Part shown: piece after piece, positions 1 through 64,000 of the stretch | Layout of the letters: each line of letters opens with the position of its first letter | Position numbering within the stretch: position 1 is the stretch's first letter | NCBI RefSeq assembly: GCF_016862375.1 | Contig: NZ_BOMV01000104.1 | Location: 1 to 64,000, forward strand | Direction of reading: 5' to 3' | Length of the DNA stretch: 64,000 nt | Source of the DNA: Paractinoplanes rishiriensis | GTDB lineage: Bacteria > Actinomycetota > Actinomycetes > Mycobacteriales > Micromonosporaceae | Translations under genes and position numbers: made by a program | Notes under the pieces: generated by a model | The model's input: only the letters and a program-made list of their open reading frames with translations | Told to the model about the DNA's origin: nothing | The model's database searches: none

Positions 1-11
1 CTTTGCGTGCC

Positions 12-1064
12 CTACACCGTGGTGGGAGTGCGGGCCGTCGAGGGGCGCGGCCAGACGCAGCCGACGAGGATGGCCAGGATCGGGGCCAGCGAGAGGATGG
101 CGAGCGGCTCGGCGCCGTAGATGACGAAGCCGCCCCAGTACACCGAGGGACCGGTGCCGTTGCGATGGGTGTTGGCCAGCAGCGAGCCGGTCGAGGTGGG
201 GATGTTGCCCAGGCAGGCCGGGCCGAGCATCAGCAGCGTGGCCACGCAGAGCCGCGAGTACGTCCGCTGCGCGGCCGGGCCGTAGCGGCGCATGCGCTTG
301 GCGGTGTACAACCCGAGCAGCGCGGCGAGCAGGGCGCCGGTCACCCCGCCGGCGACGGTCGCAGCCAGGTGACCGCGCGGCTCGGCCCACATCACGTCGA
401 CGCCCAGCGCCGGGTCCATCCGCACCACGGCGAGGTAACCGGCACGGGTGCCGACCACCTCCACCGTCGTGGTCGACGAGGTCTCCGGCCCGTACCGCTC
501 GACCGTGGTGCGCACGTGGTGCCAGCCATGTGCGCGCATCCTCTCCTGGACGGCGGCGGCAACCTCCTGGTAGCCGGCGTTCTGGGGCACGATGCCGTCG
601 ACGTGCGCCCGGCCGGCCCGCACGCCGGTGCCGCCGTGCAGGGTGTTTCTGCTGTACGGATTCCAGAAGGTGTGCCGCCCGTAGTGGTAGGCCTTGTCAC
701 CGGCCTGGCCCGGCAGGACCGTGCGCGCCAGGCTGACCGCGGTGGCCTTGTCGGGCGCCAGCGGGTCCACGCTCCGCCAGGCCAGCCAGGAGCCCAGCGC
801 GATGCCGCTCAGCCCGCCCAGCACGGCGGCGAACGCCGCGACGACGAACGCCCGGCGCCCGAACTCGGCGACCCGCCGGCCGAGGCCGTGCCGCACCAGC
901 ACGGCCACTTCGCGGGCGGCCGGCCGTGACCGGCCGGGATCCGCGGCGTCGAGCAGCGTCGCGAGGATCTCTTCCGCACGCTCCCGGCGGTACGTCCGCG
1001 GGTAGGCCGACAGCCACCGGCGGTACCTACGGGCCAGGTGCTCGGCAGGGGCGCCGTCGGGCAT
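12..1064 (-). CDS. Multi-pass membrane protein downstream of PadR
   Basis: A 350-residue protein of unknown function. The N-terminal ~65 residues are Arg-rich and cytosolic-looking, resembling the start of actinobacterial membrane proteins that sit beside PadR genes. Four hydrophobic stretches follow: one after residue ~70, one near the middle, and two in the last third. Between the first and second lies a ~130-residue segment with Tyr/Trp/His-containing patches that could be extracytoplasmic. It starts with ATG 27 bp after the PadR stop codon on the same strand, so the two genes are probably co-transcribed and this is the likely target or partner of the regulator. The gene lies entirely inside the window, with its stop near the left edge. 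I do not recognise a catalytic motif. Confidence 0.8.
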   Translation of the reverse strand: MPDGAPAEHLARRYRRWLSAYPRTYRRERAEEILATLLDAADPGRSRPAAREVAVLVRHGLGRRVAEFGRRAFVVAAFAAVLGGLSGIALGSWLAWRSVDPLAPDKATAVSLARTVLPGQAGDKAYHYGRHTFWNPYSRNTLHGGTGVRAGRAHVDGIVPQNAGYQEVAAAVQERMRAHGWHHVRTTVERYGPETSSTTTVEVVGTRAGYLAVVRMDPALGVDVMWAEPRGHLAATVAGGVTGALLAALLGLYTAKRMRRYGPAAQRTYSRLCVATLLMLGPACLGNIPTSTGSLLANTHRNGTGPSVYWGGFVIYGAEPLAILSLAPILAILVGCVWPRPSTARTPTTV

Positions 1065-1091
1065 GCGGCTCTCCTCGGTGGTCGATGGGGG

Positions 1092-1433
1092 TCAGGCGAG
1101 GCCGGGTGCACCGGCGGGACCGGCACCGCGCAGCCGCTGGGTGATCATCCGTGCGTCGCGGTGCATCTGCTCGGCCTCGGCGGCCAGCGCGGAGGCACCC
1201 GGACCGGTGAGGCGGTAGTACCGGCGGAGCCGGCCGCCGACCGTCTCCTCCCGGTCGACCTCGACCAGACCCTCGTCAGTGAGCCGGTCGAGTGCCGCGT
1301 ACAGGGTGCCGGCGGCCAGGCGCACCGTCTCATCCGACAGCCGCGACACTTCCTTGATCACCGCGTACCCGTGCAACGGACCCGTGGCCAGCGCCGACAG
1401 GATCAGAAGACTCGGTCGCCGTATGCCCGCCAT
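1092..1433 (-). CDS. PadR-family transcriptional regulator
   Basis: A 113-residue regulator. The PadR winged helix is clear: the LLILSAL...GPLHGYAVIKEV helix region, then the AAGTLYAALDRL recognition helix, the LVEVD wing start and a RRYYRLT strand. The C-terminal helix is short, as in PadR subfamily 2. I chose the ATG giving MAGIRRPS; another in-frame ATG lies 21 bp upstream at 1454 and would add MNCILSA. The gene runs into the membrane protein at 12-1064 and is divergent from the GGDEF/EAL gene at 1539. Members of this family bind their own promoter, usually as ligand-responsive repressors. The effector here is unknown. Confidence 0.9.
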   Translation of the reverse strand: MAGIRRPSLLILSALATGPLHGYAVIKEVSRLSDETVRLAAGTLYAALDRLTDEGLVEVDREETVGGRLRRYYRLTGPGASALAAEAEQMHRDARMITQRLRGAGPAGAPGLA

Positions 1434-1501
1434 GGCGCTCAATATACAGTTCATCGAGCTATCCGCCAGACCGCGGAGCAGCCCGGCGACACCGCATCCG
1501 C

Positions 1502-1518
1502 ACCGTTTCTGCAACGGT
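1502..1518. promoter_or_regulatory. Short inverted repeat in the PadR / GGDEF-EAL intergenic region
   Basis: ACCGTT-N5-AACGGT, a perfect 6-bp-arm inverted repeat. It lies 20 bp before the GTG of the GGDEF/EAL gene and within the divergent control region shared with padR. It could be an operator or a small hairpin in the leader. No binding protein can be named from sequence. Confidence 0.3.
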
Positions 1519-1538
1519 GATCTGGTGCGATTGACGGC

Positions 1539-3758
1539 GTGACGCAACACAGCGCGTATCGGTGGTACCTCGGTCTCGGCGGGCTGATGCTGGCCGGCGT
1601 GCTGGCCGCGCCACCGCTGGTGCAGCGCGGCCTGATCCTGGTGCTGGCGCTGTCGGTGGCGGCCGCCGTGATCGTGGGCATCCGCCGGTACCGGCCGGTC
1701 TGGTCCCGGCCCTGGTGGTTGGTGGTGGCGACGGTCGGCGTGTCGATGGGCGCGAACCTGGGGTGGGCGCTGGCGACGACACCCGCCGGGGTGCCGCGCT
1801 TTCCGTCCGTGGGCGACCTGTGCTACACGCTTTCGATGACGCTGCTGGCTGCCAGCGTCTACTGGTGGATCCGGCCGGGCCGGTACCGCGGCGGAATGAT
1901 CGACGCGGCCATCGCGCTGACCGGTTTCGGTGCCGTCGTCTGGGTGTTCGTGCTGACGCCGCTGCTGTTCGACGGCCGGGCCACCGGTTTGCGGCTGGGC
2001 AGCTATCTCGCGTACATCTGCCTTGATCTGTTGATTTTTGCCTTCACGGTCCGGGTCGCGGTGATCTCGCGGGTGCGCACGGTGGCGTACCGGCTGATGG
2101 TTGGCGCCTCGACCCTGTGGGTGCTGACCGACACGGTGTACTACGCCGGGCTGTTCGGTGGCGCCTACCGGCCTGCCGCCTGGGCGATGGTGGGCTGGCT
2201 GACGGCCTACGTGCTGGTCGGCGCGGCCGCGCTGCACCCGTCCATGGCCCGCAGCACCGGAAGCATGCCGCGCAACGCTGCCCTGATGTCGCGCACCCGG
2301 CTGGCCGGCTACGTCACGCTCACCATGCTGATCGCCGGGCTGAGTGTCTACGGGTTCCAGAACGCCCGCCCGGCTCACCAGACCGTGCAGCTGATGGTGA
2401 TGCTGGGCATCGGCTGCACCACGTCGGTGCTGCTGATCGCCCGGCTCGCGCACCTCGGCGGGGCCCTCAACCGGCGCGCGTACGTCGACCCGCTGACCGG
2501 ACTGGGCAACCGCGCCGCACTGCAGACCCACCTGCACCGCCGCGCCACCGACGAGCGGGTGCTGCTGGTGGTGGACCTCGACGGCTTCCGGGAGATCAAC
2601 GCCGCCTTCGGTCATCAGGTCGGCGACGCCGTACTGGTGGAGACCGGTCACCGCCTGCGCGCGGTGGCACCCAGCGATGCCGTGGTGGTCCGGCTCGACG
2701 CCGACGCCTTCGCCGTGCTGACCAGCGGCGGCGAAGCGGTCTTCCACCGCCTCGCCGAGCAGTTGCTGCGGGCGATCGCCGAGCCCTACCCGACCACCGG
2801 ACTGACCAGCCGCCGGGTGCAGGCGGTCATCGGCGGCGTGGCGGTCATCGCCGGCGGCGACGGCAGCACGGCCCTCCGCGACGCGGATCTGGCTCTCAAC
2901 GACGCCCGCAGCGAGGGCAACCGGGCGGCCCTCTTCGATCCCAGCGCCTACGCGCAGTGGAAGGCGAACCGTGACATGGTCGCCGAGCTGCAGCACGCGG
3001 TCGCGGCCGGCGAGTTCAGCGTGCACTACCAGCCGATCGTCGACCTCGACACGGGCGCCGTCGTGGCCGCCGAGGCCCTGCTGCGCTGGACCCGCGGCGA
3101 CGGCACGTCCGTGCCCCCGGGTCTGTTCATCCCGCTCGCGGAGCAGAGCGGGGAGATCACCGCCATCGGCGACTGGGTGATCGGGCAGGTCTGCACCGAC
3201 CTGTACGAGCTGTGGAACGCCCATCAGCTGCCCGTCACGGTGAACGTGTCGGCGCATCAGCTGCGGGACCACCTCTTCGCCGACCGTCTGCTCAGCCGGC
3301 TGGAGCGTACCGGCCTGCCCGGGACGGCCCTGATCGTCGAGATCACCGAAACGGTGCTGATGACCACGGTGACCGACGCCGCCAGCACCATCCTGCAGTT
3401 GCAGCAGTTGCGGGCGCACGGTGTCCGGATAGCCGTGGACGACTTCGGCACCGGCTACTCGTCCCTGGCCTACCTGCGCGAACTTCCGGTGGACATCCTG
3501 AAGATGGACGGCTCGTTCACCTCCCAGCAGATCGAAAACGGCGGGCCACAGGAAATCGCCTTCGTCCGCACGATCGTCGATCTGGGGCGGAGCCTGAATC
3601 TGCTGACGCTGGCCGAGGCGGTGGAGACGCCGGCACAGGCGGAGCGGTTGCGGCAGCTGGGTTGCCACCTCGCGCAGGGATACCACTTCGCGCGGCCGGC
3701 CCCGATCGGAAAGCTGTACGACCTGCTGGCCGCCCAGAGTTCCCGTACCGCTGTGTGA
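1539..3758 (+). CDS. Membrane-anchored c-di-GMP phosphodiesterase with degenerate GGDEF and intact EAL domains
   Basis: A 739-residue signalling protein starting at GTG. Residues ~1-300 form 8-9 hydrophobic segments, a probable sensory membrane domain. A GGDEF-family domain follows from about 316 (DPLTGLGNR), but the GGDEF signature at about 387 reads DADAF, so cyclase activity is unlikely. The EAL domain (~490-735) keeps EAL at ~511, the VNVSAHQL and EITE motifs, DDFGTGYSSL at ~633 with the two metal Asp, and the AEAVET glutamate. It should therefore hydrolyse c-di-GMP to pGpG at the inner face of the membrane. The gene stands alone, divergent from padR and convergent with the deacetylase, separated from the latter by a strong terminator. 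c-di-GMP turnover next to an exopolysaccharide operon is suggestive, but the link is inference. Confidence 0.92.
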   Translation: MTQHSAYRWYLGLGGLMLAGVLAAPPLVQRGLILVLALSVAAAVIVGIRRYRPVWSRPWWLVVATVGVSMGANLGWALATTPAGVPRFPSVGDLCYTLSMTLLAASVYWWIRPGRYRGGMIDAAIALTGFGAVVWVFVLTPLLFDGRATGLRLGSYLAYICLDLLIFAFTVRVAVISRVRTVAYRLMVGASTLWVLTDTVYYAGLFGGAYRPAAWAMVGWLTAYVLVGAAALHPSMARSTGSMPRNAALMSRTRLAGYVTLTMLIAGLSVYGFQNARPAHQTVQLMVMLGIGCTTSVLLIARLAHLGGALNRRAYVDPLTGLGNRAALQTHLHRRATDERVLLVVDLDGFREINAAFGHQVGDAVLVETGHRLRAVAPSDAVVVRLDADAFAVLTSGGEAVFHRLAEQLLRAIAEPYPTTGLTSRRVQAVIGGVAVIAGGDGSTALRDADLALNDARSEGNRAALFDPSAYAQWKANRDMVAELQHAVAAGEFSVHYQPIVDLDTGAVVAAEALLRWTRGDGTSVPPGLFIPLAEQSGEITAIGDWVIGQVCTDLYELWNAHQLPVTVNVSAHQLRDHLFADRLLSRLERTGLPGTALIVEITETVLMTTVTDAASTILQLQQLRAHGVRIAVDDFGTGYSSLAYLRELPVDILKMDGSFTSQQIENGGPQEIAFVRTIVDLGRSLNLLTLAEAVETPAQAERLRQLGCHLAQGYHFARPAPIGKLYDLLAAQSSRTAV

Positions 3759-3768
3759 CCGACACGAC

Positions 3769-3798
3769 GGAGCACCCCCACGCAGGTGGGGGTGCTCC
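3769..3798. terminator. Bidirectional terminator hairpin
   Basis: A perfect 13-bp stem (GGAGCACCCCCAC pairing with GTGGGGGTGCTCC) around a GCAG loop. It lies between the convergent stops of the EAL gene and the deacetylase. There is no long T-tract, which is usual in high-GC actinomycetes. Confidence 0.85.
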
Positions 3799-3809
3799 GG
3801 TGGCTCGCC

Positions 3810-5669
3810 TCAGTTGGCGATCATGCTGTAGTTGTCGGTGGTCAGCGTGCCGACGCTGGGCAGCGTCAGGCCGAAGCTCACCGCCCTGGTGCCGGCCGGC
3901 ACCGCCGGCGTGGTCCAGGTGGCCCGGGCGTACGCCGCCGAGGCGGCGAAGACCGGGCTCTGGGTCCAGTACGCCCAGGTCCCGGTGGTGGCGTCCTGGC
4001 GGTACAGGGTGATGAAGGTGGGCGCGTTCGACTTGTACGACACCGCCAGGTTGTAGGTCTTGCCGACCGTCACCAGCGGTGCGCAGTTGGTGCTGTCGAA
4101 GGTCGGGATCAGCTTGGCGTCGCCGCTGGTCAGGCTGGTGATCGTCAGGCGCTGCGCGAAGCCGCCGTCGGCCGCGTCGGTCACCCGGGACCAGGCCGGC
4201 GTGTTGGTACCGTAGCCGGCTCCGGCCCAGCACTGCGGGAAGCCGTCGGCGCCCGGCGTCTCCAGCGACGGGTTTTTGAGCGCGTTCACGCCGACCGGGA
4301 CGGTGACCGGTGCGGTGTCGGCGAAGCCGTAGTCGTCGGTGGTCAGCGTGCCCACGCTGTCGATGGTCAGGCCGAAGCTGGCCGCTACCGCGTCGGTGGG
4401 CGGCACCGGGCTCACCCAGGCGGCCCGGGTCCAGTTGGTGGCCGCTGCCAGGCGCGGGCTCTGCGTCCAGTAGCTCCACTGGCCGAGGGCGTTGCGCTTG
4501 TACAGGGTGAAGAACACCGGCACGGTCGACTTGTACCAGGTGCTCGCCTCGTACGTGCGGCCCTGGGCGACCTGCGACGAGCACTGCCCGAGGTCGAAGG
4601 TGGGCACCAGTTTGGCGTCGCCGTCGGTGCGGCTGGTCACCGTGATGCGCGAGGCAAAGGTGCCGGTGCGGCCGCCGGTCACCCGGGTCTGGGTGGCGGT
4701 GTTGGTGCCGAAGCCGGCCGACGAGAAGCAGGACGGCAGGTTCGGGTCGCTCGTGCTGACCGTCTCGAGCGACGGGTTACGGACCGTGTTGACGCCGGGC
4801 GCGCCCGGTGCCAGCGCCGGTGCGGGTGCGACGGCCGGCTTGACCGCGCCGCCGACCACCTGGTGCACGGTCCGCACCGAGGTCCTGATCAGGATCGACG
4901 AGCGGGGCCGCAGCCAGGACAGGAACTGCTCGAAGAGGGCCGGCGAGATGGACTCGGCCGGGCAGGAGGTCGCGCAGATGTGGTGCAGGTTGAGCGGCAG
5001 CCAGCCGCCGTTGACCTCGGCCCGCTGCACGAGCGTCTGCAACTGCGCGAGGGTCCAGGTGTTGGTGATGTCCGCCGGCGTCCGCAGGTTGTACGCGTTC
5101 GCCGGCGGAATGCTCTCGGAGGTCGGGCAGTCCGCGCAGTCGCTGGGCGAACGCAGCTCACCCACGCCGCGGGCGGAGTTGTACCCGCACGTGCGGGCAA
5201 CCGCCTCGATGGCGGGGGTGGAGGCGGCGAACGGGTACGCCAGCGAGGTGACCGCGTAGCCCCAGGACAGCAGCTGGTTGCGGTCCTGGCAGATCTGGCG
5301 GTTCTGTTCCTCGGGCGCCAGCGTCGTCAGGTTCTGGTGCGTCGCCGTGTGCCCGCCGATCTCGTGGCCCCGGGCCTTCAGGCCGTCGAGTTCGGTGCGC
5401 GTCATGTATCCCGGCGAACCCACCAGCGCCGAGTTGATGTAGAACGTGCCCACCATGCCGTACTTCTCGAGCAGGGTCTTGGCGGTCAGCTGGTTGGTGA
5501 CCCCGTCGTCGAAGGTGAAGGTCACCGTCAGCGGCCGCAGGAACGACGCCTCCGCGCGGGCCGGTTGGAATGCCACGTAGAGCACCGCCGCAAGGGCCAA
5601 GGTCATTGCCACGACCCTCATCCCCACCCCTGGGCTATGGCTTCTTACGAGGGTTGACTGCGCCCGCAC
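3810..5669 (-). CDS. Secreted polysaccharide deacetylase (NodB/CE4) with two C-terminal beta-modules
   Basis: A 619-residue exported protein. I chose GTG at 5669 because AAAGGGG sits 6 nt upstream; an internal ATG at 5621 with GGGGTGGGG is an alternative. A hydrophobic signal segment ends near ARAEA. The NodB domain follows: TFTFDDG (~53, catalytic and metal Asp), HTATH (~107, metal His pair) and LAYPFA. It should remove N- or O-acetyl groups from a cell-surface polymer. Residues ~291-455 and ~460-619 are two copies of one ~160-residue module. Both begin VN(T/A)(V/L)(R/K)NPSLE and both contain GDAKL(V/I)PTFD, YWTQSP and VGTLTTD(D/N)Y, typical of carbohydrate-binding jelly-rolls. It sits divergently beside the exopolysaccharide operon, so the product of that operon is a reasonable substrate guess. 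Confidence 0.9.
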   Translation of the reverse strand: MRAQSTLVRSHSPGVGMRVVAMTLALAAVLYVAFQPARAEASFLRPLTVTFTFDDGVTNQLTAKTLLEKYGMVGTFYINSALVGSPGYMTRTELDGLKARGHEIGGHTATHQNLTTLAPEEQNRQICQDRNQLLSWGYAVTSLAYPFAASTPAIEAVARTCGYNSARGVGELRSPSDCADCPTSESIPPANAYNLRTPADITNTWTLAQLQTLVQRAEVNGGWLPLNLHHICATSCPAESISPALFEQFLSWLRPRSSILIRTSVRTVHQVVGGAVKPAVAPAPALAPGAPGVNTVRNPSLETVSTSDPNLPSCFSSAGFGTNTATQTRVTGGRTGTFASRITVTSRTDGDAKLVPTFDLGQCSSQVAQGRTYEASTWYKSTVPVFFTLYKRNALGQWSYWTQSPRLAAATNWTRAAWVSPVPPTDAVAASFGLTIDSVGTLTTDDYGFADTAPVTVPVGVNALKNPSLETPGADGFPQCWAGAGYGTNTPAWSRVTDAADGGFAQRLTITSLTSGDAKLIPTFDSTNCAPLVTVGKTYNLAVSYKSNAPTFITLYRQDATTGTWAYWTQSPVFAASAAYARATWTTPAVPAGTRAVSFGLTLPSVGTLTTDNYSMIAN

Positions 5670-5868
5670 GGCGGCCCCTTTCGATATTTCCCCGGATTTC
5701 CCGAGGACTCTTTCATCACTGACGTCGTCTGTCAGTAAACGAAAGGGCGATACCGGGCCGCCTTTTGGATACGCACCTCAGGAGTAAAAATCCAGCTCAC
5801 AGGCTCACTTCTGCATCACCAGGCCCTCTCTTTAATCCATTTTCGTCGAACTAAAGGAGATTGGCCGA
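5670..5868. other. Divergent control region upstream of the exopolysaccharide operon
   Basis: About 200 bp that is visibly more A/T-rich than its surroundings, separating the deacetylase start from the leader ORF of the operon. It holds the inverted repeat at 5718-5736 and probably both promoters. I could not fix -35/-10 pairs with confidence. Confidence 0.5.
5718..5736. promoter_or_regulatory. Inverted repeat ACTGAC-N7-GTCAGT
   Basis: A perfect 6-bp-arm dyad with a 7-nt centre, 49 bp upstream of the deacetylase start and ~150 bp upstream of the leader ORF. Size and position fit an operator for a dimeric regulator acting on one or both divergent units. No regulator gene in the window can be matched to it. 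Confidence 0.4.
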
Positions 5869-5967
5869 ATGGATGAATCATCAGCACGGTCAGTCGGTTG
5901 GCGTCCGCCCGCCGACCGCCAAATATTGCTCCGCGGAAGCGTTTTGCCGTGCGGGGTGATGACGTAG
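5869..5967 (+). CDS. Candidate 32-residue leader ORF of the exopolysaccharide operon
   Basis: An ATG preceded at 8 nt by AAAGGAGA (5853-5860), the strongest Shine-Dalgarno sequence in this intergenic region. The ORF runs 32 codons to TAG at 5965. The peptide begins MDESSARSVGW, is polar with several Arg and one Cys, and has no membrane segment. The stop lies 16 bp before the next ATG, whose own GGAGGG overlaps the gap, so translational coupling is possible. No homologue is known to me. It could be a small protein, a regulatory leader peptide, or a chance ORF behind a real ribosome site. Confidence 0.45.
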   Translation: MDESSARSVGWRPPADRQILLRGSVLPCGVMT

Positions 5968-5983
5968 GCCGGAGGGAACATTG

Positions 5984-7084
5984 ATGGGGACAGGTATTCG
6001 CGTCGGCGTGATCGGTGTCGGCTATTGGGGGGCGAAACAGCTGCGGGTCATGCGAGGTACGCCGGGCGTGTCGAGCGTCGTGGCGGTGGATGCCCGCATC
6101 GAGCACCTGCCAGACCTGGCGCACCTGGTCGCGGAGGGGCGTGGATTCACCTCGTTGCAGGCCGCGCTGCCGCACGTCGACGCGTTCGTCATCGCGACGC
6201 CGCCGGCCACCCATGCTCACCTCGGCCTGCAGGCGATCGAGGCCGGCAAGCACGTCCTGATCGAGAAGCCGCTGGCCACCACCACGGCGGACGCGCTGCT
6301 GCTGATCGCGGCCGCCCGCGAAGCCGGTGTCACGCTGATGGTCGGCCACACCTTCGAGTACAACGCCGCGGTGTGGATGCTGCGGGACCTGGTGCAGTCC
6401 CGCGAGCTCGGCGATCTCTACCACCTGACCAGCTCGCGGCTGAACATGGGTCTCTACCAGAGCGACGTCAACGTCGTCTTCGACCTGGCGCCGCACGACG
6501 TCTCGATCGCCAACCACGTACTCGGTCAGGCACCCAGCTCGGTGACCGCGTGGGGTTCGCACCACGTCGACCCGACCTTCGAGGACGTGGCCTTCCTGCG
6601 GCTCGACTACGCCGATCTCGGCGCGCACGCGACGATCCACGTCAGCTGGCTCGACCCGGTGAAGACCCGCCGGATCACCGCGGTCGGCTCCAAGAAGATG
6701 GCGGTGTACGACGACACGGCCGAGGAGCGGATCCGGATCCACGACAAGGCCGTGCTGCTGCCGGACGCCGGGTCGCCGGCGCGCAAGCAGTACCACCAGG
6801 GCGCCATCACCTCGCCGCCGATCGCCTTCGACGAGCCGCTCGCCGTGCAGGCGCGGCACTTCGTGGATTGTGCCGTCACCGGCGCGACGCCGCGCACCGA
6901 CGGCGCCAACGGGCTGGCCGTCGTGCAGGTCATCGAGGCCGCGCAGCTCTCGCTGGCCGAGGAACGCCGGGTGCAGCTCGACGAGATCCTGACCCGCAGC
7001 CTCCCGCACTCCGTGGCCGCTCTCATTCCGACGCCCGTCCCCTCGCAGCGCAACGGCAAGGTTCTCCGCACGTTCGCCAGCTGA
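5984..7084 (+). CDS. Gfo/Idh/MocA-family sugar oxidoreductase, amino-sugar precursor pathway
   Basis: 366 residues from ATG at 5984 (GGAGGG 7 nt upstream; a TTG codon directly before it is the only alternative). The N-terminal Rossmann fold shows GVIGVGYWG for NAD(P). The family EKP motif (IEKPLATT) is near residue 90, and DLAPHDVSI supplies the active-site His. In established pathways such as WlbA/WbpB, enzymes of this group oxidise C3 of a UDP-HexNAc(A) to the 3-keto sugar. The next two genes, a PLP aminotransferase and a hexapeptide acetyltransferase, are the expected following steps. Together they would make a UDP-activated 3-acetamido sugar. The exact substrate cannot be read from sequence. 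Confidence 0.9.
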   Translation: MGTGIRVGVIGVGYWGAKQLRVMRGTPGVSSVVAVDARIEHLPDLAHLVAEGRGFTSLQAALPHVDAFVIATPPATHAHLGLQAIEAGKHVLIEKPLATTTADALLLIAAAREAGVTLMVGHTFEYNAAVWMLRDLVQSRELGDLYHLTSSRLNMGLYQSDVNVVFDLAPHDVSIANHVLGQAPSSVTAWGSHHVDPTFEDVAFLRLDYADLGAHATIHVSWLDPVKTRRITAVGSKKMAVYDDTAEERIRIHDKAVLLPDAGSPARKQYHQGAITSPPIAFDEPLAVQARHFVDCAVTGATPRTDGANGLAVVQVIEAAQLSLAEERRVQLDEILTRSLPHSVAALIPTPVPSQRNGKVLRTFAS

Positions 7085-7107
7085 CGCCGACAGACAGGAA
7101 GCGCTTC

Positions 7108-8229
7108 ATGTTGAAGGTTCCCTTCACCGACCTCGGCGCGATGGCTCGCGAGACGTGGCCGGACATCGAGATTGATTTCCTCGACGCCGTGCGGAACGCG
7201 CGGTACGTCGGTGGTGCCCCCGTCGAGCAGTTCGAGCAGGACTTCGCCCGCTACTGCGGCACCAGCCACGCGGTCGGCGTGGCCAACGGCACCGACGCGC
7301 TGCAGCTGACCCTGCAGGCACTGGAGGTCGGCGCCGGGGACGAGGTGATCGTGCCGTCGAACACCTTCATCGCGACGGCCGCGGCGGTCGTCCGCGCCGG
7401 TGCGGTGCCGGTCTTCGTCGACGTGGACCCGGACAGCCTGCTGCTGACCGCGGAGATCGTCGAGGCCGCCGTCACGCCCCGCACGAGGGCCGTCATGGTG
7501 GTCCACCTCTACGGCAACATGCCGGACATGGACGCCATCGGCGCCGTCACCGCGCGGGCCGGGATCCACCTCGTCGAGGACGCCGCGCAGGCGCACGGCG
7601 CGGAGTGGCAGGGCCGCCGCGCCGGGTCGTTCGGCATCGCCGGCTGCTTCAGCTTCTACCCGGGCAAGAACCTGGGCGCATTCGGGGACGCCGGCGCCGT
7701 GGTCACCTCGGACGCCGGCCTCGCCACCCGGGTACGCAGCCTGGCCAACCACGGACGCAGCAGCGGCGCGGCGCACTACGAGCACCTTTTCGTGGGCACC
7801 AACAGCCGGCTCGACACCCTGCAGGCGATCGCGCTGTCCGGCAAGCTCGCCCGCAACGAGGAGTGGACCGAGGCGCGGATCGCGCTGGCCACCGGTTACC
7901 GCGATCGGCTGGCCGGCACCGCCGCCCGGCTGACCACCGTCGCGGCACCGGCCCGGCACGTGTACCACCTGATGGTGGTCCGGGTGCCGGATCGGGAACG
8001 CGTCCAGAAACTGCTCGCCGACCGCGAGGTGCAGACCGGGGTGCACTATCCGGTGCCGTGCCATCAGCAGCCGCCGCTGATGCGGTACGCCCGCACGCCG
8101 TTGCCGGTCTGCGAGCGGGCCGCCGGCGAGCAGCTCTCCCTGCCGCTGTTCCCGCACATGACCACCGAGCAGCTGGACCACGTCTGTGCCGCGCTGACCG
8201 ACGCCCTCAACGAGGTGACCGGCCGGTGA
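7108..8229 (+). CDS. DegT/DnrJ/EryC1/StrS-family sugar aminotransferase
   Basis: 373 residues starting at ATG 7108, after AGGAA. This is a classic PLP-dependent sugar aminotransferase: GTDALQLTLQAL phosphate-binding region, EDAAQAHGA with the cofactor Asp, and the Schiff-base Lys at residue 187 in YPGKNLGAFGDAG. It should transfer an amino group, usually from glutamate, to a keto-sugar nucleotide, most plausibly the 3-keto product of the preceding oxidoreductase (the WlbC/WbpE role). It lies 23 bp after that gene, and its TGA overlaps the GTG of the acetyltransferase by 4 bp. Substrate identity is inferred from neighbours only. Confidence 0.93.
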   Translation: MLKVPFTDLGAMARETWPDIEIDFLDAVRNARYVGGAPVEQFEQDFARYCGTSHAVGVANGTDALQLTLQALEVGAGDEVIVPSNTFIATAAAVVRAGAVPVFVDVDPDSLLLTAEIVEAAVTPRTRAVMVVHLYGNMPDMDAIGAVTARAGIHLVEDAAQAHGAEWQGRRAGSFGIAGCFSFYPGKNLGAFGDAGAVVTSDAGLATRVRSLANHGRSSGAAHYEHLFVGTNSRLDTLQAIALSGKLARNEEWTEARIALATGYRDRLAGTAARLTTVAAPARHVYHLMVVRVPDRERVQKLLADREVQTGVHYPVPCHQQPPLMRYARTPLPVCERAAGEQLSLPLFPHMTTEQLDHVCAALTDALNEVTGR

Positions 8230-8858
8230 CCGGGCACGAGATCGACGCGAACGTGACCGTCGGCTACCCGGTCACCGGGCACCCCGACCGCCCCCTGCGG
8301 CTCGGGCCCGGCGCCCGGCTGCGGAGCGGCTCGGTGCTGTACGACGCCACGGTGATCGGGGCACGGTTCGCGACCGGGCACAACGTCGTGGTCCGGGAGG
8401 ACTGCACGATCGGCGACGACACCAGCATCTGGAGCAACACGGTCATCGACTACGGCACCCGGATCGGCGACCGCGTCAAGATCCACTCGAACTGCTACAT
8501 CGCCCAGTTCACCGTCATCGAGGACGACGTGTTCCTGGCCCCCGGCGTGACGATCGCCAACGATCTGTACCCCGGCGACGACCGGTCGGCCAAGCTGATG
8601 ACCGGCCCGACGATCTGCGCCGGTGCGCAGATCGGCGTCAACGTGACCATCCTGCCGTTCGTGCGGATCGGGGCCGGCGCGATCATCGGCTCCGGCGCCG
8701 TGGTCACCCGGGACATCCCGGACGGCATGGTGGCGTACGGCAACCCGGCCGCGGTACAGCGGCCGGTCCGGGACCTCCCCGACATCGTGGAGCGCGTGTC
8801 TGCCATGCCCGCGCCGGCCCAGCGCCGGATGCGGCCGGCGGAGAACGGACGGGCGTGA
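8226..8858 (+). CDS. Left-handed beta-helix N-acetyltransferase of the amino-sugar pathway
   Basis: 210 residues starting at GTG, overlapping the aminotransferase stop by 4 bp. Almost the whole chain is hexapeptide repeats ([LIV]-G-x4), including IGDDTSIWSNTVI, IGAGAIIGSGAVV and the typical closing turn GMVAYGNPA. Trimeric enzymes of this type (WlbB/WbpD family) acetylate the amino group of a UDP-3-amino sugar with acetyl-CoA. The position directly after the oxidoreductase/aminotransferase pair supports this. Its stop overlaps the start of the sugar-phosphate transferase by 4 bp. An acyl donor other than acetyl-CoA is possible. Confidence 0.9.
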   Translation: MTGHEIDANVTVGYPVTGHPDRPLRLGPGARLRSGSVLYDATVIGARFATGHNVVVREDCTIGDDTSIWSNTVIDYGTRIGDRVKIHSNCYIAQFTVIEDDVFLAPGVTIANDLYPGDDRSAKLMTGPTICAGAQIGVNVTILPFVRIGAGAIIGSGAVVTRDIPDGMVAYGNPAAVQRPVRDLPDIVERVSAMPAPAQRRMRPAENGRA

Positions 8859-9469
8859 CCGGGACGGTCAAACGGGCCCTCGACCTGATGCTGGCCTCGC
8901 TCGCGCTGCTCGTGCTCGCCCCGCTCCTCGCGGCGGTGTGGGTGGCGGTCCGGTCGACGTCGCCCGGCCGGGCCGTCTTCTGCCAGCAGCGACTGGGCCG
9001 GCACGGGCAGCCGTTCACCATGTACAAGTTCCGGACGATGTGGACCGACGCCGGTGACGCGGCCCATCGGGCGTACGTCCGCGACCTGCTCACCGGCACC
9101 GCGGAGTCGAGCGGCGGCCTGTACAAGCTGGTCGGCGACCCCCGGATCACGCCGGTCGGCGCGCTCCTGCGCCGCACCAGCCTGGACGAGCTGCCGCAGC
9201 TGGTCAACGTGGTACGCGGGCAGATGTCGCTGGTCGGCCCGCGGCCGGTGCTCGGCTGGGAGGCGGAGCTCTTCCCGGCCGGAGCGCGCGCCCGGTTCGA
9301 GGTCCGGCCCGGGCTGACCGGCCTGTGGCAGGTCAGCGGCCGCAACCGGCTGACCATGCTGCAGGCTCTCGACCTCGACGTGGAGTACGTGCGCCGGCAG
9401 ACCCTCTGGCTCGACCTGGCCATCATGGTGAAGACGATCCCGGCCCAGCTCCGGCGCGGTGCCGCATGA
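8855..9469 (+). CDS. Initiating phosphoglycosyl transferase (bacterial sugar transferase family)
   Basis: A 204-residue monotopic enzyme. An N-terminal re-entrant hydrophobic helix (residues ~10-30) precedes the catalytic core with MYKFRTMWTDAG, RRTSLDELPQLVNV (catalytic Asp-Glu) and GQMSLVGPRPVL. These are the hallmarks of the WbaP/PglC-type phosphoglycosyl transferases. It loads the first sugar phosphate onto undecaprenyl phosphate at the inner membrane face and so starts each repeat unit of the polymer. At ~200 residues it is the short form, without the extra N-terminal membrane domain of WbaP. GTG start and 4-bp overlaps with both neighbours place it in the same operon. Confidence 0.95.
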   Translation: MTGTVKRALDLMLASLALLVLAPLLAAVWVAVRSTSPGRAVFCQQRLGRHGQPFTMYKFRTMWTDAGDAAHRAYVRDLLTGTAESSGGLYKLVGDPRITPVGALLRRTSLDELPQLVNVVRGQMSLVGPRPVLGWEAELFPAGARARFEVRPGLTGLWQVSGRNRLTMLQALDLDVEYVRRQTLWLDLAIMVKTIPAQLRRGAA

Positions 9470-12400
9470 CGCTGCTCGCAGAGCGCACGACGCCGGCCGA
9501 GCAGGCCGAGCCGGTCGCGGCCGCCGGTGACTCGGTGACGGTGGCGGCCTGGACCGTGGTCAGCCGGGTCACCGGCGTGATCCGCGGTGTGGTGGTCGCG
9601 GCCGTGCTCGGCGCCACCGTGTTCGCCAACACCTACCAGTTCACCAACGCGCTTCCGAACCTGATCTTCTATGGCCTGCTCGGCGGCTCCATGGTGTCCT
9701 CACTGCTCATTCCGGCGCTGGTGCGGCACCTGGACCGCGGCGACACCGCGGCCACCACGCGAATCGCCGGCGGCTTCCTCGGCGTCATCGCCCTCGGCGC
9801 CGCGATCGCCACCCCGGTGGCGGTGCTGCTTGCCCCGTTCGTCCTCGGGCTGACCTCGGCCGGCGGCGACCAGACGCGCGCCGGCCTGCTGCTGGTGCTC
9901 ATGCTGCTGCCGCAGATTCCGCTGTACGGCCTGGTCGCGACGGCCGGCGCGGTGATGAACGCCAAGGGCCGCTTCGGGCTGGCCGCCGCGGCACCGGCCC
10001 TCGAGAACGTCGGCACCGTGCTGGTGCTCGGCCTGGTGGCACTCACCCGCCCGGACATCGCGAACCTGGACCGGGCGCCGCTGTCCACCCTGCTGCTGCT
10101 GGGCCTCGGCACCACCGGTGCGGTCGCGCTGCACGCCGGCACCCAGTGGTGGGGAGCGCGCCGGGCCGGCGTCCGGCTCCGCCCGCGCGCCGGCTGGCGC
10201 GACCCCGAGGTGCGGACGGTCCTGGCCCGGTCGTTGCCCGCCCTGGCTCAGGCCGGCCTGGCCGCGGTGCAGCTGCTGGTGCTGCTGGCGATCGCCAACC
10301 GGGTGGCCGGCGGCGTCGTCGCGTTCCAGCTCGCCATGAACTTCTACTTCCTGCCGATCGCCCTCGGCGCCACCCCCGTCGCGCTGTCGCTGGCGCCCCG
10401 GCTGGCCCGGATGGCCGGGCCGGCCGAGCGGCCGATGTTCCGCGACACGGTGATCCGCGGTCTGCGGTTCGCGCTGTTCCTCGCGGTGCCGGCGGCGGCC
10501 GGATACCTGGCGATCGCCACGCCGCTCGCCACCGCGGTCGCCTACGGCGGCTTCGGCGAGGGCGGCGGCCCGGCGCTGGTCGCCGCCGGCGTCGCCGGCC
10601 TGGCCGCCGGGGTGCTCGGCGAGACGGTGTTCCTGGTTTTGACGTACGCCTGCTACGCGCGCTCGGACACCCGGACCCCGCTGCGGGCGATGGTGGTGCA
10701 GGTCGCCGTCGCGCTGGCGGTGGCCGGCGGTGCGCTGCTGGCCGACGGCCCGGCCGTGCTGGCAATCCTGGGCCTGGCGCAGACGGCCGGTTCGCTGGCC
10801 GGTGCCGCGATGCTCGGGCGGTCGCTGCTGGCCGCCTTCCCGGACGGCGACGAGCCACTGGCCGGCCCGGTGCTGCGGATGGCCGGGCTCGCGGCTGCCA
10901 TGGCGGTGCCCGCGTACCTGCTCGGCACCCTGCTGACCGACCGGGTGTCCGGCGGTTTCGGCGGTGTGCTCGGGGTGCTCGCCGCCGCGGCGGCGGGCGG
11001 GGCCGTCTATCTTGGCGGCCAGCGCCTGCTGGGGGCGCCCGAACTGGAGTGGATCCTCGCCGGCAAGCGCGGGCCTCGCGTTGCCGGCCGCGACTCCGGC
11101 GCCGCGCTGGCCGGCCTGCTGCTGCTGGGCAGCGCGGCGATGGGTGTGCTGGTCGGGCTCAACCCGTTGCTGGCGGCCGGCGTGGTCGTCGCGGCCGGTG
11201 CCGGTGCCTGGATCTACCGGCGACCGGCCGTCGCGGCGTACCTCCTCATCTTTGTGACCCCGCTGACCGCCGGGATCGACCGCGGCACGCTGCTGCCGAT
11301 GCTGCGGCCGCACGAGGCGCTGGCGATTTTCGCCGGCCTCGTGCTGGTGGTGCGCTATCTGCTGACCGTACGCACCGGTGCCGTCCGGTGGCCCCGGATC
11401 ACCCGGCTCGACGCCGTCCTGATCGGGCTCGCCGTGTGCAGCTCGCTGGTGCCGCTGCTGGTGATGCTGGTGCGCGGGCGCGAGATCACCACGGACGACC
11501 TGCAGCACACCACCGTGCTGTGGAAGCTGCTCGCGGTGTACGCGATCGTGCGGCTCAGCATCACCACCGAGAAGCAGGCCCTGCGCGCGCTGTACCTGTC
11601 GATGACCTCGGCGGCGATCGTCTGCGTCATCGGCATCCTGCAGTCGCTCGACCTGTTCGGGGTGCCGCAACTGCTCGGCACGCTCTGGGCACCGTTCGGC
11701 GTCGAGCGCACCCTGGCCATCGGCCGGGGCAGTTCCACGCTGGCGCTCGCCGCCGCCGTCGCCGACCTGGCCATCCTCAACCTGGCGCTGGCGGTCGGCC
11801 TGCTGCTGCGCGGCTCCCGGCACCGGCTGCTGCTCGGCGGCATCGCGGTGATCTGCATCTTCGGCACGCTCGGTGCCGGTGAGTTCTCCACCGTGCTGGG
11901 CCTGATGGTCGCGATGGGCGCGCTGATCATCACCTCGAAGGCCACCCGGCTGCTCGGCTATGCGCTGCCGCTGCTGCTGGTGGGCGGCATGGTGATGTGG
12001 CCGGTCATCGAGACCCGGCTGATGGGCTTCCAGAGCGCCGCCGGGCTGCCGGACAGCTGGATCGTCCGGCTGCACAACCTGAACACGTACTTCTGGCCCG
12101 ATCTGCTGGCGGACGGCAACTGGGCGTTCGGCGTGCGGCCGTCCGCCCGGGTGGCGGCGGCGCACGAGGAGTTCGGCTACGTCTGGATCGAGAGCGGCTA
12201 CACCTGGCTGCTCTGGGGCGGCGGACTCCCCCTGCTCGGCGCGTACGTCGCGTTCGTCGTCGTGGCCCTGCGCCGTTCGCTCGCCGCCGCCCGCCGGTCG
12301 ACCGGCGTGGTCGGCGTCATCGGCCTCGCCCTGGTCGCCTACATCTGGGCGAACGTCGCGCTGATGAACTTCGACCCGCACCTGACCTACCGCGGTGCCG

Positions 12401-12471
12401 CCGAGGCGATGTTCGGCCTGCTGGCGATGCTCCGCAACCTGGATCAAGAGCAGGAACAGGAGAGCACATGA
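9466..12471 (+). CDS. Fused MurJ/MviN-type flippase and O-antigen polymerase/ligase-like membrane protein
   Basis: 1001 residues, ATG overlapping the previous stop. Residues ~20-530 are a MurJ/MviN-family flippase: the SRVTGVIRGVVVAAVLG start, TYQFTNALPNLIFYGLLGG, a GRFGLAAAAPALENVGT loop and about 14 membrane segments. Residues ~545-1001 add a second polytopic half of about 10 segments with a long loop (~850-905), resembling Wzy polymerases and O-antigen ligases. The reading frame is continuous through the join near position 11060. The first half should flip the lipid-linked repeat unit across the membrane and the second polymerise it or attach it to an acceptor. In most systems these are separate proteins. 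The domain calls are firm for MurJ and moderate for the polymerase half. Confidence 0.88.
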   Translation: MTLLAERTTPAEQAEPVAAAGDSVTVAAWTVVSRVTGVIRGVVVAAVLGATVFANTYQFTNALPNLIFYGLLGGSMVSSLLIPALVRHLDRGDTAATTRIAGGFLGVIALGAAIATPVAVLLAPFVLGLTSAGGDQTRAGLLLVLMLLPQIPLYGLVATAGAVMNAKGRFGLAAAAPALENVGTVLVLGLVALTRPDIANLDRAPLSTLLLLGLGTTGAVALHAGTQWWGARRAGVRLRPRAGWRDPEVRTVLARSLPALAQAGLAAVQLLVLLAIANRVAGGVVAFQLAMNFYFLPIALGATPVALSLAPRLARMAGPAERPMFRDTVIRGLRFALFLAVPAAAGYLAIATPLATAVAYGGFGEGGGPALVAAGVAGLAAGVLGETVFLVLTYACYARSDTRTPLRAMVVQVAVALAVAGGALLADGPAVLAILGLAQTAGSLAGAAMLGRSLLAAFPDGDEPLAGPVLRMAGLAAAMAVPAYLLGTLLTDRVSGGFGGVLGVLAAAAAGGAVYLGGQRLLGAPELEWILAGKRGPRVAGRDSGAALAGLLLLGSAAMGVLVGLNPLLAAGVVVAAGAGAWIYRRPAVAAYLLIFVTPLTAGIDRGTLLPMLRPHEALAIFAGLVLVVRYLLTVRTGAVRWPRITRLDAVLIGLAVCSSLVPLLVMLVRGREITTDDLQHTTVLWKLLAVYAIVRLSITTEKQALRALYLSMTSAAIVCVIGILQSLDLFGVPQLLGTLWAPFGVERTLAIGRGSSTLALAAAVADLAILNLALAVGLLLRGSRHRLLLGGIAVICIFGTLGAGEFSTVLGLMVAMGALIITSKATRLLGYALPLLLVGGMVMWPVIETRLMGFQSAAGLPDSWIVRLHNLNTYFWPDLLADGNWAFGVRPSARVAAAHEEFGYVWIESGYTWLLWGGGLPLLGAYVAFVVVALRRSLAAARRSTGVVGVIGLALVAYIWANVALMNFDPHLTYRGAAEAMFGLLAMLRNLDQEQEQEST

Positions 12472-13652
12472 GTACGCCGACGCGCGTGCTGCTGGTGGTG
12501 GAGAACGTCGCCCTGGCCCGCGACCACCGGCTCCGCAAACACGCGGCCGCCCTGGTCGAGGCCGGCATGCGGGTGACCGTGATCTGCCGCCGCGACCCGG
12601 GCAACCAGGCCGTGCCGGGGGTACGGGTACTGGACTACCCGGCTCCCGCGGACGGGACCGGCAAGCTCGGCTTCGTCCGCGAGTACCTCTACTCGCTGCT
12701 GATGGCCGTCGCGCTCACCGTCCGGGCGCTGTGCACCGGCGGCGCCGACGTGGTGCAGATGTCCAGCACCCCGGACATCTATTTCGTGCTGGCCGTGCCG
12801 CTCAAGTTCTTCGGCCGCACGGTGATCTTCGACTTCAAGGACCTCTCCCCGGAGATGTACGAGGCCCGCTACGGCAGCACGGACGGCCCGCTGTACCGGC
12901 TCCTCCGGACCTGCGAACGGGCCAGCCTGCGGACCGCCTCGCACGTGGTGGCGGTCAACGGCACGGTCCGGGAGGTGGCGATGACCCGCGGTGGGGTGCC
13001 GGCCCGGCGGATCACCGTGGTCGGCAACGGTCCCCGGCTCGACCAGCTGGTCGCCGGCCCGGCCCGGCCCGAGTTGCGCGGCGGCCACCGCCACCTCGCG
13101 GTGCTGGTCGGCATGATGGGCCCGCAGGACCGCATCGACCTGGCCGTCGAGGCCGTCGCGCACCTGGTGCACCGGCTCGGGCGTACGGATTGCGGCTTTG
13201 CTTTTGTCGGGGTCGGTGACGCGGTGGCCGACTGCGAAAAGCTCGCCGCCGAACGTGGCGTCTCGGCCTGGGTGACCTTCCCCGGCTGGGCCGAACCGGA
13301 CCAGGTGGTCGACTACCTGTCCACCGCCGACCTCGGCATCGAACCGAATCTGGAACCGTTCGTCACGCCGGTCAAGGCGATGGAGTACATGGCCGTCGGG
13401 CTGCCCTTCGTGGCGTTCGACGTGGCCGAGACCCGGCTGGTCGGCGGGGACGCGGCGGCCCTGGCCACGCCGGGCGACCCGGCCGACTTCGCCCGGCACA
13501 TCGACGAGCTGCTCACCGACCGCGAACGCCGGCAGGCCATGGGCCGGGCCGGGCGCCGCGCGGTGGTCGAGCGGCTCGCCTGGGAGCACCAGCAGGAAAC
13601 GTACGTCGCACTGGTCGGCCGGCTGGCCCGCCCGAAGGGAGAACACGCATGA
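12468..13652 (+). CDS. GT4-family glycosyltransferase
   Basis: 394 residues, GT-B fold, ATG overlapping the previous stop by 4 bp. The N-terminal half starts VLLVVENVALARDHRLRKHA and carries FDFKDLSPEMY. The C-terminal donor domain has LVGMMGPQDRIDLAVEAV and the EX7E-type region EPNLEPFVTPVKAMEYMAVG, where the nucleotide-sugar is held. It should add a sugar to the undecaprenyl-linked acceptor made by the initiating transferase. It is the only glycosyltransferase besides the initiator in this operon, so the repeat unit is either very short or other transferases are encoded elsewhere. Confidence 0.92.
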   Translation: MSTPTRVLLVVENVALARDHRLRKHAAALVEAGMRVTVICRRDPGNQAVPGVRVLDYPAPADGTGKLGFVREYLYSLLMAVALTVRALCTGGADVVQMSSTPDIYFVLAVPLKFFGRTVIFDFKDLSPEMYEARYGSTDGPLYRLLRTCERASLRTASHVVAVNGTVREVAMTRGGVPARRITVVGNGPRLDQLVAGPARPELRGGHRHLAVLVGMMGPQDRIDLAVEAVAHLVHRLGRTDCGFAFVGVGDAVADCEKLAAERGVSAWVTFPGWAEPDQVVDYLSTADLGIEPNLEPFVTPVKAMEYMAVGLPFVAFDVAETRLVGGDAAALATPGDPADFARHIDELLTDRERRQAMGRAGRRAVVERLAWEHQQETYVALVGRLARPKGEHA

Positions 13653-15175
13653 CGACAGGTTGGGGTCCGCCTCGTTTCGTTCGGGTCTACGGCGGTTGGA
13701 TCGCCCTGGTCACCGCGGTGGTCATCGCGACGGCCCTGGGAGCCGGCTTCCTACTGCCGCGCGAGTACGAGTCCTCCGCCACCGTGCTGGTGGAGTCCCG
13801 GGTCCGGGCGAACACCACGCCGGTCGCTCCGGACATGGGCACCGAGAAGCAACTGGCCCAGTCCGGGCTGGTGCTCGGCCCGGCGGCCAAGCTGCTGCTC
13901 ACCACCGAGGACGACCTGCTCGACGGCCTGTCGGTGAGCGTCGCCCCGGACGCCAACGTGCTGACGTTCCGCTACCGGCACGGCAGCGCCGCGGAGGCGC
14001 AGCGCCGGGCCGAGGTGCTGTCCGGCGCGTACGTGAAGTTCCGCAACGCCGAGGAGGCCGCGGCGCCCACCGCGACCCAGCACGCCGTCCTGGTCACCGG
14101 CGCGACGGCGCCCGGCGACCCGGTCAGCCATCCGATCGTGATCTATCTGGGCGCCGGGCTGATCGCCGGTCTCCTGCTCGGCGTCGGCACCGCCCTGCTG
14201 CGCGACAAGATGAGTGACCGGGTACGCGGCAGCGACGACTTCGCCCGGATCAGCGGTGTCCCGGTGCTGGCCACCGTGCCGCGTCTGCCCGCCAAGCCGG
14301 ACGATCCACGAGCCCTGCTGCTGCAGCCGATGTCCCCCGCGGCGGAGTCCTTCCGCTATCTGCGCTCCCGGCTGCAGCCGCTGCTGCGCGGCACCGGTGT
14401 CGTGCTGGTCACCAGCGCCGAGGAGGGCGAGGGCCGCACCATGACCGCGGCGAACCTGGCCGTGGTCGTCGCCCAGGCCGGGCACGACGTGGTGCTGATC
14501 GACGGCGACCTGCGCAACCCCCGCCTGCACCAGGTCTTCGACCGGAACAGCCCGGTGGGCCTGTCCGGCGTCCTCGGCGGCCGGCACAGCGTCGAGGAAG
14601 GCCTGGTGCCGACCGCGGTCCCCGGCCTGACGCTGCTGCCCGCCGGCCCGCTGCCCGGCAACGCCGGCGACCTGCTCTACGGCGACCGGCTGCGGTGGGT
14701 CCTCGACGTGGCCCGGGCGCACGCGGACGTCGTCATCCTGGACTCGCCCGCGGTGCTCAGCGTGTCCGACTCGATCACCCTGGCTGCGGCCGCCGACCAC
14801 GTGCTGCTGGTCGGCAACCACCGCCGTACCACCCGAACCGCCGTGGCCCGGATGCTGGCCGAGCTCAACGACGTAGCCCGCGGCGGAATGAGCACGGTGC
14901 TGCTGGACGTCCCGCGCGGGGACGGCGGTCCGGCACCGCAGGGCCCGGCACCGCAGGGCCTGGCACCGCAGGGACAGCCGCCGGTCGCAAGGCCGGCGCC
15001 GATGCCGGCCCCCATGCCTGCTGCCAGCCGGGGCCTTGCGGCCTCCCTGGCCGACTTCCCGACGGCGGGCATGCGGGCGAACAACTGGGAGCCGCCATTG
15101 CCACCGGCGACGTTCGAGCCTCCCCTGCGCGAACCGATGCCCACCCTCTACCGGACACCCTACGGAGACAACTGA
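13649..15175 (+). CDS. Wzz/BY-kinase-like polysaccharide chain-length protein with altered Walker A
   Basis: 508 residues, ATG overlapping the GT4 stop. Two transmembrane helices (~15-35 and ~165-185) frame a Wzz-type extracellular segment. The cytosolic part is a bacterial tyrosine-kinase/ParA-like ATPase: Walker A' VVLIDGDLRNPRLH (~282) and Walker B DVVILDSP. The P-loop at 257-266 reads AEEGEGRTMT, so the canonical Lys is Arg-263. After the ATPase comes a Pro/Ala/Gln-rich linker with a tandem 15-bp DNA repeat, and a tail with only two Tyr near the end. In this family the protein sets polymer length by cycling phosphorylation and oligomerisation. Kinase activity here is doubtful, but a structural co-polymerase role remains likely. 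It is the last gene of the operon. Confidence 0.9.
   Translation: MTTGWGPPRFVRVYGGWIALVTAVVIATALGAGFLLPREYESSATVLVESRVRANTTPVAPDMGTEKQLAQSGLVLGPAAKLLLTTEDDLLDGLSVSVAPDANVLTFRYRHGSAAEAQRRAEVLSGAYVKFRNAEEAAAPTATQHAVLVTGATAPGDPVSHPIVIYLGAGLIAGLLLGVGTALLRDKMSDRVRGSDDFARISGVPVLATVPRLPAKPDDPRALLLQPMSPAAESFRYLRSRLQPLLRGTGVVLVTSAEEGEGRTMTAANLAVVVAQAGHDVVLIDGDLRNPRLHQVFDRNSPVGLSGVLGGRHSVEEGLVPTAVPGLTLLPAGPLPGNAGDLLYGDRLRWVLDVARAHADVVILDSPAVLSVSDSITLAAAADHVLLVGNHRRTTRTAVARMLAELNDVARGGMSTVLLDVPRGDGGPAPQGPAPQGLAPQGQPPVARPAPMPAPMPAASRGLAASLADFPTAGMRANNWEPPLPPATFEPPLREPMPTLYRTPYGDN
14930..14974 (+). repeat. Three tandem 15-bp repeats inside the BY-kinase linker
   Basis: Three adjacent copies of CCGGCACCGCAGGGC (the third with two changes), encoding repeated PAPQG/LAPQG pentapeptides. 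The repeat lies in frame in the flexible linker after the ATPase domain and could vary in copy number between strains. Confidence 0.85.
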
Positions 15176-15191
15176 CGACGTCAGCCGCGGC

Positions 15192-15210
15192 AGCGCCGAC
15201 GCCTGGCGCT
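15192..15210. terminator. Weak hairpin between convergent operon end and TIR gene
   Basis: AGCGCC-N7-GGCGCT, a 6-bp stem located between the stop of the BY-kinase gene and the stop of the TIR gene. It may act as a modest bidirectional terminator; no T-tract is present. Confidence 0.35.
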
Positions 15211-16138
15211 AATAGGGCAGCGTGACGGACAAGTGGTGAATCTCAGCCTTCAGGCTGGTCGTGTCGATGGTGTCGTAGGTGATCGCGAGGCCGAGGGAGG
15301 GGTAGCTGACCCAGTAGTTGATAACACCGTTCCCGCCGTCCTTCGGGGGTCTTCCGAAGACTCGCTCCACGTCCTGCCGCCGGGAATGGAGGGAGATCCG
15401 TTCCGGAGTGGATCCCGTGAATGCCGAATGCCCGTCCTTGCCTGAGGCGTAGGCAAAGATCGTCGTCACTGACCCGCGGACCAGCCTGAAATCCAACCCG
15501 ACAGTGAGGTACTCAAGATATCTCTGTGCCGGCTCATTTCCGTCGCCGCCATATTCGGACGTCCGCGTTGGTGCCCCGAATGCTGCCCGTACGGCCGACT
15601 CGTCCACGCCGATCGTGAGCGGCGAGATGCCGTAGCCCGGGATGATGAGAGATTCATGTTTCTTGAACTCGGCAACGTACTTGGAATAGTTGAGCGGGGC
15701 ATCAAGGGCGGATTCGGGCGCTGTTCCGTCCTCTGCGGAGCTGGAGTACTGGTCCAGCGCCTTCAGCAGGCGCTGGAAGTCGGTCTCATCGACGAGGCTC
15801 CCGCAGTGGATGTGGCCCAACTGGTCGGGAACTTCGCAGTCATCGAGTTTGAGCGGGATGAGGTACGGCTGGCCCGCTGGGATCTGATCCATGAAGTCCA
15901 GCGCCGTGCGAATCTCCTTTTGCGCGTAGCCGGTCCGGGTCACCGAGCGGCTGGAGAGCGCTACGATTACCAGCGCCGCGCCGCGAATTGCCTTCTTGAT
16001 CTCCGCTTCCCAGATCTGACCGGGAAGGAGATTCTCCTCGTCGAACCAGACCTGGTACCCGTTGCTCCGGAGCCGGTCGTACAGGTCGCGGACGCGTCCG
16101 CTGTCCTGTCTGGAATACGACAAGAAGATGAAGCTCAT
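15209..16138 (-). CDS. TIR-domain protein with tandem BamE-like C-terminal repeats
   Basis: 309 residues from ATG 16138. Residues 1-~140 are a bacterial TIR domain: FLSYSRQD (box 1), GYQVWFDEENLLPGQ, an AALVIVALSS strand, and YAQKEIRTAL with Glu-75 at the position of the NAD+-cleaving glutamate of SARM1-like TIRs. After a linker, two related ~65-residue segments follow (about 185-240 and 250-309). Each has the pattern I-x-(4-8)-V-(R/E)-x2-FG-P, then an aromatic strand and a basic strand, like BamE/SmpA-type modules. No signal peptide or membrane helix is visible. The gene is clearly lower in G+C than its neighbours (34/60 at 15661-15720). A role as NADase effector or signal enzyme in defence is the family expectation, not shown here. 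Confidence 0.85.
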   Translation of the reverse strand: MSFIFLSYSRQDSGRVRDLYDRLRSNGYQVWFDEENLLPGQIWEAEIKKAIRGAALVIVALSSRSVTRTGYAQKEIRTALDFMDQIPAGQPYLIPLKLDDCEVPDQLGHIHCGSLVDETDFQRLLKALDQYSSSAEDGTAPESALDAPLNYSKYVAEFKKHESLIIPGYGISPLTIGVDESAVRAAFGAPTRTSEYGGDGNEPAQRYLEYLTVGLDFRLVRGSVTTIFAYASGKDGHSAFTGSTPERISLHSRRQDVERVFGRPPKDGGNGVINYWVSYPSLGLAITYDTIDTTSLKAEIHHLSVTLPY

Positions 16139-16164
16139 GGTCGGATGATAGTCACCTCGCCCGG

Positions 16165-16665
16165 TTACGTTGAGCCAGCTCCAGGGCGCGGGCGCAAGCC
16201 GTTGAGAGCGGTGGTGACGACGCGGTCGATGTACTCGGTGGTGAGCGGCCCGGTGCGGTGCAGCCAGCGGTTGAGCAGGGGCCCCCAGATCATTTCCACG
16301 GCTACGTCGAGGTCGAGATCCTCGGCGAGTTGCCCGGCCCGTTGCGCGGCGCGTAGCCATTCCTGCTTGGCCTGCTTCAACGGTCCGCCCAGCCGTTCGG
16401 CGTAGTCGGCGGCAAGCTCGGGGTCGTGCGCGATTTCGGTGGCCAGCGCGCGCATCGGCTGGTCGTACCTGGGATCGGTCAACTCCGCGACCGTGGCGCG
16501 CAGAACCGCCGTCAGGTCGGCTTCCAGGTCGCCGGTGTCCGGCAGCACCGGGGGCTCGCCCCCGGCGCCCTCGCTGAGAACGAGGAACGCATCGAAGATG
16601 ACCGCCCCCTTGGACGGCCACCAGCGGTAGATGGTCTGTTTGCCGACGCCGGCCCGTGCGGCGGA
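16165..16665 (-). pseudogene. TetR-family regulator truncated at its 5' end
   Basis: The frame contains the second half of a TetR DNA-binding domain (AARAGVGKQTIYRWWPSK, then AVIFDAFLV) followed by a complete TetR ligand domain ending GLRPRPGAG. Upstream of about 16665 the frame becomes unrelated, Arg/Ser-rich sequence. About 30-40 residues (start codon, helix 1 and start of helix 2) are missing. No ATG, GTG or TTG precedes the surviving helix in frame before the SDR gene begins. The only in-frame ATG is at 16548, past the recognition helix. The gene should no longer make a DNA-binding repressor. Its intact ancestor would have been divergent from the SDR gene, and the deletion probably took the original shared promoter. 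Confidence 0.75.
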
Positions 16666-16733
16666 GAAGCGCCTACCTTCTGACGAGAAGCGAGACGAAC
16701 CGCATCGTCTCGCTAGGCCGAGAGGACCACCAC

Positions 16734-17579
16734 ATGCGCACCTGGTTCATCACCGGCGCCAGCCGCGGCCTGGGCCGCGCGTTCGCCATCGCGGCGCTCG
16801 AACGCGGCGACCACGTGGTCGCCGCCGCACGGACCATCACCCGGGACGACTTCGAGGAGCGATACGGTGACCGGCTGCTCACCCTGCGGCTCGACGTGAC
16901 CGACCGGTCGGCGGTCTTCGCCGCCGTGGCCACCGCGGTCGAGCACTTCGGGCGGCTCGACATCGTCGTCAACAACGCCGGCACCATGTCCATGGGCATG
17001 ATCGAGGAGTTCACCGAGGCCGAGGCGCGCGGCCAGTTCGAGGTCAACCTCTTCGGCGCGCTCTGGGTCAGTCAGGCCGTGCTGCCGCACCTGCGCGCCA
17101 GGCGGTCCGGCCACATCGTGCAGATCTCCAGCATCGCGGCTCTCGGCGGTTTTCCGAGCACCGGCATGTACAGCGCCAGCAAGTTCGCCCTCGAAGGCAT
17201 GAGCGAGGCCCTGGCGATGGAGGCGGCGGCCTTCGACGTCAAGGTCAGCATCGTGCAACCCGGCGGCTACTGGACCGACCTGTACACCAGCATCACCGCC
17301 ACCACACCGATGGAGGCGTACGGTCCGCTGCGCGCCGAATTGGAGCGGCAGTGGGCGGAAGGCTCGATCGACAGCGAGCCCCGCCTCGCCGCCGAGGCGC
17401 TACTGAAACTCGTCGAGAGCGACGACCCGCCGCTGCGGCTCCTGCTCGGCAGCATGGTCTACGACCTCGCGTTCGACATCTCGCGCCGGCGGATGGACAC
17501 CTGGGCGGGCTGGGAACAGGTCAGCCGGGCCGCCGAGCACGCCGTCCCGGCGCCGGCGGTGCAGCATGACGATCAATAG
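16734..17579 (+). CDS. Short-chain dehydrogenase/reductase
   Basis: 281 residues from ATG 16734. Classical SDR features: TGASRGLG at 7-14 (NADP(H)-type glycine motif), LDVTD, NNAG near 84, and a catalytic Tyr-146/Lys-150 pair in YSASK. The VQPGGYWTDLY segment after the active site fits the 'classical' SDR oxidoreductases that act on carbonyl substrates of unknown identity. GAGAGG lies 8 nt before the start. The gene follows a broken TetR gene and overlaps the start of a hydrolase remnant by 14 bp, so its original control has probably been disturbed. Confidence 0.92.
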   Translation: MRTWFITGASRGLGRAFAIAALERGDHVVAAARTITRDDFEERYGDRLLTLRLDVTDRSAVFAAVATAVEHFGRLDIVVNNAGTMSMGMIEEFTEAEARGQFEVNLFGALWVSQAVLPHLRARRSGHIVQISSIAALGGFPSTGMYSASKFALEGMSEALAMEAAAFDVKVSIVQPGGYWTDLYTSITATTPMEAYGPLRAELERQWAEGSIDSEPRLAAEALLKLVESDDPPLRLLLGSMVYDLAFDISRRRMDTWAGWEQVSRAAEHAVPAPAVQHDDQ

Positions 17580-17889
17580 CTGGACCGGCATGGTGCCGGT
17601 CGACTGGCGGCGGGTCATCGCCGAGTTGGGTACGCCGTGGCGGCACGTCACCGTCCCCACCCGGTACGTGGTCGCCTCGGGTACGTCGCTCGGCAGCCGC
17701 GGAGACGAGCAGGAGCGCATCCGCGCCAGTCTCGACGGGGTGTGCGCCCGCAACCCGAACATCCAGGTCAGTGCGAAGGTCACCAGCAACCACGGCGCGA
17801 TCCTCAACAAGGACTCCACCGCCATCGCCCGGGCCGTACGCGAGGTCGCCACCCTCGACTCAAGTCGTAGTCCGCGGTCTCCCGGATGA
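17566..17889 (+). pseudogene. C-terminal remnant of an alpha/beta-fold hydrolase
   Basis: The 107-codon frame starts inside the SDR gene and has no N-terminal hydrolase domain (no oxyanion or nucleophile motif). Its middle part, TRYVVASGTSLGSRGDEQ followed by NPNIQVSAKV and SNHGAIL, matches my memory of the C-terminal 70 residues of actinobacterial alpha/beta hydrolases, where SNHG carries the catalytic His. The first ~25 residues may also derive from the hydrolase. I read it as a 5'-deleted gene. Expression as a short protein cannot be excluded. Confidence 0.6.
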
Positions 17890-17937
17890 GACTTCGGGCG
17901 CTCCCCGGTCGCCGGGTTCGCCCATAGCGTCGGTCGC

Positions 17938-18852
17938 ATGATTGAAGTACGGGATTTGACGAAGCGCTTCGGCGCGACGACCGCGGTCGACGGCCTGTCG
18001 TTCACCGTGCGGCCCGGGCGGGTGACCGGCTTTCTCGGGCCGAACGGGGCCGGCAAGTCGACCACCATGCGGATGATGGTGGGCCTGGACCGGCCGGACG
18101 CGGGGACGGCAACCGTCGGCGGGCGGCCCTACCGGGCGCATCCGGCCCCGCTGTGCGCGGTCGGCGCACTGCTGGAGGGGCGGGCCGTGCACCGCGGCCG
18201 GACCGCCCGGCAGCACCTGCTCGGGCTGGCCCGGACGCACGGGATTCCGGCCCGGCGGGTGGCCGAGGTGCTGGCGACGGCCGGCCTCGCGGAGGCGGCC
18301 GACCGGCGGGCCGGCGGGTTCTCGCTCGGCATGAGCCAGCGGCTGGGAGTGGCGTCCGCGCTGCTCGGCGACCCCGCCGTGCTGATACTCGACGAGCCCG
18401 TCAACGGGCTCGACCCGGACGGCGTGCTGTGGATCCGGACGCTGCTCAAGGACTTGGCGGCGCAGGGACGAACGGTGCTGGTGTCCAGCCACCTGATGAG
18501 CGAGACGGCGGTGACCGCCGACCACCTGCTGATCATCGGTGCCGGACGGCTGCTGGCGGACGTCGGCATCGAGGAGCTGATCGCACGGGCCGGCACGAGC
18601 CGGTGCCTGGTTCGCTCACCGGACCCGGCCGGCCTGCGCGCCGCCGTGGTCGCTGCCGGTGCGACGGTGACCGGTTCGGAGCAGGGATCGCTGGTGGTGG
18701 CGGGACTGGACGCCGAGGAGATCGGCGCGGTCGCGGCGGCACACGGCGTGATCCTGTCCGAGCTCACCCCGCACCGGGCCTCGCTGGAGCAGGCGTACAT
18801 GGAGCTCACCCGGGGCTGGATCCGGTTCCACAACGAGGTCGTCCCGTCATGA
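17938..18852 (+). CDS. ABC transporter ATP-binding protein
   Basis: 304 residues, ATG 17938. Complete ATPase: Walker A GPNGAGKST (~38-46), Q-loop region, signature FSLGMSQRLG (~130), Walker B AVLILDEP and the switch His in SSHLMSE. The ~80-residue C-terminal extension is typical of ATPases paired with ABC-2 permeases (bacitracin or lantibiotic-immunity type). The permease follows with a 4-bp overlap, then a histidine kinase/response regulator pair. An exporter of a peptide or drug, controlled by the adjacent two-component system, is the likely unit. Substrate unknown. Confidence 0.95.
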   Translation: MIEVRDLTKRFGATTAVDGLSFTVRPGRVTGFLGPNGAGKSTTMRMMVGLDRPDAGTATVGGRPYRAHPAPLCAVGALLEGRAVHRGRTARQHLLGLARTHGIPARRVAEVLATAGLAEAADRRAGGFSLGMSQRLGVASALLGDPAVLILDEPVNGLDPDGVLWIRTLLKDLAAQGRTVLVSSHLMSETAVTADHLLIIGAGRLLADVGIEELIARAGTSRCLVRSPDPAGLRAAVVAAGATVTGSEQGSLVVAGLDAEEIGAVAAAHGVILSELTPHRASLEQAYMELTRGWIRFHNEVVPS

Positions 18853-19619
18853 GCGCGTACCGGATCTCGTTTGCGCGCGTGACCCGCGCCGAGTGGGGAA
18901 AGCTGACCGCCCTGCGTTCCACCTGGGTGGTGCTGTCGGCCGCCGCGTTGATCACCGTGGGTCTGGCCGTGGCGATCAACTGGAACGTCTACCGGGACCC
19001 GGGTGCCGAGGTCTCGGCCGGCACGCTGACCACGCAGACCTTCCTCGGTGTGGACGTCATCTCGCTGATCCTGGGTGTCTTCGGCGTCCTCATGATCACC
19101 GGCGAGTTCGGGTCGGGCCTGATCCGGGCGACGTTCGCGGCCGTCCCCGGCCGGCTGCCGGTGCTGCCGGCGAAGGCGGTCGCGCTCGTTCTCGTGGCCT
19201 TCCCCGTGATGCTGGTGGCGTGCACGGCCGCCCTGGTCGCCGGCGAGGCGCTGCTTCCCGCCGGACAGCAGGCCGGCATCCCGGCACGCGCCCTGCTCGG
19301 TGCGGCCGCCGCGCCGGTCGCGCTCGCGCTGATCGGGCTCGGCATCGGCGCCCTGGTGCGCCACACCGCTGCGGCGATCACCGTCTACGTCCTCACGATG
19401 CTGGTGCTGCCGGCCATCCTGCGGCCCGCTCTGCCGGAGAGCATCGCCGACGACGTGCTGCGTTTCGTCCCGGTCGCGGCCGCGCAGGCCATGTACGCCG
19501 TGAACTCGGCCAATCCGTTCGGGATGCTCGCGCCCGGCCCGGCCACGCTGACCGTCGCCGCCTGGGCGGTGCTCACGCTGGGTGCCGGCAGTGTCATGCT
19601 CCGGCGCCGCGACCCGTGA
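18849..19619 (+). CDS. ABC-2 type permease partner of the preceding ATPase
   Basis: 256 residues, ATG overlapping the ATPase stop. It has six hydrophobic segments and the start RAEWGKLTALRSTWVVL, characteristic of actinobacterial ABC-2 permeases, plus the GEFGSGLIRATFAAVPGR element in which a charged amphipathic helix contacts the ATPase. It ends in a short basic tail. With the preceding gene it forms a complete two-gene exporter. The following histidine kinase starts 54 bp later. Confidence 0.92.
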   Translation: MSAYRISFARVTRAEWGKLTALRSTWVVLSAAALITVGLAVAINWNVYRDPGAEVSAGTLTTQTFLGVDVISLILGVFGVLMITGEFGSGLIRATFAAVPGRLPVLPAKAVALVLVAFPVMLVACTAALVAGEALLPAGQQAGIPARALLGAAAAPVALALIGLGIGALVRHTAAAITVYVLTMLVLPAILRPALPESIADDVLRFVPVAAAQAMYAVNSANPFGMLAPGPATLTVAAWAVLTLGAGSVMLRRRDP

Positions 19620-19672
19620 CCGCTGGCGGCCGGGGTACCGCGACAGGGGTGTCCTCCGGCCACAATGGCCGG

Positions 19673-20857
19673 ATGAGCCTGCGCGAAATCCGGGCAGCTG
19701 CCCGGCGCCATCCGCGCGTGGCCGACGCCGGGATCGCCGGGATCGTGGCGCTGGGCTGCGGTCTCGTGCTCACCGGGCGCACCGGCGCCACCGTCGCACA
19801 CACCGATGCCGTGGACTGGGTTTCGGTGGTCCTGCTGCCGGTTCCGCTGATCTGGCGCCGCCGGGCACCGGTCCTGGTCTTCGCGGTGGCGACCGTGCTG
19901 CTCGTCGGCTCGCAGGCGGTGGGCGCCCAGTCACCGGCCGCCTTGGCGGTCACGCTGACCGCCCTGCACGCGATCGCCCGGCACCGTCCCGCCCGGTTCG
20001 CCTGGCCGGCTGCCGCGCTCACGGTGATCCCCGGCTTCGACAACCGGATCGCGGACGGACCGGCGTGGGGCGCATTCGCGGCGGTCTCGGCGGTCACGGT
20101 GACCGTCGTCCTGATCGGCATGAACCAGCGCACACGCAGCGCGTACACCATCGCTTTGGAAGATCGCGCCCGACGGCTGGAACAGGAACGCGATCAGCGC
20201 GCCCAACTCGCGGTCGCGGAGGAGCGGGCGCGCATCGCGCGCGAGATGCACGACGTCGTCGCCCACCACCTGGCGGTCATGGTCGCTCTCTCGGACGGTG
20301 CCTCCGCGACCGCGGCGCAGGCGCCGCAGCGCGCCGCCGACGTGATGGGCCAGGTCTCGGCGACAGGACGGCAGGCTCTCGGAGAGATGCGCCGGCTGGT
20401 GGGTCTGTTGCGCAATTTTTCCAGTACGGGGACCAGCACGCGCACGCCGCAGCCCGGCCTCGACGACATCGACGCGCTCGTGGAAAGAGTGCGGGCTGCC
20501 GGGCTACGGGTGAGTCTGCGGCACGAGGGCGCAGCGGGTGCCTGGGGGCCGGGCGCCGGACTGGCCATCTACCGGATCGTGCAGGAAGCGCTCACCAACA
20601 CCCTCAAACATGCCGGGCTGCAAGCGAACGCCGAGGTCACGCTCCGCTACCGGCCGGGCGCCGCCGACGTTTCAGTCCTCGACGACGGTGCCGGCCGGAT
20701 CGCCCGGCAACCCGTAACCACCGGCCGGCACGGATTGACCGGCATGCTGGAACGTGCCGCCGCATACGGTGGACGACTCGAGGCCGGCCCTCGGGCCGGG
20801 CCGGGCTGGCAGGTGTACGCGAGCCTCACCTTCGACCAGACGGAACTCGTCCGGTGA
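19673..20857 (+). CDS. Sensor histidine kinase, NarL/DesK type
   Basis: 394 residues. Residues 1-~150 contain about four to five membrane helices with short loops. A coiled helix leads to the HisKA_3 dimerisation domain, with the phospho-acceptor His-193 in REMHDVVAHH. The ATPase domain has the N-box EALTNTLKHA, GxG-type DDGAG and GRHGLTGMLERA. There is no large extracellular sensor, as in DesK- or LiaS-like kinases that sense membrane or envelope stress, often through a partner transporter. The stop overlaps the response regulator GTG by 4 bp. The adjacent ABC exporter is the probable target. Confidence 0.93.
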   Translation: MSLREIRAAARRHPRVADAGIAGIVALGCGLVLTGRTGATVAHTDAVDWVSVVLLPVPLIWRRRAPVLVFAVATVLLVGSQAVGAQSPAALAVTLTALHAIARHRPARFAWPAAALTVIPGFDNRIADGPAWGAFAAVSAVTVTVVLIGMNQRTRSAYTIALEDRARRLEQERDQRAQLAVAEERARIAREMHDVVAHHLAVMVALSDGASATAAQAPQRAADVMGQVSATGRQALGEMRRLVGLLRNFSSTGTSTRTPQPGLDDIDALVERVRAAGLRVSLRHEGAAGAWGPGAGLAIYRIVQEALTNTLKHAGLQANAEVTLRYRPGAADVSVLDDGAGRIARQPVTTGRHGLTGMLERAAAYGGRLEAGPRAGPGWQVYASLTFDQTELVR

Positions 20858-21513
20858 CCGTCTCGGTGCTGCTCGCCGACGACCAGCCGCTGCTCTCGCT
20901 CGGCCTCCGGCTGGTGCTGGAGGCCCAGCCGGACATCACCGTCGTCGGCGAGGCCGGAAACGGTGCCCAGGCGGTCACCATGACCCGGGCGCTGCGCCCC
21001 GACGTGGTGCTGATGGACGTCCGGATGCCGGTGCTCGACGGCATCGAGGCCACCCGCGAGATCGTCGGCTCCGGCAGCCCGGCCCGCATCCTGATGCTGA
21101 CCACCTTCGACCTGGACGAGTACGTCTACGCCGCGCTACGCGCCGGGGCCAGCGGCTTCCTGCTCAAGGACGTGCCGCCGGCCGAGCTGATCACCGCCAT
21201 CCACGCGGTCGTCGGCGGGCACGCCGTGGTCGCGCCGGCCGTCACCCGGCGCCTGCTCGACGTAGCCCTGCCCCACCTGCCCGGCAAGCCCACCGGCGAC
21301 GAACGGCGCGAGCGGCTCACCGAACGCGAGCGGCAAGTGTTGACGCTCGTCGCCCGGGGCCTGTCGAACCAGGAGATCGGTGCCGAACTGCACCTGTCCG
21401 AGGCCACGGTGAAGGCACACGTCGGCCGGCTGCTCAGCAAGCTCGAGCTGCGCGACCGGGTACAGATTGTGGTGTACGCGTACGAGAACGGGCTGGCACC
21501 CCGCACAGCGTGA
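20854..21513 (+). CDS. NarL/FixJ-family response regulator
   Basis: 219 residues, GTG start overlapping the kinase stop. The receiver domain has acidic residues in LLADDQ, phospho-acceptor Asp-55 in VVLMDVRMP, a switch Thr in MLTTFDLDEY and Lys in FLLKDVPP. The C-terminal LuxR-type helix-turn-helix reads LTERERQVLTLVARGLSNQEI then LSEATVKAHVGRLL. It is the cognate regulator of the preceding kinase and should control the ABC exporter upstream. Confidence 0.95.
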   Translation: MTVSVLLADDQPLLSLGLRLVLEAQPDITVVGEAGNGAQAVTMTRALRPDVVLMDVRMPVLDGIEATREIVGSGSPARILMLTTFDLDEYVYAALRAGASGFLLKDVPPAELITAIHAVVGGHAVVAPAVTRRLLDVALPHLPGKPTGDERRERLTERERQVLTLVARGLSNQEIGAELHLSEATVKAHVGRLLSKLELRDRVQIVVYAYENGLAPRTA

Positions 21514-21547
21514 CCGGGCCGGGATGGTGCTCACTAAGGTTGTCGCC

Positions 21548-23206
21548 ATGGATGACAACCCGCCGGCCGGTTTCGCCGGGCTGAGTTTGCGGGCGGAGCT
21601 GCTCCGCGCCCTGACCGACCTCGGCTACGAGGAACCGACCCCGATCCAGCAGGAGGCCATTCCGCCGCTGCTGGCCGGCAACGACCTGGTGGGACAGGCG
21701 GCGACCGGCACCGGCAAGACGGCCGCGTTCGCGCTGCCGCTGCTGCAGCGGCTCGCGGCCGGCCAGCGGGACGCGGGACCGATGTCGCTGGTTCTGGTGC
21801 CGACCCGCGAACTGGCCGAGCAGGTGTCGCAGGCGGTCCACCGGTACGGCCGCGACCTGGACGTACGGGTCCTGCCGGTGTACGGCGGGCAGCCGATCGG
21901 GCGGCAGCTGCAGGCGCTGCAGCGCGGTGTGGACGTCGTCGTCGGCACGCCGGGCCGGGTGCTCGATCACATCGAACGGGGCACCCTGCGGCTCGGCGGG
22001 GTCCGCACCGTCGTCCTCGACGAGGCCGACGAGATGCTGGACATGGGATTCGCCGAGGACATCGAGGCGATCCTCGCCGAGACGCCCGAAGACCGGCAGA
22101 CGGTGCTCTTCTCGGCCACGATGCCGCCCCGGATCGACAGCATCGCCCGCCGCCATCTGCGTGCCCCGATCCGGATCGCCATGGGCCGCAAGGCCGTCGC
22201 GCCCGGCGAACTCCCGCTGGTCAGGCAGAGCGCCTACATCGTCGCCCGGGCGCACCGGCCGGCCGCTCTCGGCCGGATCCTCGACGTGGAACTGCCGTCG
22301 GCGGCGATCGTCTTCTGCCGCACCCGCGAGGAGGTCGACCAGGTCACGGAGACCCTGAACGGGCGCGGGTACCGCGCGGAATCCCTGCACGGCGGGATGA
22401 GCCAGGATCAGCGGGACCGGGTCATGGGCCGGCTGCGCGGCGGGAACACCGAACTGCTGGTCGCGACCGACGTGGCCGCCCGGGGCCTCGACGTGGAGCA
22501 GCTGACGCACGTCATCAACTTCAACGTGCCGGCGGCGCCGGAGGCGTACGTGCACCGCATCGGCCGGGTGGGCCGGGCCGGGCGGGAGGGTTGTGCCATC
22601 ACCCTCGCGGGACCGCGGGAACAGCGGATGCTCAAGGCCATCGAGCGGCTCACCGGGCAGCGCATCACCCTCGAGAAGCTCCCGACGGTCACCGACCTGC
22701 GGGCCAAGCGGCTGGAAGTGACCCGCACGGCCCTGCAGACCAGCCTGGAAACCGACGACCTCGAGCGGTTCCGCGTCGTGCTCGACTCACTCACCGACGA
22801 GTTCGACATCGAGAACATCGCCCTCGCCGCGGTCAAGCTGTTGCACGAGGCAGCCGGCGGCGACGTCGACGAGGACGAGATCCCGTCACCGGTGGCACCG
22901 CGCGAGGACCGCAAACCCCAGAACCGTGCCCCCCATCAGAACCGTTCACGATCGTCGAACTCCGGGGTGACCCGCCTGTTCTTCGGCATCGGCACGCGGG
23001 CCGGGCTACGCCCGCAGGACCTGGTCGGCGCGATCGCCGGCGAATCGGGCCTCAGCGCCCGCGAGATCGGCGCCATCCAGATCACCGACCGTTTCTCGCT
23101 GGTGGAGGTCCCCGAAGATGCCGCCGACATGGTCATCACGGCCATGCAGCGCAGCACCATCAGAGGCCGGCGGCCGACGGTGCGCCGCGAACGTTTCCAC
23201 CGCTGA
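21548..23206 (+). CDS. deaD: DEAD-box RNA helicase with DbpA-type RNA-binding domain
   Basis: 552 residues from ATG 21548. It has the full set of motifs: Q-motif PTPIQQEA, motif I AATGTGKT (~52), motif II LDEADEMLD (~157), motif III SAT, and VATDVAARGLDVE and HRIGRVGRAGR (~336) in the second RecA domain. Residues ~473-552 form a DbpA/CsdA RNA-recognition domain (VTRLFFGIGTRAGL onward). This places it in the DeaD/CsdA group that remodels rRNA and structured mRNA, often in the cold. A short charged linker with Gln/Asn/Arg precedes the RNA-binding domain. The stop lies 14 bp from the convergent aldo/keto reductase. Confidence 0.93.
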   Translation: MDDNPPAGFAGLSLRAELLRALTDLGYEEPTPIQQEAIPPLLAGNDLVGQAATGTGKTAAFALPLLQRLAAGQRDAGPMSLVLVPTRELAEQVSQAVHRYGRDLDVRVLPVYGGQPIGRQLQALQRGVDVVVGTPGRVLDHIERGTLRLGGVRTVVLDEADEMLDMGFAEDIEAILAETPEDRQTVLFSATMPPRIDSIARRHLRAPIRIAMGRKAVAPGELPLVRQSAYIVARAHRPAALGRILDVELPSAAIVFCRTREEVDQVTETLNGRGYRAESLHGGMSQDQRDRVMGRLRGGNTELLVATDVAARGLDVEQLTHVINFNVPAAPEAYVHRIGRVGRAGREGCAITLAGPREQRMLKAIERLTGQRITLEKLPTVTDLRAKRLEVTRTALQTSLETDDLERFRVVLDSLTDEFDIENIALAAVKLLHEAAGGDVDEDEIPSPVAPREDRKPQNRAPHQNRSRSSNSGVTRLFFGIGTRAGLRPQDLVGAIAGESGLSAREIGAIQITDRFSLVEVPEDAADMVITAMQRSTIRGRRPTVRRERFHR

Positions 23207-23219
23207 CCCCACCCGGCGA

Positions 23220-24188
23220 TCACCACCAGTAGTTGTCCTGCGGCTGGTAGGGAGCCTCCAGCGCGGCGAGCTCGCCATCCGTGAGATCGAGCTCGAGCGC
23301 GGCGACGGCGTCCCGCAGGTGATGCGTCCTGGTAGCACCCACGATCGGGCCGGAAACGACCGGCTTGGACAGCACCCAGGCCAGCGCCACCTGGGCCATC
23401 GCGGTGCCGCGAGCCTCGGCGACCCGCTGGATCGCGTTCACCACCGGCTCGTCGACGTCCCGGTCGAACGCCTTGGCCACGTTGTCCGACGACGACCGGG
23501 ACGTCTGCTGGCCCCACGGCCGGGCCGCCCGGCCTTTCGCCAGCGGCGAGTAGGGAGTCAGACCGACACCCTGATCGAGACACATCGGGATCATGTCCCG
23601 CTCTTCCTCGCGCTTGAGCACGTTGTACTGATCCTGCATCGCCGAGAACGTCGCCCAGCCGTTGACGACGGCAGCGTGCTGCATTTTGGCGAACTGCCAC
23701 GCCCACATCGACGACGCACCGAGATAACGCACCTTGCCAGCCCGGACCAGGTCGTCGAGGGCCTGCATGGTCTCCTCGACCGGCGTCTCCGGATCGAACC
23801 GGTGGACGTAGTAGACGTCGATGTAATCGGTGCCCAGCCGGCGCAGCGAGGCATCGACCTGCTCCAGGATCGCCTTGCGCGACAGGCCGCTACCGCCCGG
23901 CCCGTCATGCATCTTCCCGCTGACCTTGGTCGCCAGCACGATGTCCTCGCGCCGGGAGAACCGGGTGATCGCCCGCCCGACGAACTCCTCCGAGGTGCCG
24001 CCCTGGTAGACGTTCGCGGTATCCCAGAAGGTCACACCCAGCTCGACGGCCTGCCGGAAGAACGGCGCGGCGGCCTCCTCGTCCAGGGTCCACTGATGCA
24101 TCCCGGCCGCCGCCCGCCCGTAGCTCATGCAGCCCAGCCCGATCCGACTCACTCGCAGCCCGGTCCGGCCCAGACGGGTGAACTCCAT
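23220..24188 (-). CDS. Aldo/keto reductase
   Basis: 322 residues, ATG 24188 with GGGAGGT 6 nt upstream. TIM-barrel AKR: GLGCMSYG start, catalytic tetrad Asp/Tyr in WDTANVYQGG, Lys in VLATKVSG and His in YYVHRFDPETP. NADPH-binding residues lie in the GPIVGATRTHHLRD segment. The family reduces aldehydes and ketones with NADPH; this one belongs to the YghZ/Gcy-like general group. It starts 15 bp after the secDF stop on the same strand, so it is probably transcribed with secDF, although no functional link is obvious. Confidence 0.93.
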   Translation of the reverse strand: MEFTRLGRTGLRVSRIGLGCMSYGRAAAGMHQWTLDEEAAAPFFRQAVELGVTFWDTANVYQGGTSEEFVGRAITRFSRREDIVLATKVSGKMHDGPGGSGLSRKAILEQVDASLRRLGTDYIDVYYVHRFDPETPVEETMQALDDLVRAGKVRYLGASSMWAWQFAKMQHAAVVNGWATFSAMQDQYNVLKREEERDMIPMCLDQGVGLTPYSPLAKGRAARPWGQQTSRSSSDNVAKAFDRDVDEPVVNAIQRVAEARGTAMAQVALAWVLSKPVVSGPIVGATRTHHLRDAVAALELDLTDGELAALEAPYQPQDNYWW

Positions 24189-24203
24189 CGCAGTACCTCC
24201 CGA

Positions 24204-26456
24204 TCAGCCGGCACGAACCCGGCGTGCTTCACTGTGCCTGACCGCGGGACCCACGAACACGACCGCCAGCGGCGCGGCGAGGAACACCGTGGAGTATGTG
24301 CCGACGACGATGCCGATCAGCAGTACCAGGGCGAAGTCGACGAGGGAGCTTTCGCCGAGCGCGGCCAGCGCGGCGAGGATGACGACAGCGCCCAGGCCGG
24401 TGTTGACGGTGCGCGGCACGGTCTGCAGGCTGCCGGTGTTGACCAGCCGCGCGAACGGGATGCCACGGTTGCCCTTTGCCCGTACCAGCTCCCGGATCCG
24501 GTCGAAGTTGACCACCGAGTCGTTGACCGAGTAGCCGATCACGGTCAGCAGAGCCGCCAGGAAGATGCCGTCGATCGGCCGGCCCAGCCAGGCGAACACG
24601 CCCACCACCAGCAGCACGTCGTGGAACATGGCCAGCACGGCGGCGGTGGCCCACTGCCAGCGGAACCGGATCGCCAGGTAGGCCAGCTGGGCGGTCAGCG
24701 CCACGCCGAGTGCGATCAGCGCGTTGCGACGCAGTTCCTCCCCGAGGGTCGGGCCGATCTTCTCGTCCCGCAGCCGTTGGATCTCGCCGCCGCCGGCCTG
24801 GGCCAGCGCCGACCGCACTCCGGCCTCGGTGTCGTCGCCGAAACTCCCGGCGCGGACGCTGATGTTGCCGTCGCCGGACGGGTTGACGACGGCGCGTTCC
24901 AAGCCCGCGGATTCGACCGCGTCCCGGGCGGTGTCGGCCGAGAGCGGGGCGGTGGTGGCGTATTCGACGAGCCGGCCGCCGGTGAACTCCACACCCAGGT
25001 TCAGCCCGCGCACGGCGACACCGGCCAGGGCCAGCACGACCGCCGCGACCGAAACGGCCAGCCACAGCCGCCGGCGGCCCATGATGTCCGGGTTCCGGGT
25101 CTCCAGCTTCTGCCGGACCCAGCCGATGCCGCCCAGCCCGCTCCAGTTCGGGCGGCGGGCCAGCCAGCGGGCGTTGACCAGCGGCATGGACAGTGCCCGG
25201 GTGAGCACCAGCGCGGTGAACATCGACACCAGCACGCCGACCGACAGGGTGACGCCGAAGCCGCGTACCGGGCCGGAGGCGAGGAAGAACAGCAGCCCGC
25301 CGGCGAGCAACGTGGTGACGTTGGAGTCGGCGATGGCCGACCAGGCGTTGGCGAATCCGGCTCGCATCGCGGTGCGCAGGCTGCGCCGGGGGCCGCCGGC
25401 GGCGTACTCCTCCCGGGCTCGTTCGAAGACCAGGACGTTGGCGTCCAGGGCCATGCCGATCGCGAGGACGAATCCGGCCAGGCCGGGCAGGGTTAGGGTG
25501 GCGCCGATCGCCAGCAACGCGGCGTACGAGATGAGGCCGTAACAGACCAGCGCGACGGCGGCCACCCCACCCACGAGCCGGTACACGGCGACGATGAACA
25601 GGACCGTCGCGATCATCCCGAGGACGGCGGCCGTCGCCGACGCGTCGATCGCTGCCGCACCCAGGCTCGGGCCGACCGTGCGCTGCTCGATGACCTCGAC
25701 CGGGACCGGCAGCCCGCCCGCGCGGATCAGCAGGGCCAGGTCCTTCGCCTCGGCCGCGGTGAACTCGCCGGTGATCTGGGTGCGGCCGCCGGCGATGCCG
25801 GTGTTGCAGACGACGTCCTCGTTGACCTGCGGCGACGAAATCACCTCCCGGTCCAGCACGATCCCCACCCGCCGGGCCGGCTCACCGGGTGCGGCACAGG
25901 CGGCATCGGCGGTCAGCTTCCGCCACGCCTCGGCGCCGGTGCCGCGGAAGTCGAGGCTGACCTGCCAGCCGGTGAACTCGCCGCGCCCGGCGGTGGCGTT
26001 GTCGACCTGCTGCCCGGAGAGCGCGGCCGGCCCCAGCCTCAGCTTCTCGCCGCTCTCCGACGGCAGCACGAGTTCGCCGCCGGTCCCCGTCTGCGCGCTC
26101 GACTCGACGCCGAGGACCGGATGAAAAGACAGTTGGGCGGTACGGCCGATGATGCGTACCGCCTCGGCCGGTTCGGTGACTCCGGGCAGTTCGACGATGA
26201 TGCGCCGCTCGCCGGAGCGGGCCAGCGTCGGCTCGGCGACACCGAATTCGTCGACTCGGCGGCGCAGCACCTCGAGCGCCTCGCCGGTGCTGACGGCGTC
26301 CGCCTTGGCGAACTCGCCGTCACGGGTTTCAAGAACGATCTGGGTTCCGCCGCGCAGGTCAAGCCCTAGCCGGGGCGGACGGGTGGCCAGCAGCCACCCC
26401 GACACCGCCAACACGACCAGGGCGAGAACCGCGCGCACGACAGTAGCGCGCGACAT
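24204..26456 (-). CDS. secDF: Fused SecD-SecF protein-export membrane protein
   Basis: 750 residues from ATG 26456 (GAGGAG 7 nt upstream, which rules out the earlier in-frame Met codon). The SecD half (~1-445) has a first helix, GLDLRGGTQIVLE, the periplasmic P1 domain, then five helices. The SecF half (~455-750) has GVEFTGG and six helices, including a VIGYSVNDSVVNFDRIRE element. The pair uses proton flow to pull translocated proteins from SecYEG. In many actinomycetes the main secD and secF are separate genes near ruvABC, and a fused second copy also occurs in Streptomyces. This one, away from ruv genes, is probably that accessory copy. Confidence 0.95.
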   Translation of the reverse strand: MSRATVVRAVLALVVLAVSGWLLATRPPRLGLDLRGGTQIVLETRDGEFAKADAVSTGEALEVLRRRVDEFGVAEPTLARSGERRIIVELPGVTEPAEAVRIIGRTAQLSFHPVLGVESSAQTGTGGELVLPSESGEKLRLGPAALSGQQVDNATAGRGEFTGWQVSLDFRGTGAEAWRKLTADAACAAPGEPARRVGIVLDREVISSPQVNEDVVCNTGIAGGRTQITGEFTAAEAKDLALLIRAGGLPVPVEVIEQRTVGPSLGAAAIDASATAAVLGMIATVLFIVAVYRLVGGVAAVALVCYGLISYAALLAIGATLTLPGLAGFVLAIGMALDANVLVFERAREEYAAGGPRRSLRTAMRAGFANAWSAIADSNVTTLLAGGLLFFLASGPVRGFGVTLSVGVLVSMFTALVLTRALSMPLVNARWLARRPNWSGLGGIGWVRQKLETRNPDIMGRRRLWLAVSVAAVVLALAGVAVRGLNLGVEFTGGRLVEYATTAPLSADTARDAVESAGLERAVVNPSGDGNISVRAGSFGDDTEAGVRSALAQAGGGEIQRLRDEKIGPTLGEELRRNALIALGVALTAQLAYLAIRFRWQWATAAVLAMFHDVLLVVGVFAWLGRPIDGIFLAALLTVIGYSVNDSVVNFDRIRELVRAKGNRGIPFARLVNTGSLQTVPRTVNTGLGAVVILAALAALGESSLVDFALVLLIGIVVGTYSTVFLAAPLAVVFVGPAVRHSEARRVRAG

Positions 26457-26528
26457 TTTGGATCTCCTCGACACGGATGAGCCACGGCCGCCTCAGGCGT
26501 CACCGCGGGTGGAAAGAAAGGGGCACGA

Positions 26529-26924
26529 CTACGCCGGCAGGCGTGGCGGTGCGCGCCCCCTCACCGTGTGCAGGAGCAATGACGGCGTCGCCGCGGAACC
26601 CATCCCCGTGGCGGCCGGCCACCGGACGCACCGTCCGGTGCCGAACAGCAGACCAACGATCGCGGCCACGAACAGGAAGAACGCCGCTGGGGAGGGCTTG
26701 GCGGTCAGCCGGGTTTCCGGCACCACCGGCGTGACCGACTGCGGCACCAGTGTGGAGACCACGAGGCGGGGCAACTCGCTCGCCTGGATCGGCTCGCCGC
26801 GGCCGATGCCGAGCAGCGCGGCCCAGGAGATGCCGACCAGCAGCACGAGCGGCAGCACGACGGCCCGGCATGCCTGCCGTATCCGCTGCTCACCCCACCT
26901 GCTGGGCCTCCTGCTGGGCCTCAT
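26529..26924 (-). CDS. Small two-helix membrane protein upstream of secDF
   Basis: 131 residues starting at ATG 26924, with GAGGAGG 6 nt upstream. A basic N-terminus is followed by a hydrophobic helix (about 20-42, VVLPLVLLVGISWAALLGIG), a ~35-residue loop and a second helix (about 80-96, AAFFLFVAAIVGLLFG), then an Arg-rich tail. It ends 72 bp before secDF on the same strand and may be the first gene of that unit. I know no family. The ribosome site and the two clean membrane segments argue for a real gene, while the atypical C-terminal tail argues for caution. Confidence 0.55.
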   Translation of the reverse strand: MRPSRRPSRWGEQRIRQACRAVVLPLVLLVGISWAALLGIGRGEPIQASELPRLVVSTLVPQSVTPVVPETRLTAKPSPAAFFLFVAAIVGLLFGTGRCVRWPAATGMGSAATPSLLLHTVRGRAPPRLPA

Positions 26925-27031
26925 CCTGGGCCTCCTCGTCGAGGGCCGAGCCTATCGCACCCCCGCGACTGGGTACCGGGCCTTCGGGCCGGGGTGCGAG
27001 GATGATCCGGTCACCCATCGACGGAGGTGTC

Positions 27032-27856
27032 ATGACTGAGGCAACGGCGCGCGACGGGCTGTCCGACTTCGATCCGCACACTCCGAACGTGGCCCGGATG
27101 TACGACTACTACCTGGGTGGTAAGGACAATTTCGCCGCCGACCGGGAGGCCGCCGAGAAGGCGCTGAGCGTCGCTCCGGAACTGCGCGCCGGCGCGGCCG
27201 AGGTGCGCAAGTTCCTCGCCCGGACGGTGCGTTACGTCGCGAACAGCGGCATCAGGCAGTTCCTCGACCTCGGGTGCGGCCTGCCCACGCGGGGCAACGT
27301 TCACGAGATCGCCCAGTCGGTGGCACCCGAGGCGCGGGTGGTGTATGTGGACAACGACGCCACGGTCATCACGCACGCCCGGGCCCTGCTGGAGACCAAC
27401 CCGTTGACCAAGGTGGTCCAGGCCGACGTGCGCGAGCCGAAGGAACTGCTGTCCAGGCCGGAGGTCCGCGGGCTGCTCGACCTCACCGCCCCGGTGGCCG
27501 TCCTGGCCGTCGCCGTCCTGCACCTGCTCCCCGACGACGAGGAGGTCCTGCGCATCGTCGGCGTCCTGCGCGAGGCCATGGCTCCCGGCAGCTATTTCGT
27601 GCTGGCGCACGCCGTCGGTGACCTGCGACCAGAGGTCACCTCGAAACTGGCCACGCTCTACACCCAGAGCACGCGGATCCAAGGACCGAGCCGGCCGAAC
27701 CTGCGCGGCCAGGCCGAGGTAGCCCAATACCTGGACGGACTGGAACTGGTGGCACCCGGCCTGGTGCCCTTGCCCGAGTGGCGGCCGGAGCCGGGTGCCG
27801 AGTGGCCGCACGCCACTCCGATCTGGACCGTCGGCGGCGTCGGCCGAAAGATTTAG
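27032..27856 (+). CDS. SAM-dependent methyltransferase, DUF574 (S-adenosyl methyltransferase) family
   Basis: 274 residues, ATG 27032 after GGAGGT. Family signatures: PNVARMYDYYLGGKDNFAADRE at the N-terminus, the SAM-binding FLDLGCGLPT, VVYVDNDATV and PVAVLAVAVLHLLPD. This actinobacteria-specific family occurs in many copies per genome. Most members have no known substrate. The gene stands alone, convergent with the ABC transporter genes that end 11 bp further on. Confidence 0.95.
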   Translation: MTEATARDGLSDFDPHTPNVARMYDYYLGGKDNFAADREAAEKALSVAPELRAGAAEVRKFLARTVRYVANSGIRQFLDLGCGLPTRGNVHEIAQSVAPEARVVYVDNDATVITHARALLETNPLTKVVQADVREPKELLSRPEVRGLLDLTAPVAVLAVAVLHLLPDDEEVLRIVGVLREAMAPGSYFVLAHAVGDLRPEVTSKLATLYTQSTRIQGPSRPNLRGQAEVAQYLDGLELVAPGLVPLPEWRPEPGAEWPHATPIWTVGGVGRKI

Positions 27857-27866
27857 GCCGCCCGCT

Positions 27867-28613
27867 TCAGGCGATCTTGCGGTGGTAGACGGCCATCGCG
27901 CCCGCGTAGGCCGCTACCAGGACGCCGGCGCACCAAGCGAGTGCGATCCAGATGTCACTGCCGACCGGCTGCTGCTCGAACAGTGCCCGGACCGCGTTGG
28001 CGATTGCGGTGACCGGCTGGTTCTCGGCGAAGGCTCGCACCGGCCCGGGCATCGTCTCGGTGGGGACGAACGCCGAGCTGATGAAGGGCAGGAAGATGAG
28101 CGGATAGGCGAAGGCGGACGCCCCGTCCGGGGTCGACGCGGTCAGGCCCGGGATCACGGCGAGCCAGGTCAGGGCCAGGGTGAACAGCGCGAGGATGCCC
28201 GCAACGGCCAGCCAGGCCAGCACACCGGCCGAGGAGCGGAAGCCGATCACCAGCCCGACCAGAATGATGACCGCCACCGAGATGCCGTTGGACACCAGCG
28301 AGGTCAGCACGTGCCCCCACAGCACCGACGACCGGGTGATCGGCATCGAGTGGAACCGTTCGAAAATGCCGCTCTTCATGTCGGTGAAAAGCCGGAATGC
28401 CGTGTACGAGACGCCGCTGGCGATCGCGATCAGCAGGATGCCCGGCATCAGGTAGTCGGTGTAGTTGCCGCCGCCGGCCTGGATGGCGCCCCCGAACACG
28501 TACCGGAACAGCAGAAGCATCGCGATCGGCGTGATCGTGACGGTGATGATGGTGTCCAGGCTGCGGGTCACGTGCTTCATCGAGCGCCCGAGCATGACCG
28601 TGATGTCGTTCAT
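27867..28613 (-). CDS. ABC-2 permease of a DrrAB-type exporter
   Basis: 248 residues, ATG overlapping the ATPase stop by 4 bp. DrrB-like: cytosolic N-terminus, then GRSMKHVTRSLDTIITVTITP, six membrane helices, and the FERFHSMPITRSSVLWG cytosolic coupling element. It is the last gene of the minus-strand PadR/DUF1048/EXLDI/ABC block. The substrate is unknown; relatives export hydrophobic drugs or lipids. Confidence 0.93.
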   Translation of the reverse strand: MNDITVMLGRSMKHVTRSLDTIITVTITPIAMLLLFRYVFGGAIQAGGGNYTDYLMPGILLIAIASGVSYTAFRLFTDMKSGIFERFHSMPITRSSVLWGHVLTSLVSNGISVAVIILVGLVIGFRSSAGVLAWLAVAGILALFTLALTWLAVIPGLTASTPDGASAFAYPLIFLPFISSAFVPTETMPGPVRAFAENQPVTAIANAVRALFEQQPVGSDIWIALAWCAGVLVAAYAGAMAVYHRKIA

Positions 28614-29368
28614 CGCCGGCCCACAATCGCGAGGAAGATCTCTTCCAGGGTCGGTTGTCGTTCGACGTACTCCACCTCGGCCGGTGGAAGCAGTTCCCTG
28701 AGCTCGGCGAGGGTCCCGGAGACGATGATCGTGCCCTCGTGCAGGATCGCGATCCGGTCGGCCAGTTTCTCCGCCTCGTCCAGGTACTGCGTGGTGAGCA
28801 GAATCGTGGTGCCACCGTGCGCCAGTTTCTGGATCACCTGCCACACCTCGAGACGGCCCTCCGGGTCGAGCCCCGTGGTCGGCTCGTCGAGGAAGATGAC
28901 CGGCGGATCACCGATCAGGCTCATCGCGATGTCGAGCCGGCGGCGCATGCCACCGGAGTAGGTCGCGACCCGGCGGTCGCCCGCGTCGGCCAGCCCGAAC
29001 CGGCCGAGCAGCTCGTCCGCGACCTCGCGCGGGTTGCCGACCCGGCGGAGCCGGCCGACCAGGACCAGATTCTCCCGTCCGGTCAGGATCTCGTCAACGG
29101 CCGCGAACTGCCCGGTCAGGCTGATCGATTCGCGCACCCGCCGCGGCTCGGTACCGACGTCGAACCCGTGCACGCTTGCCGTGCCGCCGTCCGGCTTGAG
29201 CAGGGTGGACAGGATGCGCACGACGGTGGTCTTGCCGGCGCCGTTGGACCCGAGCAGCGCGAAGATGCTCCCTCGCACCACCTCGAAATCGACGCCCTTG
29301 AGGACGGACAGATTCTGGTACGACTTCCGCAATCCGTGGACCCGGATCGCCGGGCTCGCTGTTTCCAT
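28610..29368 (-). CDS. ABC transporter ATP-binding protein, DrrA type
   Basis: 252 residues, ATG 29368. Walker A GSNGAGKTT (~40-48), Q-loop SLTGQFAAVDEILTG (the DrrA-type sequence), signature YSGGMRRRLD, Walker B VIFLDEPTTGLDP and switch region TTQYLDEAE. It is shorter than classical DrrA (~330 residues) because the C-terminal regulatory part is reduced to ~40 residues. It pairs with the overlapping permease. It lies downstream of the EXLDI gene and shares its orientation, so the PadR/EXLDI control region may also drive it. Confidence 0.95.
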   Translation of the reverse strand: METASPAIRVHGLRKSYQNLSVLKGVDFEVVRGSIFALLGSNGAGKTTVVRILSTLLKPDGGTASVHGFDVGTEPRRVRESISLTGQFAAVDEILTGRENLVLVGRLRRVGNPREVADELLGRFGLADAGDRRVATYSGGMRRRLDIAMSLIGDPPVIFLDEPTTGLDPEGRLEVWQVIQKLAHGGTTILLTTQYLDEAEKLADRIAILHEGTIIVSGTLAELRELLPPAEVEYVERQPTLEEIFLAIVGRR

Positions 29369-29446
29369 GTGCCGCCTCCTGTGCGGTGGGCATGGCTCAT
29401 CGCCGGACGGCCGACGTCGGCTCGTCCGTGCTGTGTCAGGCCTGGG

Positions 29447-29977
29447 TCAGATGTCGAGGTCCTCGATCGCCGGTTCGTGGACGGCATCGAGGACCAGCTC
29501 GTAGAGCTCGGTCGGAATGATGTCGCGCAGCGCGTCGAGGTCGTCGGCGATGCGCAGGCTGGAGTCGGCGGGGATGCGCGTCCAGGACTGGTTGGCGCTC
29601 CAGTCGCCGACCCAGGCGCGCCAGCCGGTGCGGTACTTCTCGGCGTTCGGTCCGGTGTTCACGTGCGCCTCGGACCGCTCGAGGTGGACTACGTACTTTT
29701 CGGTGCGGGTGCGGTAGACCCGGTAGGTCTCGTCGCGCTCGTTGCCGCTCTGCTCCATCTCGGCCAGCAGCATGCCGGAGAACCGCTGCTTGCGGCCGAG
29801 TCCCGGCCCGACGCGGACAACGACGTCGGCGTACCCCTGTTGCCGGCCCTCCTCGACCTCGACGTAACGGCGCAAGGCGGAGGCGATGGCCGCCGACAGG
29901 GTGCCGCCGGCGAGTTCCTGGGCGCGCTGGAACAGCGGGAGGTCGTCGTCGGACACGTAGATGGTCTTGTTGGGCAT
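29447..29977 (-). CDS. EXLDI-family protein
   Basis: 176 residues from ATG 29977, ending in EDLDI, the C-terminal E-x-L-D-I signature after which the family is named. The N-terminus (MPNKTIYVSDDDLPLFQRAQ, then ALRRYVEVEEG) looks like a ribbon-helix-helix DNA-binding domain. The middle part is beta-rich with many aromatic and charged residues (VYRTRTEKYVVHLER, WRAWVGDW). The biochemical function is not known to me. It sits between a PadR/DUF1048 pair and a DrrAB exporter, and its promoter carries the same CTATACG repeats as padR, so it is probably a regulator or effector within one stress-responsive unit. Confidence 0.85.
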   Translation of the reverse strand: MPNKTIYVSDDDLPLFQRAQELAGGTLSAAIASALRRYVEVEEGRQQGYADVVVRVGPGLGRKQRFSGMLLAEMEQSGNERDETYRVYRTRTEKYVVHLERSEAHVNTGPNAEKYRTGWRAWVGDWSANQSWTRIPADSSLRIADDLDALRDIIPTELYELVLDAVHEPAIEDLDI

Positions 29978-29984
29978 GACCCGA

Positions 29985-30008
29985 CTATACGCACACCTAT
30001 ACGTACAC
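29985..30008. promoter_or_regulatory. Tandem 12-bp repeats in the EXLDI promoter
   Basis: CTATACGCACAC directly followed by CTATACGTACAC (one mismatch), 8 bp before the EXLDI start codon. The CTATACG core recurs twice upstream of padR at 31050 and 31073. On the coding (minus) strand each reads CGTATAG, so the repeats probably overlap a -10 element and act as PadR operators. Confidence 0.6.
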
Positions 30009-30020
30009 GCAACGCTGGAG

Positions 30021-30326
30021 CTATTGCTCGATGGACTCCTGGTAGACGTCCGCGTACGTGCGTGAGTCCTTGATCAAGTCGTCGCAGAAGGCGGCGACGT
30101 CGGTGCCGGTGACTGCCAGGACCCCCTTGCCGGAGGCGGCACCCTCCTCGAAGAAGTCGACGATCCCGGGGAGCAGATCGCTGTCCAGCAGGTCGATCGG
30201 CCCGACCTTGAACAGGTACCGCTGAATCTCTTTGTAGACGATCTGATAGTCGGGCGGGAGCGCCTTGACCCGGGCGACGTGCGCCCGCCACTGCTTCTTG
30301 CCCTCGATGATGTCCTGAATGCCCAC
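30021..30326 (-). CDS. DUF1048-family protein (second copy)
   Basis: 101 residues, GTG 30326 with AGGAGA 5 nt upstream. All-helical DUF1048 protein: KKQWRAHVARVKALPPDYQIVYKEIQ, then a ~30-residue segment LLPGIVDFFEEGAASGKGV. DUF1048 proteins sit next to PadR regulators in many Gram-positive bacteria, and their function is unknown. It starts within 5 bp of the stop of the first DUF1048 gene. The two paralogues share the layout W-(K/R)-x-(F/H)-x-(A/T)-R-x(4)-LP-x-DYQ. Confidence 0.88.
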   Translation of the reverse strand: MGIQDIIEGKKQWRAHVARVKALPPDYQIVYKEIQRYLFKVGPIDLLDSDLLPGIVDFFEEGAASGKGVLAVTGTDVAAFCDDLIKDSRTYADVYQESIEQ

Positions 30327-30327
30327 G

Positions 30328-30684
30328 TCAGTCTCCTAGCCGAGCCAGTTTTCGGGCGACGTTCCGGTTCAACTGCTCCCGCCATCGGTCGCGGTAATTG
30401 CGGGCGCCCGCTCCGCCGGCCAGCGCGGCCGAGAAGCCGGCAATGTCGTCGCCGAGCACCTCGTGAATGCCCTGCCCGTCGGCCGCGGCTTCCTCGAGCA
30501 ATCCGAGTGCCGCATCGGCGATCGGTGTCAGATTGCGGCCGCTGAAGTTCCCGTACGGGAAAAGGTTGCCCTTGATCTGTTCCCATGCGACCTGATAGTC
30601 GGCCGGCAATGCTCCGGCCCGGGTGTCGAACGCCTTCCATTCCCGGGTGAGATCGCTGCCCGTGATGGTTTCCCAGAAACTCAT
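30328..30684 (-). CDS. DUF1048-family protein (first copy)
   Basis: 118 residues, ATG 30684 overlapping the padR stop by 4 bp, with GAGGGCGGGG upstream. Helical DUF1048 fold: REWKAFDTRAGALPADYQVAWEQIKGNLF, then ADAALGLLEEAAADGQGIHEVLGDDIAGF and a basic C-terminal helix. It is paralogous to the next gene. Translational coupling to padR suggests the products work together, for example as a ligand-sensing or anti-repressor partner, but this is inference. Confidence 0.88.
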   Translation of the reverse strand: MSFWETITGSDLTREWKAFDTRAGALPADYQVAWEQIKGNLFPYGNFSGRNLTPIADAALGLLEEAAADGQGIHEVLGDDIAGFSAALAGGAGARNYRDRWREQLNRNVARKLARLGD

Positions 30685-31007
30685 GCCCCGCCCTCCCTGA
30701 GTTTGTCGATCCGCGATGAGACGTACTGCCATTTCGTCCAGAACGTCGCGAGTTCCTGGCGCCCGGCGTCGTTGAGTGCGTAGAACTTGCGCGGCGGGCC
30801 CACTTCGGACGGTCGTTTCGTGACCTGGACCAGGCCGTTCCGCTCCAGCCGCAGCAGGATGGTGTAAACCGTCCCGTCGATGACGTCGGCGAAGCCGAGT
30901 TCGTTCAGCCGGCGAGTGATGGCGTACCCGTAGGTCTCCTCGCGGCCGATGATTTCGAGCACGCAACCTTCGAGCGTGCCCTTCAGCATCTCGGTCAGAT
31001 CTTCCAC
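30681..31007 (-). CDS. PadR-family regulator of the DUF1048/EXLDI/ABC block
   Basis: 108 residues. I chose GTG 31007, which has GGGAGGTGA just upstream; ATG at 30989 (MLKGTLEG) is the alternative. Clear PadR winged helix: GCVLEIIGREETYGYAI, the VIDGTVYTILLRLERNGLV recognition helix and the RKFYALN wing, then a short dimerisation helix. It is the first gene of a minus-strand unit with two DUF1048 genes and lies under a pair of 23-bp direct repeats, suggesting autoregulation. The EXLDI gene 44 bp after this unit has related repeats. Confidence 0.93.
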   Translation of the reverse strand: MEDLTEMLKGTLEGCVLEIIGREETYGYAITRRLNELGFADVIDGTVYTILLRLERNGLVQVTKRPSEVGPPRKFYALNDAGRQELATFWTKWQYVSSRIDKLREGGA

Positions 31008-31049
31008 CGCGGCTCACCTCCCTCCAGTACCTCGTACCACCAGGTACTG

Positions 31050-31095
31050 CTATACGGTAACACCGGGTACCGCTATACGGTAGTACCGAGTACCG
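31050..31095. promoter_or_regulatory. Two 23-bp direct repeats upstream of padR
   Basis: Two adjacent units, CTATACGGTA-(A/G)-(C/T)-ACCG-(G/A)-GTACCG, of exactly 23 bp with three differences, followed by a further partial GTACCG-type element. On the coding strand they read TACCGTATAG, so they overlap the likely -10 region of padR. The repeat spacing of about two helical turns fits cooperative binding of two PadR dimers. Confidence 0.65.
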
Positions 31096-31197
31096 CCGGT
31101 TTTGACGAATTTCTACCGCCGGATGCCGGTGCCGGCGGCTCCGCGGGAGAGATCGGAGCGCCGTTGGCTCGTACCCTGATCCGGGTGAACGACCAGG

Positions 31198-31526
31198 CGC
31201 CATATCACCGAATCCCTCGAGCTCGACGGCGCTCTCGACCTGGTCGCCCACCGCCGGCAGACCGGCGACGCCGCCGAGTACCGGTTCAAGGAACGCGAGC
31301 AGCGCGGCGACAACCCGGTGCCCGGCGCCCACGACATCCTGTTCCTGGAGATCGACGTGGTCGATCCCTCCGAGTTCAGCGACACCTTGGTCGTACGGGG
31401 CATCGATGTCGACGGCTACCGCGTCCTGCGCACCGGGGCACCGGCGCCGCCCCCGTCACCCGCGAGATCATCCGCAAGCACGAGCCCGACCAGAACCGCC
31501 GCCCCGGCATCCACGTCGGTTCCTGA
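31198..31526 (+). pseudogene. Decayed C-terminal remnant of an APC-family permease
   Basis: Two frames together spell the cytosolic tail of actinobacterial APC-type amino-acid permeases. The first frame (from ~31198) gives a helical segment, then HDILFLEIDVVDPSEF and GIDVDGYRVLRTGAPA. Within ~20 bp the frame shifts, and the second frame gives APVTREIIRKHEPD ending HVGS and TGA at 31526. In intact proteins about 40-45 residues separate these parts, so a deletion with frameshift has occurred. No transmembrane part is present. The piece is a relic next to the STAND island. Confidence 0.6.
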
Positions 31527-31541
31527 CCCGCCAGGCCGGAC

Positions 31542-34502
31542 TCAGCGCCCCGGTCCCCCGCCAGGCCGCATGTTCAGCCGGCTCCGCGCCTCCTCCGAGC
31601 TGGGGTGACGGAGCCGAGCGAGCAGCATGAACGCCCGCCTCCAGGCACGCATCGCGCCGGCCTTGTCGCCGGCGGCCAGGCGCGCGTCGCCCAACCGGAT
31701 CAGGGTGTCGCCCTCGTGGAACACATCTCCGGTACGGCGCAGCAGCGCCACCGATCGGACGTAATGGTCCACGGCCCGCACTCGGTCACCGAGCTGCTGA
31801 TAGATGAATCCGAGGCTGTCGTGGGCGTGGCCGGCCCCGTTGTCGTCGCCGGCGGCGCGCAACAGCGCCACCGCGCCGTGGCAGCAGCGCAGCGCGATTT
31901 CCGGCCTGCCGAGATGGGCGTACTGCCAGCCGAGATTGTTCAGGCCGATGCCCTTGCCGGCGACGTCGCCGGCTCGGGCGTAGAGGCGGATCGCGGTGCG
32001 GGCGTGGGCGACCGCCTGGTGCCGGGCGCCGGCACGGCCCATGCACCAGGCGAGACAGCGAAAGATGTGCGCCCGCTCAGCCTGGTCCCCGGTGTCGCGG
32101 CACCGGTCCAGCGCCTGGGCCAGTTGGTCCTGCGCCCGGTCGTAGTGGCCTAGCCAGACCTCGGCCCGGGCTCGGGACCGGTGCAGCCGGGCCGCACGGA
32201 TCGGATCGGCAAGGCGGGCCGCGGCCACCGCGGCCAGATCCGTCACGGCGACCCAGTCGTGCCAGTGGCCACGCCGGTCGAACAACTCCGTCAAGGCATG
32301 GGCGAGGTCGCACACACTGGCGTCCCGCCCGTCCGCCGCGGCCTGCCGGATCGTCGCGAGCAAGGTGGCCCGCTCGGTGTCGTACCACCGCACCGCCTGC
32401 TCGGCCGATCGGAACTCGCCGTGACCGGCGGTTACCCGGCCGGTGCCCGCCCGGTTCGGGGCCACCAGCCGGGCCGCCCGTTGCGCGGCGACGACGTAGT
32501 GGCCGGTGATCCGGTCGAGGGCAACGTCCCGATCCGCAGCTGTGTCGACCGCGGTGACGAGCTCCCGCGCATAACTCCGGAGCAGGTCATGCAGCGAGTA
32601 GCGGCCCGGGTGCACCTCGTCGACGAGGTGCACCCGGGCCAGTGCCGTCAGGGCCGCCGCGGCCCGCGGCGGCGGCAGGCCGGCGAGGCTCGCGGCGGCC
32701 GGCGCGGTGATCTCCGGGTTCGGGACGATCCCGAGCAGGCGGAACACCCTCGCGTGGTCGGACTCGAGACCGTGGTACGACCAGGACAGCGCGTTGCGGA
32801 CGCTGGTGGCCTCGTCGCCGCTGTCGTACGGGTCCAGGCCCCGGCGGTCGTCATGCAACTCGGCCGCGACGCTCGCCAGGCTGAACCCGGGGTTGGCGGC
32901 GGCCCTGGCGGCCGCGACGGCCAGCGGCAGGGGCAACCGAGCGCATCGCTGCACGATGTCGCGGCCGGCGGCCGGCTCACGTCCCAGCCGTTGGGCACCG
33001 AGGTGGTGCGACAGCAGCGCCATGGCCGCGTCCTCGGCGAGCGGGCCGACAACCACCGAGTGGGCGCCCTGGGCGACCAGCCCGGTCATCTTGTCCCGGC
33101 TGGTCACCACCACGAAACTGCCGGCGCCGCCGGGCAGCAGCGGACGCACCTGGTCGGTACCGCGCGCGTTGTCGAGAATGATCAGCAGCCGACGGCCGGC
33201 GGTCAGGCTCCGGTACAGCGCGGTGCGCGCGGACCGTGTGCTCGGGATGGCTTCGGACCCGGCGCCGAGCGCGAGCAGGAAGTCGTGGATCGCGTCCGCC
33301 GGGTCGACCGGTGTGCCAGCGGGGTCAAAACCCTGCAGGTCCACGTACAGCTGCCCGTCCGGGAAGCGTTCGCTCGCCTGCCGTCCCCACGCCACGGCGA
33401 GCGTCGTCTTGCCCACCCCGGCCTGACCGGTGAGCACGCAGACGACGGGCCCGGCGCCGCCCTCCAGCCCGTTCAGCCGCCGCAACTCCGCGTCCCGGCC
33501 GACCAGCAGGGCGGTGCCACCCGGAAGCTGGGCGACGGGCCAGCCCACCACGGCGGACTTCTGCCGCAACACACTGAGGTAGGCGTCATGCACGGCCTGC
33601 CCCGGCGAGATGCCGAGTTCGTCGGCCAGCCGTTCGCGGAGACCGGCGTACAGCCCCAGCGCGGACGCCTGCTCACCCGTGCCGGCCACGGCGAGCATGA
33701 GCCGGGCGTGCAGGCCCTCGTGGAACGACTCCCGCTCGGCCAGGGGCCGCAGCCGGGACGCCACTTCCGCGAAGTTTCCGATCGCCAGGCCGGCATCGGC
33801 GTAGGCACACGCCGCCGCCACGCGCCGAGCCGCGGCAGCGACCGCCACCGGGTGCCGGGCGAGTCCCGGGCCGGCATCAGCGAGCAGCGGGCCACGCCAG
33901 CAGTCCAAGGCCTGGGTGAGCAGGATCGCGGCCCGGCGGTGGTCCGCATCGCCGGCCGCGTCCAGGCCGCGGTCGAAAAGGTCGTTGAAGACGGCGAGGT
34001 CCACCTGGTCGGGCTCCACGTCCAGCCGGTATCCGCTGACGGTACGGAGCAGCGGGGCCCCCGGCCCGATCTCCGCCCGCAGGCGCGCGACGTAGGTGTT
34101 GACGAGCGTGTGACTGCTGGGCGGCGGCGCCCCGTCCCACAGGCCGTCCACGATCTCGTCCCGGCCGACCGGGTGCGGGGCCCGGATCACCAGCAGCCCG
34201 ATCAGGTCACGAAGGCGCCTCGACCGCAGGTCGACGGGGTGCGGCCCGCGGCGTACGAGAACAGGCCCGAGCACCTCGATATGCAGCCTGGAGGAAGCCG
34301 CGGACGCGCCGCCCGGCAGGGCACCGACCAACCGGCGCACGGATTCGTGCAGAGGACTGCGGACCCGGCCCAGCTCGATGTTGCGTACGGTCCGGACGCT
34401 CACCCCGGCCGCACGCGCGAGCGACTCCTGATCCCAGCCGGCGGCCTGTCGGCGCGCCCTGATCATCCGGCCCACACTCGGCTCCGTCGACGACTCTGTC
34501 AC
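31542..34502 (-). CDS. STAND regulator A: XRE helix-turn-helix + SARP/BTAD + NB-ARC + TPR
   Basis: About 986 residues. I chose GTG 34502 so that the XRE helix-turn-helix (SVGRMIRARRQAAGWDQESL, then GVSVRTVRNIELGR) is complete. An OmpR-type winged helix (~85-175) and a BTAD domain (~180-325) follow, the SARP architecture. The NB-ARC ATPase (~340-640) has P-loop GQAGVGKTT (~360), Walker B LLIILDNARG and a GxP-type LPLPLAVA. TPR-like helices occupy ~760-986. AfsR-like proteins of this type activate secondary-metabolite or differentiation genes by binding direct repeats near -35. The fusion of an XRE domain in front of the SARP head is unusual. It is divergent from the aerolysin-like secreted protein at 34700. 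Confidence 0.9.
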   Translation of the reverse strand: MTESSTEPSVGRMIRARRQAAGWDQESLARAAGVSVRTVRNIELGRVRSPLHESVRRLVGALPGGASAASSRLHIEVLGPVLVRRGPHPVDLRSRRLRDLIGLLVIRAPHPVGRDEIVDGLWDGAPPPSSHTLVNTYVARLRAEIGPGAPLLRTVSGYRLDVEPDQVDLAVFNDLFDRGLDAAGDADHRRAAILLTQALDCWRGPLLADAGPGLARHPVAVAAAARRVAAACAYADAGLAIGNFAEVASRLRPLAERESFHEGLHARLMLAVAGTGEQASALGLYAGLRERLADELGISPGQAVHDAYLSVLRQKSAVVGWPVAQLPGGTALLVGRDAELRRLNGLEGGAGPVVCVLTGQAGVGKTTLAVAWGRQASERFPDGQLYVDLQGFDPAGTPVDPADAIHDFLLALGAGSEAIPSTRSARTALYRSLTAGRRLLIILDNARGTDQVRPLLPGGAGSFVVVTSRDKMTGLVAQGAHSVVVGPLAEDAAMALLSHHLGAQRLGREPAAGRDIVQRCARLPLPLAVAAARAAANPGFSLASVAAELHDDRRGLDPYDSGDEATSVRNALSWSYHGLESDHARVFRLLGIVPNPEITAPAAASLAGLPPPRAAAALTALARVHLVDEVHPGRYSLHDLLRSYARELVTAVDTAADRDVALDRITGHYVVAAQRAARLVAPNRAGTGRVTAGHGEFRSAEQAVRWYDTERATLLATIRQAAADGRDASVCDLAHALTELFDRRGHWHDWVAVTDLAAVAAARLADPIRAARLHRSRARAEVWLGHYDRAQDQLAQALDRCRDTGDQAERAHIFRCLAWCMGRAGARHQAVAHARTAIRLYARAGDVAGKGIGLNNLGWQYAHLGRPEIALRCCHGAVALLRAAGDDNGAGHAHDSLGFIYQQLGDRVRAVDHYVRSVALLRRTGDVFHEGDTLIRLGDARLAAGDKAGAMRAWRRAFMLLARLRHPSSEEARSRLNMRPGGGPGR

Positions 34503-34699
34503 AGCCGTAATTCGAAGCCCCGCGATGCCTGGACGTCGGATGTTGCGTACCGCACAGGACGCTGCCGCCGCGATACCGGCAACGGGTTGCCGTCCGGCCC
34601 CGGCGACCTGCGCGTATGCCGTGCATCCGGCGTACACGGCCGCTCACGCCCCGCTCCCTAACGTCGGTTGGCAGCAGATCTCTATCGGAAGGAACCGAT

Positions 34700-35344
34700 G
34701 TGAAACCCACAGCGACCCCGTCCCGGCGGCGGATCGGCGCTTTCGCGGTGTTCGCCGCCCTCGCCATGGCCGCGACCGCCTTGACGCCGAGCGCCGCACT
34801 CGCCGACCCCCAGGGCCCGTTCCCTCGGCCGCCCATCGTCTCGAGGCCCTGCTCCGAGCTCGGGCCGATCGAGTTCATCACCGGGCCCAGCGGGAACTAC
34901 CTCAAGGCCGGCATCCGCTACCTCGTCATCTCGGTGAATCCGGTCTTCGAGCCGTCGACCGGCCGGTTCATCCAGAACACCAGCGACCAGACCATCACCG
35001 GAACTTTCACCGCCAGCGAGTCGCGGACGGTCACCATGACGACCACCCTCAACTTCTCGGTGACTTCCATGCTCACGCAGCGCACCACCATCACCATGTC
35101 CACCGGCTTCCAGGTCGTCCAGAGCCGCACCAGCATGATCGGCGTCACCGCGGTGTCGGCGATCGCACCACGCACCACCCTGCTGGGCGAGTACGGGATC
35201 CACAGCCTGGACGTCGTCTTCGACGCCCAGACAGTGGCGATGCGCCGGGACGGAATCACCTGCGAATACGTGGACAGCAACCGCACCCGGGGAACCGCGC
35301 ACGTGCCGACCATCAACGAGGGCTGGCGGTTCACCGTCCAGTGA
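34700..35344 (+). CDS. Secreted Ser/Thr-rich protein, possibly aerolysin-like
   Basis: 214 residues from GTG 34700, with GGAAGGAACCGA directly upstream. A Sec signal peptide ends near SAALA/DPQGPF. After a ~35-residue head comes a long stretch (about 85-185) of alternating Ser/Thr and hydrophobic residues: TSDQTITGTFTASESRTVTM, TTLNFSVTSMLTQRTTITMS, then an EYGI turn. This is the pattern of the long beta-strands and pre-stem hairpin of aerolysin/ETX-type pore-forming proteins and of related Streptomyces secreted proteins. Two Cys could form one disulfide. I do not know the exact family. It is divergent from STAND regulator A, probably its regulator. Confidence 0.8.
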   Translation: MKPTATPSRRRIGAFAVFAALAMAATALTPSAALADPQGPFPRPPIVSRPCSELGPIEFITGPSGNYLKAGIRYLVISVNPVFEPSTGRFIQNTSDQTITGTFTASESRTVTMTTTLNFSVTSMLTQRTTITMSTGFQVVQSRTSMIGVTAVSAIAPRTTLLGEYGIHSLDVVFDAQTVAMRRDGITCEYVDSNRTRGTAHVPTINEGWRFTVQ

Positions 35345-35349
35345 CGGCG

Positions 35350-35381
35350 GTGCCCTCCCGGTACGCGTACCGGGAGGGCAC
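35350..35381. terminator. Bidirectional terminator hairpin
   Basis: A perfect 15-bp stem, GTGCCCTCCCGGTAC pairing with GTACCGGGAGGGCAC around a 2-nt centre. It lies between the convergent stops of the aerolysin-like gene and STAND regulator B. Confidence 0.85.
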
Positions 35382-35405
35382 CCGTGTCCGCAGCGCAACC
35401 GGAGG

Positions 35406-38129
35406 TCAGCCGGCCAGTTTGGCTCGTACGTTGTCTGCGTCCTGGTGGTTGAATTCGTCCAGGATGGACAGGGCCTGTTTCCACGCGTCGCGGGCCGAGG
35501 CGACATCCCCGGTGGCGTGGTGCAGGTCGCCGAGGTGGTCGAGGACCACGGCCTCGTAGTAGCGGTCGCCTGCCTGCCGGAGCAGTTCCAGGGAGCGGTG
35601 ATAGCAGCCGGACGCCTCCTCGTGCCGGCCGAGGCGGTGGTGCACGCCGCCCAGGTTGTCGTAGGTGGCGGCCACCCCGAACAGGTCGCCCACCTCGCGG
35701 AACAGAGCCAGCGCCCGCTCGGAGTCGGCGAGGGCCTGCACCGGCTCGTCCAGTTGCAGGTGGTGGCCGCCGAGGTGGAGCAGTGAGCGGGCCTGGCCGA
35801 GCTGGTGGCCGGCCGCGCGGAACAGCGCCAGCGCGCGGCGGTCGTGGTCGAGCGCCTCGGCAGGCCGGTCCTGGTGTTCGAACACCCAGCCCAGGCCGAG
35901 GTGGGTATGTGCCGCGCTCACCTGGTCGCCCGCGGCCTGGAAGCGGTCCAGCGCCGAGCGGTAGTGGTCGGCCGCGGCCTCGTAGTGGCACCGCCGCACC
36001 GACATCCGGCCCAGGGCACGGTGGACGGCGGCCTGCGCGCCGAGGTCGCCCAGCCGGTGCGCCGCGGCGAGGGCCGTTTCGTGGACCAGGACCTCCTGCT
36101 GCCAGTGGCCGTGCCGGTCGAGGTGGTCGGTGAGGGTCCAGGCCAGCTGCCAGGCGTGCCGGTCGAGCGACTCCCGCGCGGCCAGCGTGACGCAGCGGAC
36201 GAGCACCGTCTGTTCGGTGGCGAACCAGGCCGGCGCCGGGGCCACGTCAGCGACGTTCGCTTCCGTCGGGGCGTCGGGCAACGCGATGGGGTGGCGGTGC
36301 GGGTGCAGCGCCAGGGCGGCCCGGTGTGCGGTGTGCAGGTAGTGGTCGAGCATGCGCCGGGTGGCCGCGTGCCGGTCGGCTTCGTGGTCGACGGTGCGGG
36401 CCAGCTCGACCGCGTAGGCGCGGAGCAGGTCGTGCAGGGCGAACCGGCCCGGCACCCGTTCGGTGAGCAGGTGAGCCCTGGTCAGGTCGCCGATCGCCAG
36501 CCGAACCGTGGCCGCGTCGGTGCCGTCGAGGCCGGCCGCCGCGGCCGTGCCGATGTCGGGGCCGGGGTGCAGCGCCAGCCGGCGGAAGAGCCGCGCTGCC
36601 GCGGGGCCGAGCGCGCGGTACGACCACGACAGCACCGACCGCATGTCGATCGCCGGATCGGGCTCGGCCAGGGCCGAAAGCGGCCCGGCGGTATCGCTGA
36701 GTTCGCCGGCGATCGTGCGCAGCGCGGCGCCCGAACCGGCTCGTGCGGCGACGATCGCCAGCGCCAGCGGCAGCCGCGCGCACCGGGCGACGATCTCCCG
36801 CACGGCCTCCGCTTCCGCGGCGACCCGGCTGCGACCGATCCGCACGGCGAGCAGGTCCCGACATTCGGCGTCGTTCAGCACGTCGAGGTTCAGCGGGCGC
36901 CCGCCGTGGCCGACGACCAGCCCGGGAAGGGGTACCCGGCTGGTGACCACGACGGTGCACGATGCGCTCCCGGGCAGCAGCGGCCGGATCTGATCGGCGT
37001 CCCGCGCGTTGTCGAGCACGAGCAGCATCCGCTTGCCGGCGAGCAGACCGCGCAGCTGCCCGGTCTGACCCGCCACCGTGCCGGCGATCTGCGTGGCCGG
37101 CACGCCGAGGGCGCCGAGCAGCACATGCAGCGCCTCGGTGGGCGGCATCGCCGATCCGCCGGGGTCGAAACCGCGCAGGTTGAGATACAGCTGGCCGTCG
37201 GCGAAGCGGTGCGCCACCAGGTGGGCCCAGCGCAGGGCGAGCGTGGTCTTGCCGACGCCGGCCGTACCGGTGATCAGGTGGAGCACCATGCCGGGATGGG
37301 GCTCGTCCAAGGCGGTGAGCTCGGCGGCGCGGCCGACGAACCAGGCCGGCGGCGCGGGCAGCTGACGGCAGGCCGGGCGGTCGTCGGTCGCCGGCAGCGA
37401 CGGATCGGCGGTCAGCATGCGCTGGTGCAGGGCGCGCAGCGCGGGACCCGGATCGACACCCAGTTCGTCGGCCAGCCGGGCCCGCACGACCTCGTAGTGG
37501 CGCAGCGCGTCGGCCTGCCGGTCGCAGCGGTACAGCGCCAGCATGAGCTGACCCGCCAGCCGCTCGTCCAGCGGGTGCTCGCCGGCCAGCCGGGCCAGCT
37601 CGCCCAGCAGCTCGGCGTGGCGCCCCAGCCGCAGCCAGGCCTCGTTGCGGTCGAGCGTGGCGGCCACCCGTTCGGCGTCCAGCGACATGCGTATCTCATG
37701 GATCCAGAAGGTTTCCAGGCCGGCGAACGCGTCGCCGCGCCACAGCTGCAGCGCCTCGTCGAGCAGGCCGGCGGCCGATGCGGGACCGTCCGCGGTGCGC
37801 GCCTCGGCGACCAGGCGGCGGAACCGGTGCATGTCCACCGCGTCGGGGTCGGCCGTCACCCGGTAGCCCTCGGGGCGGTGTTCGAAACCGACGCCGGGCA
37901 CCTGCGCGAAGCCGCCGCGCAGCCGGGAGAGATAGCCGGCCAGGGCGTTGCGGGCCCGCTGCGGCGGCCGGTCGCCCCAGACCCGGTCGAGCACCACGTC
38001 GATCGGCACCGGGCGGTTGACGTCGACCAGCAGCGCGGCCAGCACGCAGCGCTGCCGTGCGTGCCCCGCGTCGACCGGCACGCCGCCGACCCGTGCCTCG
38101 ACCGGCCCCAGCACTCCGAACCGCACCAT
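35406..38129 (-). CDS. STAND regulator B: SARP/BTAD + NB-ARC + TPR (AfsR-like)
   Basis: 907 residues from ATG 38129, with GGTGGGGG upstream (MVRFGVLGPVEARVGG is the classic SARP start). Winged helix ~1-95 with HARQRCVLAALLVDVNRPV. BTAD ~95-245 with LSLDAERVAAT-type helices and RLADELGVDPGPALRALHQ. NB-ARC from ~270, with GTAGVGKTT (~293), MLLVLDNARD and CARLPLALAI. C-terminal TPR helices span ~680-907, with repeated A-x2-YxNLG-type motifs. The layout equals AfsR of Streptomyces. It is divergent from the three-repeat secreted protein at 38242 and convergent with the aerolysin-like gene. Target genes are probably local. Confidence 0.93.
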   Translation of the reverse strand: MVRFGVLGPVEARVGGVPVDAGHARQRCVLAALLVDVNRPVPIDVVLDRVWGDRPPQRARNALAGYLSRLRGGFAQVPGVGFEHRPEGYRVTADPDAVDMHRFRRLVAEARTADGPASAAGLLDEALQLWRGDAFAGLETFWIHEIRMSLDAERVAATLDRNEAWLRLGRHAELLGELARLAGEHPLDERLAGQLMLALYRCDRQADALRHYEVVRARLADELGVDPGPALRALHQRMLTADPSLPATDDRPACRQLPAPPAWFVGRAAELTALDEPHPGMVLHLITGTAGVGKTTLALRWAHLVAHRFADGQLYLNLRGFDPGGSAMPPTEALHVLLGALGVPATQIAGTVAGQTGQLRGLLAGKRMLLVLDNARDADQIRPLLPGSASCTVVVTSRVPLPGLVVGHGGRPLNLDVLNDAECRDLLAVRIGRSRVAAEAEAVREIVARCARLPLALAIVAARAGSGAALRTIAGELSDTAGPLSALAEPDPAIDMRSVLSWSYRALGPAAARLFRRLALHPGPDIGTAAAAGLDGTDAATVRLAIGDLTRAHLLTERVPGRFALHDLLRAYAVELARTVDHEADRHAATRRMLDHYLHTAHRAALALHPHRHPIALPDAPTEANVADVAPAPAWFATEQTVLVRCVTLAARESLDRHAWQLAWTLTDHLDRHGHWQQEVLVHETALAAAHRLGDLGAQAAVHRALGRMSVRRCHYEAAADHYRSALDRFQAAGDQVSAAHTHLGLGWVFEHQDRPAEALDHDRRALALFRAAGHQLGQARSLLHLGGHHLQLDEPVQALADSERALALFREVGDLFGVAATYDNLGGVHHRLGRHEEASGCYHRSLELLRQAGDRYYEAVVLDHLGDLHHATGDVASARDAWKQALSILDEFNHQDADNVRAKLAG

Positions 38130-38241
38130 CACGACGGCCCCCACCTGCGGATTCAATCCGAGCCGAAACCGTATCGAAGACCGGCCCCGCAAGCTGTCGC
38201 GTGCACGTCAACGACCGACGACGGGGAAGGAACCGAATTCG

Positions 38242-39123
38242 ATGAAACGGTACGCAGCCGCACTCGGGCTCACGGTGCTGGCCGGCACCTTACTGATCGG
38301 GCCGGCGCCGGCATATGCCGCGGTGACCGGCGCTGTCATCAGCAGCGAGCAGACCGAGTTCAGCACCACGACGCCGAAGGTGGCCGAGGCCCGGTGCCCG
38401 GCGGGCAAGCGGGTGACGGGCGGCTTCGGCCGGGTCACCGGCCAGCCGCAACACGTGGTGCTGACCCGCATGGAACCGATTCACACCAACAACCTGGACC
38501 GGTTCACAGTCGCCGCCTCCGCGGACGAAACCGATCCGGCCGGACAGTGGGCGGTCACCGCGGTCGCCATCTGCGCCGATCCATTGCCCGGGCAGCAGAT
38601 CTTCAGCTCCACTCTGGACGCGCCACCCGGCACCAGTTCCCGCAGCGCGAGCGCCTCCTGCCCCAGTGGCCTCACCATGATCGGCAGCGGCGGCCGGATC
38701 ACCGGCGGGCAGGGCGAGGTGGCCCTCAGCCGCACCGGACCGGTCCTCGCCTCCGACCCGTTCCGTTCGACCGCGTCGGGGCTCGCGGACAGTACCGGCT
38801 TCACCGGCGCGTGGTCGGTGACCGCGTTCGTCGTCTGTGCCGAGATCCCCACCTCGGATGTGGCACAACCATCGGCCGACTCCGCGCTCAACTCGGTCTC
38901 GCCGAAGGCCGCCGACGTGCTCTGCCCGCCCGGCATGTTCGTCACCGGCGGCGGTGGACAGACCGTCAACGACATCTCCGGGAACCTGGTTCTCCAGTCG
39001 ATCATGCCGGAGGCGCTGCCGGGCGGGATTCCGGGCGACGAGGCGACGGTGACCGCGCGGGAGAACAACCCCATCGAAAGAATTTGGCTGGTACGCGGGC
39101 GCGTGCACTGCGCTTCCCGGTGA
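38242..39123 (+). CDS. Secreted protein with three ~88-residue Cys-paired repeats
   Basis: 293 residues from ATG 38242. The same GGAAGGAACCGA leader found before the aerolysin-like gene lies 6 nt upstream. The signal peptide ends near PAYA/AVTG. The mature part is three repeats of 85-90 residues. Each has a C-P-x-G strand (RCPAGKRVTGGFGR, SCPSGLTMIGSGGR, LCPPGMFVTGGGGQ), a central hydrophobic strand and a closing Cys (VAICAD, FVVCAE, RVHCAS). Each repeat probably has one disulfide. This fits an extracellular beta-structured binding or coat protein. I recognise no named family. It is divergent from STAND regulator B. Confidence 0.85.
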   Translation: MKRYAAALGLTVLAGTLLIGPAPAYAAVTGAVISSEQTEFSTTTPKVAEARCPAGKRVTGGFGRVTGQPQHVVLTRMEPIHTNNLDRFTVAASADETDPAGQWAVTAVAICADPLPGQQIFSSTLDAPPGTSSRSASASCPSGLTMIGSGGRITGGQGEVALSRTGPVLASDPFRSTASGLADSTGFTGAWSVTAFVVCAEIPTSDVAQPSADSALNSVSPKAADVLCPPGMFVTGGGGQTVNDISGNLVLQSIMPEALPGGIPGDEATVTARENNPIERIWLVRGRVHCASR

Positions 39124-39133
39124 CCGACGACCG

Positions 39134-39161
39134 GGCCCACCGAAGCCGTGCTCGGTGGGCC
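39134..39161. terminator. Bidirectional terminator hairpin
   Basis: GGCCCACCGA pairing with TCGGTGGGCC around an 8-nt loop, 10 bp after the stop of the three-repeat secreted protein and before the convergent hydrolase gene. Confidence 0.75.
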
Positions 39162-39239
39162 TGGTCCCTACCGCGTGGTCACCCGGACCACGTACTGCGC
39201 CTCCAGGGTCGGCGGGCCGCCCGGGAACAGGTCGCCGGA

Positions 39240-39998
39240 TCACCGCGCCTCGTCGAGGAACTCCTCCACCATGGGGGCCAGCAACTCGGCCCGCTGCGGC
39301 AGCGAGGCGTGCGTGGTGCCGGGCAGGATCGCGAGGCGGCAGCGTGGGAGCCCGCAGACGTCGCCGGGAACGCCGCCGCCGAGCAGCCGGAACATCCGGA
39401 CCGCGTGTTCCGGCCGGACGATGTCCGCGTCGCCCACCACGACCAGCGCGGGCGGCCGCAAGGCCCGGATCTGGGCTGCCGTCCACTCGGGCGGATGCGC
39501 GTCCAGCACGGCCATCTTGGTGACCAGCCGGTCCCAGCCGGCCGCGGCGGGCGCGGTCCGCAGGTATTCCTCGTGCAGTTCCGAGCCGTGCAGGTGTTCG
39601 GGCCGCAGCTGCTGCGCGCCGTCCAGCAGCCCGGGGTGCAGTCCGCCGCGGTCGAAGGCCGGCGAGGCGAGCACGAGCCGGCCGGCCCGCTCCGGGTGGT
39701 GGGTGCCGAACTGCAGCGCGACCGCGGCGCCCAGACCCCACCCGAGCATGTCCGCCTGCGCCAGGCCGAGCCGGTCCAGCAGGTGCATCACCACCGCCGC
39801 GAAACCCTCGACGGTGTACGGGCCATCGCAATCCGGAGTGCGGCCGTGCCCGGGCAGCTCGATCGCGACGACGCGGCGCGTTTTCACGAGCAAGGGCAAG
39901 AGCATGCCGTACGACGTACGGATGCCGGACAGCGCGGCCGGCACGAGGATCAGCGGCCGCCCCGGTCCGGCGCCGCGGTCCTCGAAATAGATGTCCAT
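39240..39998 (-). CDS. Alpha/beta-fold hydrolase homologue with Gly in place of the nucleophile Ser
   Basis: 252 residues, ATG 39998. The fold is clear: a LILVPAALSG oxyanion segment, VVAIELPGHGRTP, the nucleophile elbow, VVVGDADIVRPEHA (acid Asp) and LPGTTHASL (catalytic His). In the elbow the normal G-x-S-x-G reads GWGLG, residue 88 being Gly (codon GGT). The protein therefore lacks the usual nucleophile. It may be non-catalytic, for example ligand-binding like some receptor-type hydrolase homologues, or may use another residue. It is divergent from STAND regulator C with only 57 bp between starts, so both are likely to share one control region. Confidence 0.85.
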   Translation of the reverse strand: MDIYFEDRGAGPGRPLILVPAALSGIRTSYGMLLPLLVKTRRVVAIELPGHGRTPDCDGPYTVEGFAAVVMHLLDRLGLAQADMLGWGLGAAVALQFGTHHPERAGRLVLASPAFDRGGLHPGLLDGAQQLRPEHLHGSELHEEYLRTAPAAAGWDRLVTKMAVLDAHPPEWTAAQIRALRPPALVVVGDADIVRPEHAVRMFRLLGGGVPGDVCGLPRCRLAILPGTTHASLPQRAELLAPMVEEFLDEAR

Positions 39999-40055
39999 CG
40001 GCCCAGCGTGCGTTGCTGTGCTTACGGTCGGCTTACCGACGTACCATGTCCCGCT

Positions 40056-43000
40056 GTGCGCTTCGGGATCCTCGGTCCGCTCGCCGTCACCACCGACGAC
40101 GGCGAGCCAGTGGTGGTGCCCGGCGCCAAGGTCCGGATGCTGCTCGCCGACCTGCTGGCGCACCGCAACCGGGTGGTCTCGGCCGACCGGCTCATCGAGG
40201 ACCTGTGGGGCGGCGACGCACCGGCGAACGCGGCCGGCGCGCTCCAGGTGCGCGTGTCGCAGCTGCGCAAGGCGCTCAACGACGCCGAACCGGGGGCCCG
40301 GGACCTGATCGAGTCGCGGCCCCCGGGCTACCGGCTGCGGGCCGACGACGTCGACGCCGACCGGTTCGCCACGCTCGCCGAGACCACCGGCGTGGACCGG
40401 CTCGGCGCGGCGCTCGCGCTGTGGCGCGGCCAGGCGTACGCCGACGTGGCCGACGAGGAGTTCGCCCGCGCGGAGGCGACCCGCCTGGCCGAACAGCGCC
40501 TCGTCGTGCAGGAGCGGCTCGCCGGGGCCCGGCTGGCCCGCGGGGAGCACGACCTGGTCGCCGCGGAGCTGGCCGAGCTGGTCGAGCTCCATCCGCTGCG
40601 GGAGGGCCTGCGCGCGCTGCACATCCGGGCCCTGTACGCCGCGGGCCGCCAGGCCGAGGCGCTGGAGAGCTACGCCGGCCTGCGCGAGCGGCTCGCCGAC
40701 GAACTGGGCCTCGACCCGGGTCCGGAGCTGGCCGCCCTCTACCGGCGGATCCTCGACCAGGACCCGGGCCTCAGCGCCCGGCCTGCGGCCGCGATCGTCC
40801 GCAACAGCCTGCCCGCCCAGCTGGACGAGCTCGTCGGCCGGGCCGAGGCGCTGGCGGAACTGCGAGAGCTGATTCCGGCCGGCCGGCTGCTCACCCTCGT
40901 CGGCCCGGGCGGGGTCGGCAAGACCCGGCTCGCCGCCGCGGCCGCGGCCGAACAGGTGCAGCCGGACGGCGTACATCTGGTGGAACTGGCGCCGCTTCCG
41001 CCGGCCGACACACGGGTGGCGGAGCAGGTGCTCGGGGTGCTCGGCCTGCACGAGGCGCCGGGCACCGCCGGGTCCGCGGCCGATCGGCTGGTGGCGGCGC
41101 TGCGGCACCGGGAGATGCTGCTGGTGCTGGACAACTGCGAGCACGTGATCGAGCCGGCCGCCGCGCTGGTCGGGCGGCTGCTGCGCGACGCGCCCGGGGT
41201 GCGGGTGCTGGCCACCAGCCGCGAGCCGCTGCTGCTGGCGGGCGAGCAGATCTGGGAGGTGGGTCCGCTCGCGCTGCCGTCGGATCCGGCCGACGTCGAT
41301 GCCGTACGCCGGTCGCCCGCGGCCCGGCTCTTCGCGGCGCGCGCGGCCGCCCAGCACCGCGGGTTCCGGCTCGACGAGCAGACCGCACCCGCGGTGGCGC
41401 AGCTCTGCCGCCGCCTGGACGGCCTCCCGCTGGCCCTGGAACTGGCCGCGACCCGGGTGCGCGCCCTCGGCGTCCAGGGTGTGGTGGACCGCCTGGACGA
41501 CCGCTTCCGGCTCCTCACCACGCGGCAGCGCGATGTGCCGGAGCGGCAGCGCACCCTGACCGCGGTGATCGCGTGGAGCTGGGACCTGCTCGACCCGGAG
41601 GATCGGTTGGTCCTCGCCCGGCTCTCCGTGTTCCGCGACGGATGGACGCCCGAGGCCGCCGAGCAGGTGTGCGACGCCGACCTGGACGCGGTGGACCGGC
41701 TCGTGGAGCGGTCCCTCGTGGTGGCCGAGCCCGGACCGCGGTACCGGATGCTGGAGTCAGTGGCCGAGTTCGGCGCCGCGCAACTGCCCGATGCCACCGC
41801 GCTCCGGGGCCGGCATGCCGCCTACTTCCGGTCGCTCGCCGAGCGCGCCGACCCCCGGTTGCGCGGTCCCGAGCAGCGGGAGTGGCTCGCGATCCTGGAC
41901 GCCGAGCGGGCCAACCTGCGGGCGGCGCTCACCACCGGCGGGCTGCGGCTGGCACTCGCCCTCACCTGGTACTGGGTGCTGCGCGGCCGGCTCAGCGAGG
42001 CGCGGGCCGCCCTGGCCCGGCCGGGCACGGGCGAGGAGGAGCGCCTGGCGGCGCCCTGGCGTCTCGGTCTCGCTCTGTTGCAGGGCGAGCAGGTGCCTTC
42101 GGGCGTACGGGATGTGCTTGCTCTTGATCCGGCCTCTCGGGCGGCCTGGTTCGTGGCGAATGCCGTGCTCGAACGGGGCGACCTGGCGCTCGCCGAGACA
42201 CTGCTGCCGCAGGAGTACGACGACGCGTGGACCGAGGCGGCGGTGCTGGCGTCCCGGGCGATGCTCGCGCACGCGGCCGGCGATCTGCCCGCCCTGGAGG
42301 CCGCCGCCACCCGCAGCGACACGCTGTTCGCCAAGCTGGGCGACCGGTGGGGCCGGCTGCGGGCCAGCGACTGGATCGGCGGGCTGGCCGAGTTCCAGGG
42401 CCAGAACGAGAAGGCCGCCGCCGTGCACCGCGAGGGGCTGCGCTGGGCGGCGGAGCTTTCGCTGTGGCCCGAGGTCGGTGCCAAGCTGTCCTGGCTGGCC
42501 TGGCTGGCCGTGCAGGGCCGGGACTACGAGGTCGCGCGGGACCTGGCCGAACGCGCGTACCGGCTGGCCGTCGAGCAGGGCGCGCCCACCGCGGTGGTGT
42601 TCGCCGAGATGAGCCTCGGCATCGCGGCCCGCCGCTCGGGCCGCCTCGACCAGGCCGTCACCCACCTGGCCCGGATCGCCGACCAGGGCCGGATCGAGCC
42701 GCAGCCGCCGCCCTACCTGCCGATGATCCTGGTCGAGCTGGGCTACGCGCGCGAGCTGCAGGGCAACCCGGCGGCGGCCCGGGCACTGCACATGGAGGCG
42801 TACGAGGCCACCATCGGCTCCGCCCGCGACGGCCTCGGCGCGGTCGAGGGACTGGCCGCACTGGCCGAGCCGGAGACGGCGGCCCGGCTGCTGGGCGCCG
42901 CCGCCACCGCCCGCGACCAGAACGCGGCCCCGGCCGCCCCGGCCGAGCAGGACGAGCTCGACCGGGCGGCGCGCCGGGCGATCGCCTCGCTCGGCCGGGA

Positions 43001-43070
43001 ACGCTTCGACGACCTGGTCGCCGAGGGCGCCAAGCTCACCCTCGATCAGGCCGTGGCCTTCGGCCGGTAG
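40056..43070 (+). CDS. STAND regulator C: SARP/BTAD + NB-ARC ATPase + TPR-like
   Basis: 1004 residues from GTG 40056 (VRFGILGPLAV is the SARP start). Winged helix ~1-95 with GAKVRMLLADLLAHRNRVV and LIEDLWGG. BTAD ~100-245 with RLADELGLDPGPELAALY. ATPase from ~270 with P-loop GPGGVGKTR (~288), LLVLDNCEHV (Walker B), VLATSREPLL (sensor) and LDGLPLALELAATR. C-terminal helical repeats from ~640. The DNCEH-type ATPase differs from the DNAR type of regulators A, B and D, so this gene is not a recent duplicate of them. Its 3' end overlaps the convergent DHFR-like gene by 25 bp. It is divergent from the nucleophile-less hydrolase. Confidence 0.92.
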   Translation: MRFGILGPLAVTTDDGEPVVVPGAKVRMLLADLLAHRNRVVSADRLIEDLWGGDAPANAAGALQVRVSQLRKALNDAEPGARDLIESRPPGYRLRADDVDADRFATLAETTGVDRLGAALALWRGQAYADVADEEFARAEATRLAEQRLVVQERLAGARLARGEHDLVAAELAELVELHPLREGLRALHIRALYAAGRQAEALESYAGLRERLADELGLDPGPELAALYRRILDQDPGLSARPAAAIVRNSLPAQLDELVGRAEALAELRELIPAGRLLTLVGPGGVGKTRLAAAAAAEQVQPDGVHLVELAPLPPADTRVAEQVLGVLGLHEAPGTAGSAADRLVAALRHREMLLVLDNCEHVIEPAAALVGRLLRDAPGVRVLATSREPLLLAGEQIWEVGPLALPSDPADVDAVRRSPAARLFAARAAAQHRGFRLDEQTAPAVAQLCRRLDGLPLALELAATRVRALGVQGVVDRLDDRFRLLTTRQRDVPERQRTLTAVIAWSWDLLDPEDRLVLARLSVFRDGWTPEAAEQVCDADLDAVDRLVERSLVVAEPGPRYRMLESVAEFGAAQLPDATALRGRHAAYFRSLAERADPRLRGPEQREWLAILDAERANLRAALTTGGLRLALALTWYWVLRGRLSEARAALARPGTGEEERLAAPWRLGLALLQGEQVPSGVRDVLALDPASRAAWFVANAVLERGDLALAETLLPQEYDDAWTEAAVLASRAMLAHAAGDLPALEAAATRSDTLFAKLGDRWGRLRASDWIGGLAEFQGQNEKAAAVHREGLRWAAELSLWPEVGAKLSWLAWLAVQGRDYEVARDLAERAYRLAVEQGAPTAVVFAEMSLGIAARRSGRLDQAVTHLARIADQGRIEPQPPPYLPMILVELGYARELQGNPAAARALHMEAYEATIGSARDGLGAVEGLAALAEPETAARLLGAAATARDQNAAPAAPAEQDELDRAARRAIASLGRERFDDLVAEGAKLTLDQAVAFGR

Positions 43071-43600
43071 GTGACGACGATGACACCGTTGCCGAACACC
43101 CGGGTGCCGATCAGCTCGAACGTGGCCTTCACGTCGCTCAGCTCGCTGCTGAAGTTTCCGATGCCCTCGATCACCGGGTGGATCCAGAACTTCACCTCGT
43201 CGACCAGGCCGGCCTTGACGAGCTGCCCGGTGACCGATCCGTACCCGTACTGAATGATGTTTTTGCCGTCCTGAGCCTTGAGTTTCGCGACCGCCTCGAC
43301 CAGATCCCCGTCCAGCACCTCGGTGTTCTTCCAGGAGGGGTCCTTCAGCGTCGTCGAGGCCACGTACTTCTTGACGTTGTTGAAGAAGGCCGCACCGGTG
43401 TTCGGGTCGCTCTCGTCCATGGCCGGCCAGGCCTGCGAGAACCCGTCGTAGGTGGCCCGCCCCATGAGCAGCGCGTCCGCGTCGGCGGTGATCTCGGTAG
43501 CCACCTCGGCCGCCTCCTCGGCGAAGTAGGGCGTCGTCCAGACGGGGTTCTCGATGACGCCGTCGAGGGTGAGGTAGGTGGAGTTGATGAGCTTGCGCAT
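43046..43600 (-). CDS. Dihydrofolate reductase-family (RibD C-terminal-like) protein
   Basis: 184 residues, ATG 43600 with GGGAGA 7 nt upstream. It shows the RibD-C/DHFR-like pattern MRKLINSTYLTLDGV, ADALLMGRATYDGF, KKYVASTTL and IIQYGYGSVTGQLVKAGLVDE, ending in a VFGNGVIVVTY strand. Members bind NADPH and reduce small metabolites, or are uncharacterised; true folate reduction is unlikely. Its stop lies inside the end of STAND regulator C on the other strand, and it is followed by STAND protein D on the same strand. Confidence 0.92.
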   Translation of the reverse strand: MRKLINSTYLTLDGVIENPVWTTPYFAEEAAEVATEITADADALLMGRATYDGFSQAWPAMDESDPNTGAAFFNNVKKYVASTTLKDPSWKNTEVLDGDLVEAVAKLKAQDGKNIIQYGYGSVTGQLVKAGLVDEVKFWIHPVIEGIGNFSSELSDVKATFELIGTRVFGNGVIVVTYRPKATA

Positions 43601-43673
43601 CGAATGTTCTCCCAGTCGGTTGCGGTGTCGCTGCTGATGGGGAGAACTTGCCGGAGGCCGCTTACGATTCGCT

Positions 43674-46052
43674 TCAGGTCGCCTTCCGGATCCTCTCGGC
43701 CAGAGCGGCGGCGCCGGGATGGTCGAGGTCCTCGAGAATTCCCAGCGCCCGCTGCCAGGCGCGCAGCGAGGCGTCGTCGTCGCCGCTGCTGCGGTGACTC
43801 TCGCCGAGGCGGATGAGGGTTTCGGCTTCGTAGTAGCGCTCGCCGATTCCGGGATAGATGTCGAGCGCCTTCCGGTAGCAGGCGACGGACTCGGGATATC
43901 TGCCCAGGCCGTGGTGGAGTTCGCCGAGGGTGTCCCAGCTCGCGGCCTCGCCGAAACGGTCGCCGGCCCGGCGGTGCATCGCCACCGCCCGTTCGCCGTA
44001 CTCCAGGCCGGTGGCGTACTCGCCGAGCCCGGCATAGCACGCGCCGATGACGTTCAGGGCGTCCGCCTGCCACGCCAGCTGGCCGGTCGCCTGGTGCGCC
44101 TCCAGCATCTGCCGCCCATGGTCCAGCGCCTCGCGGAAGCGGCCCTGTACGGCGAACAACGCCGCGAAGCTGTGCTGCACGTTCCCCTCGGTGCCCCGAT
44201 CTCCCAGCTGCCGGCACAGACGCAACGCCTGCTGATGGTGCACCTCGGCGGTCCGGTAGCGGCCCAGTTTCGTGTTGACCACGGCCAGGCCGCGCACCAT
44301 ATGTGCGATGGCCGCCGGATCATCGAGCCGCCGGGCAGCGGCCAGGCCGAGCCGTTGGACAGACAGCCAGGCGTGCCATTGCCCCTTTCGCTTCAGGTAG
44401 GAGACCAGATTGTAGACGAGCTGCCAGGCATGCTCCGGCAGCTCCATGGCGGTGGCCTGGTTGATGGCCGCCGTGAGCGTCTCCTGCTCGGCGTGATACC
44501 AGCTCAGGGCCTCGTCGAGCACGGCGAGCGGCTCCGGGATGACGCCCGGCGGGGCGGGTGCCGGTTGGACCCTGGTACGGGACGGGTCCAGCAGATGGGC
44601 GGCGCCGCTGGCGGTGTGCAGGTAGTGGCTGAGCGATCGGTGCACGGCGGCGGCACGTTCGGGCGCCGGTTCGGAGTGCTCGGCTTGTTCGAGGGCGTAG
44701 GCGTGCAGCAGGTCGTGGCAGGCGTACCGGCCGGGGCGATGCTCGTCGAGCAGGCCGGCGCGGGTCAGTTCGGCCAGCAACCGGCGCACCTCGGCCGGGT
44801 GCTCACCGGCGAGACTGGCCGCCGCGGCGGCCGAGATGTCCGGACCGGGGCGCAGGGCGAGCAGCCGGAACAGCCGCCTGGCGGGTGGCGACAGCGTGGT
44901 GTACGACCAGGAGAACACGGCGTGCACCCGGCTCGTCGCGTCGCCGGCGTCCAGGGCGTCCAGCCGTCGCGCGGTGTTGTCGAGGTCGGCCGCGAGGGTG
45001 GCCAGCGGGAAGCCGGTCTGCCGGGCCCGGGCGGCAGCGATGGCGAGCGCCAGCGGCAGAAGAGCGCATGCGGTGACGATGCGCTCGGCCGCTTTCGGCT
45101 CGGCGATGCTGGTCCGCACGCCGAGCCGGCGGTCGAACAGCGCCCGCGCCTCGGCCGGCGACAACAGATCCAGCGTCACCGGATGGGCGCCGTCCATGGC
45201 GACCAGGCTGGTGAGGTGGTTGCGGCTGGTCACCAGCGCGACGGTGGACGGGGTGCCGGGCAGCAGCGGACGGGCATGCTGGGCGTCGCGCGCATTGTCG
45301 AGCACGACGAGCACCCGCTTACCGGCGAGCAGGCTGCGGTACATGCCGGCCTGGGCGTCGAGGCCGGCCGGGACCTGGTTGGGCGGCACGCCCAGGGCCG
45401 CCAGGAACCCGCGGAGCGCCTCGGCCGGATCCATCATCGGCTCGGCGGGACCGAAGCCGCGCAGGTTGACGTAGAGCTGCCCGTCGGGGAACCGCTCCGC
45501 GACCCGGTGCGCCCAGTGCACGGCCAGCGCCGTCTTGCCGATACCCGGGATGCCGCTGATCGCCGCGATGAGCACGGGTGCCGGTCCCCCGCCGCTCTCA
45601 CCCTCGCCGGTCGGAGCCAGCAGCCGGTCGAGGCTGGACAGTTCGGCGGCCCGCCCGGTGAACGGGTAGACGTCCGCCGGCAACTGCCTCGGGACCAGTC
45701 GCCCCGCCGCCGGTGTCGATTTCGTCGCCCGGCGCCGGACCGGCTGGGTTTCCTGCTGCTCCTGGGCGGCGCTGTGGCGCTGGTGCCACCGGTCGACATC
45801 GAGCTGGCCGGCCGGCACCTGGATGTCGTGGGCGCTGGCATAACCGGCGCAGGCCCGCACGAACGCCTCCACGGTCGCCCATCGCGGCATGCCGGGACCG
45901 TTGAGCAGGTCGCTCACCGTGGAGATGCGCAACGTCAGCCCGGCCAGATCAGCATGTGCCTGCAACGCCCGGTACGGCGGCCGGCGCACCTGCTCGTACA
46001 GTCCTTGGAGCCCGAGGCGTACCAGCTCGCCGGGCTCCCCGTCAGCGCTCAC
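43674..46052 (-). CDS. STAND protein D: short helix-turn-helix + NB-ARC + TPR
   Basis: 792 residues from GTG 46052. There is no SARP/BTAD head. The N-terminal ~75 residues keep the XRE-type recognition region STVSDLLNGPGMPRWATVEAFVRAC seen in actinobacterial NB-ARC/TPR proteins. A ~60-residue Gln/Arg-rich linker follows. NB-ARC from ~140: FTGRAAELSSLDRLL, P-loop SGIPGIGKTA (~171), LVVLDNARDAQHARPLLPG and LLPLALAIAAARA. C-terminal TPR helices ~530-792 end ILEDLDHPGAAALAERI. The NB-ARC core is closest to those of A and B (QLYVNLRGFGP vs QLYLNLRGFDP in B). Probable ATP-dependent signalling regulator. Confidence 0.9.
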   Translation of the reverse strand: MSADGEPGELVRLGLQGLYEQVRRPPYRALQAHADLAGLTLRISTVSDLLNGPGMPRWATVEAFVRACAGYASAHDIQVPAGQLDVDRWHQRHSAAQEQQETQPVRRRATKSTPAAGRLVPRQLPADVYPFTGRAAELSSLDRLLAPTGEGESGGGPAPVLIAAISGIPGIGKTALAVHWAHRVAERFPDGQLYVNLRGFGPAEPMMDPAEALRGFLAALGVPPNQVPAGLDAQAGMYRSLLAGKRVLVVLDNARDAQHARPLLPGTPSTVALVTSRNHLTSLVAMDGAHPVTLDLLSPAEARALFDRRLGVRTSIAEPKAAERIVTACALLPLALAIAAARARQTGFPLATLAADLDNTARRLDALDAGDATSRVHAVFSWSYTTLSPPARRLFRLLALRPGPDISAAAAASLAGEHPAEVRRLLAELTRAGLLDEHRPGRYACHDLLHAYALEQAEHSEPAPERAAAVHRSLSHYLHTASGAAHLLDPSRTRVQPAPAPPGVIPEPLAVLDEALSWYHAEQETLTAAINQATAMELPEHAWQLVYNLVSYLKRKGQWHAWLSVQRLGLAAARRLDDPAAIAHMVRGLAVVNTKLGRYRTAEVHHQQALRLCRQLGDRGTEGNVQHSFAALFAVQGRFREALDHGRQMLEAHQATGQLAWQADALNVIGACYAGLGEYATGLEYGERAVAMHRRAGDRFGEAASWDTLGELHHGLGRYPESVACYRKALDIYPGIGERYYEAETLIRLGESHRSSGDDDASLRAWQRALGILEDLDHPGAAALAERIRKAT

Positions 46053-46360
46053 GTCCGGTGTACCCCTGCTCTTCCATCGGGCGACTTGGCTGGCTGGCGC
46101 CGGTTTTGTTCGGTTTCCGGTTGCGTCCGGATCCGAACCACCACTCGACCACCATCCTCCATTCTCGATTCCCGAGGCAACCTGCCCGCGGCGCCCAGCG
46201 CCGAGGCAACAGCCATGTGGATCATCGACCGACGGGGGGACTCACATGCTGACGGACGAGCGCCGGCGGGCCGGGGCCAGCAGGTACCTGGCAAGGGTGC
46301 CGGTATGTGCCGGGTGCGTGTTCTGGGCCCTCAACCGGCATGGGGTGGCGCCGAGAGGGA
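46053..46360. other. Intergenic region between STAND protein D and the HSP18-type regulator
   Basis: 308 bp with A/T-richer patches, presumably the promoter of STAND D. It contains three CGGTT elements at 46101, 46111 and 46118, the last two 7 bp apart, reminiscent of the heptad spacing used by SARP-type activators. A small plus-strand ORF starts at 46246. Nothing else could be assigned. Confidence 0.4.
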
Positions 46361-46419
46361 TCAGGTTTCGCCGCCCCGGCGTGGTGATTGCCGGCGGATC
46401 TGGTCGGTGCGGCTGGTGA
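46246..46419 (+). CDS. Candidate 57-residue ORF
   Basis: ATG 46246 with GGGGGGA 5 nt upstream, running 57 codons to TGA and overlapping the 3' end of the HSP18-type regulator on the other strand by 59 bp. The peptide is Arg-rich with two Cys (VPVCAGCVFWALNRHG in the middle). No family is known to me. In DNA this G+C-rich an open frame of this size is expected by chance, so only the ribosome site supports it. Confidence 0.22.
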   Translation: MLTDERRRAGASRYLARVPVCAGCVFWALNRHGVAPRGIRFRRPGVVIAGGSGRCGW

Positions 46420-47044
46420 CGGTGTCGATCTGCGCCGCCAGGTCCGGGTGATCGGGAAGGTGCTGGTGGGCCGCGGCGAGCAGCGCGGGCAGAGCGGTGG
46501 CGTCCGCGTCGCCGAGGGCCTGGTGCAGTTGCGCGAGGTCGCTGGTCGCGGCCTCGTCGAGATCGGTGAGGGCGGCGATCTGGCCGGCGAGCCGGCGCAG
46601 GTCGGCGGTGTTGTCGTTGGCCCATTGGGCGACGGCGCGGTGTGCGGCGCGGCGGTCGCGTTCGGCCTGCACCCGGTCGTCGCGGGTGGCACCCGGGTGG
46701 TCGGTCTGGGCGGAGGCGCTGCGCAGGTAGCGCCGCTCGGCGGCTTGGCGGCTGGCCACCCCCAGAGCGGGCGCGAGAGCTTGCCAGGAGACCCCGGCGG
46801 CGCGGGCGGCAGCGATCAGGACCGGCTCGAGCCCGGCCAGCTCCGCCTGGGCCCGGTGCAGCAGCACCAGGGCGTCGAGCAGTTCGGCACCGCTCACCGG
46901 GCCGCCAGCACGGTCGGCGGTGGCGCGTCCGGTACCGGGGACACCGCGCGCACTGCCGGCGCCCGGCTGCTGAACCGCGTGTGCGGTGCCGACGACAGCG
47001 GCAACTGCCGCGGCGAGATCGCGATCCGGTGGAGTGTCGAGCAT
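46361..47044 (-). CDS. HSP18-type transcriptional regulator
   Basis: 227 residues, ATG 47044, divergent from hsp20. The central part carries a helix-turn-helix: AARAAGVSWQALAPALGVASRQAAERRYLR, similar to proteins annotated in actinomycetes as HSP18 transcriptional regulators. The N-terminal ~45 residues and the C-terminal ~90 residues (many Ala/Asp/Gln, helical) are low-complexity-like. The two palindromes between it and hsp20 are the probable binding sites, giving heat-relieved repression of hsp20 and autoregulation. The heat-sensing role is inference from context. Confidence 0.85.
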   Translation of the reverse strand: MLDTPPDRDLAAAVAAVVGTAHAVQQPGAGSARGVPGTGRATADRAGGPVSGAELLDALVLLHRAQAELAGLEPVLIAAARAAGVSWQALAPALGVASRQAAERRYLRSASAQTDHPGATRDDRVQAERDRRAAHRAVAQWANDNTADLRRLAGQIAALTDLDEAATSDLAQLHQALGDADATALPALLAAAHQHLPDHPDLAAQIDTVTSRTDQIRRQSPRRGGET

Positions 47045-47059
47045 GCGTTCCCATCCCGC

Positions 47060-47076
47060 GTCATCGTTACGATGAC
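47060..47076. promoter_or_regulatory. Palindromic operator 1 (regulator / hsp20 intergenic)
   Basis: GTCATCGTTACGATGAC, an 8-bp-arm perfect palindrome around one central base, 16 bp upstream of the regulator start codon. Placement suggests autorepression of the regulator gene. Confidence 0.75.
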
Positions 47077-47085
47077 GAACCTCTT

Positions 47086-47102
47086 GTCATCGTTCCGATG
47101 AC
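47086..47102. promoter_or_regulatory. Palindromic operator 2 overlapping the hsp20 promoter
   Basis: GTCATCGTTCCGATGAC, the same palindrome with one changed base, centred 26 bp from operator 1. It begins inside a TTGTCA hexamer (47084-47089) that, with 17 bp spacing to TAGAAA (47107-47112), could be the hsp20 -35/-10 pair. Bound repressor would then block RNA polymerase. Confidence 0.75.
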
Positions 47103-47161
47103 GTGTTAGAAAGACGGTATCGCGCATTGACTGTCAAGTCGAGACCGCAGGAGGTGGAACC

Positions 47162-47608
47162 ATGTTGATGCGCAGCGAACCCTTCACCGAGGTCAACCGG
47201 ATCGCCCAGCAGCTGTTCGGCGTCCCCGCGACCGGTACCTGGTCCCGGCCGACGACGATGCCCGCCGACGCGTTCCGCAACGGCGACGAGTTCGTGATCG
47301 CGTTCGACCTTCCCGGAGTGGACGCCGACGCGATCGACATCGACGTGGAACGCAACGTGCTGACGGTCCGCGCCGAACGCCGTCCCATCAACCTCGGCGA
47401 GCAGGCCACGACGCAGCTCAACGAACGCCCGCTGGGCGTGTTCTCCCGGCAACTCTTCCTGGGCGACGCCCTGGACACCGACCACATCGACGCCGCGTAC
47501 AACAACGGCGTGCTGGTCCTGCGCATCCCGATCGCGGAGAAGGCCAAGCCCCGCAAGATCGCCGTGTCCGGTCCCCAGCAGGCCGAGCAACAGGTGATCA
47601 CCGGCTGA
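47162..47608 (+). CDS. Hsp20/alpha-crystallin small heat-shock protein
   Basis: 148 residues, ATG 47162 with GGAGGT upstream. The alpha-crystallin domain spans ~40-135: [53 protein letters not shown] and the closing [14 protein letters not shown] (the conserved NGVL element). It forms oligomers that hold unfolding proteins in the cytosol under stress. It is close to the Hsp18 of Streptomyces. It is divergent from its probable repressor, with two palindromic operators between. Confidence 0.95.
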
Positions 47609-47670
47609 CCTGACGGTTCGTCACGTCAGCCCCTTCACAGTAAAACCGGATGCGGCGGGTGGTGACCGGC

Positions 47671-47967
47671 ATGATCAACGACCCCACGGCACAGGCGGGC
47701 ACCGCGTTGTCCCCGGAATGGGACCGCGGGTTCGACGAGGCATTCACCGAACTCATCAGCAGCGACCCCGACCTGGTCCGCACCGAGTTCGACGCCCTCA
47801 TCGGCGCCAGCTTCGACGAACCGCCCGAGCCGCCGGCGCCACCCGCCCCGTCCGCCGCCCAGCCGTCACCCGCCCCTCCGACGGCCGACCCCTCGCCGGC
47901 CCCACCGGCCCGGGAGTCCGGACACCAGCCGGGCACGGCCGGCACCAACCCACGGTCGCCGCCCTGA
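47671..47967 (+). CDS. Small Pro-rich protein downstream of hsp20
   Basis: 98 residues from ATG 47671; an in-frame ATG at 47650 is the alternative. The first ~45 residues (SPEWDRGFDEAFTELISSDP, then LVRTEFDALI) form acidic amphipathic helices and look like a folded or partner-binding segment. The second half is a Pro/Ala/Ser-rich tail. It follows hsp20 by 62 bp on the same strand without a terminator between, so co-induction with the chaperone is likely. Function unknown. Confidence 0.6.
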   Translation: MINDPTAQAGTALSPEWDRGFDEAFTELISSDPDLVRTEFDALIGASFDEPPEPPAPPAPSAAQPSPAPPTADPSPAPPARESGHQPGTAGTNPRSPP

Positions 47968-47989
47968 TCGCACCTGCTCACCACCGAGT

Positions 47990-48023
47990 CCCCAGGGCCG
48001 GCAAACCGCGGCCGGCCCTGGGG
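47990..48023. terminator. Bidirectional terminator hairpin
   Basis: A perfect 12-bp stem, CCCCAGGGCCGG pairing with CCGGCCCTGGGG around a 10-nt loop, between the convergent ends of the hsp20 unit and the metalloprotease gene. Confidence 0.8.
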
Positions 48024-48062
48024 CGCTTCGTCCTCCCTACGCCGCCGTCATCGGGCCGGCGT

Positions 48063-49157
48063 TCAGCTGCGGGTGCGCAGCAGAGCCGCGCCGCAGTTGG
48101 GCCGGTAGATCATCCGGTTGGAGCAGCTGGCGAGGTTCCAGTTGCTCGCCAGGTACGAGCCGGCCGGCGGATTGGGGTGGAAGTAGTCGTTGACGTTGCA
48201 GTCCCAGTAGTAGTCGAGGTTGCCGTTCGGAGACGGGCACACGTCGGTGCGGTAGCCGGACGAGCGGGGACCGCCGTCGTTGTAGCACATGACGTCTGCG
48301 TCGTCGTTGCAGTGACCTCGGCCGGAGCCGTTGGGCGTGTTCGGCAGGACGGCGCCCATCGAGTGCCCCTGCTCGTGCAGCATGTAGGTGAAGGGGCACC
48401 GGCCGGTGACCACCGCAACGCCCGGGGCGTTGTTGACGGGGTTGTCGACACCGGGTCGAGCGTCCCCGGAGCCCCAGGCGACGCCGCCGCCACAGCCCCC
48501 GTTGCCCCAGTACACGACGTTGTCCTGGCCGGTGGCACGCAGCCCCTGCCGGTTGAGCTCCTGGTCGACCGAACCGATGCTCCCGTTGTCGGTGCTGCTG
48601 CGCAGGACGCGGACGGCGGGCTGTCCGGCAGCTTCGCACGCGACCCGCAGCGACAGGTCTCCGCCGAACTCCGCGGCCCGGTCGGACACCATGGCGTTGG
48701 ACTGGATGAAGTGCTGCTGCATGAGCGGGACCATCGTCGCCGACGCGTCCGTGCCGTTCGCCGGGATCATGTAGACCAGCTGGATGCGGTACGAGTCGGT
48801 AGCGCAGAAGTGCGCACGCGCGGCGAGCGCGGCCGACCCGCCCGTGATCGCCTTGAGCGAGTCGCGGGTGCCCTTGTCCTTCGCCGTCGGGGGGTCGATG
48901 TGCGTGATCCGGTCACCGTTCGCGGTGCGCAGCTTGAACAGCCCGTCGCCCATGGCGCACACCCGATCGCCCAGCGCGGGGTTGGGGGCGAAGTCGTCGT
49001 CATGCAGGCAGCGGTCCGACTCCGTGGCGGAGTGGTCATGCCCAGCGACGACGGCAGCGACCGGAACGAGGGTGCCCGCTATCGCTGTGCCGGACAACCC
49101 CAGTGCGGACGCGGCGACCACGCCGGCCGCGATCACGAGAAGCTTCTTGATAGGCAC
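48063..49157 (-). CDS. Secreted zinc metalloprotease-like protein (HEXXH)
   Basis: 364 residues. I chose GTG 49157, which has GGAGGT 4 nt upstream, over an in-frame TTG at 49175. A Sec signal peptide (IKKLLVIAAGVVAASALGLSG) ends near residue 28-40. Near 261 the zinc motif HEQGHSMGAV appears (His-261, Glu-262, His-265), with HC and DD residues shortly after as possible third ligands. The protein has many Cys (at least 12), suggesting several disulfides, and an Asn/Gly/Trp/Tyr-rich C-terminal ~100 residues. It resembles secreted peptidases of actinomycetes without a named substrate. It is divergent from the three-gene large-protein operon. Confidence 0.87.
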   Translation of the reverse strand: MPIKKLLVIAAGVVAASALGLSGTAIAGTLVPVAAVVAGHDHSATESDRCLHDDDFAPNPALGDRVCAMGDGLFKLRTANGDRITHIDPPTAKDKGTRDSLKAITGGSAALAARAHFCATDSYRIQLVYMIPANGTDASATMVPLMQQHFIQSNAMVSDRAAEFGGDLSLRVACEAAGQPAVRVLRSSTDNGSIGSVDQELNRQGLRATGQDNVVYWGNGGCGGGVAWGSGDARPGVDNPVNNAPGVAVVTGRCPFTYMLHEQGHSMGAVLPNTPNGSGRGHCNDDADVMCYNDGGPRSSGYRTDVCPSPNGNLDYYWDCNVNDYFHPNPPAGSYLASNWNLASCSNRMIYRPNCGAALLRTRS

Positions 49158-49259
49158 GCAGACCTCCGAGGTCAATCAGCATGGTGTGTAGGCCGGCCCG
49201 GATAGGCGCCACAGGACGCACCCTGTGCCGCACCGGATGAGCGGGCGAGAGGCAGCCGC

Positions 49260-49279
49260 TTCCGAACACGTTTTCGGAA
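49260..49279. promoter_or_regulatory. Inverted repeat TTCCGAA-N6-TTCGGAA
   Basis: A perfect 7-bp-arm dyad with a 6-nt centre, 103 bp upstream of the metalloprotease start and ~270 bp upstream of the large-protein operon. Likely an operator; its protein is unknown. Confidence 0.5.
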
Positions 49280-49362
49280 GGCGTCGGATCAGCCCACGAG
49301 TGCGAGAGCAGGCCTGACACCATGCTCGCGGTCGGCTCGCCACGCATCGACGTACATCTATT

Positions 49363-49374
49363 GAAATCGTTTTC
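49363..49374. promoter_or_regulatory. LacI-type operator-like element GAAATCGTTTTC
   Basis: Matches the GAAA-N-CG-N-TTTC pattern used by several actinobacterial LacI-family repressors of carbohydrate genes. It lies within a TTGAAA-containing A/T-rich segment 175 bp before the first large gene. If functional, it would tie the operon to sugar availability. No lacI gene is in the window. Confidence 0.4.
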
Positions 49375-49548
49375 GGTACTTTAGCCCCATGCGGGCGAGG
49401 TCACAACCATTCAGGGTCATCGATGCCAGGCCGGCCTCGGGTCCGCTGGTCGCCGGGCCCGATCGCCAGAGGCGTCGGATATCTGATCACAGTGTTGGGC
49501 CACGGGCCAGGCCGTCCGAGACTGACTGCCCGACCCTTGGGAGGGCGC

Positions 49549-52500
49549 ATGGCCCTGCAGACCGCGGCCTTGACGATGACCGCTCTCGGCGTGCTGAACG
49601 ACGCGGTGCTGCGGCCGGGCGTTCACCTGCGCTGGTCCGTCGATCCGGCTGCCGGGTTCCCGCCGCACGGCTTCGACGTCCAGCGCCGGGCCGCGCGCTC
49701 CGGCACCGCGCAGTCCGTCGATTTCACCGCGCTGCCGGGCGGGCCGGTGCCGCCGGCACTCACCCTCGGACCGCTCGTGCTGCGGTCGGCCACCACCGGC
49801 GCGCCCGCCGAGGTGATGACCGAACTGGTCGGCGGGGCGCAGGTGCCGGTGCTGCGGCCGGCCGTCGCCGGGGCGATCACCGGTGAGCTGACCAGCGCGG
49901 CCGCGCCGGTTCGCCGGGTCGACATCGACATCGTGCATTCCGTGCCGCAGTCCACCCGCCTGCTGCCGTTCGACTTCGTCGTCTGGGGCATCGCCGGCGG
50001 CCGGCGGGTCTGCTCGGCATCGCTGCGGCTCACCGAGCAGAACCGATTCACCGCGCTGCGGGTGAGCGTCGCCGCCGATGCCCTCGACGGATTCCAGATC
50101 CAGGGACGGCGCCAGGTCGCCTACTACTACAAAATCATTGCCGTACGGTGGGCGACCGTCGCCGACGAGGCCGACGACGGGTGGGACCCACCGCTGAACC
50201 CGAGACGGATCGGCTTCCCGGTCACCGCGCCCGGATACCAGGTGCCGCACGGGCACGGCGCCGACCCCGGCACCGGGGCACAGGACTGGCTCGAGGCCGC
50301 CGACCGGCTGAGCCCGACCGGGTCGGCGGCCGGACTTCCGGCCCCGCTGGCCGCGCAGTTCGGGCCGCCGGAGTTCAGCCGGACCCGGGAGATCTTCCGC
50401 GCGGCGATCGCCGGGCGGCAGCTGACGCAGAGCGGCAGCGGCACCACCGCCCCCACCGTGGAGGTCGACGCGATCCGCCTGGTCCAACTCGGCGCGCTCG
50501 ACCCGGACGTCGCGCGGATGGCCGGGCTCGCCCTCGTGGACGGCACCGCGCAGCCCGGTGTCAGTTACGACTACCAGGTCGTCGGCTACTGGCCCGGACC
50601 GATCCGGTGGGTGTGGGTGTGCCGCGACGTCCCGGTGACAGACGAACCGGTCCGCGTCGACCTGCCCGTCCCGAGCGGCGCGGTCCGGGTGACGGCGCGA
50701 TCCGCCGGACCGGGTCCGCTGATCGTGCGGGTGTCCTCCGGGCACGGCCGCGACGTGGTGCGGCGGGTGCCGGCCGGGCCGATGCGCACCGTCACGGTGG
50801 AGGCGCCCGACATCGGCACGGTGTGGGTCGACGGCGACAGCCCGGTCGTGACCCAGGTGTGCCACCTCGAGCCGGTGCAGGACATCCTGCGCCACCGCTG
50901 GATCTGCTTCGGGGTAACCCGCGGACCGGTGCCCGCACTGCGCACGCCGGTCGCGCCGGAGGCCGTGCCGATGCCGGGTTTCGCCCGGCGGTTCGCCGCC
51001 GAGCAGGTCGTCGGGCTGCGTCTCGATCCGGTCCCGGCGCGCGTCCTCGACACCGGCATGCTGCCCCTGGCGGCCGCGCTGACCGACCCGATCTCGTACG
51101 AGGTGCAGCGGCGCACCGAGGGCGCCTGGACGGACCTGGTGACACCGCCCGGTTCGGAGCTGGGCGACTGGGCCGATCGGGCGGCCGACCCGCTCGCCGG
51201 CCGGACCCGGCCGGTGTTCCGCTCCTCCGCCCGGCCGGCCGCCTTCGTCCCGGCGCCGGGCTGGCCGGACGATCCGGGCGACCTGGTGGACGACCGCCTC
51301 GACCCCGGCGTCCGCCACTACCACTACCGCTGCCGGGCGCGGGACCTCCACGGAAGGGTCAGCGACTGGTCGGCACCGTCCGAGGTGGATGCCGCCGATC
51401 GGGTGCCGCCGCCGCTGCCCGGCGCCGTGACCGGCCGGTGGATCGACCGCTCGGATCCCTACCTGGCCGCCGACGACGCTGCGGAGCTGGACCACGCCGG
51501 GGTGGACCGGGCCGCGCTGCTGCGCTGGTCGTGGCCGGAACGGTGTGTCAGCCAGGCCCCGGACACGGTCGGTTTCCGGGTCTACTGGAACGACCGTCCG
51601 CACGGCACGGTGCTGGCCGCCGTCACCGCGGTGACGGCGGACGCCGACGGTTACCGGGTCACCGTTCCGCTCGGGAGACAACCGCCGGCGGACGCATTCC
51701 GCGGCGACTGGCTGCGGCAGGGCAACCGGCAGTATCTGATCCTCGGCAACACGGCGGCGGAACCGTCGGTGCTGACCCTGAGCCGGTCCGGGACCGAACC
51801 GCCGGCCGCCGGCCCCTGCTCGGTCTCGATGCGCGGGGCGGACCCGGAACGCCTGGACCTGCTCGGCAACCCGCTGCGGCCGGACCCGAGCCGGGCTGCG
51901 GCCTGGCAGCGGCGGGTCCTGGAGGTCTCGACGGCATCGGTCAGCTTCGACATCCTCCAGGAGTCGGCCGGCATCGCGGTCCACTGCGACGCCGTCGAGC
52001 CGGACCATCCCCGGGCCGGCCAGACCACCGTGCGGATACCGCCGTCGTGGGTCTTCGCCGGCCCGATCCCGGAGGGGCTGTCGCTGTCCGGCCGGCCGGT
52101 GGTGAGCGCGGCGCTCGGGCGGCACGGCGCCACCCTGGTCGTGGCGGCCGGGCCGGTCCTCGCGCCCGGACCGGCCATGCTGGAGGCTCCGGGACTGCGC
52201 ACCATCCGGCTCGCCGGCTACCTGCCGGACGACTTTCCGCCGCTGATCGGCGGCGTCGCCTGGGCCGGCGACGCGGGCCTGCCGGTGATCGCCCACACGC
52301 CGTCGCCGTTGCGCCTCGTGGTGCTGGGTGAGCCGCCGGTGCCGTACGTGACATGGCTGCCGGACCATCAGGTGGTGCTGACCGGCGTCACCCTGCCGGT
52401 GACCGCCGCGCAGCCGGAGGCGACCGGTGTGCTCGGGGTCAGCGCATTCGACGGCCGGCCGTGGACGCCCGACACCCGCAACCGGCCGGATGAGCCGGGC

Positions 52501-53931
52501 GGACCGGGCAACGAGGGTCCCGTCGCCGCCGTGCCCGTACGCCGCCACTACCTCGACGCACCGGCCGGCACGGTCGCGCCGCCCGGGGTTGCCGAGCAGT
52601 GGGCCGATCCGCCCGACGAATTCAGCGGTCGCAGCCGGTTCCGGCTGCGGTGGCCGGCCGGCACCGGCACCCGGTTCCACATCGATCACGCCACCGTCGG
52701 CGACGTGCTGGCGGCCGACGCCGCGGACCGGGCCGCCTGCCGCGGGGCGTACACCGGCGCCCCGGCACTCGACCCGGCCGAGCTGGCCGCCTGGCGTGCC
52801 CAGCAGGCGGCGCTGCCACCCGGCGGCCTGCGGACGCTGGCCGACCGGCAGCCGTCCGTCTTCGCGCCGGTGACCGACCGCCCGCTGGAGGCGGCCGACC
52901 CGCTGCTGGCCGACCCGGAGCCGGGCTGGCTGTCCTGGCCGGTGCCGCTGGACGGCACGGCGCCGGCCCGGCACCTGCTGCGGGTACGGGTTGTCGACGC
53001 GGCCGGCAACAGCGGCCCGCCGGGTCCGGCCACCCCGCCGGTGGTCGTCCCGGACGTCCGCCGGCCGCCGGCACCCGTGCTGCGCCGGGCCGTGGGCGGG
53101 GACCGCGAGGTGTGGCTGTTCTTCGACGGCGCGGGAGCCGCCGCGGCCGGATACCGCATCCTCCGTACGCCGTGGCCCGCAGGCAGCCGGCCCGAGCCCT
53201 CGGACATGACCGTGCTGGCCACGGTCGCTCCGGACCGCTGCCCGGAGCCGCTACCGGTGGTGTCCGGGGTGGTTCGGCTGCCCGGGACGCCGCCGGACGA
53301 GGTGGTGGCCGTCCACCTCGCCACCGGCATCACCGCGGACGGCCTTCCGGAGGGCGATCCGCTCCCGGGGTCGTTCCCGCTGACCGGCGCCGAGGTGACC
53401 GGCCTGTCCGCGCTGCCGGACGGCACGCTCGTCTACGTGGCCGCCCGGACCCCGGCCGGCGGTCCCGTGGTGGTCCTGCCGACCGGCGCCCGGCTGGCCT
53501 GGCGCGACGGCACCGCCGAGCCCGGACGCGCCTACCAATACCGGATCGAGTCGCTCCGCTCCGCGCAGGTGGGCCCGGTCGCCACGGTCGAGGTGCGGTC
53601 GCTGCCCAGCGACGTGGGCGAGGCCACCGCCTTCGACTCCCGCCCGCCGGTGGCGCCGGCCGGGGCCGCGGCGTACGACACCGCCACGGCCGCGGTCCGG
53701 ATCAGCTGGGCGACCGGCCCGGTCGCGGACCTCGAGGTCAGATGCGAACGAGCCGACCTGCTCGACGGCCGGTGGGCGCCGGTGTCCGGCTGGGTGCCGG
53801 GCGGCGACGGCCTCATCGAAGACCCGGAAGTGGGCTCCGGCCATCTCTACCTCTACCGGCTGCGCGGCCGGGACCGCTGGGGCCGGCTCAGCCGCGGGGA
53901 ACCCCGGATCGGCCCGGTGACCGTGCCGTGA
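49549..53931 (+). CDS. Large multi-domain beta-rich protein, first gene of the three-gene operon
   Basis: 1460 residues from ATG 49549, with GGGAGGG at 49539. No signal peptide and no transmembrane helix is visible. The N-terminal ~400 residues begin LQTAALTMTALGVLNDAVLRPG with a GVHLRWSVD strand, and look like a head domain. From ~540 onward several segments have the spacing of FN3 or Ig-like sandwiches: YHYRCRARDLHGRVSDWS, HLLRVRVVDAAGNSG, PPAPVLRRAVGGDREVWLFF and, at the end, LYLYRLRGRDRWGRLS. Trp-Ser and D-x-x-GR endings repeat. I do not recognise the overall family. The next gene starts 22 bp later, so the three genes form one operon. A structural, adhesive or assembly role is the best inference, and the location (cytosolic or exported without a Sec signal) is open. 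Confidence 0.88.
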   Translation: MALQTAALTMTALGVLNDAVLRPGVHLRWSVDPAAGFPPHGFDVQRRAARSGTAQSVDFTALPGGPVPPALTLGPLVLRSATTGAPAEVMTELVGGAQVPVLRPAVAGAITGELTSAAAPVRRVDIDIVHSVPQSTRLLPFDFVVWGIAGGRRVCSASLRLTEQNRFTALRVSVAADALDGFQIQGRRQVAYYYKIIAVRWATVADEADDGWDPPLNPRRIGFPVTAPGYQVPHGHGADPGTGAQDWLEAADRLSPTGSAAGLPAPLAAQFGPPEFSRTREIFRAAIAGRQLTQSGSGTTAPTVEVDAIRLVQLGALDPDVARMAGLALVDGTAQPGVSYDYQVVGYWPGPIRWVWVCRDVPVTDEPVRVDLPVPSGAVRVTARSAGPGPLIVRVSSGHGRDVVRRVPAGPMRTVTVEAPDIGTVWVDGDSPVVTQVCHLEPVQDILRHRWICFGVTRGPVPALRTPVAPEAVPMPGFARRFAAEQVVGLRLDPVPARVLDTGMLPLAAALTDPISYEVQRRTEGAWTDLVTPPGSELGDWADRAADPLAGRTRPVFRSSARPAAFVPAPGWPDDPGDLVDDRLDPGVRHYHYRCRARDLHGRVSDWSAPSEVDAADRVPPPLPGAVTGRWIDRSDPYLAADDAAELDHAGVDRAALLRWSWPERCVSQAPDTVGFRVYWNDRPHGTVLAAVTAVTADADGYRVTVPLGRQPPADAFRGDWLRQGNRQYLILGNTAAEPSVLTLSRSGTEPPAAGPCSVSMRGADPERLDLLGNPLRPDPSRAAAWQRRVLEVSTASVSFDILQESAGIAVHCDAVEPDHPRAGQTTVRIPPSWVFAGPIPEGLSLSGRPVVSAALGRHGATLVVAAGPVLAPGPAMLEAPGLRTIRLAGYLPDDFPPLIGGVAWAGDAGLPVIAHTPSPLRLVVLGEPPVPYVTWLPDHQVVLTGVTLPVTAAQPEATGVLGVSAFDGRPWTPDTRNRPDEPGGPGNEGPVAAVPVRRHYLDAPAGTVAPPGVAEQWADPPDEFSGRSRFRLRWPAGTGTRFHIDHATVGDVLAADAADRAACRGAYTGAPALDPAELAAWRAQQAALPPGGLRTLADRQPSVFAPVTDRPLEAADPLLADPEPGWLSWPVPLDGTAPARHLLRVRVVDAAGNSGPPGPATPPVVVPDVRRPPAPVLRRAVGGDREVWLFFDGAGAAAAGYRILRTPWPAGSRPEPSDMTVLATVAPDRCPEPLPVVSGVVRLPGTPPDEVVAVHLATGITADGLPEGDPLPGSFPLTGAEVTGLSALPDGTLVYVAARTPAGGPVVVLPTGARLAWRDGTAEPGRAYQYRIESLRSAQVGPVATVEVRSLPSDVGEATAFDSRPPVAPAGAAAYDTATAAVRISWATGPVADLEVRCERADLLDGRWAPVSGWVPGGDGLIEDPEVGSGHLYLYRLRGRDRWGRLSRGEPRIGPVTVP

Positions 53932-53952
53932 CGAGCAGGAGGGGGTACGGCG

Positions 53953-56259
53953 ATGCCCCGTAGATGGCTGCGATTCCCGCTGACCGCGACCGATCAGGCC
54001 CGCGCCGACCCGGCGACGATCACCGTGCTGGACGGCGGCCCGGCCCATCCCGACCGGCTCCGGCTGGAGTTCGACGTCACCAATCCGGCTGCCGGGCCGC
54101 CCGCCGTCCGGCCGCTGTTCCCGGGCGTGCTCAGCTTCCTGGCCGACCCGGGTGCCCCCGGTGTCCTGCCCGCCGCCACCGACCCGTTCACCTGGACCGA
54201 CGCCGAGTATGCCGGCTGGCGCACGGTCGGCACCCTGGTCATGGAGCTGGACCCGACACTCGTCCCGGCGCTCGGCGTGCGGCCGGCGCCCACCGTGGCC
54301 TGGTACTGGCCGGTCCGGCTGAGCCGCGACTTCCTGCTCGACTCGGTGCGCCATCAGCTGGTCAAGTCGAAGGTGCGCCGCCCGGCCGGCGGCGAGGTGG
54401 CGACCGGCGACCCGCGCTGGCCGGCCCATGCCGTCAGCGGCCTGCTCGCCGGCACCCATGCGGTCAAGCTGCGGACGCCGGCCGCCGAGGACCAGGACGA
54501 CGCGGTCCGGTTCGCCATGCCGACGGTCGAGCTGGCCGCCGACGGGTCGACCGGGCTGTGGATCGCGGTGGCCGCCGGGACGTCCACCGACGACGGCGTC
54601 GTCCCCGCGCCGGTGCCCGGCACGGTCCCGCTCCTGGATCCGGCTCACCCGGCAAACGCCCTGCTGGACGCGCGCCGCACCCTCATTTCGCTCCGGTCGC
54701 AAACGATCGGCGCCGAGGCGGGAGTCGGCCCGCTGGTGTCCACGGCGCTCCCGGACGGCGCCTGGCCGGCCGGTCCGCGCTGGTTCACCGTCGCGTTCAG
54801 CACGCCCGGTGCGGCCGGGTTCGCCTACCGTTCCGGGGCCCTGCCGGCCGTCGGCGTCGAGGTGACCACGGCGGCCGGGATTGTGTTGCAGCAGCGCCGG
54901 CTGTCGACCCGCGGCCTGATCACCGTCATGCAGGAGCCGACCGACCCGGCCGCACCGCCGCCGGTGGTGCGCTGCACCGTGGACCCCGGCGCCGACCTGC
55001 GCCTCGCCGAGACCAACGGCGCGCGGCCCGGGCCGCCCGAGACGATCGAGTTCGACTTCGCGACGCTCACCGAGCCGGCCCGGGTGGTGCTGCAACCGCC
55101 ACCGCCGCCGGTGCTGGACGCCGCCGGCAAGGCTGCCTACGCAACCCGGCTCGCCACCCTGAGCCTGCGGCTGGGCCGGACACCTGCCACCCGCGAGGCG
55201 GTCGGCGAGCGGCTGACGACCGACGAGTCCCTGATCCGGCCGGTGGCCTGGCCGGCCGGCACGCCGGTGTTCCGGGGCACCCGCCGGCCCTGGGCCGGCG
55301 CGGCCGACCCGGCCAACCAGAACGTCCTGGTCGACGGGCCGGGCCTGGCCGACCTGCGCGCCCTTTTCGACGCCCTGCAACAGCTGACGCCGGCCCCGGG
55401 CCGGCCACCGATCCGGCCCGCCGAGGCGATGGTGCTCTGGCTGATGGAGGGGCGGGTGGCGCTCGGCTCGGAGGGATTCTTCAACATCCCGATGCTGGCA
55501 CCCGGAGCGAACACTTCGTGGATCTTCGCCGACCGCACGGGTTTCTCCGGCAACCCGTTCGACGCGGCGGTCTTCGGCGCGGCCACCGAGGCGCAGACCC
55601 GCACGTTGCTGCGAAGCATGCTGCTGTGGAACTGCTGGGGGATGGACGTCTTCGCCGCGACCGACAAGCTGCCGGGGCAGGACACGACGCTGCGCTGGGA
55701 GCCGACGATCGCCGCGAGCGCCGCCGGGCACGACACGAAGTTCCGCACCGCGCTCGCGGCCATCGCCGCGGCCGGGTTCACCGTACCCACCGAGGCGCAG
55801 GTCAACGGCACCATCGAGCTGCGGCCCATGATCGGCGGTGGCTGGGAGTTCCGGCTGAACGCCGGCTACGTGCGCACCCACCTCCAAATCCAGTACGGCG
55901 AGTACCTGCGCCGCCAGGTCGCCTACCTCGACCCGGCCCGCACCGCACCGCATCCGGCGCTGCCGGCTGCCGCCTGGTCGCTGCCCGCCTTCAACTACAT
56001 CGCCTTCAACGGCGGGCTGGCCGAGGCCGGCCGGCTCTGGGCCGTCGCCGACGGTGTCCTCGCCGGGGGCGCCGCGCCGCCCTGGGTGCGCAGTCACCAG
56101 GACGCCCTGCGGACCTTCCGGCTGACCGCGGACGAGCAGCAGCGGACTCCGCTCGCGGCACCCGAGACGCGGTCCCGGGCCGCACGTGTCAACGGCCTGC
56201 ACTTCGCGGCTCTCGTCGACGCGTTCGGCGCGGCCTATCCCCGCGTTCTCTACCCGTAG
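53953..56259 (+). CDS. Protein of unknown function, second gene of the three-gene operon
   Basis: 768 residues from ATG 53953, with AGGAGGGGG upstream. No signal peptide or membrane helix. The first ~400 residues are beta-rich (RFPLTATDQARADPATITVL, LRLEFDVTNPAAGPP). The region ~480-680 has helical and aromatic segments: PAEAMVLWLMEGRVALGSEG, FFNIPMLAPGANTSWIF, LLRSMLLWNCWGMDVF and, near the end, AFNYIAFNGG. A Trp/Glu-rich helical region of this sort could be an enzymatic or lysozyme-like fold, but no catalytic signature can be assigned. It is tightly placed between the two giant genes (21 and 10 bp gaps), implying a stoichiometric or coupled product. Confidence 0.85.
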   Translation: MPRRWLRFPLTATDQARADPATITVLDGGPAHPDRLRLEFDVTNPAAGPPAVRPLFPGVLSFLADPGAPGVLPAATDPFTWTDAEYAGWRTVGTLVMELDPTLVPALGVRPAPTVAWYWPVRLSRDFLLDSVRHQLVKSKVRRPAGGEVATGDPRWPAHAVSGLLAGTHAVKLRTPAAEDQDDAVRFAMPTVELAADGSTGLWIAVAAGTSTDDGVVPAPVPGTVPLLDPAHPANALLDARRTLISLRSQTIGAEAGVGPLVSTALPDGAWPAGPRWFTVAFSTPGAAGFAYRSGALPAVGVEVTTAAGIVLQQRRLSTRGLITVMQEPTDPAAPPPVVRCTVDPGADLRLAETNGARPGPPETIEFDFATLTEPARVVLQPPPPPVLDAAGKAAYATRLATLSLRLGRTPATREAVGERLTTDESLIRPVAWPAGTPVFRGTRRPWAGAADPANQNVLVDGPGLADLRALFDALQQLTPAPGRPPIRPAEAMVLWLMEGRVALGSEGFFNIPMLAPGANTSWIFADRTGFSGNPFDAAVFGAATEAQTRTLLRSMLLWNCWGMDVFAATDKLPGQDTTLRWEPTIAASAAGHDTKFRTALAAIAAAGFTVPTEAQVNGTIELRPMIGGGWEFRLNAGYVRTHLQIQYGEYLRRQVAYLDPARTAPHPALPAAAWSLPAFNYIAFNGGLAEAGRLWAVADGVLAGGAAPPWVRSHQDALRTFRLTADEQQRTPLAAPETRSRAARVNGLHFAALVDAFGAAYPRVLYP

Positions 56260-56269
56260 GAGGCGGACG

Positions 56270-59200
56270 ATGCCCGGAGCGTCCAGCAACACGCTGTTCC
56301 CGCTGAGCGACCTGATCTCCGCGGAGCAGTTCCCGCTCGCCGAGGTCCTCGACGGTCTCTACTACACCCAGGCCGAGGCCTTCCCGGCCGGCGACGACCT
56401 GGTGCTGCTGCTGACCCTGACCTTCGAGCGGGAACTGGCGTTCGGCATCCCGGGCGTCGACGACCTGGCCGTCGTGTTCGGCTCGGCCGGCGCCGGCTGG
56501 ACGTCGCTGACGGTAGAGCTCGTGTTGGGTCCGAGCCCGTCGATCTCGTTGCGTGACGTGGACATCGCGCTGCGAGTCCCGGCGAGCGTGCTGCGCGACG
56601 TCGCCACCGGCGGCCCCGCGGAGATCCACTGTGCCGCGAGCGTCACGGTGGACGCCGAGGGCAACGTGACGGTCGAGACCGACGCCGCGCTCAGCCTGGC
56701 CGAGGCGGAGATCGCCGGCAGCGGCGTCACGATCAGCGCCACCAACGTGACCTGGAACTTCGAGCGGGGGCGCGGCCTGCCCACCGCCGAGGCGGCCGGC
56801 CTGCCCGGTGAGTTCCTGGGCATCGCGTTCGAGCAGGCCACCGTCACCCTGCCCGCCGAGGTGGCCGGCGCGCCGACGCTCACCCTCGACCATTGCTGCG
56901 TCGGCACGGGCGGGTTCACCGGCGGCCTGAGCGTCACCTTCGACGCTCCCCCGGCCTGCCAGTTCGGCGGGTTCACCGTGGAGCTCGAACGGGTCGGTAT
57001 CCGCTTCGTCCGGTCCCGGCTGGTGCTGGGGCAGATCGAGTCCGTCGTCCGGGACCTGGACTTCTTCGACACCGACCTCGCGGTGGACCTGCAACTGTCG
57101 GCGGCCGGGATCCGGCTCGCGCTGGCCACCGCGGCCGGTCGGCTGCGCGGCTCGGCAACGCTCACCGACGGCCTGGTCACCGTACGGAAGCCGGGGGTTG
57201 TCGCGATGACCCTCACCGGCGTGACCCTCGAGATCGGCGCGGCCGAGAGCGCGCTCAGCCTGAGCGGCACGATCCGCCCCGAGATCGGCCTTCCCGGTTC
57301 CGGACCGCTGCCACCGTTCACCGTGGACGCCCTGCGGATCTCGTCGACCGGCACGGTGAGCGTGGCCGGCGGCTGGCTGGCCCTGCCCGCCGCGGCCCGC
57401 GTCGAGCTCGGTGGCTTCACGCTCACCCTGACCAAGGTCGGGCTCGGCTCGGAACCGTCCGGTGACCGGTGGATCGGCTTCTCCGGCACCCTCAGCCTGG
57501 TCTCCGGGATTCCGGTCACCGCGGCCGTCGACGGGCTGCGCCTCCGGTGGAACGCGGGCGGTCTGACCGGGGTGGAGCTGGCCGGGGTCGCGGTCCATCT
57601 GGAGGTGGAGAACGTCCTGGTGCTCGACGCGCAGGTGCGCTACCACGCCGAGGACCAGCGGTTCGACGGCGCCGGCACGCTGCGGCTCGTGTCGGTCAAC
57701 CTCACCGTGAGCGTGCGGGTGGTGGTCGGCCGCCGGGCGGACTACACCTACCTGTATGTGTACCTGCTGGTCCAGCTGCCGGTCGGCGTCCCGCTGTTCA
57801 GCACCGGCCTCGGCCTGTACGGGTTCGAGGCGCTCTACGCCCGCAACATGGCCCCCGACAAGGACCCGGCCGAGCGCTGGTACCGGGACTGGTACCGGCG
57901 ACCGGAGATCGGGGCCGCGGATCAGTCGAAGTGGGCGGACGAGCGGGGCAGTCAGGGCTTCGGGGCCGGCGTCATCCTCGGCACCATGTCCGACACCGGT
58001 TACACGGTGGCGGTCAAAGGGCTGCTCGTCGTAGTGGTGCCCGGGCCGATCCTGATGCTCGACGTCCGGGCCAACCTGCTCAAGGACCCGACCGCCATCG
58101 CGGCGCCGCAGGCACAGGCCCTGTTCACCTCGCTGGTCGTCTTCGACGGCCGGGCCGGCACGCTGGAGCTGGGCATCGAGCCGCACTACGCCTACCCGGA
58201 CGACGGCCGCCTGGTCGACGTGACCGGCGTGGCGGAGGCGTTCTACAACTTCAGCGATCCGCGCGCCTGGCACCTCTATCTCGGCCGCCGCGAACCCGAG
58301 CAGCGGATCCGGGCCCGCCTGCTGTCCATCTTCGACGCCAACACCTACCTCATGGTCGACGCCAACCAGATCGAACTCGGCGGTTTCATCGGCTGGCAGG
58401 CCCAGTACGCGTTCGGTCCGGTACGTCTCGGGCTGGAAGCGTGGATCGAGGGCATGGCGCTGGTCTCCCGGCAACCCAAACAGCTCCGGGGCGAGCTCAG
58501 CCTGCACGGATCGGTCGGGCTGTCGGTGTTCGGCATCGGTTTCGACCTGTCGGTCACCGCGATGCTGGCCGTGCAGTCGCCGGACCCGTTCGAGGTGACC
58601 GCCGCCCTGCGGGTGAAGGTGGACCTGCCCTGGCCGCTGCCGGACTTCGAGAAGTCAGTCCGGCTGCGCTGGGCCGAACCCGCGCCGCCGCGCCTGGCCG
58701 ATCCGCTGCAGACCGGCGGCATCGAGCATCTGCGCACCACGGCGAGCTGGCCGTTCGGCGCCGAGGCACCCACCGTGCCGCTCGACGGCCGGATCAGCCT
58801 GGCGTTCGCGACCCCGGTCGAGGACGCGGTGCGGGCCGCTGCCAACCGGGAGGGACCGGTCGACCAGCGGGTCGGTGAGTTCACCCTGCGGTCGCGGCTC
58901 ACCGGGCTGCGGCTCGACGTCCTTGACGAGAGCACCGGTACCTACATCCCCTACGCGTCTCCGGACGGAACGGCACGGCCGCTGTCCGCGATGTGGCAGC
59001 GCCAGGCCGGCGATCCCTCGTTCGGCAACCGGCATCTGATGCTGGGCGTGCGGACGCCGTACGAGCGCACCCGAGCGGTGACCGAGCCCGCCGTCACCCA
59101 GCTCGAGGAGGCGGAGGAGTTCGACCCGTGCCGGCCGGCGGCGCCGGTCCGGGTGCTGACCTTCGAACACCATCCGGTACGCCGTCTCGAGCCGCTGACC

Positions 59201-60874
59201 GCCTACGACGGCGGTGACGCCGTCTGGACGCCGGGCCCGGCCGGCGCCGACATCCTGCCGATCTCCGCCGCCTCGGCCGCTTACCCGGTGCGGCGGGAGC
59301 CACCCCGGCGGTACCCGCGTTGCCTGTTCGTGCCGGACCAGTGGGGGATCGTGCCGGTGCCGGGCGCCACCGGCCGGATCGCGGTGCCCCTCGCACCCGC
59401 CCCGGCCCTGCGGCTGGATCTGCCGGCCGCCGCCGAGGGCCTGGCCGTACTGGTGATGACGACCGGGACCTGGTCGCTCACCGGTTACGACGCCGCCGGA
59501 GCGGTGGTCGCGACCGTCTCCGCCCCGGTGCCGGCCGGGCCCGGCGGGTTCCACGCCGATCAGCTGGTCCTGCGCGGCTCCGGCCTCCGCACGGTGGCTC
59601 TGAACTGCTACAGCCGCCTGCTGGTGCTCGCCGTCGCGGTGCGGACCGAGCCGCCCGCTGCGCAGACGGCCACCCGCCGCACCGAGCTGCAGCAGACCCT
59701 GGAACGCTTCCGCGGCAGCGAGCCGGTCTTCGAGCCGTACCGGCAGTACCGGCTGACCGTGACCACCCAGGTCGTGGAGACCGGCGGCCGGTCGCTGGCA
59801 GGCGCCGAGGTCGAGGCACCGGCCGGCGCGACCGCGTCGATCACCGGCGCCATCTGCACGATCACCCGGACCTTCGACTTCCGCACCGAGGGACCACCCG
59901 AGGACACCCTGGAGCCGTACGTCACCGGGCTGGCCCCGGCCCGCGGCGCCCCGGCGGTGTATCGCGACTACGACCTCGCGGTGACGTTCGGCGCGGACTA
60001 CGTCGACCACATGTACCTGATCAGCGGCCGGATGCTGGGCCTGCGGCTGCGCGCCGGCGACGGCACGGGCCAGACCCTGACCAGCACGACGGTCCCGGGT
60101 GCGGAACTGGTGCTGCGCCGGGAGGAGCGGACCTGGCTGGCCACCCTGGACCGGTCCAGCTGTGCCCTCACGGTGGCGGAGTCCGAGCTCACCCGGGAGG
60201 TGCTGATCCGGGGCGCGCTGCCGGCCGGGGCACCGCTGGAACCCCGTACCAGCTATGACGCCGAACTGGTCGGTGAGCCGGCCGGGCCGGCGCCGCGCCC
60301 GGCCACCGGCGCGCTGTGTGCCTGGTCGTTCGTCACCTCCCGGTACCGCACGTTCGCCGACCACGTGCGTCCGCACGGGACGATGCGCCTGGCCACGCCG
60401 CAGTTGTCGCGGACCGAGTGGTCGGCGGTGCTCGAACCCGTGCTGGCCGCGCCGGGGACCGTCCGGCGGGAGGTCCAGACGGCCGTGTTCACCGCGCTGT
60501 TCGCGGCTCTGGACGTGGAGCGGTCGCTGCCCGCGGAAACCGGACTGCACGCGGTGGGCGCCGGCGGCGAAACCTGGGCGCTGCTGCTGAGCAGCCCGGA
60601 GCCGTTCGACCCCGATCGTGTCCGGTTCACCGTGCGGCGGCGGATCGGCGTCACCGCGTTCGACGTCGCAACCTCGCCGGTCCCGGACGCCGACGGCACC
60701 CGGGTGCTGCTGGTGCCGCACACCGGTCCCGCGGCGGGCCTGCTGGCGGACGGGAAATACCTGGTCACCGGCCTCTTCCGCCGGAACATCGGCGCCGGGC
60801 AGCCGGTGCTGTCGGTGCAGGGCGACACCGGCGACGAGACCGCGACCGTCGAGATCGAGCTGCCGATCGCGTAG
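56270..60874 (+). CDS. Giant repetitive beta-rich protein, third gene of the three-gene operon
   Basis: 1534 residues from ATG 56270, with GGAGGCGG immediately after the preceding stop. No signal peptide. Residues ~50-520 consist of short amphipathic strands repeating every ~12-20 residues (GVTISATNVTWNF, AGIRLALATAAGRLRG, VVAMTLTGVTLEIGA, GGFTLTLTKVGLG), a pattern seen in long beta-groove or beta-solenoid proteins. Residues ~560-800 carry the most distinctive part: aromatic-rich ALYARNMAPDKDPAERWYRDWY, then LGRREPEQRIRARLLSIFDA, NTYLMVDANQIELGGFIGW and YAFGPVRLGLEAWIEG. The last ~700 residues look like further beta-domains. It may belong to an uncharacterised large-protein DUF group (DUF6603-like should be tested). 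Function unknown. Confidence 0.88.
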   Translation: MPGASSNTLFPLSDLISAEQFPLAEVLDGLYYTQAEAFPAGDDLVLLLTLTFERELAFGIPGVDDLAVVFGSAGAGWTSLTVELVLGPSPSISLRDVDIALRVPASVLRDVATGGPAEIHCAASVTVDAEGNVTVETDAALSLAEAEIAGSGVTISATNVTWNFERGRGLPTAEAAGLPGEFLGIAFEQATVTLPAEVAGAPTLTLDHCCVGTGGFTGGLSVTFDAPPACQFGGFTVELERVGIRFVRSRLVLGQIESVVRDLDFFDTDLAVDLQLSAAGIRLALATAAGRLRGSATLTDGLVTVRKPGVVAMTLTGVTLEIGAAESALSLSGTIRPEIGLPGSGPLPPFTVDALRISSTGTVSVAGGWLALPAAARVELGGFTLTLTKVGLGSEPSGDRWIGFSGTLSLVSGIPVTAAVDGLRLRWNAGGLTGVELAGVAVHLEVENVLVLDAQVRYHAEDQRFDGAGTLRLVSVNLTVSVRVVVGRRADYTYLYVYLLVQLPVGVPLFSTGLGLYGFEALYARNMAPDKDPAERWYRDWYRRPEIGAADQSKWADERGSQGFGAGVILGTMSDTGYTVAVKGLLVVVVPGPILMLDVRANLLKDPTAIAAPQAQALFTSLVVFDGRAGTLELGIEPHYAYPDDGRLVDVTGVAEAFYNFSDPRAWHLYLGRREPEQRIRARLLSIFDANTYLMVDANQIELGGFIGWQAQYAFGPVRLGLEAWIEGMALVSRQPKQLRGELSLHGSVGLSVFGIGFDLSVTAMLAVQSPDPFEVTAALRVKVDLPWPLPDFEKSVRLRWAEPAPPRLADPLQTGGIEHLRTTASWPFGAEAPTVPLDGRISLAFATPVEDAVRAAANREGPVDQRVGEFTLRSRLTGLRLDVLDESTGTYIPYASPDGTARPLSAMWQRQAGDPSFGNRHLMLGVRTPYERTRAVTEPAVTQLEEAEEFDPCRPAAPVRVLTFEHHPVRRLEPLTAYDGGDAVWTPGPAGADILPISAASAAYPVRREPPRRYPRCLFVPDQWGIVPVPGATGRIAVPLAPAPALRLDLPAAAEGLAVLVMTTGTWSLTGYDAAGAVVATVSAPVPAGPGGFHADQLVLRGSGLRTVALNCYSRLLVLAVAVRTEPPAAQTATRRTELQQTLERFRGSEPVFEPYRQYRLTVTTQVVETGGRSLAGAEVEAPAGATASITGAICTITRTFDFRTEGPPEDTLEPYVTGLAPARGAPAVYRDYDLAVTFGADYVDHMYLISGRMLGLRLRAGDGTGQTLTSTTVPGAELVLRREERTWLATLDRSSCALTVAESELTREVLIRGALPAGAPLEPRTSYDAELVGEPAGPAPRPATGALCAWSFVTSRYRTFADHVRPHGTMRLATPQLSRTEWSAVLEPVLAAPGTVRREVQTAVFTALFAALDVERSLPAETGLHAVGAGGETWALLLSSPEPFDPDRVRFTVRRRIGVTAFDVATSPVPDADGTRVLLVPHTGPAAGLLADGKYLVTGLFRRNIGAGQPVLSVQGDTGDETATVEIELPIA

Positions 60875-60963
60875 CTCCGGCGGCGATGCAAAAGCTGTGC
60901 AATCTGAGTGAAGGGTGGCGGTGACACTCGGCCGTCACTCTCACCGATCAGGAGGCTCAGACA

Positions 60964-61740
60964 ATGCGACGTACGGGTAAGCGCGTGGTGCGCACGGCGT
61001 TGTTGGCGGCGATGGCCACCGCGGCGGCGGGGCTCGTGGTCGCGGGCGCCCCCAGTGCGCACGCCGACCTCGACGGCCTGGCGTTCACCCCGCGCTCCGC
61101 GTTCTCCATCACCAACACGGAGTACGCGTCCTGCGTGGACGCCAACGTGAACCAGATGCACAGCAACGGCGGCGACGTGCAGATCTACCGGTGTCACGGC
61201 CGGGAGAACCAGGTCTGGAGCGTGCGGCCGTCCGGCCAGTACTACACCATCACGCTGCAGGGCTATCCCGACCGCTGCCTGGAGGTCGAGACCGGCACCC
61301 TGCCGAACAACAACACCCCCGTGCAGCTGTGGACCTGCAACGGCTCCGACCAGCAGAAGTGGATCATCTCGCGGGTCGCCCTGGTCAACAAGTACCAGGA
61401 GATGTCCGCCGGGTTCGTCAACCGCGCCTTCCGGATCCGCAACGTGGCCGGCAACAAGGCGTTGTCCGCCGCCGGCTTGTCCGACACGGACGACTTCGTG
61501 CTCGGCGTCGTGGAGTCGACCGCGGTCTACGACGGCGGCGGCGGAATCATCATCGACGTGCCGAAGGATTTCCGGCGGGCCAACATCGCCATGCACCGGC
61601 TCCTGGACGGCGCCCCGCCGCCGAACACGGTGTGGGAGTCGCCGGTGCTCACCTGCGCGGTGTACGGCACCGACGCCTCCCGCATCACCGGCAACTTCGG
61701 CAGCGCGACCTGCCCCGGTCTGCCGACGTCAACCGGTTGA
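60964..61740 (+). CDS. Secreted ricin-type beta-trefoil lectin
   Basis: 258 residues, ATG 60964 with GGAGG upstream. The signal peptide ends near SAHA/DLDG. Residues ~45-140 hold Q-x-W-containing repeats of the ricin B fold: YASCVDANVNQMHSNGGDVQIYRC with ENQVWSV, YPDRCLEVET with PVQLWTC and SDQQKWII. The remaining ~120 residues are a separate domain with two Cys. Such proteins bind sugars on polysaccharide surfaces. It lies 89 bp after the three-gene operon, in the same direction, and ends at a strong terminator, so it could be a fourth gene of the system or an independent one. Confidence 0.88.
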   Translation: MRRTGKRVVRTALLAAMATAAAGLVVAGAPSAHADLDGLAFTPRSAFSITNTEYASCVDANVNQMHSNGGDVQIYRCHGRENQVWSVRPSGQYYTITLQGYPDRCLEVETGTLPNNNTPVQLWTCNGSDQQKWIISRVALVNKYQEMSAGFVNRAFRIRNVAGNKALSAAGLSDTDDFVLGVVESTAVYDGGGGIIIDVPKDFRRANIAMHRLLDGAPPPNTVWESPVLTCAVYGTDASRITGNFGSATCPGLPTSTG

Positions 61741-61747
61741 TGACCGG

Positions 61748-61774
61748 AGGGGTCCCGCCACCAGCGGGACCCCT
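61748..61774. terminator. Terminator after the lectin gene
   Basis: A perfect 11-bp stem, AGGGGTCCCGC pairing with GCGGGACCCCT around CACCA, 7 bp after the lectin stop codon. Confidence 0.85.
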
Positions 61775-61851
61775 GCCCGCCGTTGCGTCCGAGCCATCGG
61801 CCACACCGAATCTCCGTCGAGACGGGGCGCATTTTCCGGCACGGTGTACGG

Positions 61852-62217
61852 ATGGCCGCGCGCATGAAGTACGTCGACTTCGACTGCACCGACCCGTATC
61901 GGCAGGCTCGGTTCTGGGCGGCTGTGCTCGGTGAGCCGCAGCATCCCGACGACCGGCCGGGTGACGACGAGTGCGAGGTCGTGGTGGCCGGCGGTGGGCC
62001 GTCGCTGCTGTTTCAGCGGGTGCCGGAGGGGAAGGCGGCGAAGAACCGGCTGCACCTCGACCTGCAACCCACCGACCGGGACCGCGACGAGGAGTTGGAC
62101 CGGCTGCTCGTCCTGGGCGCGACCGTGGTCGACGACCGTCGCGATGCCGGTGGCTGGGTGGTGCTGGCCGATCCGGAGGGCAACGAGTTCTGCCTGGAGT
62201 CGCGCACTCCGGCGTAA
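61852..62217 (+). CDS. VOC-family (glyoxalase-like) protein
   Basis: 121 residues from ATG 61852 (no clear Shine-Dalgarno; ATG 61864 is possible). It is a single VOC beta-alpha-beta module pair: KYVDFDCTDPYRQARFWAAVLG at the start, LHLDLQPTDRDRDEELDRLL, and the closing LADPEGNEFCLES with the metal-type Glu. Such small actinobacterial members bind or modify hydrophobic antibiotics or metabolites. Activity unknown. It stands alone after the lectin terminator. Confidence 0.88.
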   Translation: MAARMKYVDFDCTDPYRQARFWAAVLGEPQHPDDRPGDDECEVVVAGGGPSLLFQRVPEGKAAKNRLHLDLQPTDRDRDEELDRLLVLGATVVDDRRDAGGWVVLADPEGNEFCLESRTPA

Positions 62218-62487
62218 CTCCGCGCCGGCGCGTGCATCGGCGCGGCATCAAGCCTTGAGTACCGGGGATCGGCACCTCAGACGGAGGCGTCCCGCTTACC
62301 GCGCCGGGAACGATGCCCGTTACGGGCCCGGCGCTTGGATCGCTGACCCGGCCCGCCGAATCTTTGATCTTGAGGGAGGACTGCGATCTTGGGCTCGAAA
62401 TTCCGCGCGTGGTATTGACCGGCGGCTGCTCGGTTGGGGCGGCCTGGCGGGCGCCGGCGTGGCAGCGAGCCCGGGCATGCCGGGCCG
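62218..62487. other. Intergenic region without assignable gene
   Basis: 270 bp between the VOC gene and the beta-lactamase-family remnant. Both strands carry short open frames with Arg-rich translations. None has a ribosome site with a recognisable product. Confidence 0.5.
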
Positions 62488-62763
62488 GTCTGGGCCGACG
62501 TGTTCACCTCGGTCAAGGCCCCCAACTTCCGCGGCTCCCCCGGCTTCAGCACCTACGGGCCGACCGCCCACATCATCGACGGCCAGTGGGAACTCGGGGT
62601 CGGCGGCGTCCACCCCGGCAGCGCCACGTACTGGAGCATCTATCCGGTCACCGGGTGGGTCGGTGTCATCCTCAGCAACTACGACGGCCTACCCATGCAG
62701 GAGATCACCGGACAGCAGGCCCAGGCCATCACCGGAGTTAAACCCGGCGACGGCGGCGGCTGA
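62488..62763 (+). pseudogene. C-terminal remnant of a beta-lactamase-family serine hydrolase
   Basis: The frame VWADVFTSVKAPNF onward, then TYGPTAHIIDGQWELGVGG, then YPVTGWVGVILSNYDGLP, matches the last ~90 residues of class-C beta-lactamase/esterase-type proteins: the (H/V)GG substrate-wall motif and a closing V-V-L-S-N-Y-D strand. The catalytic SxxK and YxN regions and the N-terminal 200+ residues are absent, and upstream sequence is unrelated. It is a relic of a deleted gene. Confidence 0.55.
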
Positions 62764-63018
62764 TCGGCAGCATCTGGAATCGCGCGCCGTCCCGCCGGGT
62801 GAGCCCGCGGCCGACCGTGACGGCTGCGCCTGAGTGACCGGGGCCGGGATCACCAACTGCTGGCGGGCGTCCACGGATCTCACACGGCGCCGGCCCGGTT
62901 TGTGAACAAGAGTTGACCGGCGTGCTACGAGACGCGCACACCAGGGCAACGTTCACGCAATTTTATGACGGGGCCTCCGCGCATGCGGGGGTTCCGCAGC
63001 GCCTCAAGGAGTGTCTCG

Positions 63019-63891
63019 ATGACGTATGTCAAGCCACCGGAGTTGGCGGTCGCCCTGGTCGACGCCGGCGCGTCGAAGATTCACATGTCGACGCGGGACA
63101 CGCTGGTGCGGGCATACATGGCGGGCGCGCTGCTTACTCTCGCCGCGGCGTTCGCGGTGAAAATGACCGTTGACACCGGTCTGCCGATCGTGGGGGCGCT
63201 GCTTTTCCCGATCGGGTTCGCGTTGCTCTATCTGCTCGGCTACGACCTGTTGACCGGCGTGTTCGTACTGGGACCGCTGGCCTGGCTGGCGAAACGGCCG
63301 GGCGTCACCATCGGCGGCGTGCTGCGCAACTGGGGGCTGGTCTTCCTCGGCAACTTCGCCGGCGCGCTCACCGTGGCGGTCCTCGTCACAACCTTTGTCA
63401 CGTACGGCTTCGACACGACCATCCAGGATGCGGGCAACCAGTTCGCCGCATACGGGCAGAAGCTTGCCGAGATCGGGTCCGACCGGACGCTCGGTTATGA
63501 GGCACACGGCGCCAACGGATGGCTGGCGGTGTTCGTACGGGGAATGCTTTGCAATTGGATGGTCTCGACCGGCGTGGTCGGTGCCCTGCTGGCCCGCGAT
63601 GTGCTCGGCAAAGTCGTCGTGATGTGGCTGCCCATCCTGTTGTTCTTCGCCATGGGTTTCGAGCACTCGGTGGTCAACATGTTCCTGTTCCCGGTCGGCA
63701 TCCTGCTCGGCGCGGACTTCACCTGGGCCGACTATTTCCTCTGGAACGAAATCCCGACCGTGCTGGGAAACCTGGTCGGCGGGCTGTTCTTCACCGGCGC
63801 GGCCATTTATCTGACGCATTACCGGACCGCACCGAAGACCGCAGTGGAATCGGAGATGACCGTCGGCGCGGCACCCACGCCGGGAGCCTAA
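63019..63891 (+). CDS. Formate/nitrite transporter (FNT) family channel
   Basis: 290 residues, ATG 63019 with AAGGAG 7 nt upstream. FocA/NirC family with six membrane helices: MTYVKPPELAVALVDAGASKI, TLVRAYMAGALLTLAAAF, then the LGYDLLTGVF and FEHSVVNMFLFP elements that form the two pore constrictions, and GNLVGGLFFTGA. It carries formate, nitrite or hydrosulfide across the inner membrane; which one cannot be told from sequence. The upstream 250 bp holds an A/T-rich patch (AATTTTATGAC near 62960) that probably includes its promoter. Confidence 0.92.
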   Translation: MTYVKPPELAVALVDAGASKIHMSTRDTLVRAYMAGALLTLAAAFAVKMTVDTGLPIVGALLFPIGFALLYLLGYDLLTGVFVLGPLAWLAKRPGVTIGGVLRNWGLVFLGNFAGALTVAVLVTTFVTYGFDTTIQDAGNQFAAYGQKLAEIGSDRTLGYEAHGANGWLAVFVRGMLCNWMVSTGVVGALLARDVLGKVVVMWLPILLFFAMGFEHSVVNMFLFPVGILLGADFTWADYFLWNEIPTVLGNLVGGLFFTGAAIYLTHYRTAPKTAVESEMTVGAAPTPGA

Positions 63892-64000
63892 CGCGAGACC
63901 CAGGTGGCGCTCTGAGGTCCCACGGGTGCTCCGTTCGCTGTCGGATGGAAAGCTCGTGCCCCGTGATCGATGATTTCGCGAAGGACTGCCCGCACGATCT

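Follow-up and report, generated by a model that had tools for sequence, protein, structure and literature searches.

Tc/Rhs toxin complexes are built from several giant, soluble, β-rich proteins that lack Sec signals and are encoded together. In the polymorphic toxins (Zhang et al. 2012, PMC3482391), a constant N-terminal part is combined with a C-terminal part that is exchanged. Closer in sequence to the three genes described below (A, B and C) are two plasmid loci. The uncharacterised operon of Mycetohabitans pBRH02 (RBRH_RS15915/RS15910/RS16630) shares the order A-x-C and shows 37% identity to A over the best stretch and 35–37% to C, but its middle gene encodes a phospholipase D (PLD) and its C proteins have 2337–2496 residues vs 1534. 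The unannotated Azospirillum oryzae plasmid locus (NZ_CP054621, 418010–428350) contains all three gene types, but in the order C-A-B, and its B protein ends not in the orphan part of the window protein but in one akin to peptidoglycan-binding proteins. The literature searched returned no paper on DUF6603, the Mycetohabitans accessions or the topic of the cassette.

We analysed genes A, B and C in a 64,000-nucleotide stretch (the window) of contig C104 of the 10.9 Mb genome of Paractinoplanes rishiriensis. The architecture given in an earlier note made from the sequence alone was recovered in full: three contiguous open reading frames (ORFs) of the same lengths, separated by 21 bp (A-B) and 10 bp (B-C) on exact ORF coordinates, each with a ribosome site, and two palindromes ahead of them (Table 1). 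The Shine-Dalgarno-like sequences GGAGG, AGGAGG and GAGG lie 4, 9 and 6 bases 5' of the A, B and C starts, respectively. Codon-position GC is strongly skewed (position 3: 0.92, 0.93 and 0.93; position 2: 0.59, 0.58 and 0.53 for A, B and C, the values for A and C being taken on the longest ORF and including some upstream sequence), indicating that the A, B and C frames are coding and that long ORFs on the antisense strand are probably shadows of high GC content. A 780-aa open frame that overlaps B in another frame (53964–56306) is likely a shadow of the same kind. We place the start of A at 49549 rather than at the start of a longer frame (49423) because its relatives begin alike (MALQ, MSLQ). 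The palindromes are among seven inverted pairs in 385 bases, a raw count. The spacing suggests that A, B and C are transcribed as a single unit.

Table 1. Features of the A-B-C locus, in window coordinates.
Feature	Position	Strand	Description
Gene A	49549–53931	+	1460 aa; constant part 1, perhaps FnIII-like
Gene B	53953–56259	+	768 aa; N-terminal domain plus orphan C-terminal part; variable position
B N-terminal domain	53953–54573	+	Residues 1–207; proposed docking domain; 35% to A. oryzae residues 7–234
B C-terminal part	54583–56256	+	Residues 211–768; proposed cargo; no relative found
Gene C	56270–60874	+	1534 aa; constant part 2; all-β N-terminal ~660 residues
C stretch for family profile	57587–58909	+	Residues 440–880; alignments A3, A4
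Palindrome 1	49259–49280		11-nt arms, 91% complementary; upstream of operon; possible operator (putative function)
Palindrome 2	49475–49486		9-nt arms, 89%; upstream of A start; may be chance

The flanks had been described as a metalloprotease gene and a lectin gene. The lectin gene (60964–61740, + strand) stands, with a Ricin_B_lectin match of 4.7e-15; the metalloprotease-like gene (48063–49175), on the opposite strand, is weaker, its Reprolysin_5 score of 22.2 bits falling below the cut-off of 27. Immunity proteins are very diverse, and none was recognised in the partly scanned neighbourhood, where C begins 10 bp after B and the lectin gene follows C. Nor was a secretion gene found among the few neighbours scanned, none of which was named as a component of an extracellular contractile injection system; judged by codon-position GC, three of these ORFs (43719, 47718 and 61931) are themselves likely shadows. 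Elsewhere in the window, the minus strand encodes a large regulator with BTAD, NB-ARC and TPR domains (31542–34637). A formate/nitrite transporter gene lies near C both in the window (62965–63891) and in Azospirillum thermophilum (L006:12766–13614), probably by chance.

Searches of Pfam and NCBIfam (E ≤ 10) and of PADLOC (E ≤ 1) matched none of the three proteins, which bears out their earlier description as members of no recognised family. On the accompanying statement that they lack Sec signals and membrane helices, hydropathy analysis gave no transmembrane helix in A or B and no clear Sec signal. No 19-residue window of A or B exceeds 1.6, and A is mildly hydrophobic at its N-terminus but does not open with charged residues as a Sec signal would. 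In C, a single hydrophobic stretch begins at residue 579 (2.11) and falls largely within predicted strands; a similar stretch occurs near residue 600–620 in the C proteins of Mycetohabitans, Microvirga and Solirubrobacter.

The N-terminal motif GVHLRW..GFP..GF..RR of A is kept in its relatives. Compared with solved structures, the A profile gave one weak match (E = 0.0084), to chain 5fm5_M of myomesin-1, an Ig/FnIII protein whose matched part we take to be FnIII. On this single weak match, and with no Pfam hit, A is perhaps FnIII-like. The C profile matched nothing in the PDB by sequence at E ≤ 1, and B gave weak matches only (best E 0.051), as did the A. oryzae B protein (best E 0.18); the best match of the Microvirga middle protein was at E 0.018. 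Pfam searches with separate pieces of B returned nothing, and its C-terminal part has no identifiable enzyme fold.

AlphaFold modelling of C residues 1–1000 (seven sequences) gave a pLDDT of 50.7, with most of residues 1–660 between 50 and 78. At this moderate to low confidence, residues 1–660 are predicted to be nearly all β, in long antiparallel strands, in keeping with the earlier characterisation of C as β-rich. The predicted strands are amphipathic, with an alternation of 0.369 vs 0.251 for shuffles (4 of 2000 shuffles as high), the strand limits being drawn from the same weak model. LptD and apolipoprotein B were the best Foldseek matches of the C model, and VIA-align matches included VDAC, LptD and apolipoprotein B, the matches as a whole taking in β barrels and other proteins. 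With middling Z-scores or TM-scores near 0.1, these matches mean 'long β sheet' and denote no family. The model of A residues 1–760 (pLDDT 39.5) was too weak to read.

Counting the window itself, C-type genes occupy 14 loci, which are spread over 12 genomes or records and four phyla. Six of 72,556 plasmid records matched C by tblastn: two came from Azospirillum and four from Mycetohabitans, the latter at 35% identity with a lowest E of 1e-111. A genome scan with a three-sequence C profile confirmed seven loci out of 80 pattern matches, in Microvirga, an Acidimicrobiia metagenome-assembled genome (MAG), a Deltaproteobacteria MAG (Myxococcota in the tree labels), a Proteobacteria MAG of the same class, Solirubrobacter, a Bryobacterales MAG (presumably Acidobacteriota) and Paracraurococcus. 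When the carrier genomes and related classes were searched in turn, two genomes proved to have a second locus (L030 and L029) and one more carrier, G543, came to light. Two Bryobacterales contigs (L012 and L031) share a 141-base word at their ends, so we treat them as one gene split by assembly and count it once; the 14 loci thus correspond to 15 ORFs, and near-identical extra Mycetohabitans plasmids are left out of the count. Ten of the 14, first found by sequence search, were used to build the C profile, with the Bryobacterales locus, L029, L030 and L037 outside it.

Within Actinomycetota, the phylum of the window, the C profile found one carrier among 346 genomes, the window genome itself, and C as a single protein found only itself in 296. 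Carriers number 2 of 240 genomes in the Microvirga class and 2 of 52 and 1 of 149 in two other sampled classes, counts that take in genomes already known to carry the cassette. Searches of phages gave no C, and of 56 pattern matches to the C core in viral contigs none was confirmed. A tree built from 12 C cores joins Mycetohabitans (Beta) and Microvirga (Alpha) to Solirubrobacter and the Acidimicrobiia MAG with support of 100/99; the window lies outside this group (five-row group, 90/95). Three branches of the tree are long, and most of its forks at greater depth are open. The cassette is on plasmids in Mycetohabitans and Azospirillum, and this location, together with the tree grouping, indicates transfer between phyla. 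Judged from these sequence searches, the cassette is rare and sporadic and crosses phyla.

The A profile placed an A gene beside C in nine of the 14 loci (window, L003, L005, L007, L010, L011, L029, L030 and L037), six of which had been used to build that profile after BLAST had found them. Co-occurrence, which the earlier note had left to neighbourhood analysis, therefore extends far outside this genome, and the result that the note named as a refutation, genes found together nowhere else, was not obtained. Full-length A relatives are 28–31% identical in Microvirga, Solirubrobacter, Mycetohabitans and the MAGs and 24% in Azospirillum; tblastn with A against plasmids found none, and all A relatives came via C neighbours. 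Three of the 14 loci hold a different large protein beside C, and two (L008 and L009) are cut by contig ends, with no A in the flank present. The giants beside C in L013 and in Bryobacterales are homologous to each other (44.6%) and only faintly like A. Two neighbours were considered as A genes and rejected: that of Paracraurococcus matches over only 31 N-terminal columns (E 0.02), and the 754-aa neighbour in A. thermophilum (L006), which is followed by a gene for an RTX calcium-binding protein, is not detectably A.

Gene order is shuffled among these loci. The window has A-B-C and A. oryzae C-A-B, Mycetohabitans and Solirubrobacter have A-PLD-C, Microvirga has A-880 aa-C, MAG locus L029 has A-358 aa (HEAAH)-260 aa-C, G543 has 1181 aa-C-A, and both Paracraurococcus and Bryobacterales have C-giant-PLD-like. 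In L010 nothing between A and C is clearly a gene, and in L030 the interval holds two short ORFs. The genes are tightly spaced in the window, Mycetohabitans, Solirubrobacter, Microvirga, A. oryzae and G543, the extremes being an overlap of 8 bp and gaps of 21 bp; in L029, ~640 bp separate A from the next gene. In two MAG loci, A occurs as pieces in overlapping frames (L010:4694–6717 and L030:2185–4499), reflecting decay or assembly errors. Ahead of the Solirubrobacter cassette is a Kelch/glyoxal-oxidase-like ORF (L011:1091–2707; sub-threshold matches).

The middle position is the variable one. The earlier note had proposed that the three proteins form one complex, and as a fixed trio this is not supported: unrelated proteins take the place of B in relatives, an arrangement more like two constant parts and a variable cargo. 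Residues 6–207 of B are 35% identical to the A. oryzae protein (score 251 vs a shuffle mean of 45), and over the ~560 residues beyond this shared domain the score is at the shuffle mean (z −0.55), so that in these two proteins the N-terminal part has been kept and the C-terminal part replaced. The domain is common to these two proteins only, from distant loci with different gene order. It is absent from the PLD, Microvirga and MAG middle proteins, and docking through it therefore cannot be general.

Searches with B found one carrier (itself) among 200 genomes of its order, no confirmed locus among 53 pattern matches in genome contigs and nothing in viral contigs. Its C-terminal part recovered only itself in 336 genomes of the phylum, with few candidates scored per genome, and has an hhalign probability of 0.2% against the A. 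oryzae peptidoglycan-binding cargo family. The putative cargo of the window is thus an orphan in the searches made.

From residue 275, the A. oryzae B protein matches three Streptomyces, two Rhizobium and one Nonomuraea records. Three of these proteins were scanned; they have a PG_binding_1 match, that of the Nonomuraea protein below cut-off, and lack the shared N-terminal domain (best 6.6 bits, E 0.4). The A. oryzae protein itself has no PG_binding_1 hit, and its link to peptidoglycan runs through these relatives; no copy was found in phages. Invariant glutamates in the STFKV-R--SE-E--GFFD motif of this cargo family would suit a putative wall hydrolase, with no catalytic family assigned.

The middle genes of Mycetohabitans and Solirubrobacter encode PLD-family proteins (PLDc_2, 8.1e-17 and 1.4e-18) that are 48% identical and contain the motifs HSKLMIVD and HSKLLIVD. 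In Paracraurococcus and Bryobacterales, long proteins are PLD-like in their C-terminal part (BLAST 4.9e-6 and 1.7e-5; alignment z 8.5 for Paracraurococcus) but lack the HxK motif, the Bryobacterales protein being cut by a contig end. The 880-aa Microvirga middle protein has no Pfam family and no plasmid relative. Motifs picked out by eye had suggested a lysozyme-like Microvirga protein, a pyroglutamyl-peptidase in the 1181-aa protein of G543 and a protease in the 358-aa HEAAH protein of L029. For the first, neither Pfam nor hhalign against the peptidoglycan-binding family lent support, and we discarded it; for the other two Pfam gave nothing convincing.

RefSeq calls one Mycetohabitans C protein (L004:19830–27320) 'DUF6603 domain-containing', and the earlier note had named DUF6603 as a family to search. 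The search did not connect C to it. PF20248 (27-bit threshold) gave no hit at E ≤ 10 with C or two Mycetohabitans C proteins, the one so labelled and its M. rhizoxinica counterpart, and the same model scored a Streptomyces longwoodensis DUF6603 protein, our positive control, at 395 bits. This true member does not align with the C profiles (hhalign probabilities 0.7% and 0.4%), and the RefSeq label may derive from another model.

On its S. longwoodensis plasmid (L038:9349–25860), the true DUF6603 gene follows a giant gene bearing a relative of the A. oryzae cargo. The row consists of a 1514-aa peptidoglycan-binding giant, the DUF6603 protein, an FG-GAP/VCBS giant and a large gene, and a gene for an RHS-core protein is close by. 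The operon resembles the cassette in its run of consecutive giant genes, next to which lies a relative of the C-terminal part of A. oryzae B. It differs in sequence, since neither the DUF6603 nor the VCBS protein could be aligned to the C or A profiles (hhalign probabilities 0.1–0.7%). By sequence comparison it may be a second, unrelated giant-protein operon with the same cargo, which, if so, would fit an exchangeable cargo. On a Rhizobium ruizarguesonis plasmid (L039:14523–25204), a peptidoglycan-binding protein of 361 aa related to the A. oryzae cargo is encoded next to two giant hypothetical genes, one specifying 2569 aa and the other, cut in the locus, spanning 7470 bases.

We favour a reading, to which we assign a probability of roughly 45%, in which A and C are a carrier and B joins a docking domain to an exchangeable, envelope-directed cargo. 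A, B and C would then be a single transferable cassette, in which A (perhaps FnIII-like) would bind C (a long antiparallel β-meander), probably as a large soluble scaffold or shell; the first ~207 residues of B would dock the cargo subunit onto A and/or C, and the remaining ~560 residues would be the exchangeable effector. The assembly would act on cell envelopes outside the producer, presumably in antagonism, after export by a non-Sec route, perhaps lysis. A PLD or a peptidoglycan-binding relative in the same slot makes envelopes the most likely target, and the lack of clear Sec signals in such giants would fit their release through lysis or some other route. Chief among the points against this reading are the confinement of the N-terminal domain to two proteins, the lack of a recognised immunity gene among the neighbours scanned and the missing fold of the window's own cargo; the five loci without A by profile, the PLD-like proteins without HxK, the A. 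oryzae B protein without its own PG_binding_1 hit, the weak models of A and C and the failure to find a secretion gene among the few neighbours scanned weigh on the same side. A wider claim seems to us somewhat less probable: an undescribed tripartite carrier in which two giants of new families form a soluble shell for interchangeable envelope-attacking enzymes, carried on plasmids between phyla and free of any known secretion or Rhs/Tc part.

The same middle proteins admit a different use. Phospholipase and peptidoglycan-binding partners would equally suit a cell-envelope or spore-coat assembly, in which A and C would build up the surface of the producer itself and the variable gene would supply an enzyme that remodels its lipid or wall. 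The lectin and putative protease genes beside the window cassette agree with this, as do sub-threshold 3keto-disac_hyd matches in the Mycetohabitans C proteins, one of which also matches Laminin_G_3. However, hydropathy gives no membrane anchor or clear Sec signal, and the very sporadic distribution and the plasmids of Mycetohabitans and Azospirillum suit an accessory trait; we regard such an assembly as unlikely. A cytosolic complex handling lipids or metabolites seems to us about equally improbable. In it C would be a hydrophobic-grooved β sheet, like apolipoprotein B or LptD, and the third protein (for example PLD) would process the load, a picture consistent with the all-β meander of amphipathic strands modelled for C and with the presence of both proteins among the top structure matches of that model.

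Less probable again is a loosely linked accessory island, in which A and C would be one system and the genes between them unrelated insertions with no common function. The third genes are indeed unrelated in most loci, and the intervals between A and C in L010 (no clear gene) and L030 (two short ORFs) and the long gap after A in L029 fit an island. Against it stand the tight spacing in six named carriers and the N-terminal domain that B shares with a distant locus of different gene order. If the carrier-and-cargo reading is true, two giant families unseen by Pfam and NCBIfam make up a new carrier in soil and symbiotic bacteria of several phyla. The natural swaps would then mark where the cargo begins, with residues 1–207 of B as the loading rule, and the neighbours of A and C genes would be the place to look for further cargo. 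Should delivery prove wrong, the analysis still defines a conserved module where annotation offers 'hypothetical protein' or a DUF6603 name not borne out by the Pfam model.

The cassette resembles the Tc/Rhs complexes in that its proteins are giant, β-rich, co-encoded and without clear Sec signals, but differs from them in having no Rhs/YD repeats or other Tc Pfam family in A, B or C. Its differences from polymorphic toxins are that no trafficking or Rhs-type domain is recognised (A, B and C being without Pfam matches at E ≤ 10), that no immunity gene is recognised among the neighbours scanned, and that what is swapped is, in most cases, an entire gene next to two constant giants. With no trafficking domain recognised, we do not class the cassette as a polymorphic toxin. 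B nevertheless resembles these toxins (PMC3482391) in a comparison of two proteins in which the N-terminal part is kept and the swapped C-terminal part also occurs alone in other genomes. By analogy, the logic proposed for the cassette, a constant carrier with an exchanged effector, is one already known from polymorphic toxins.
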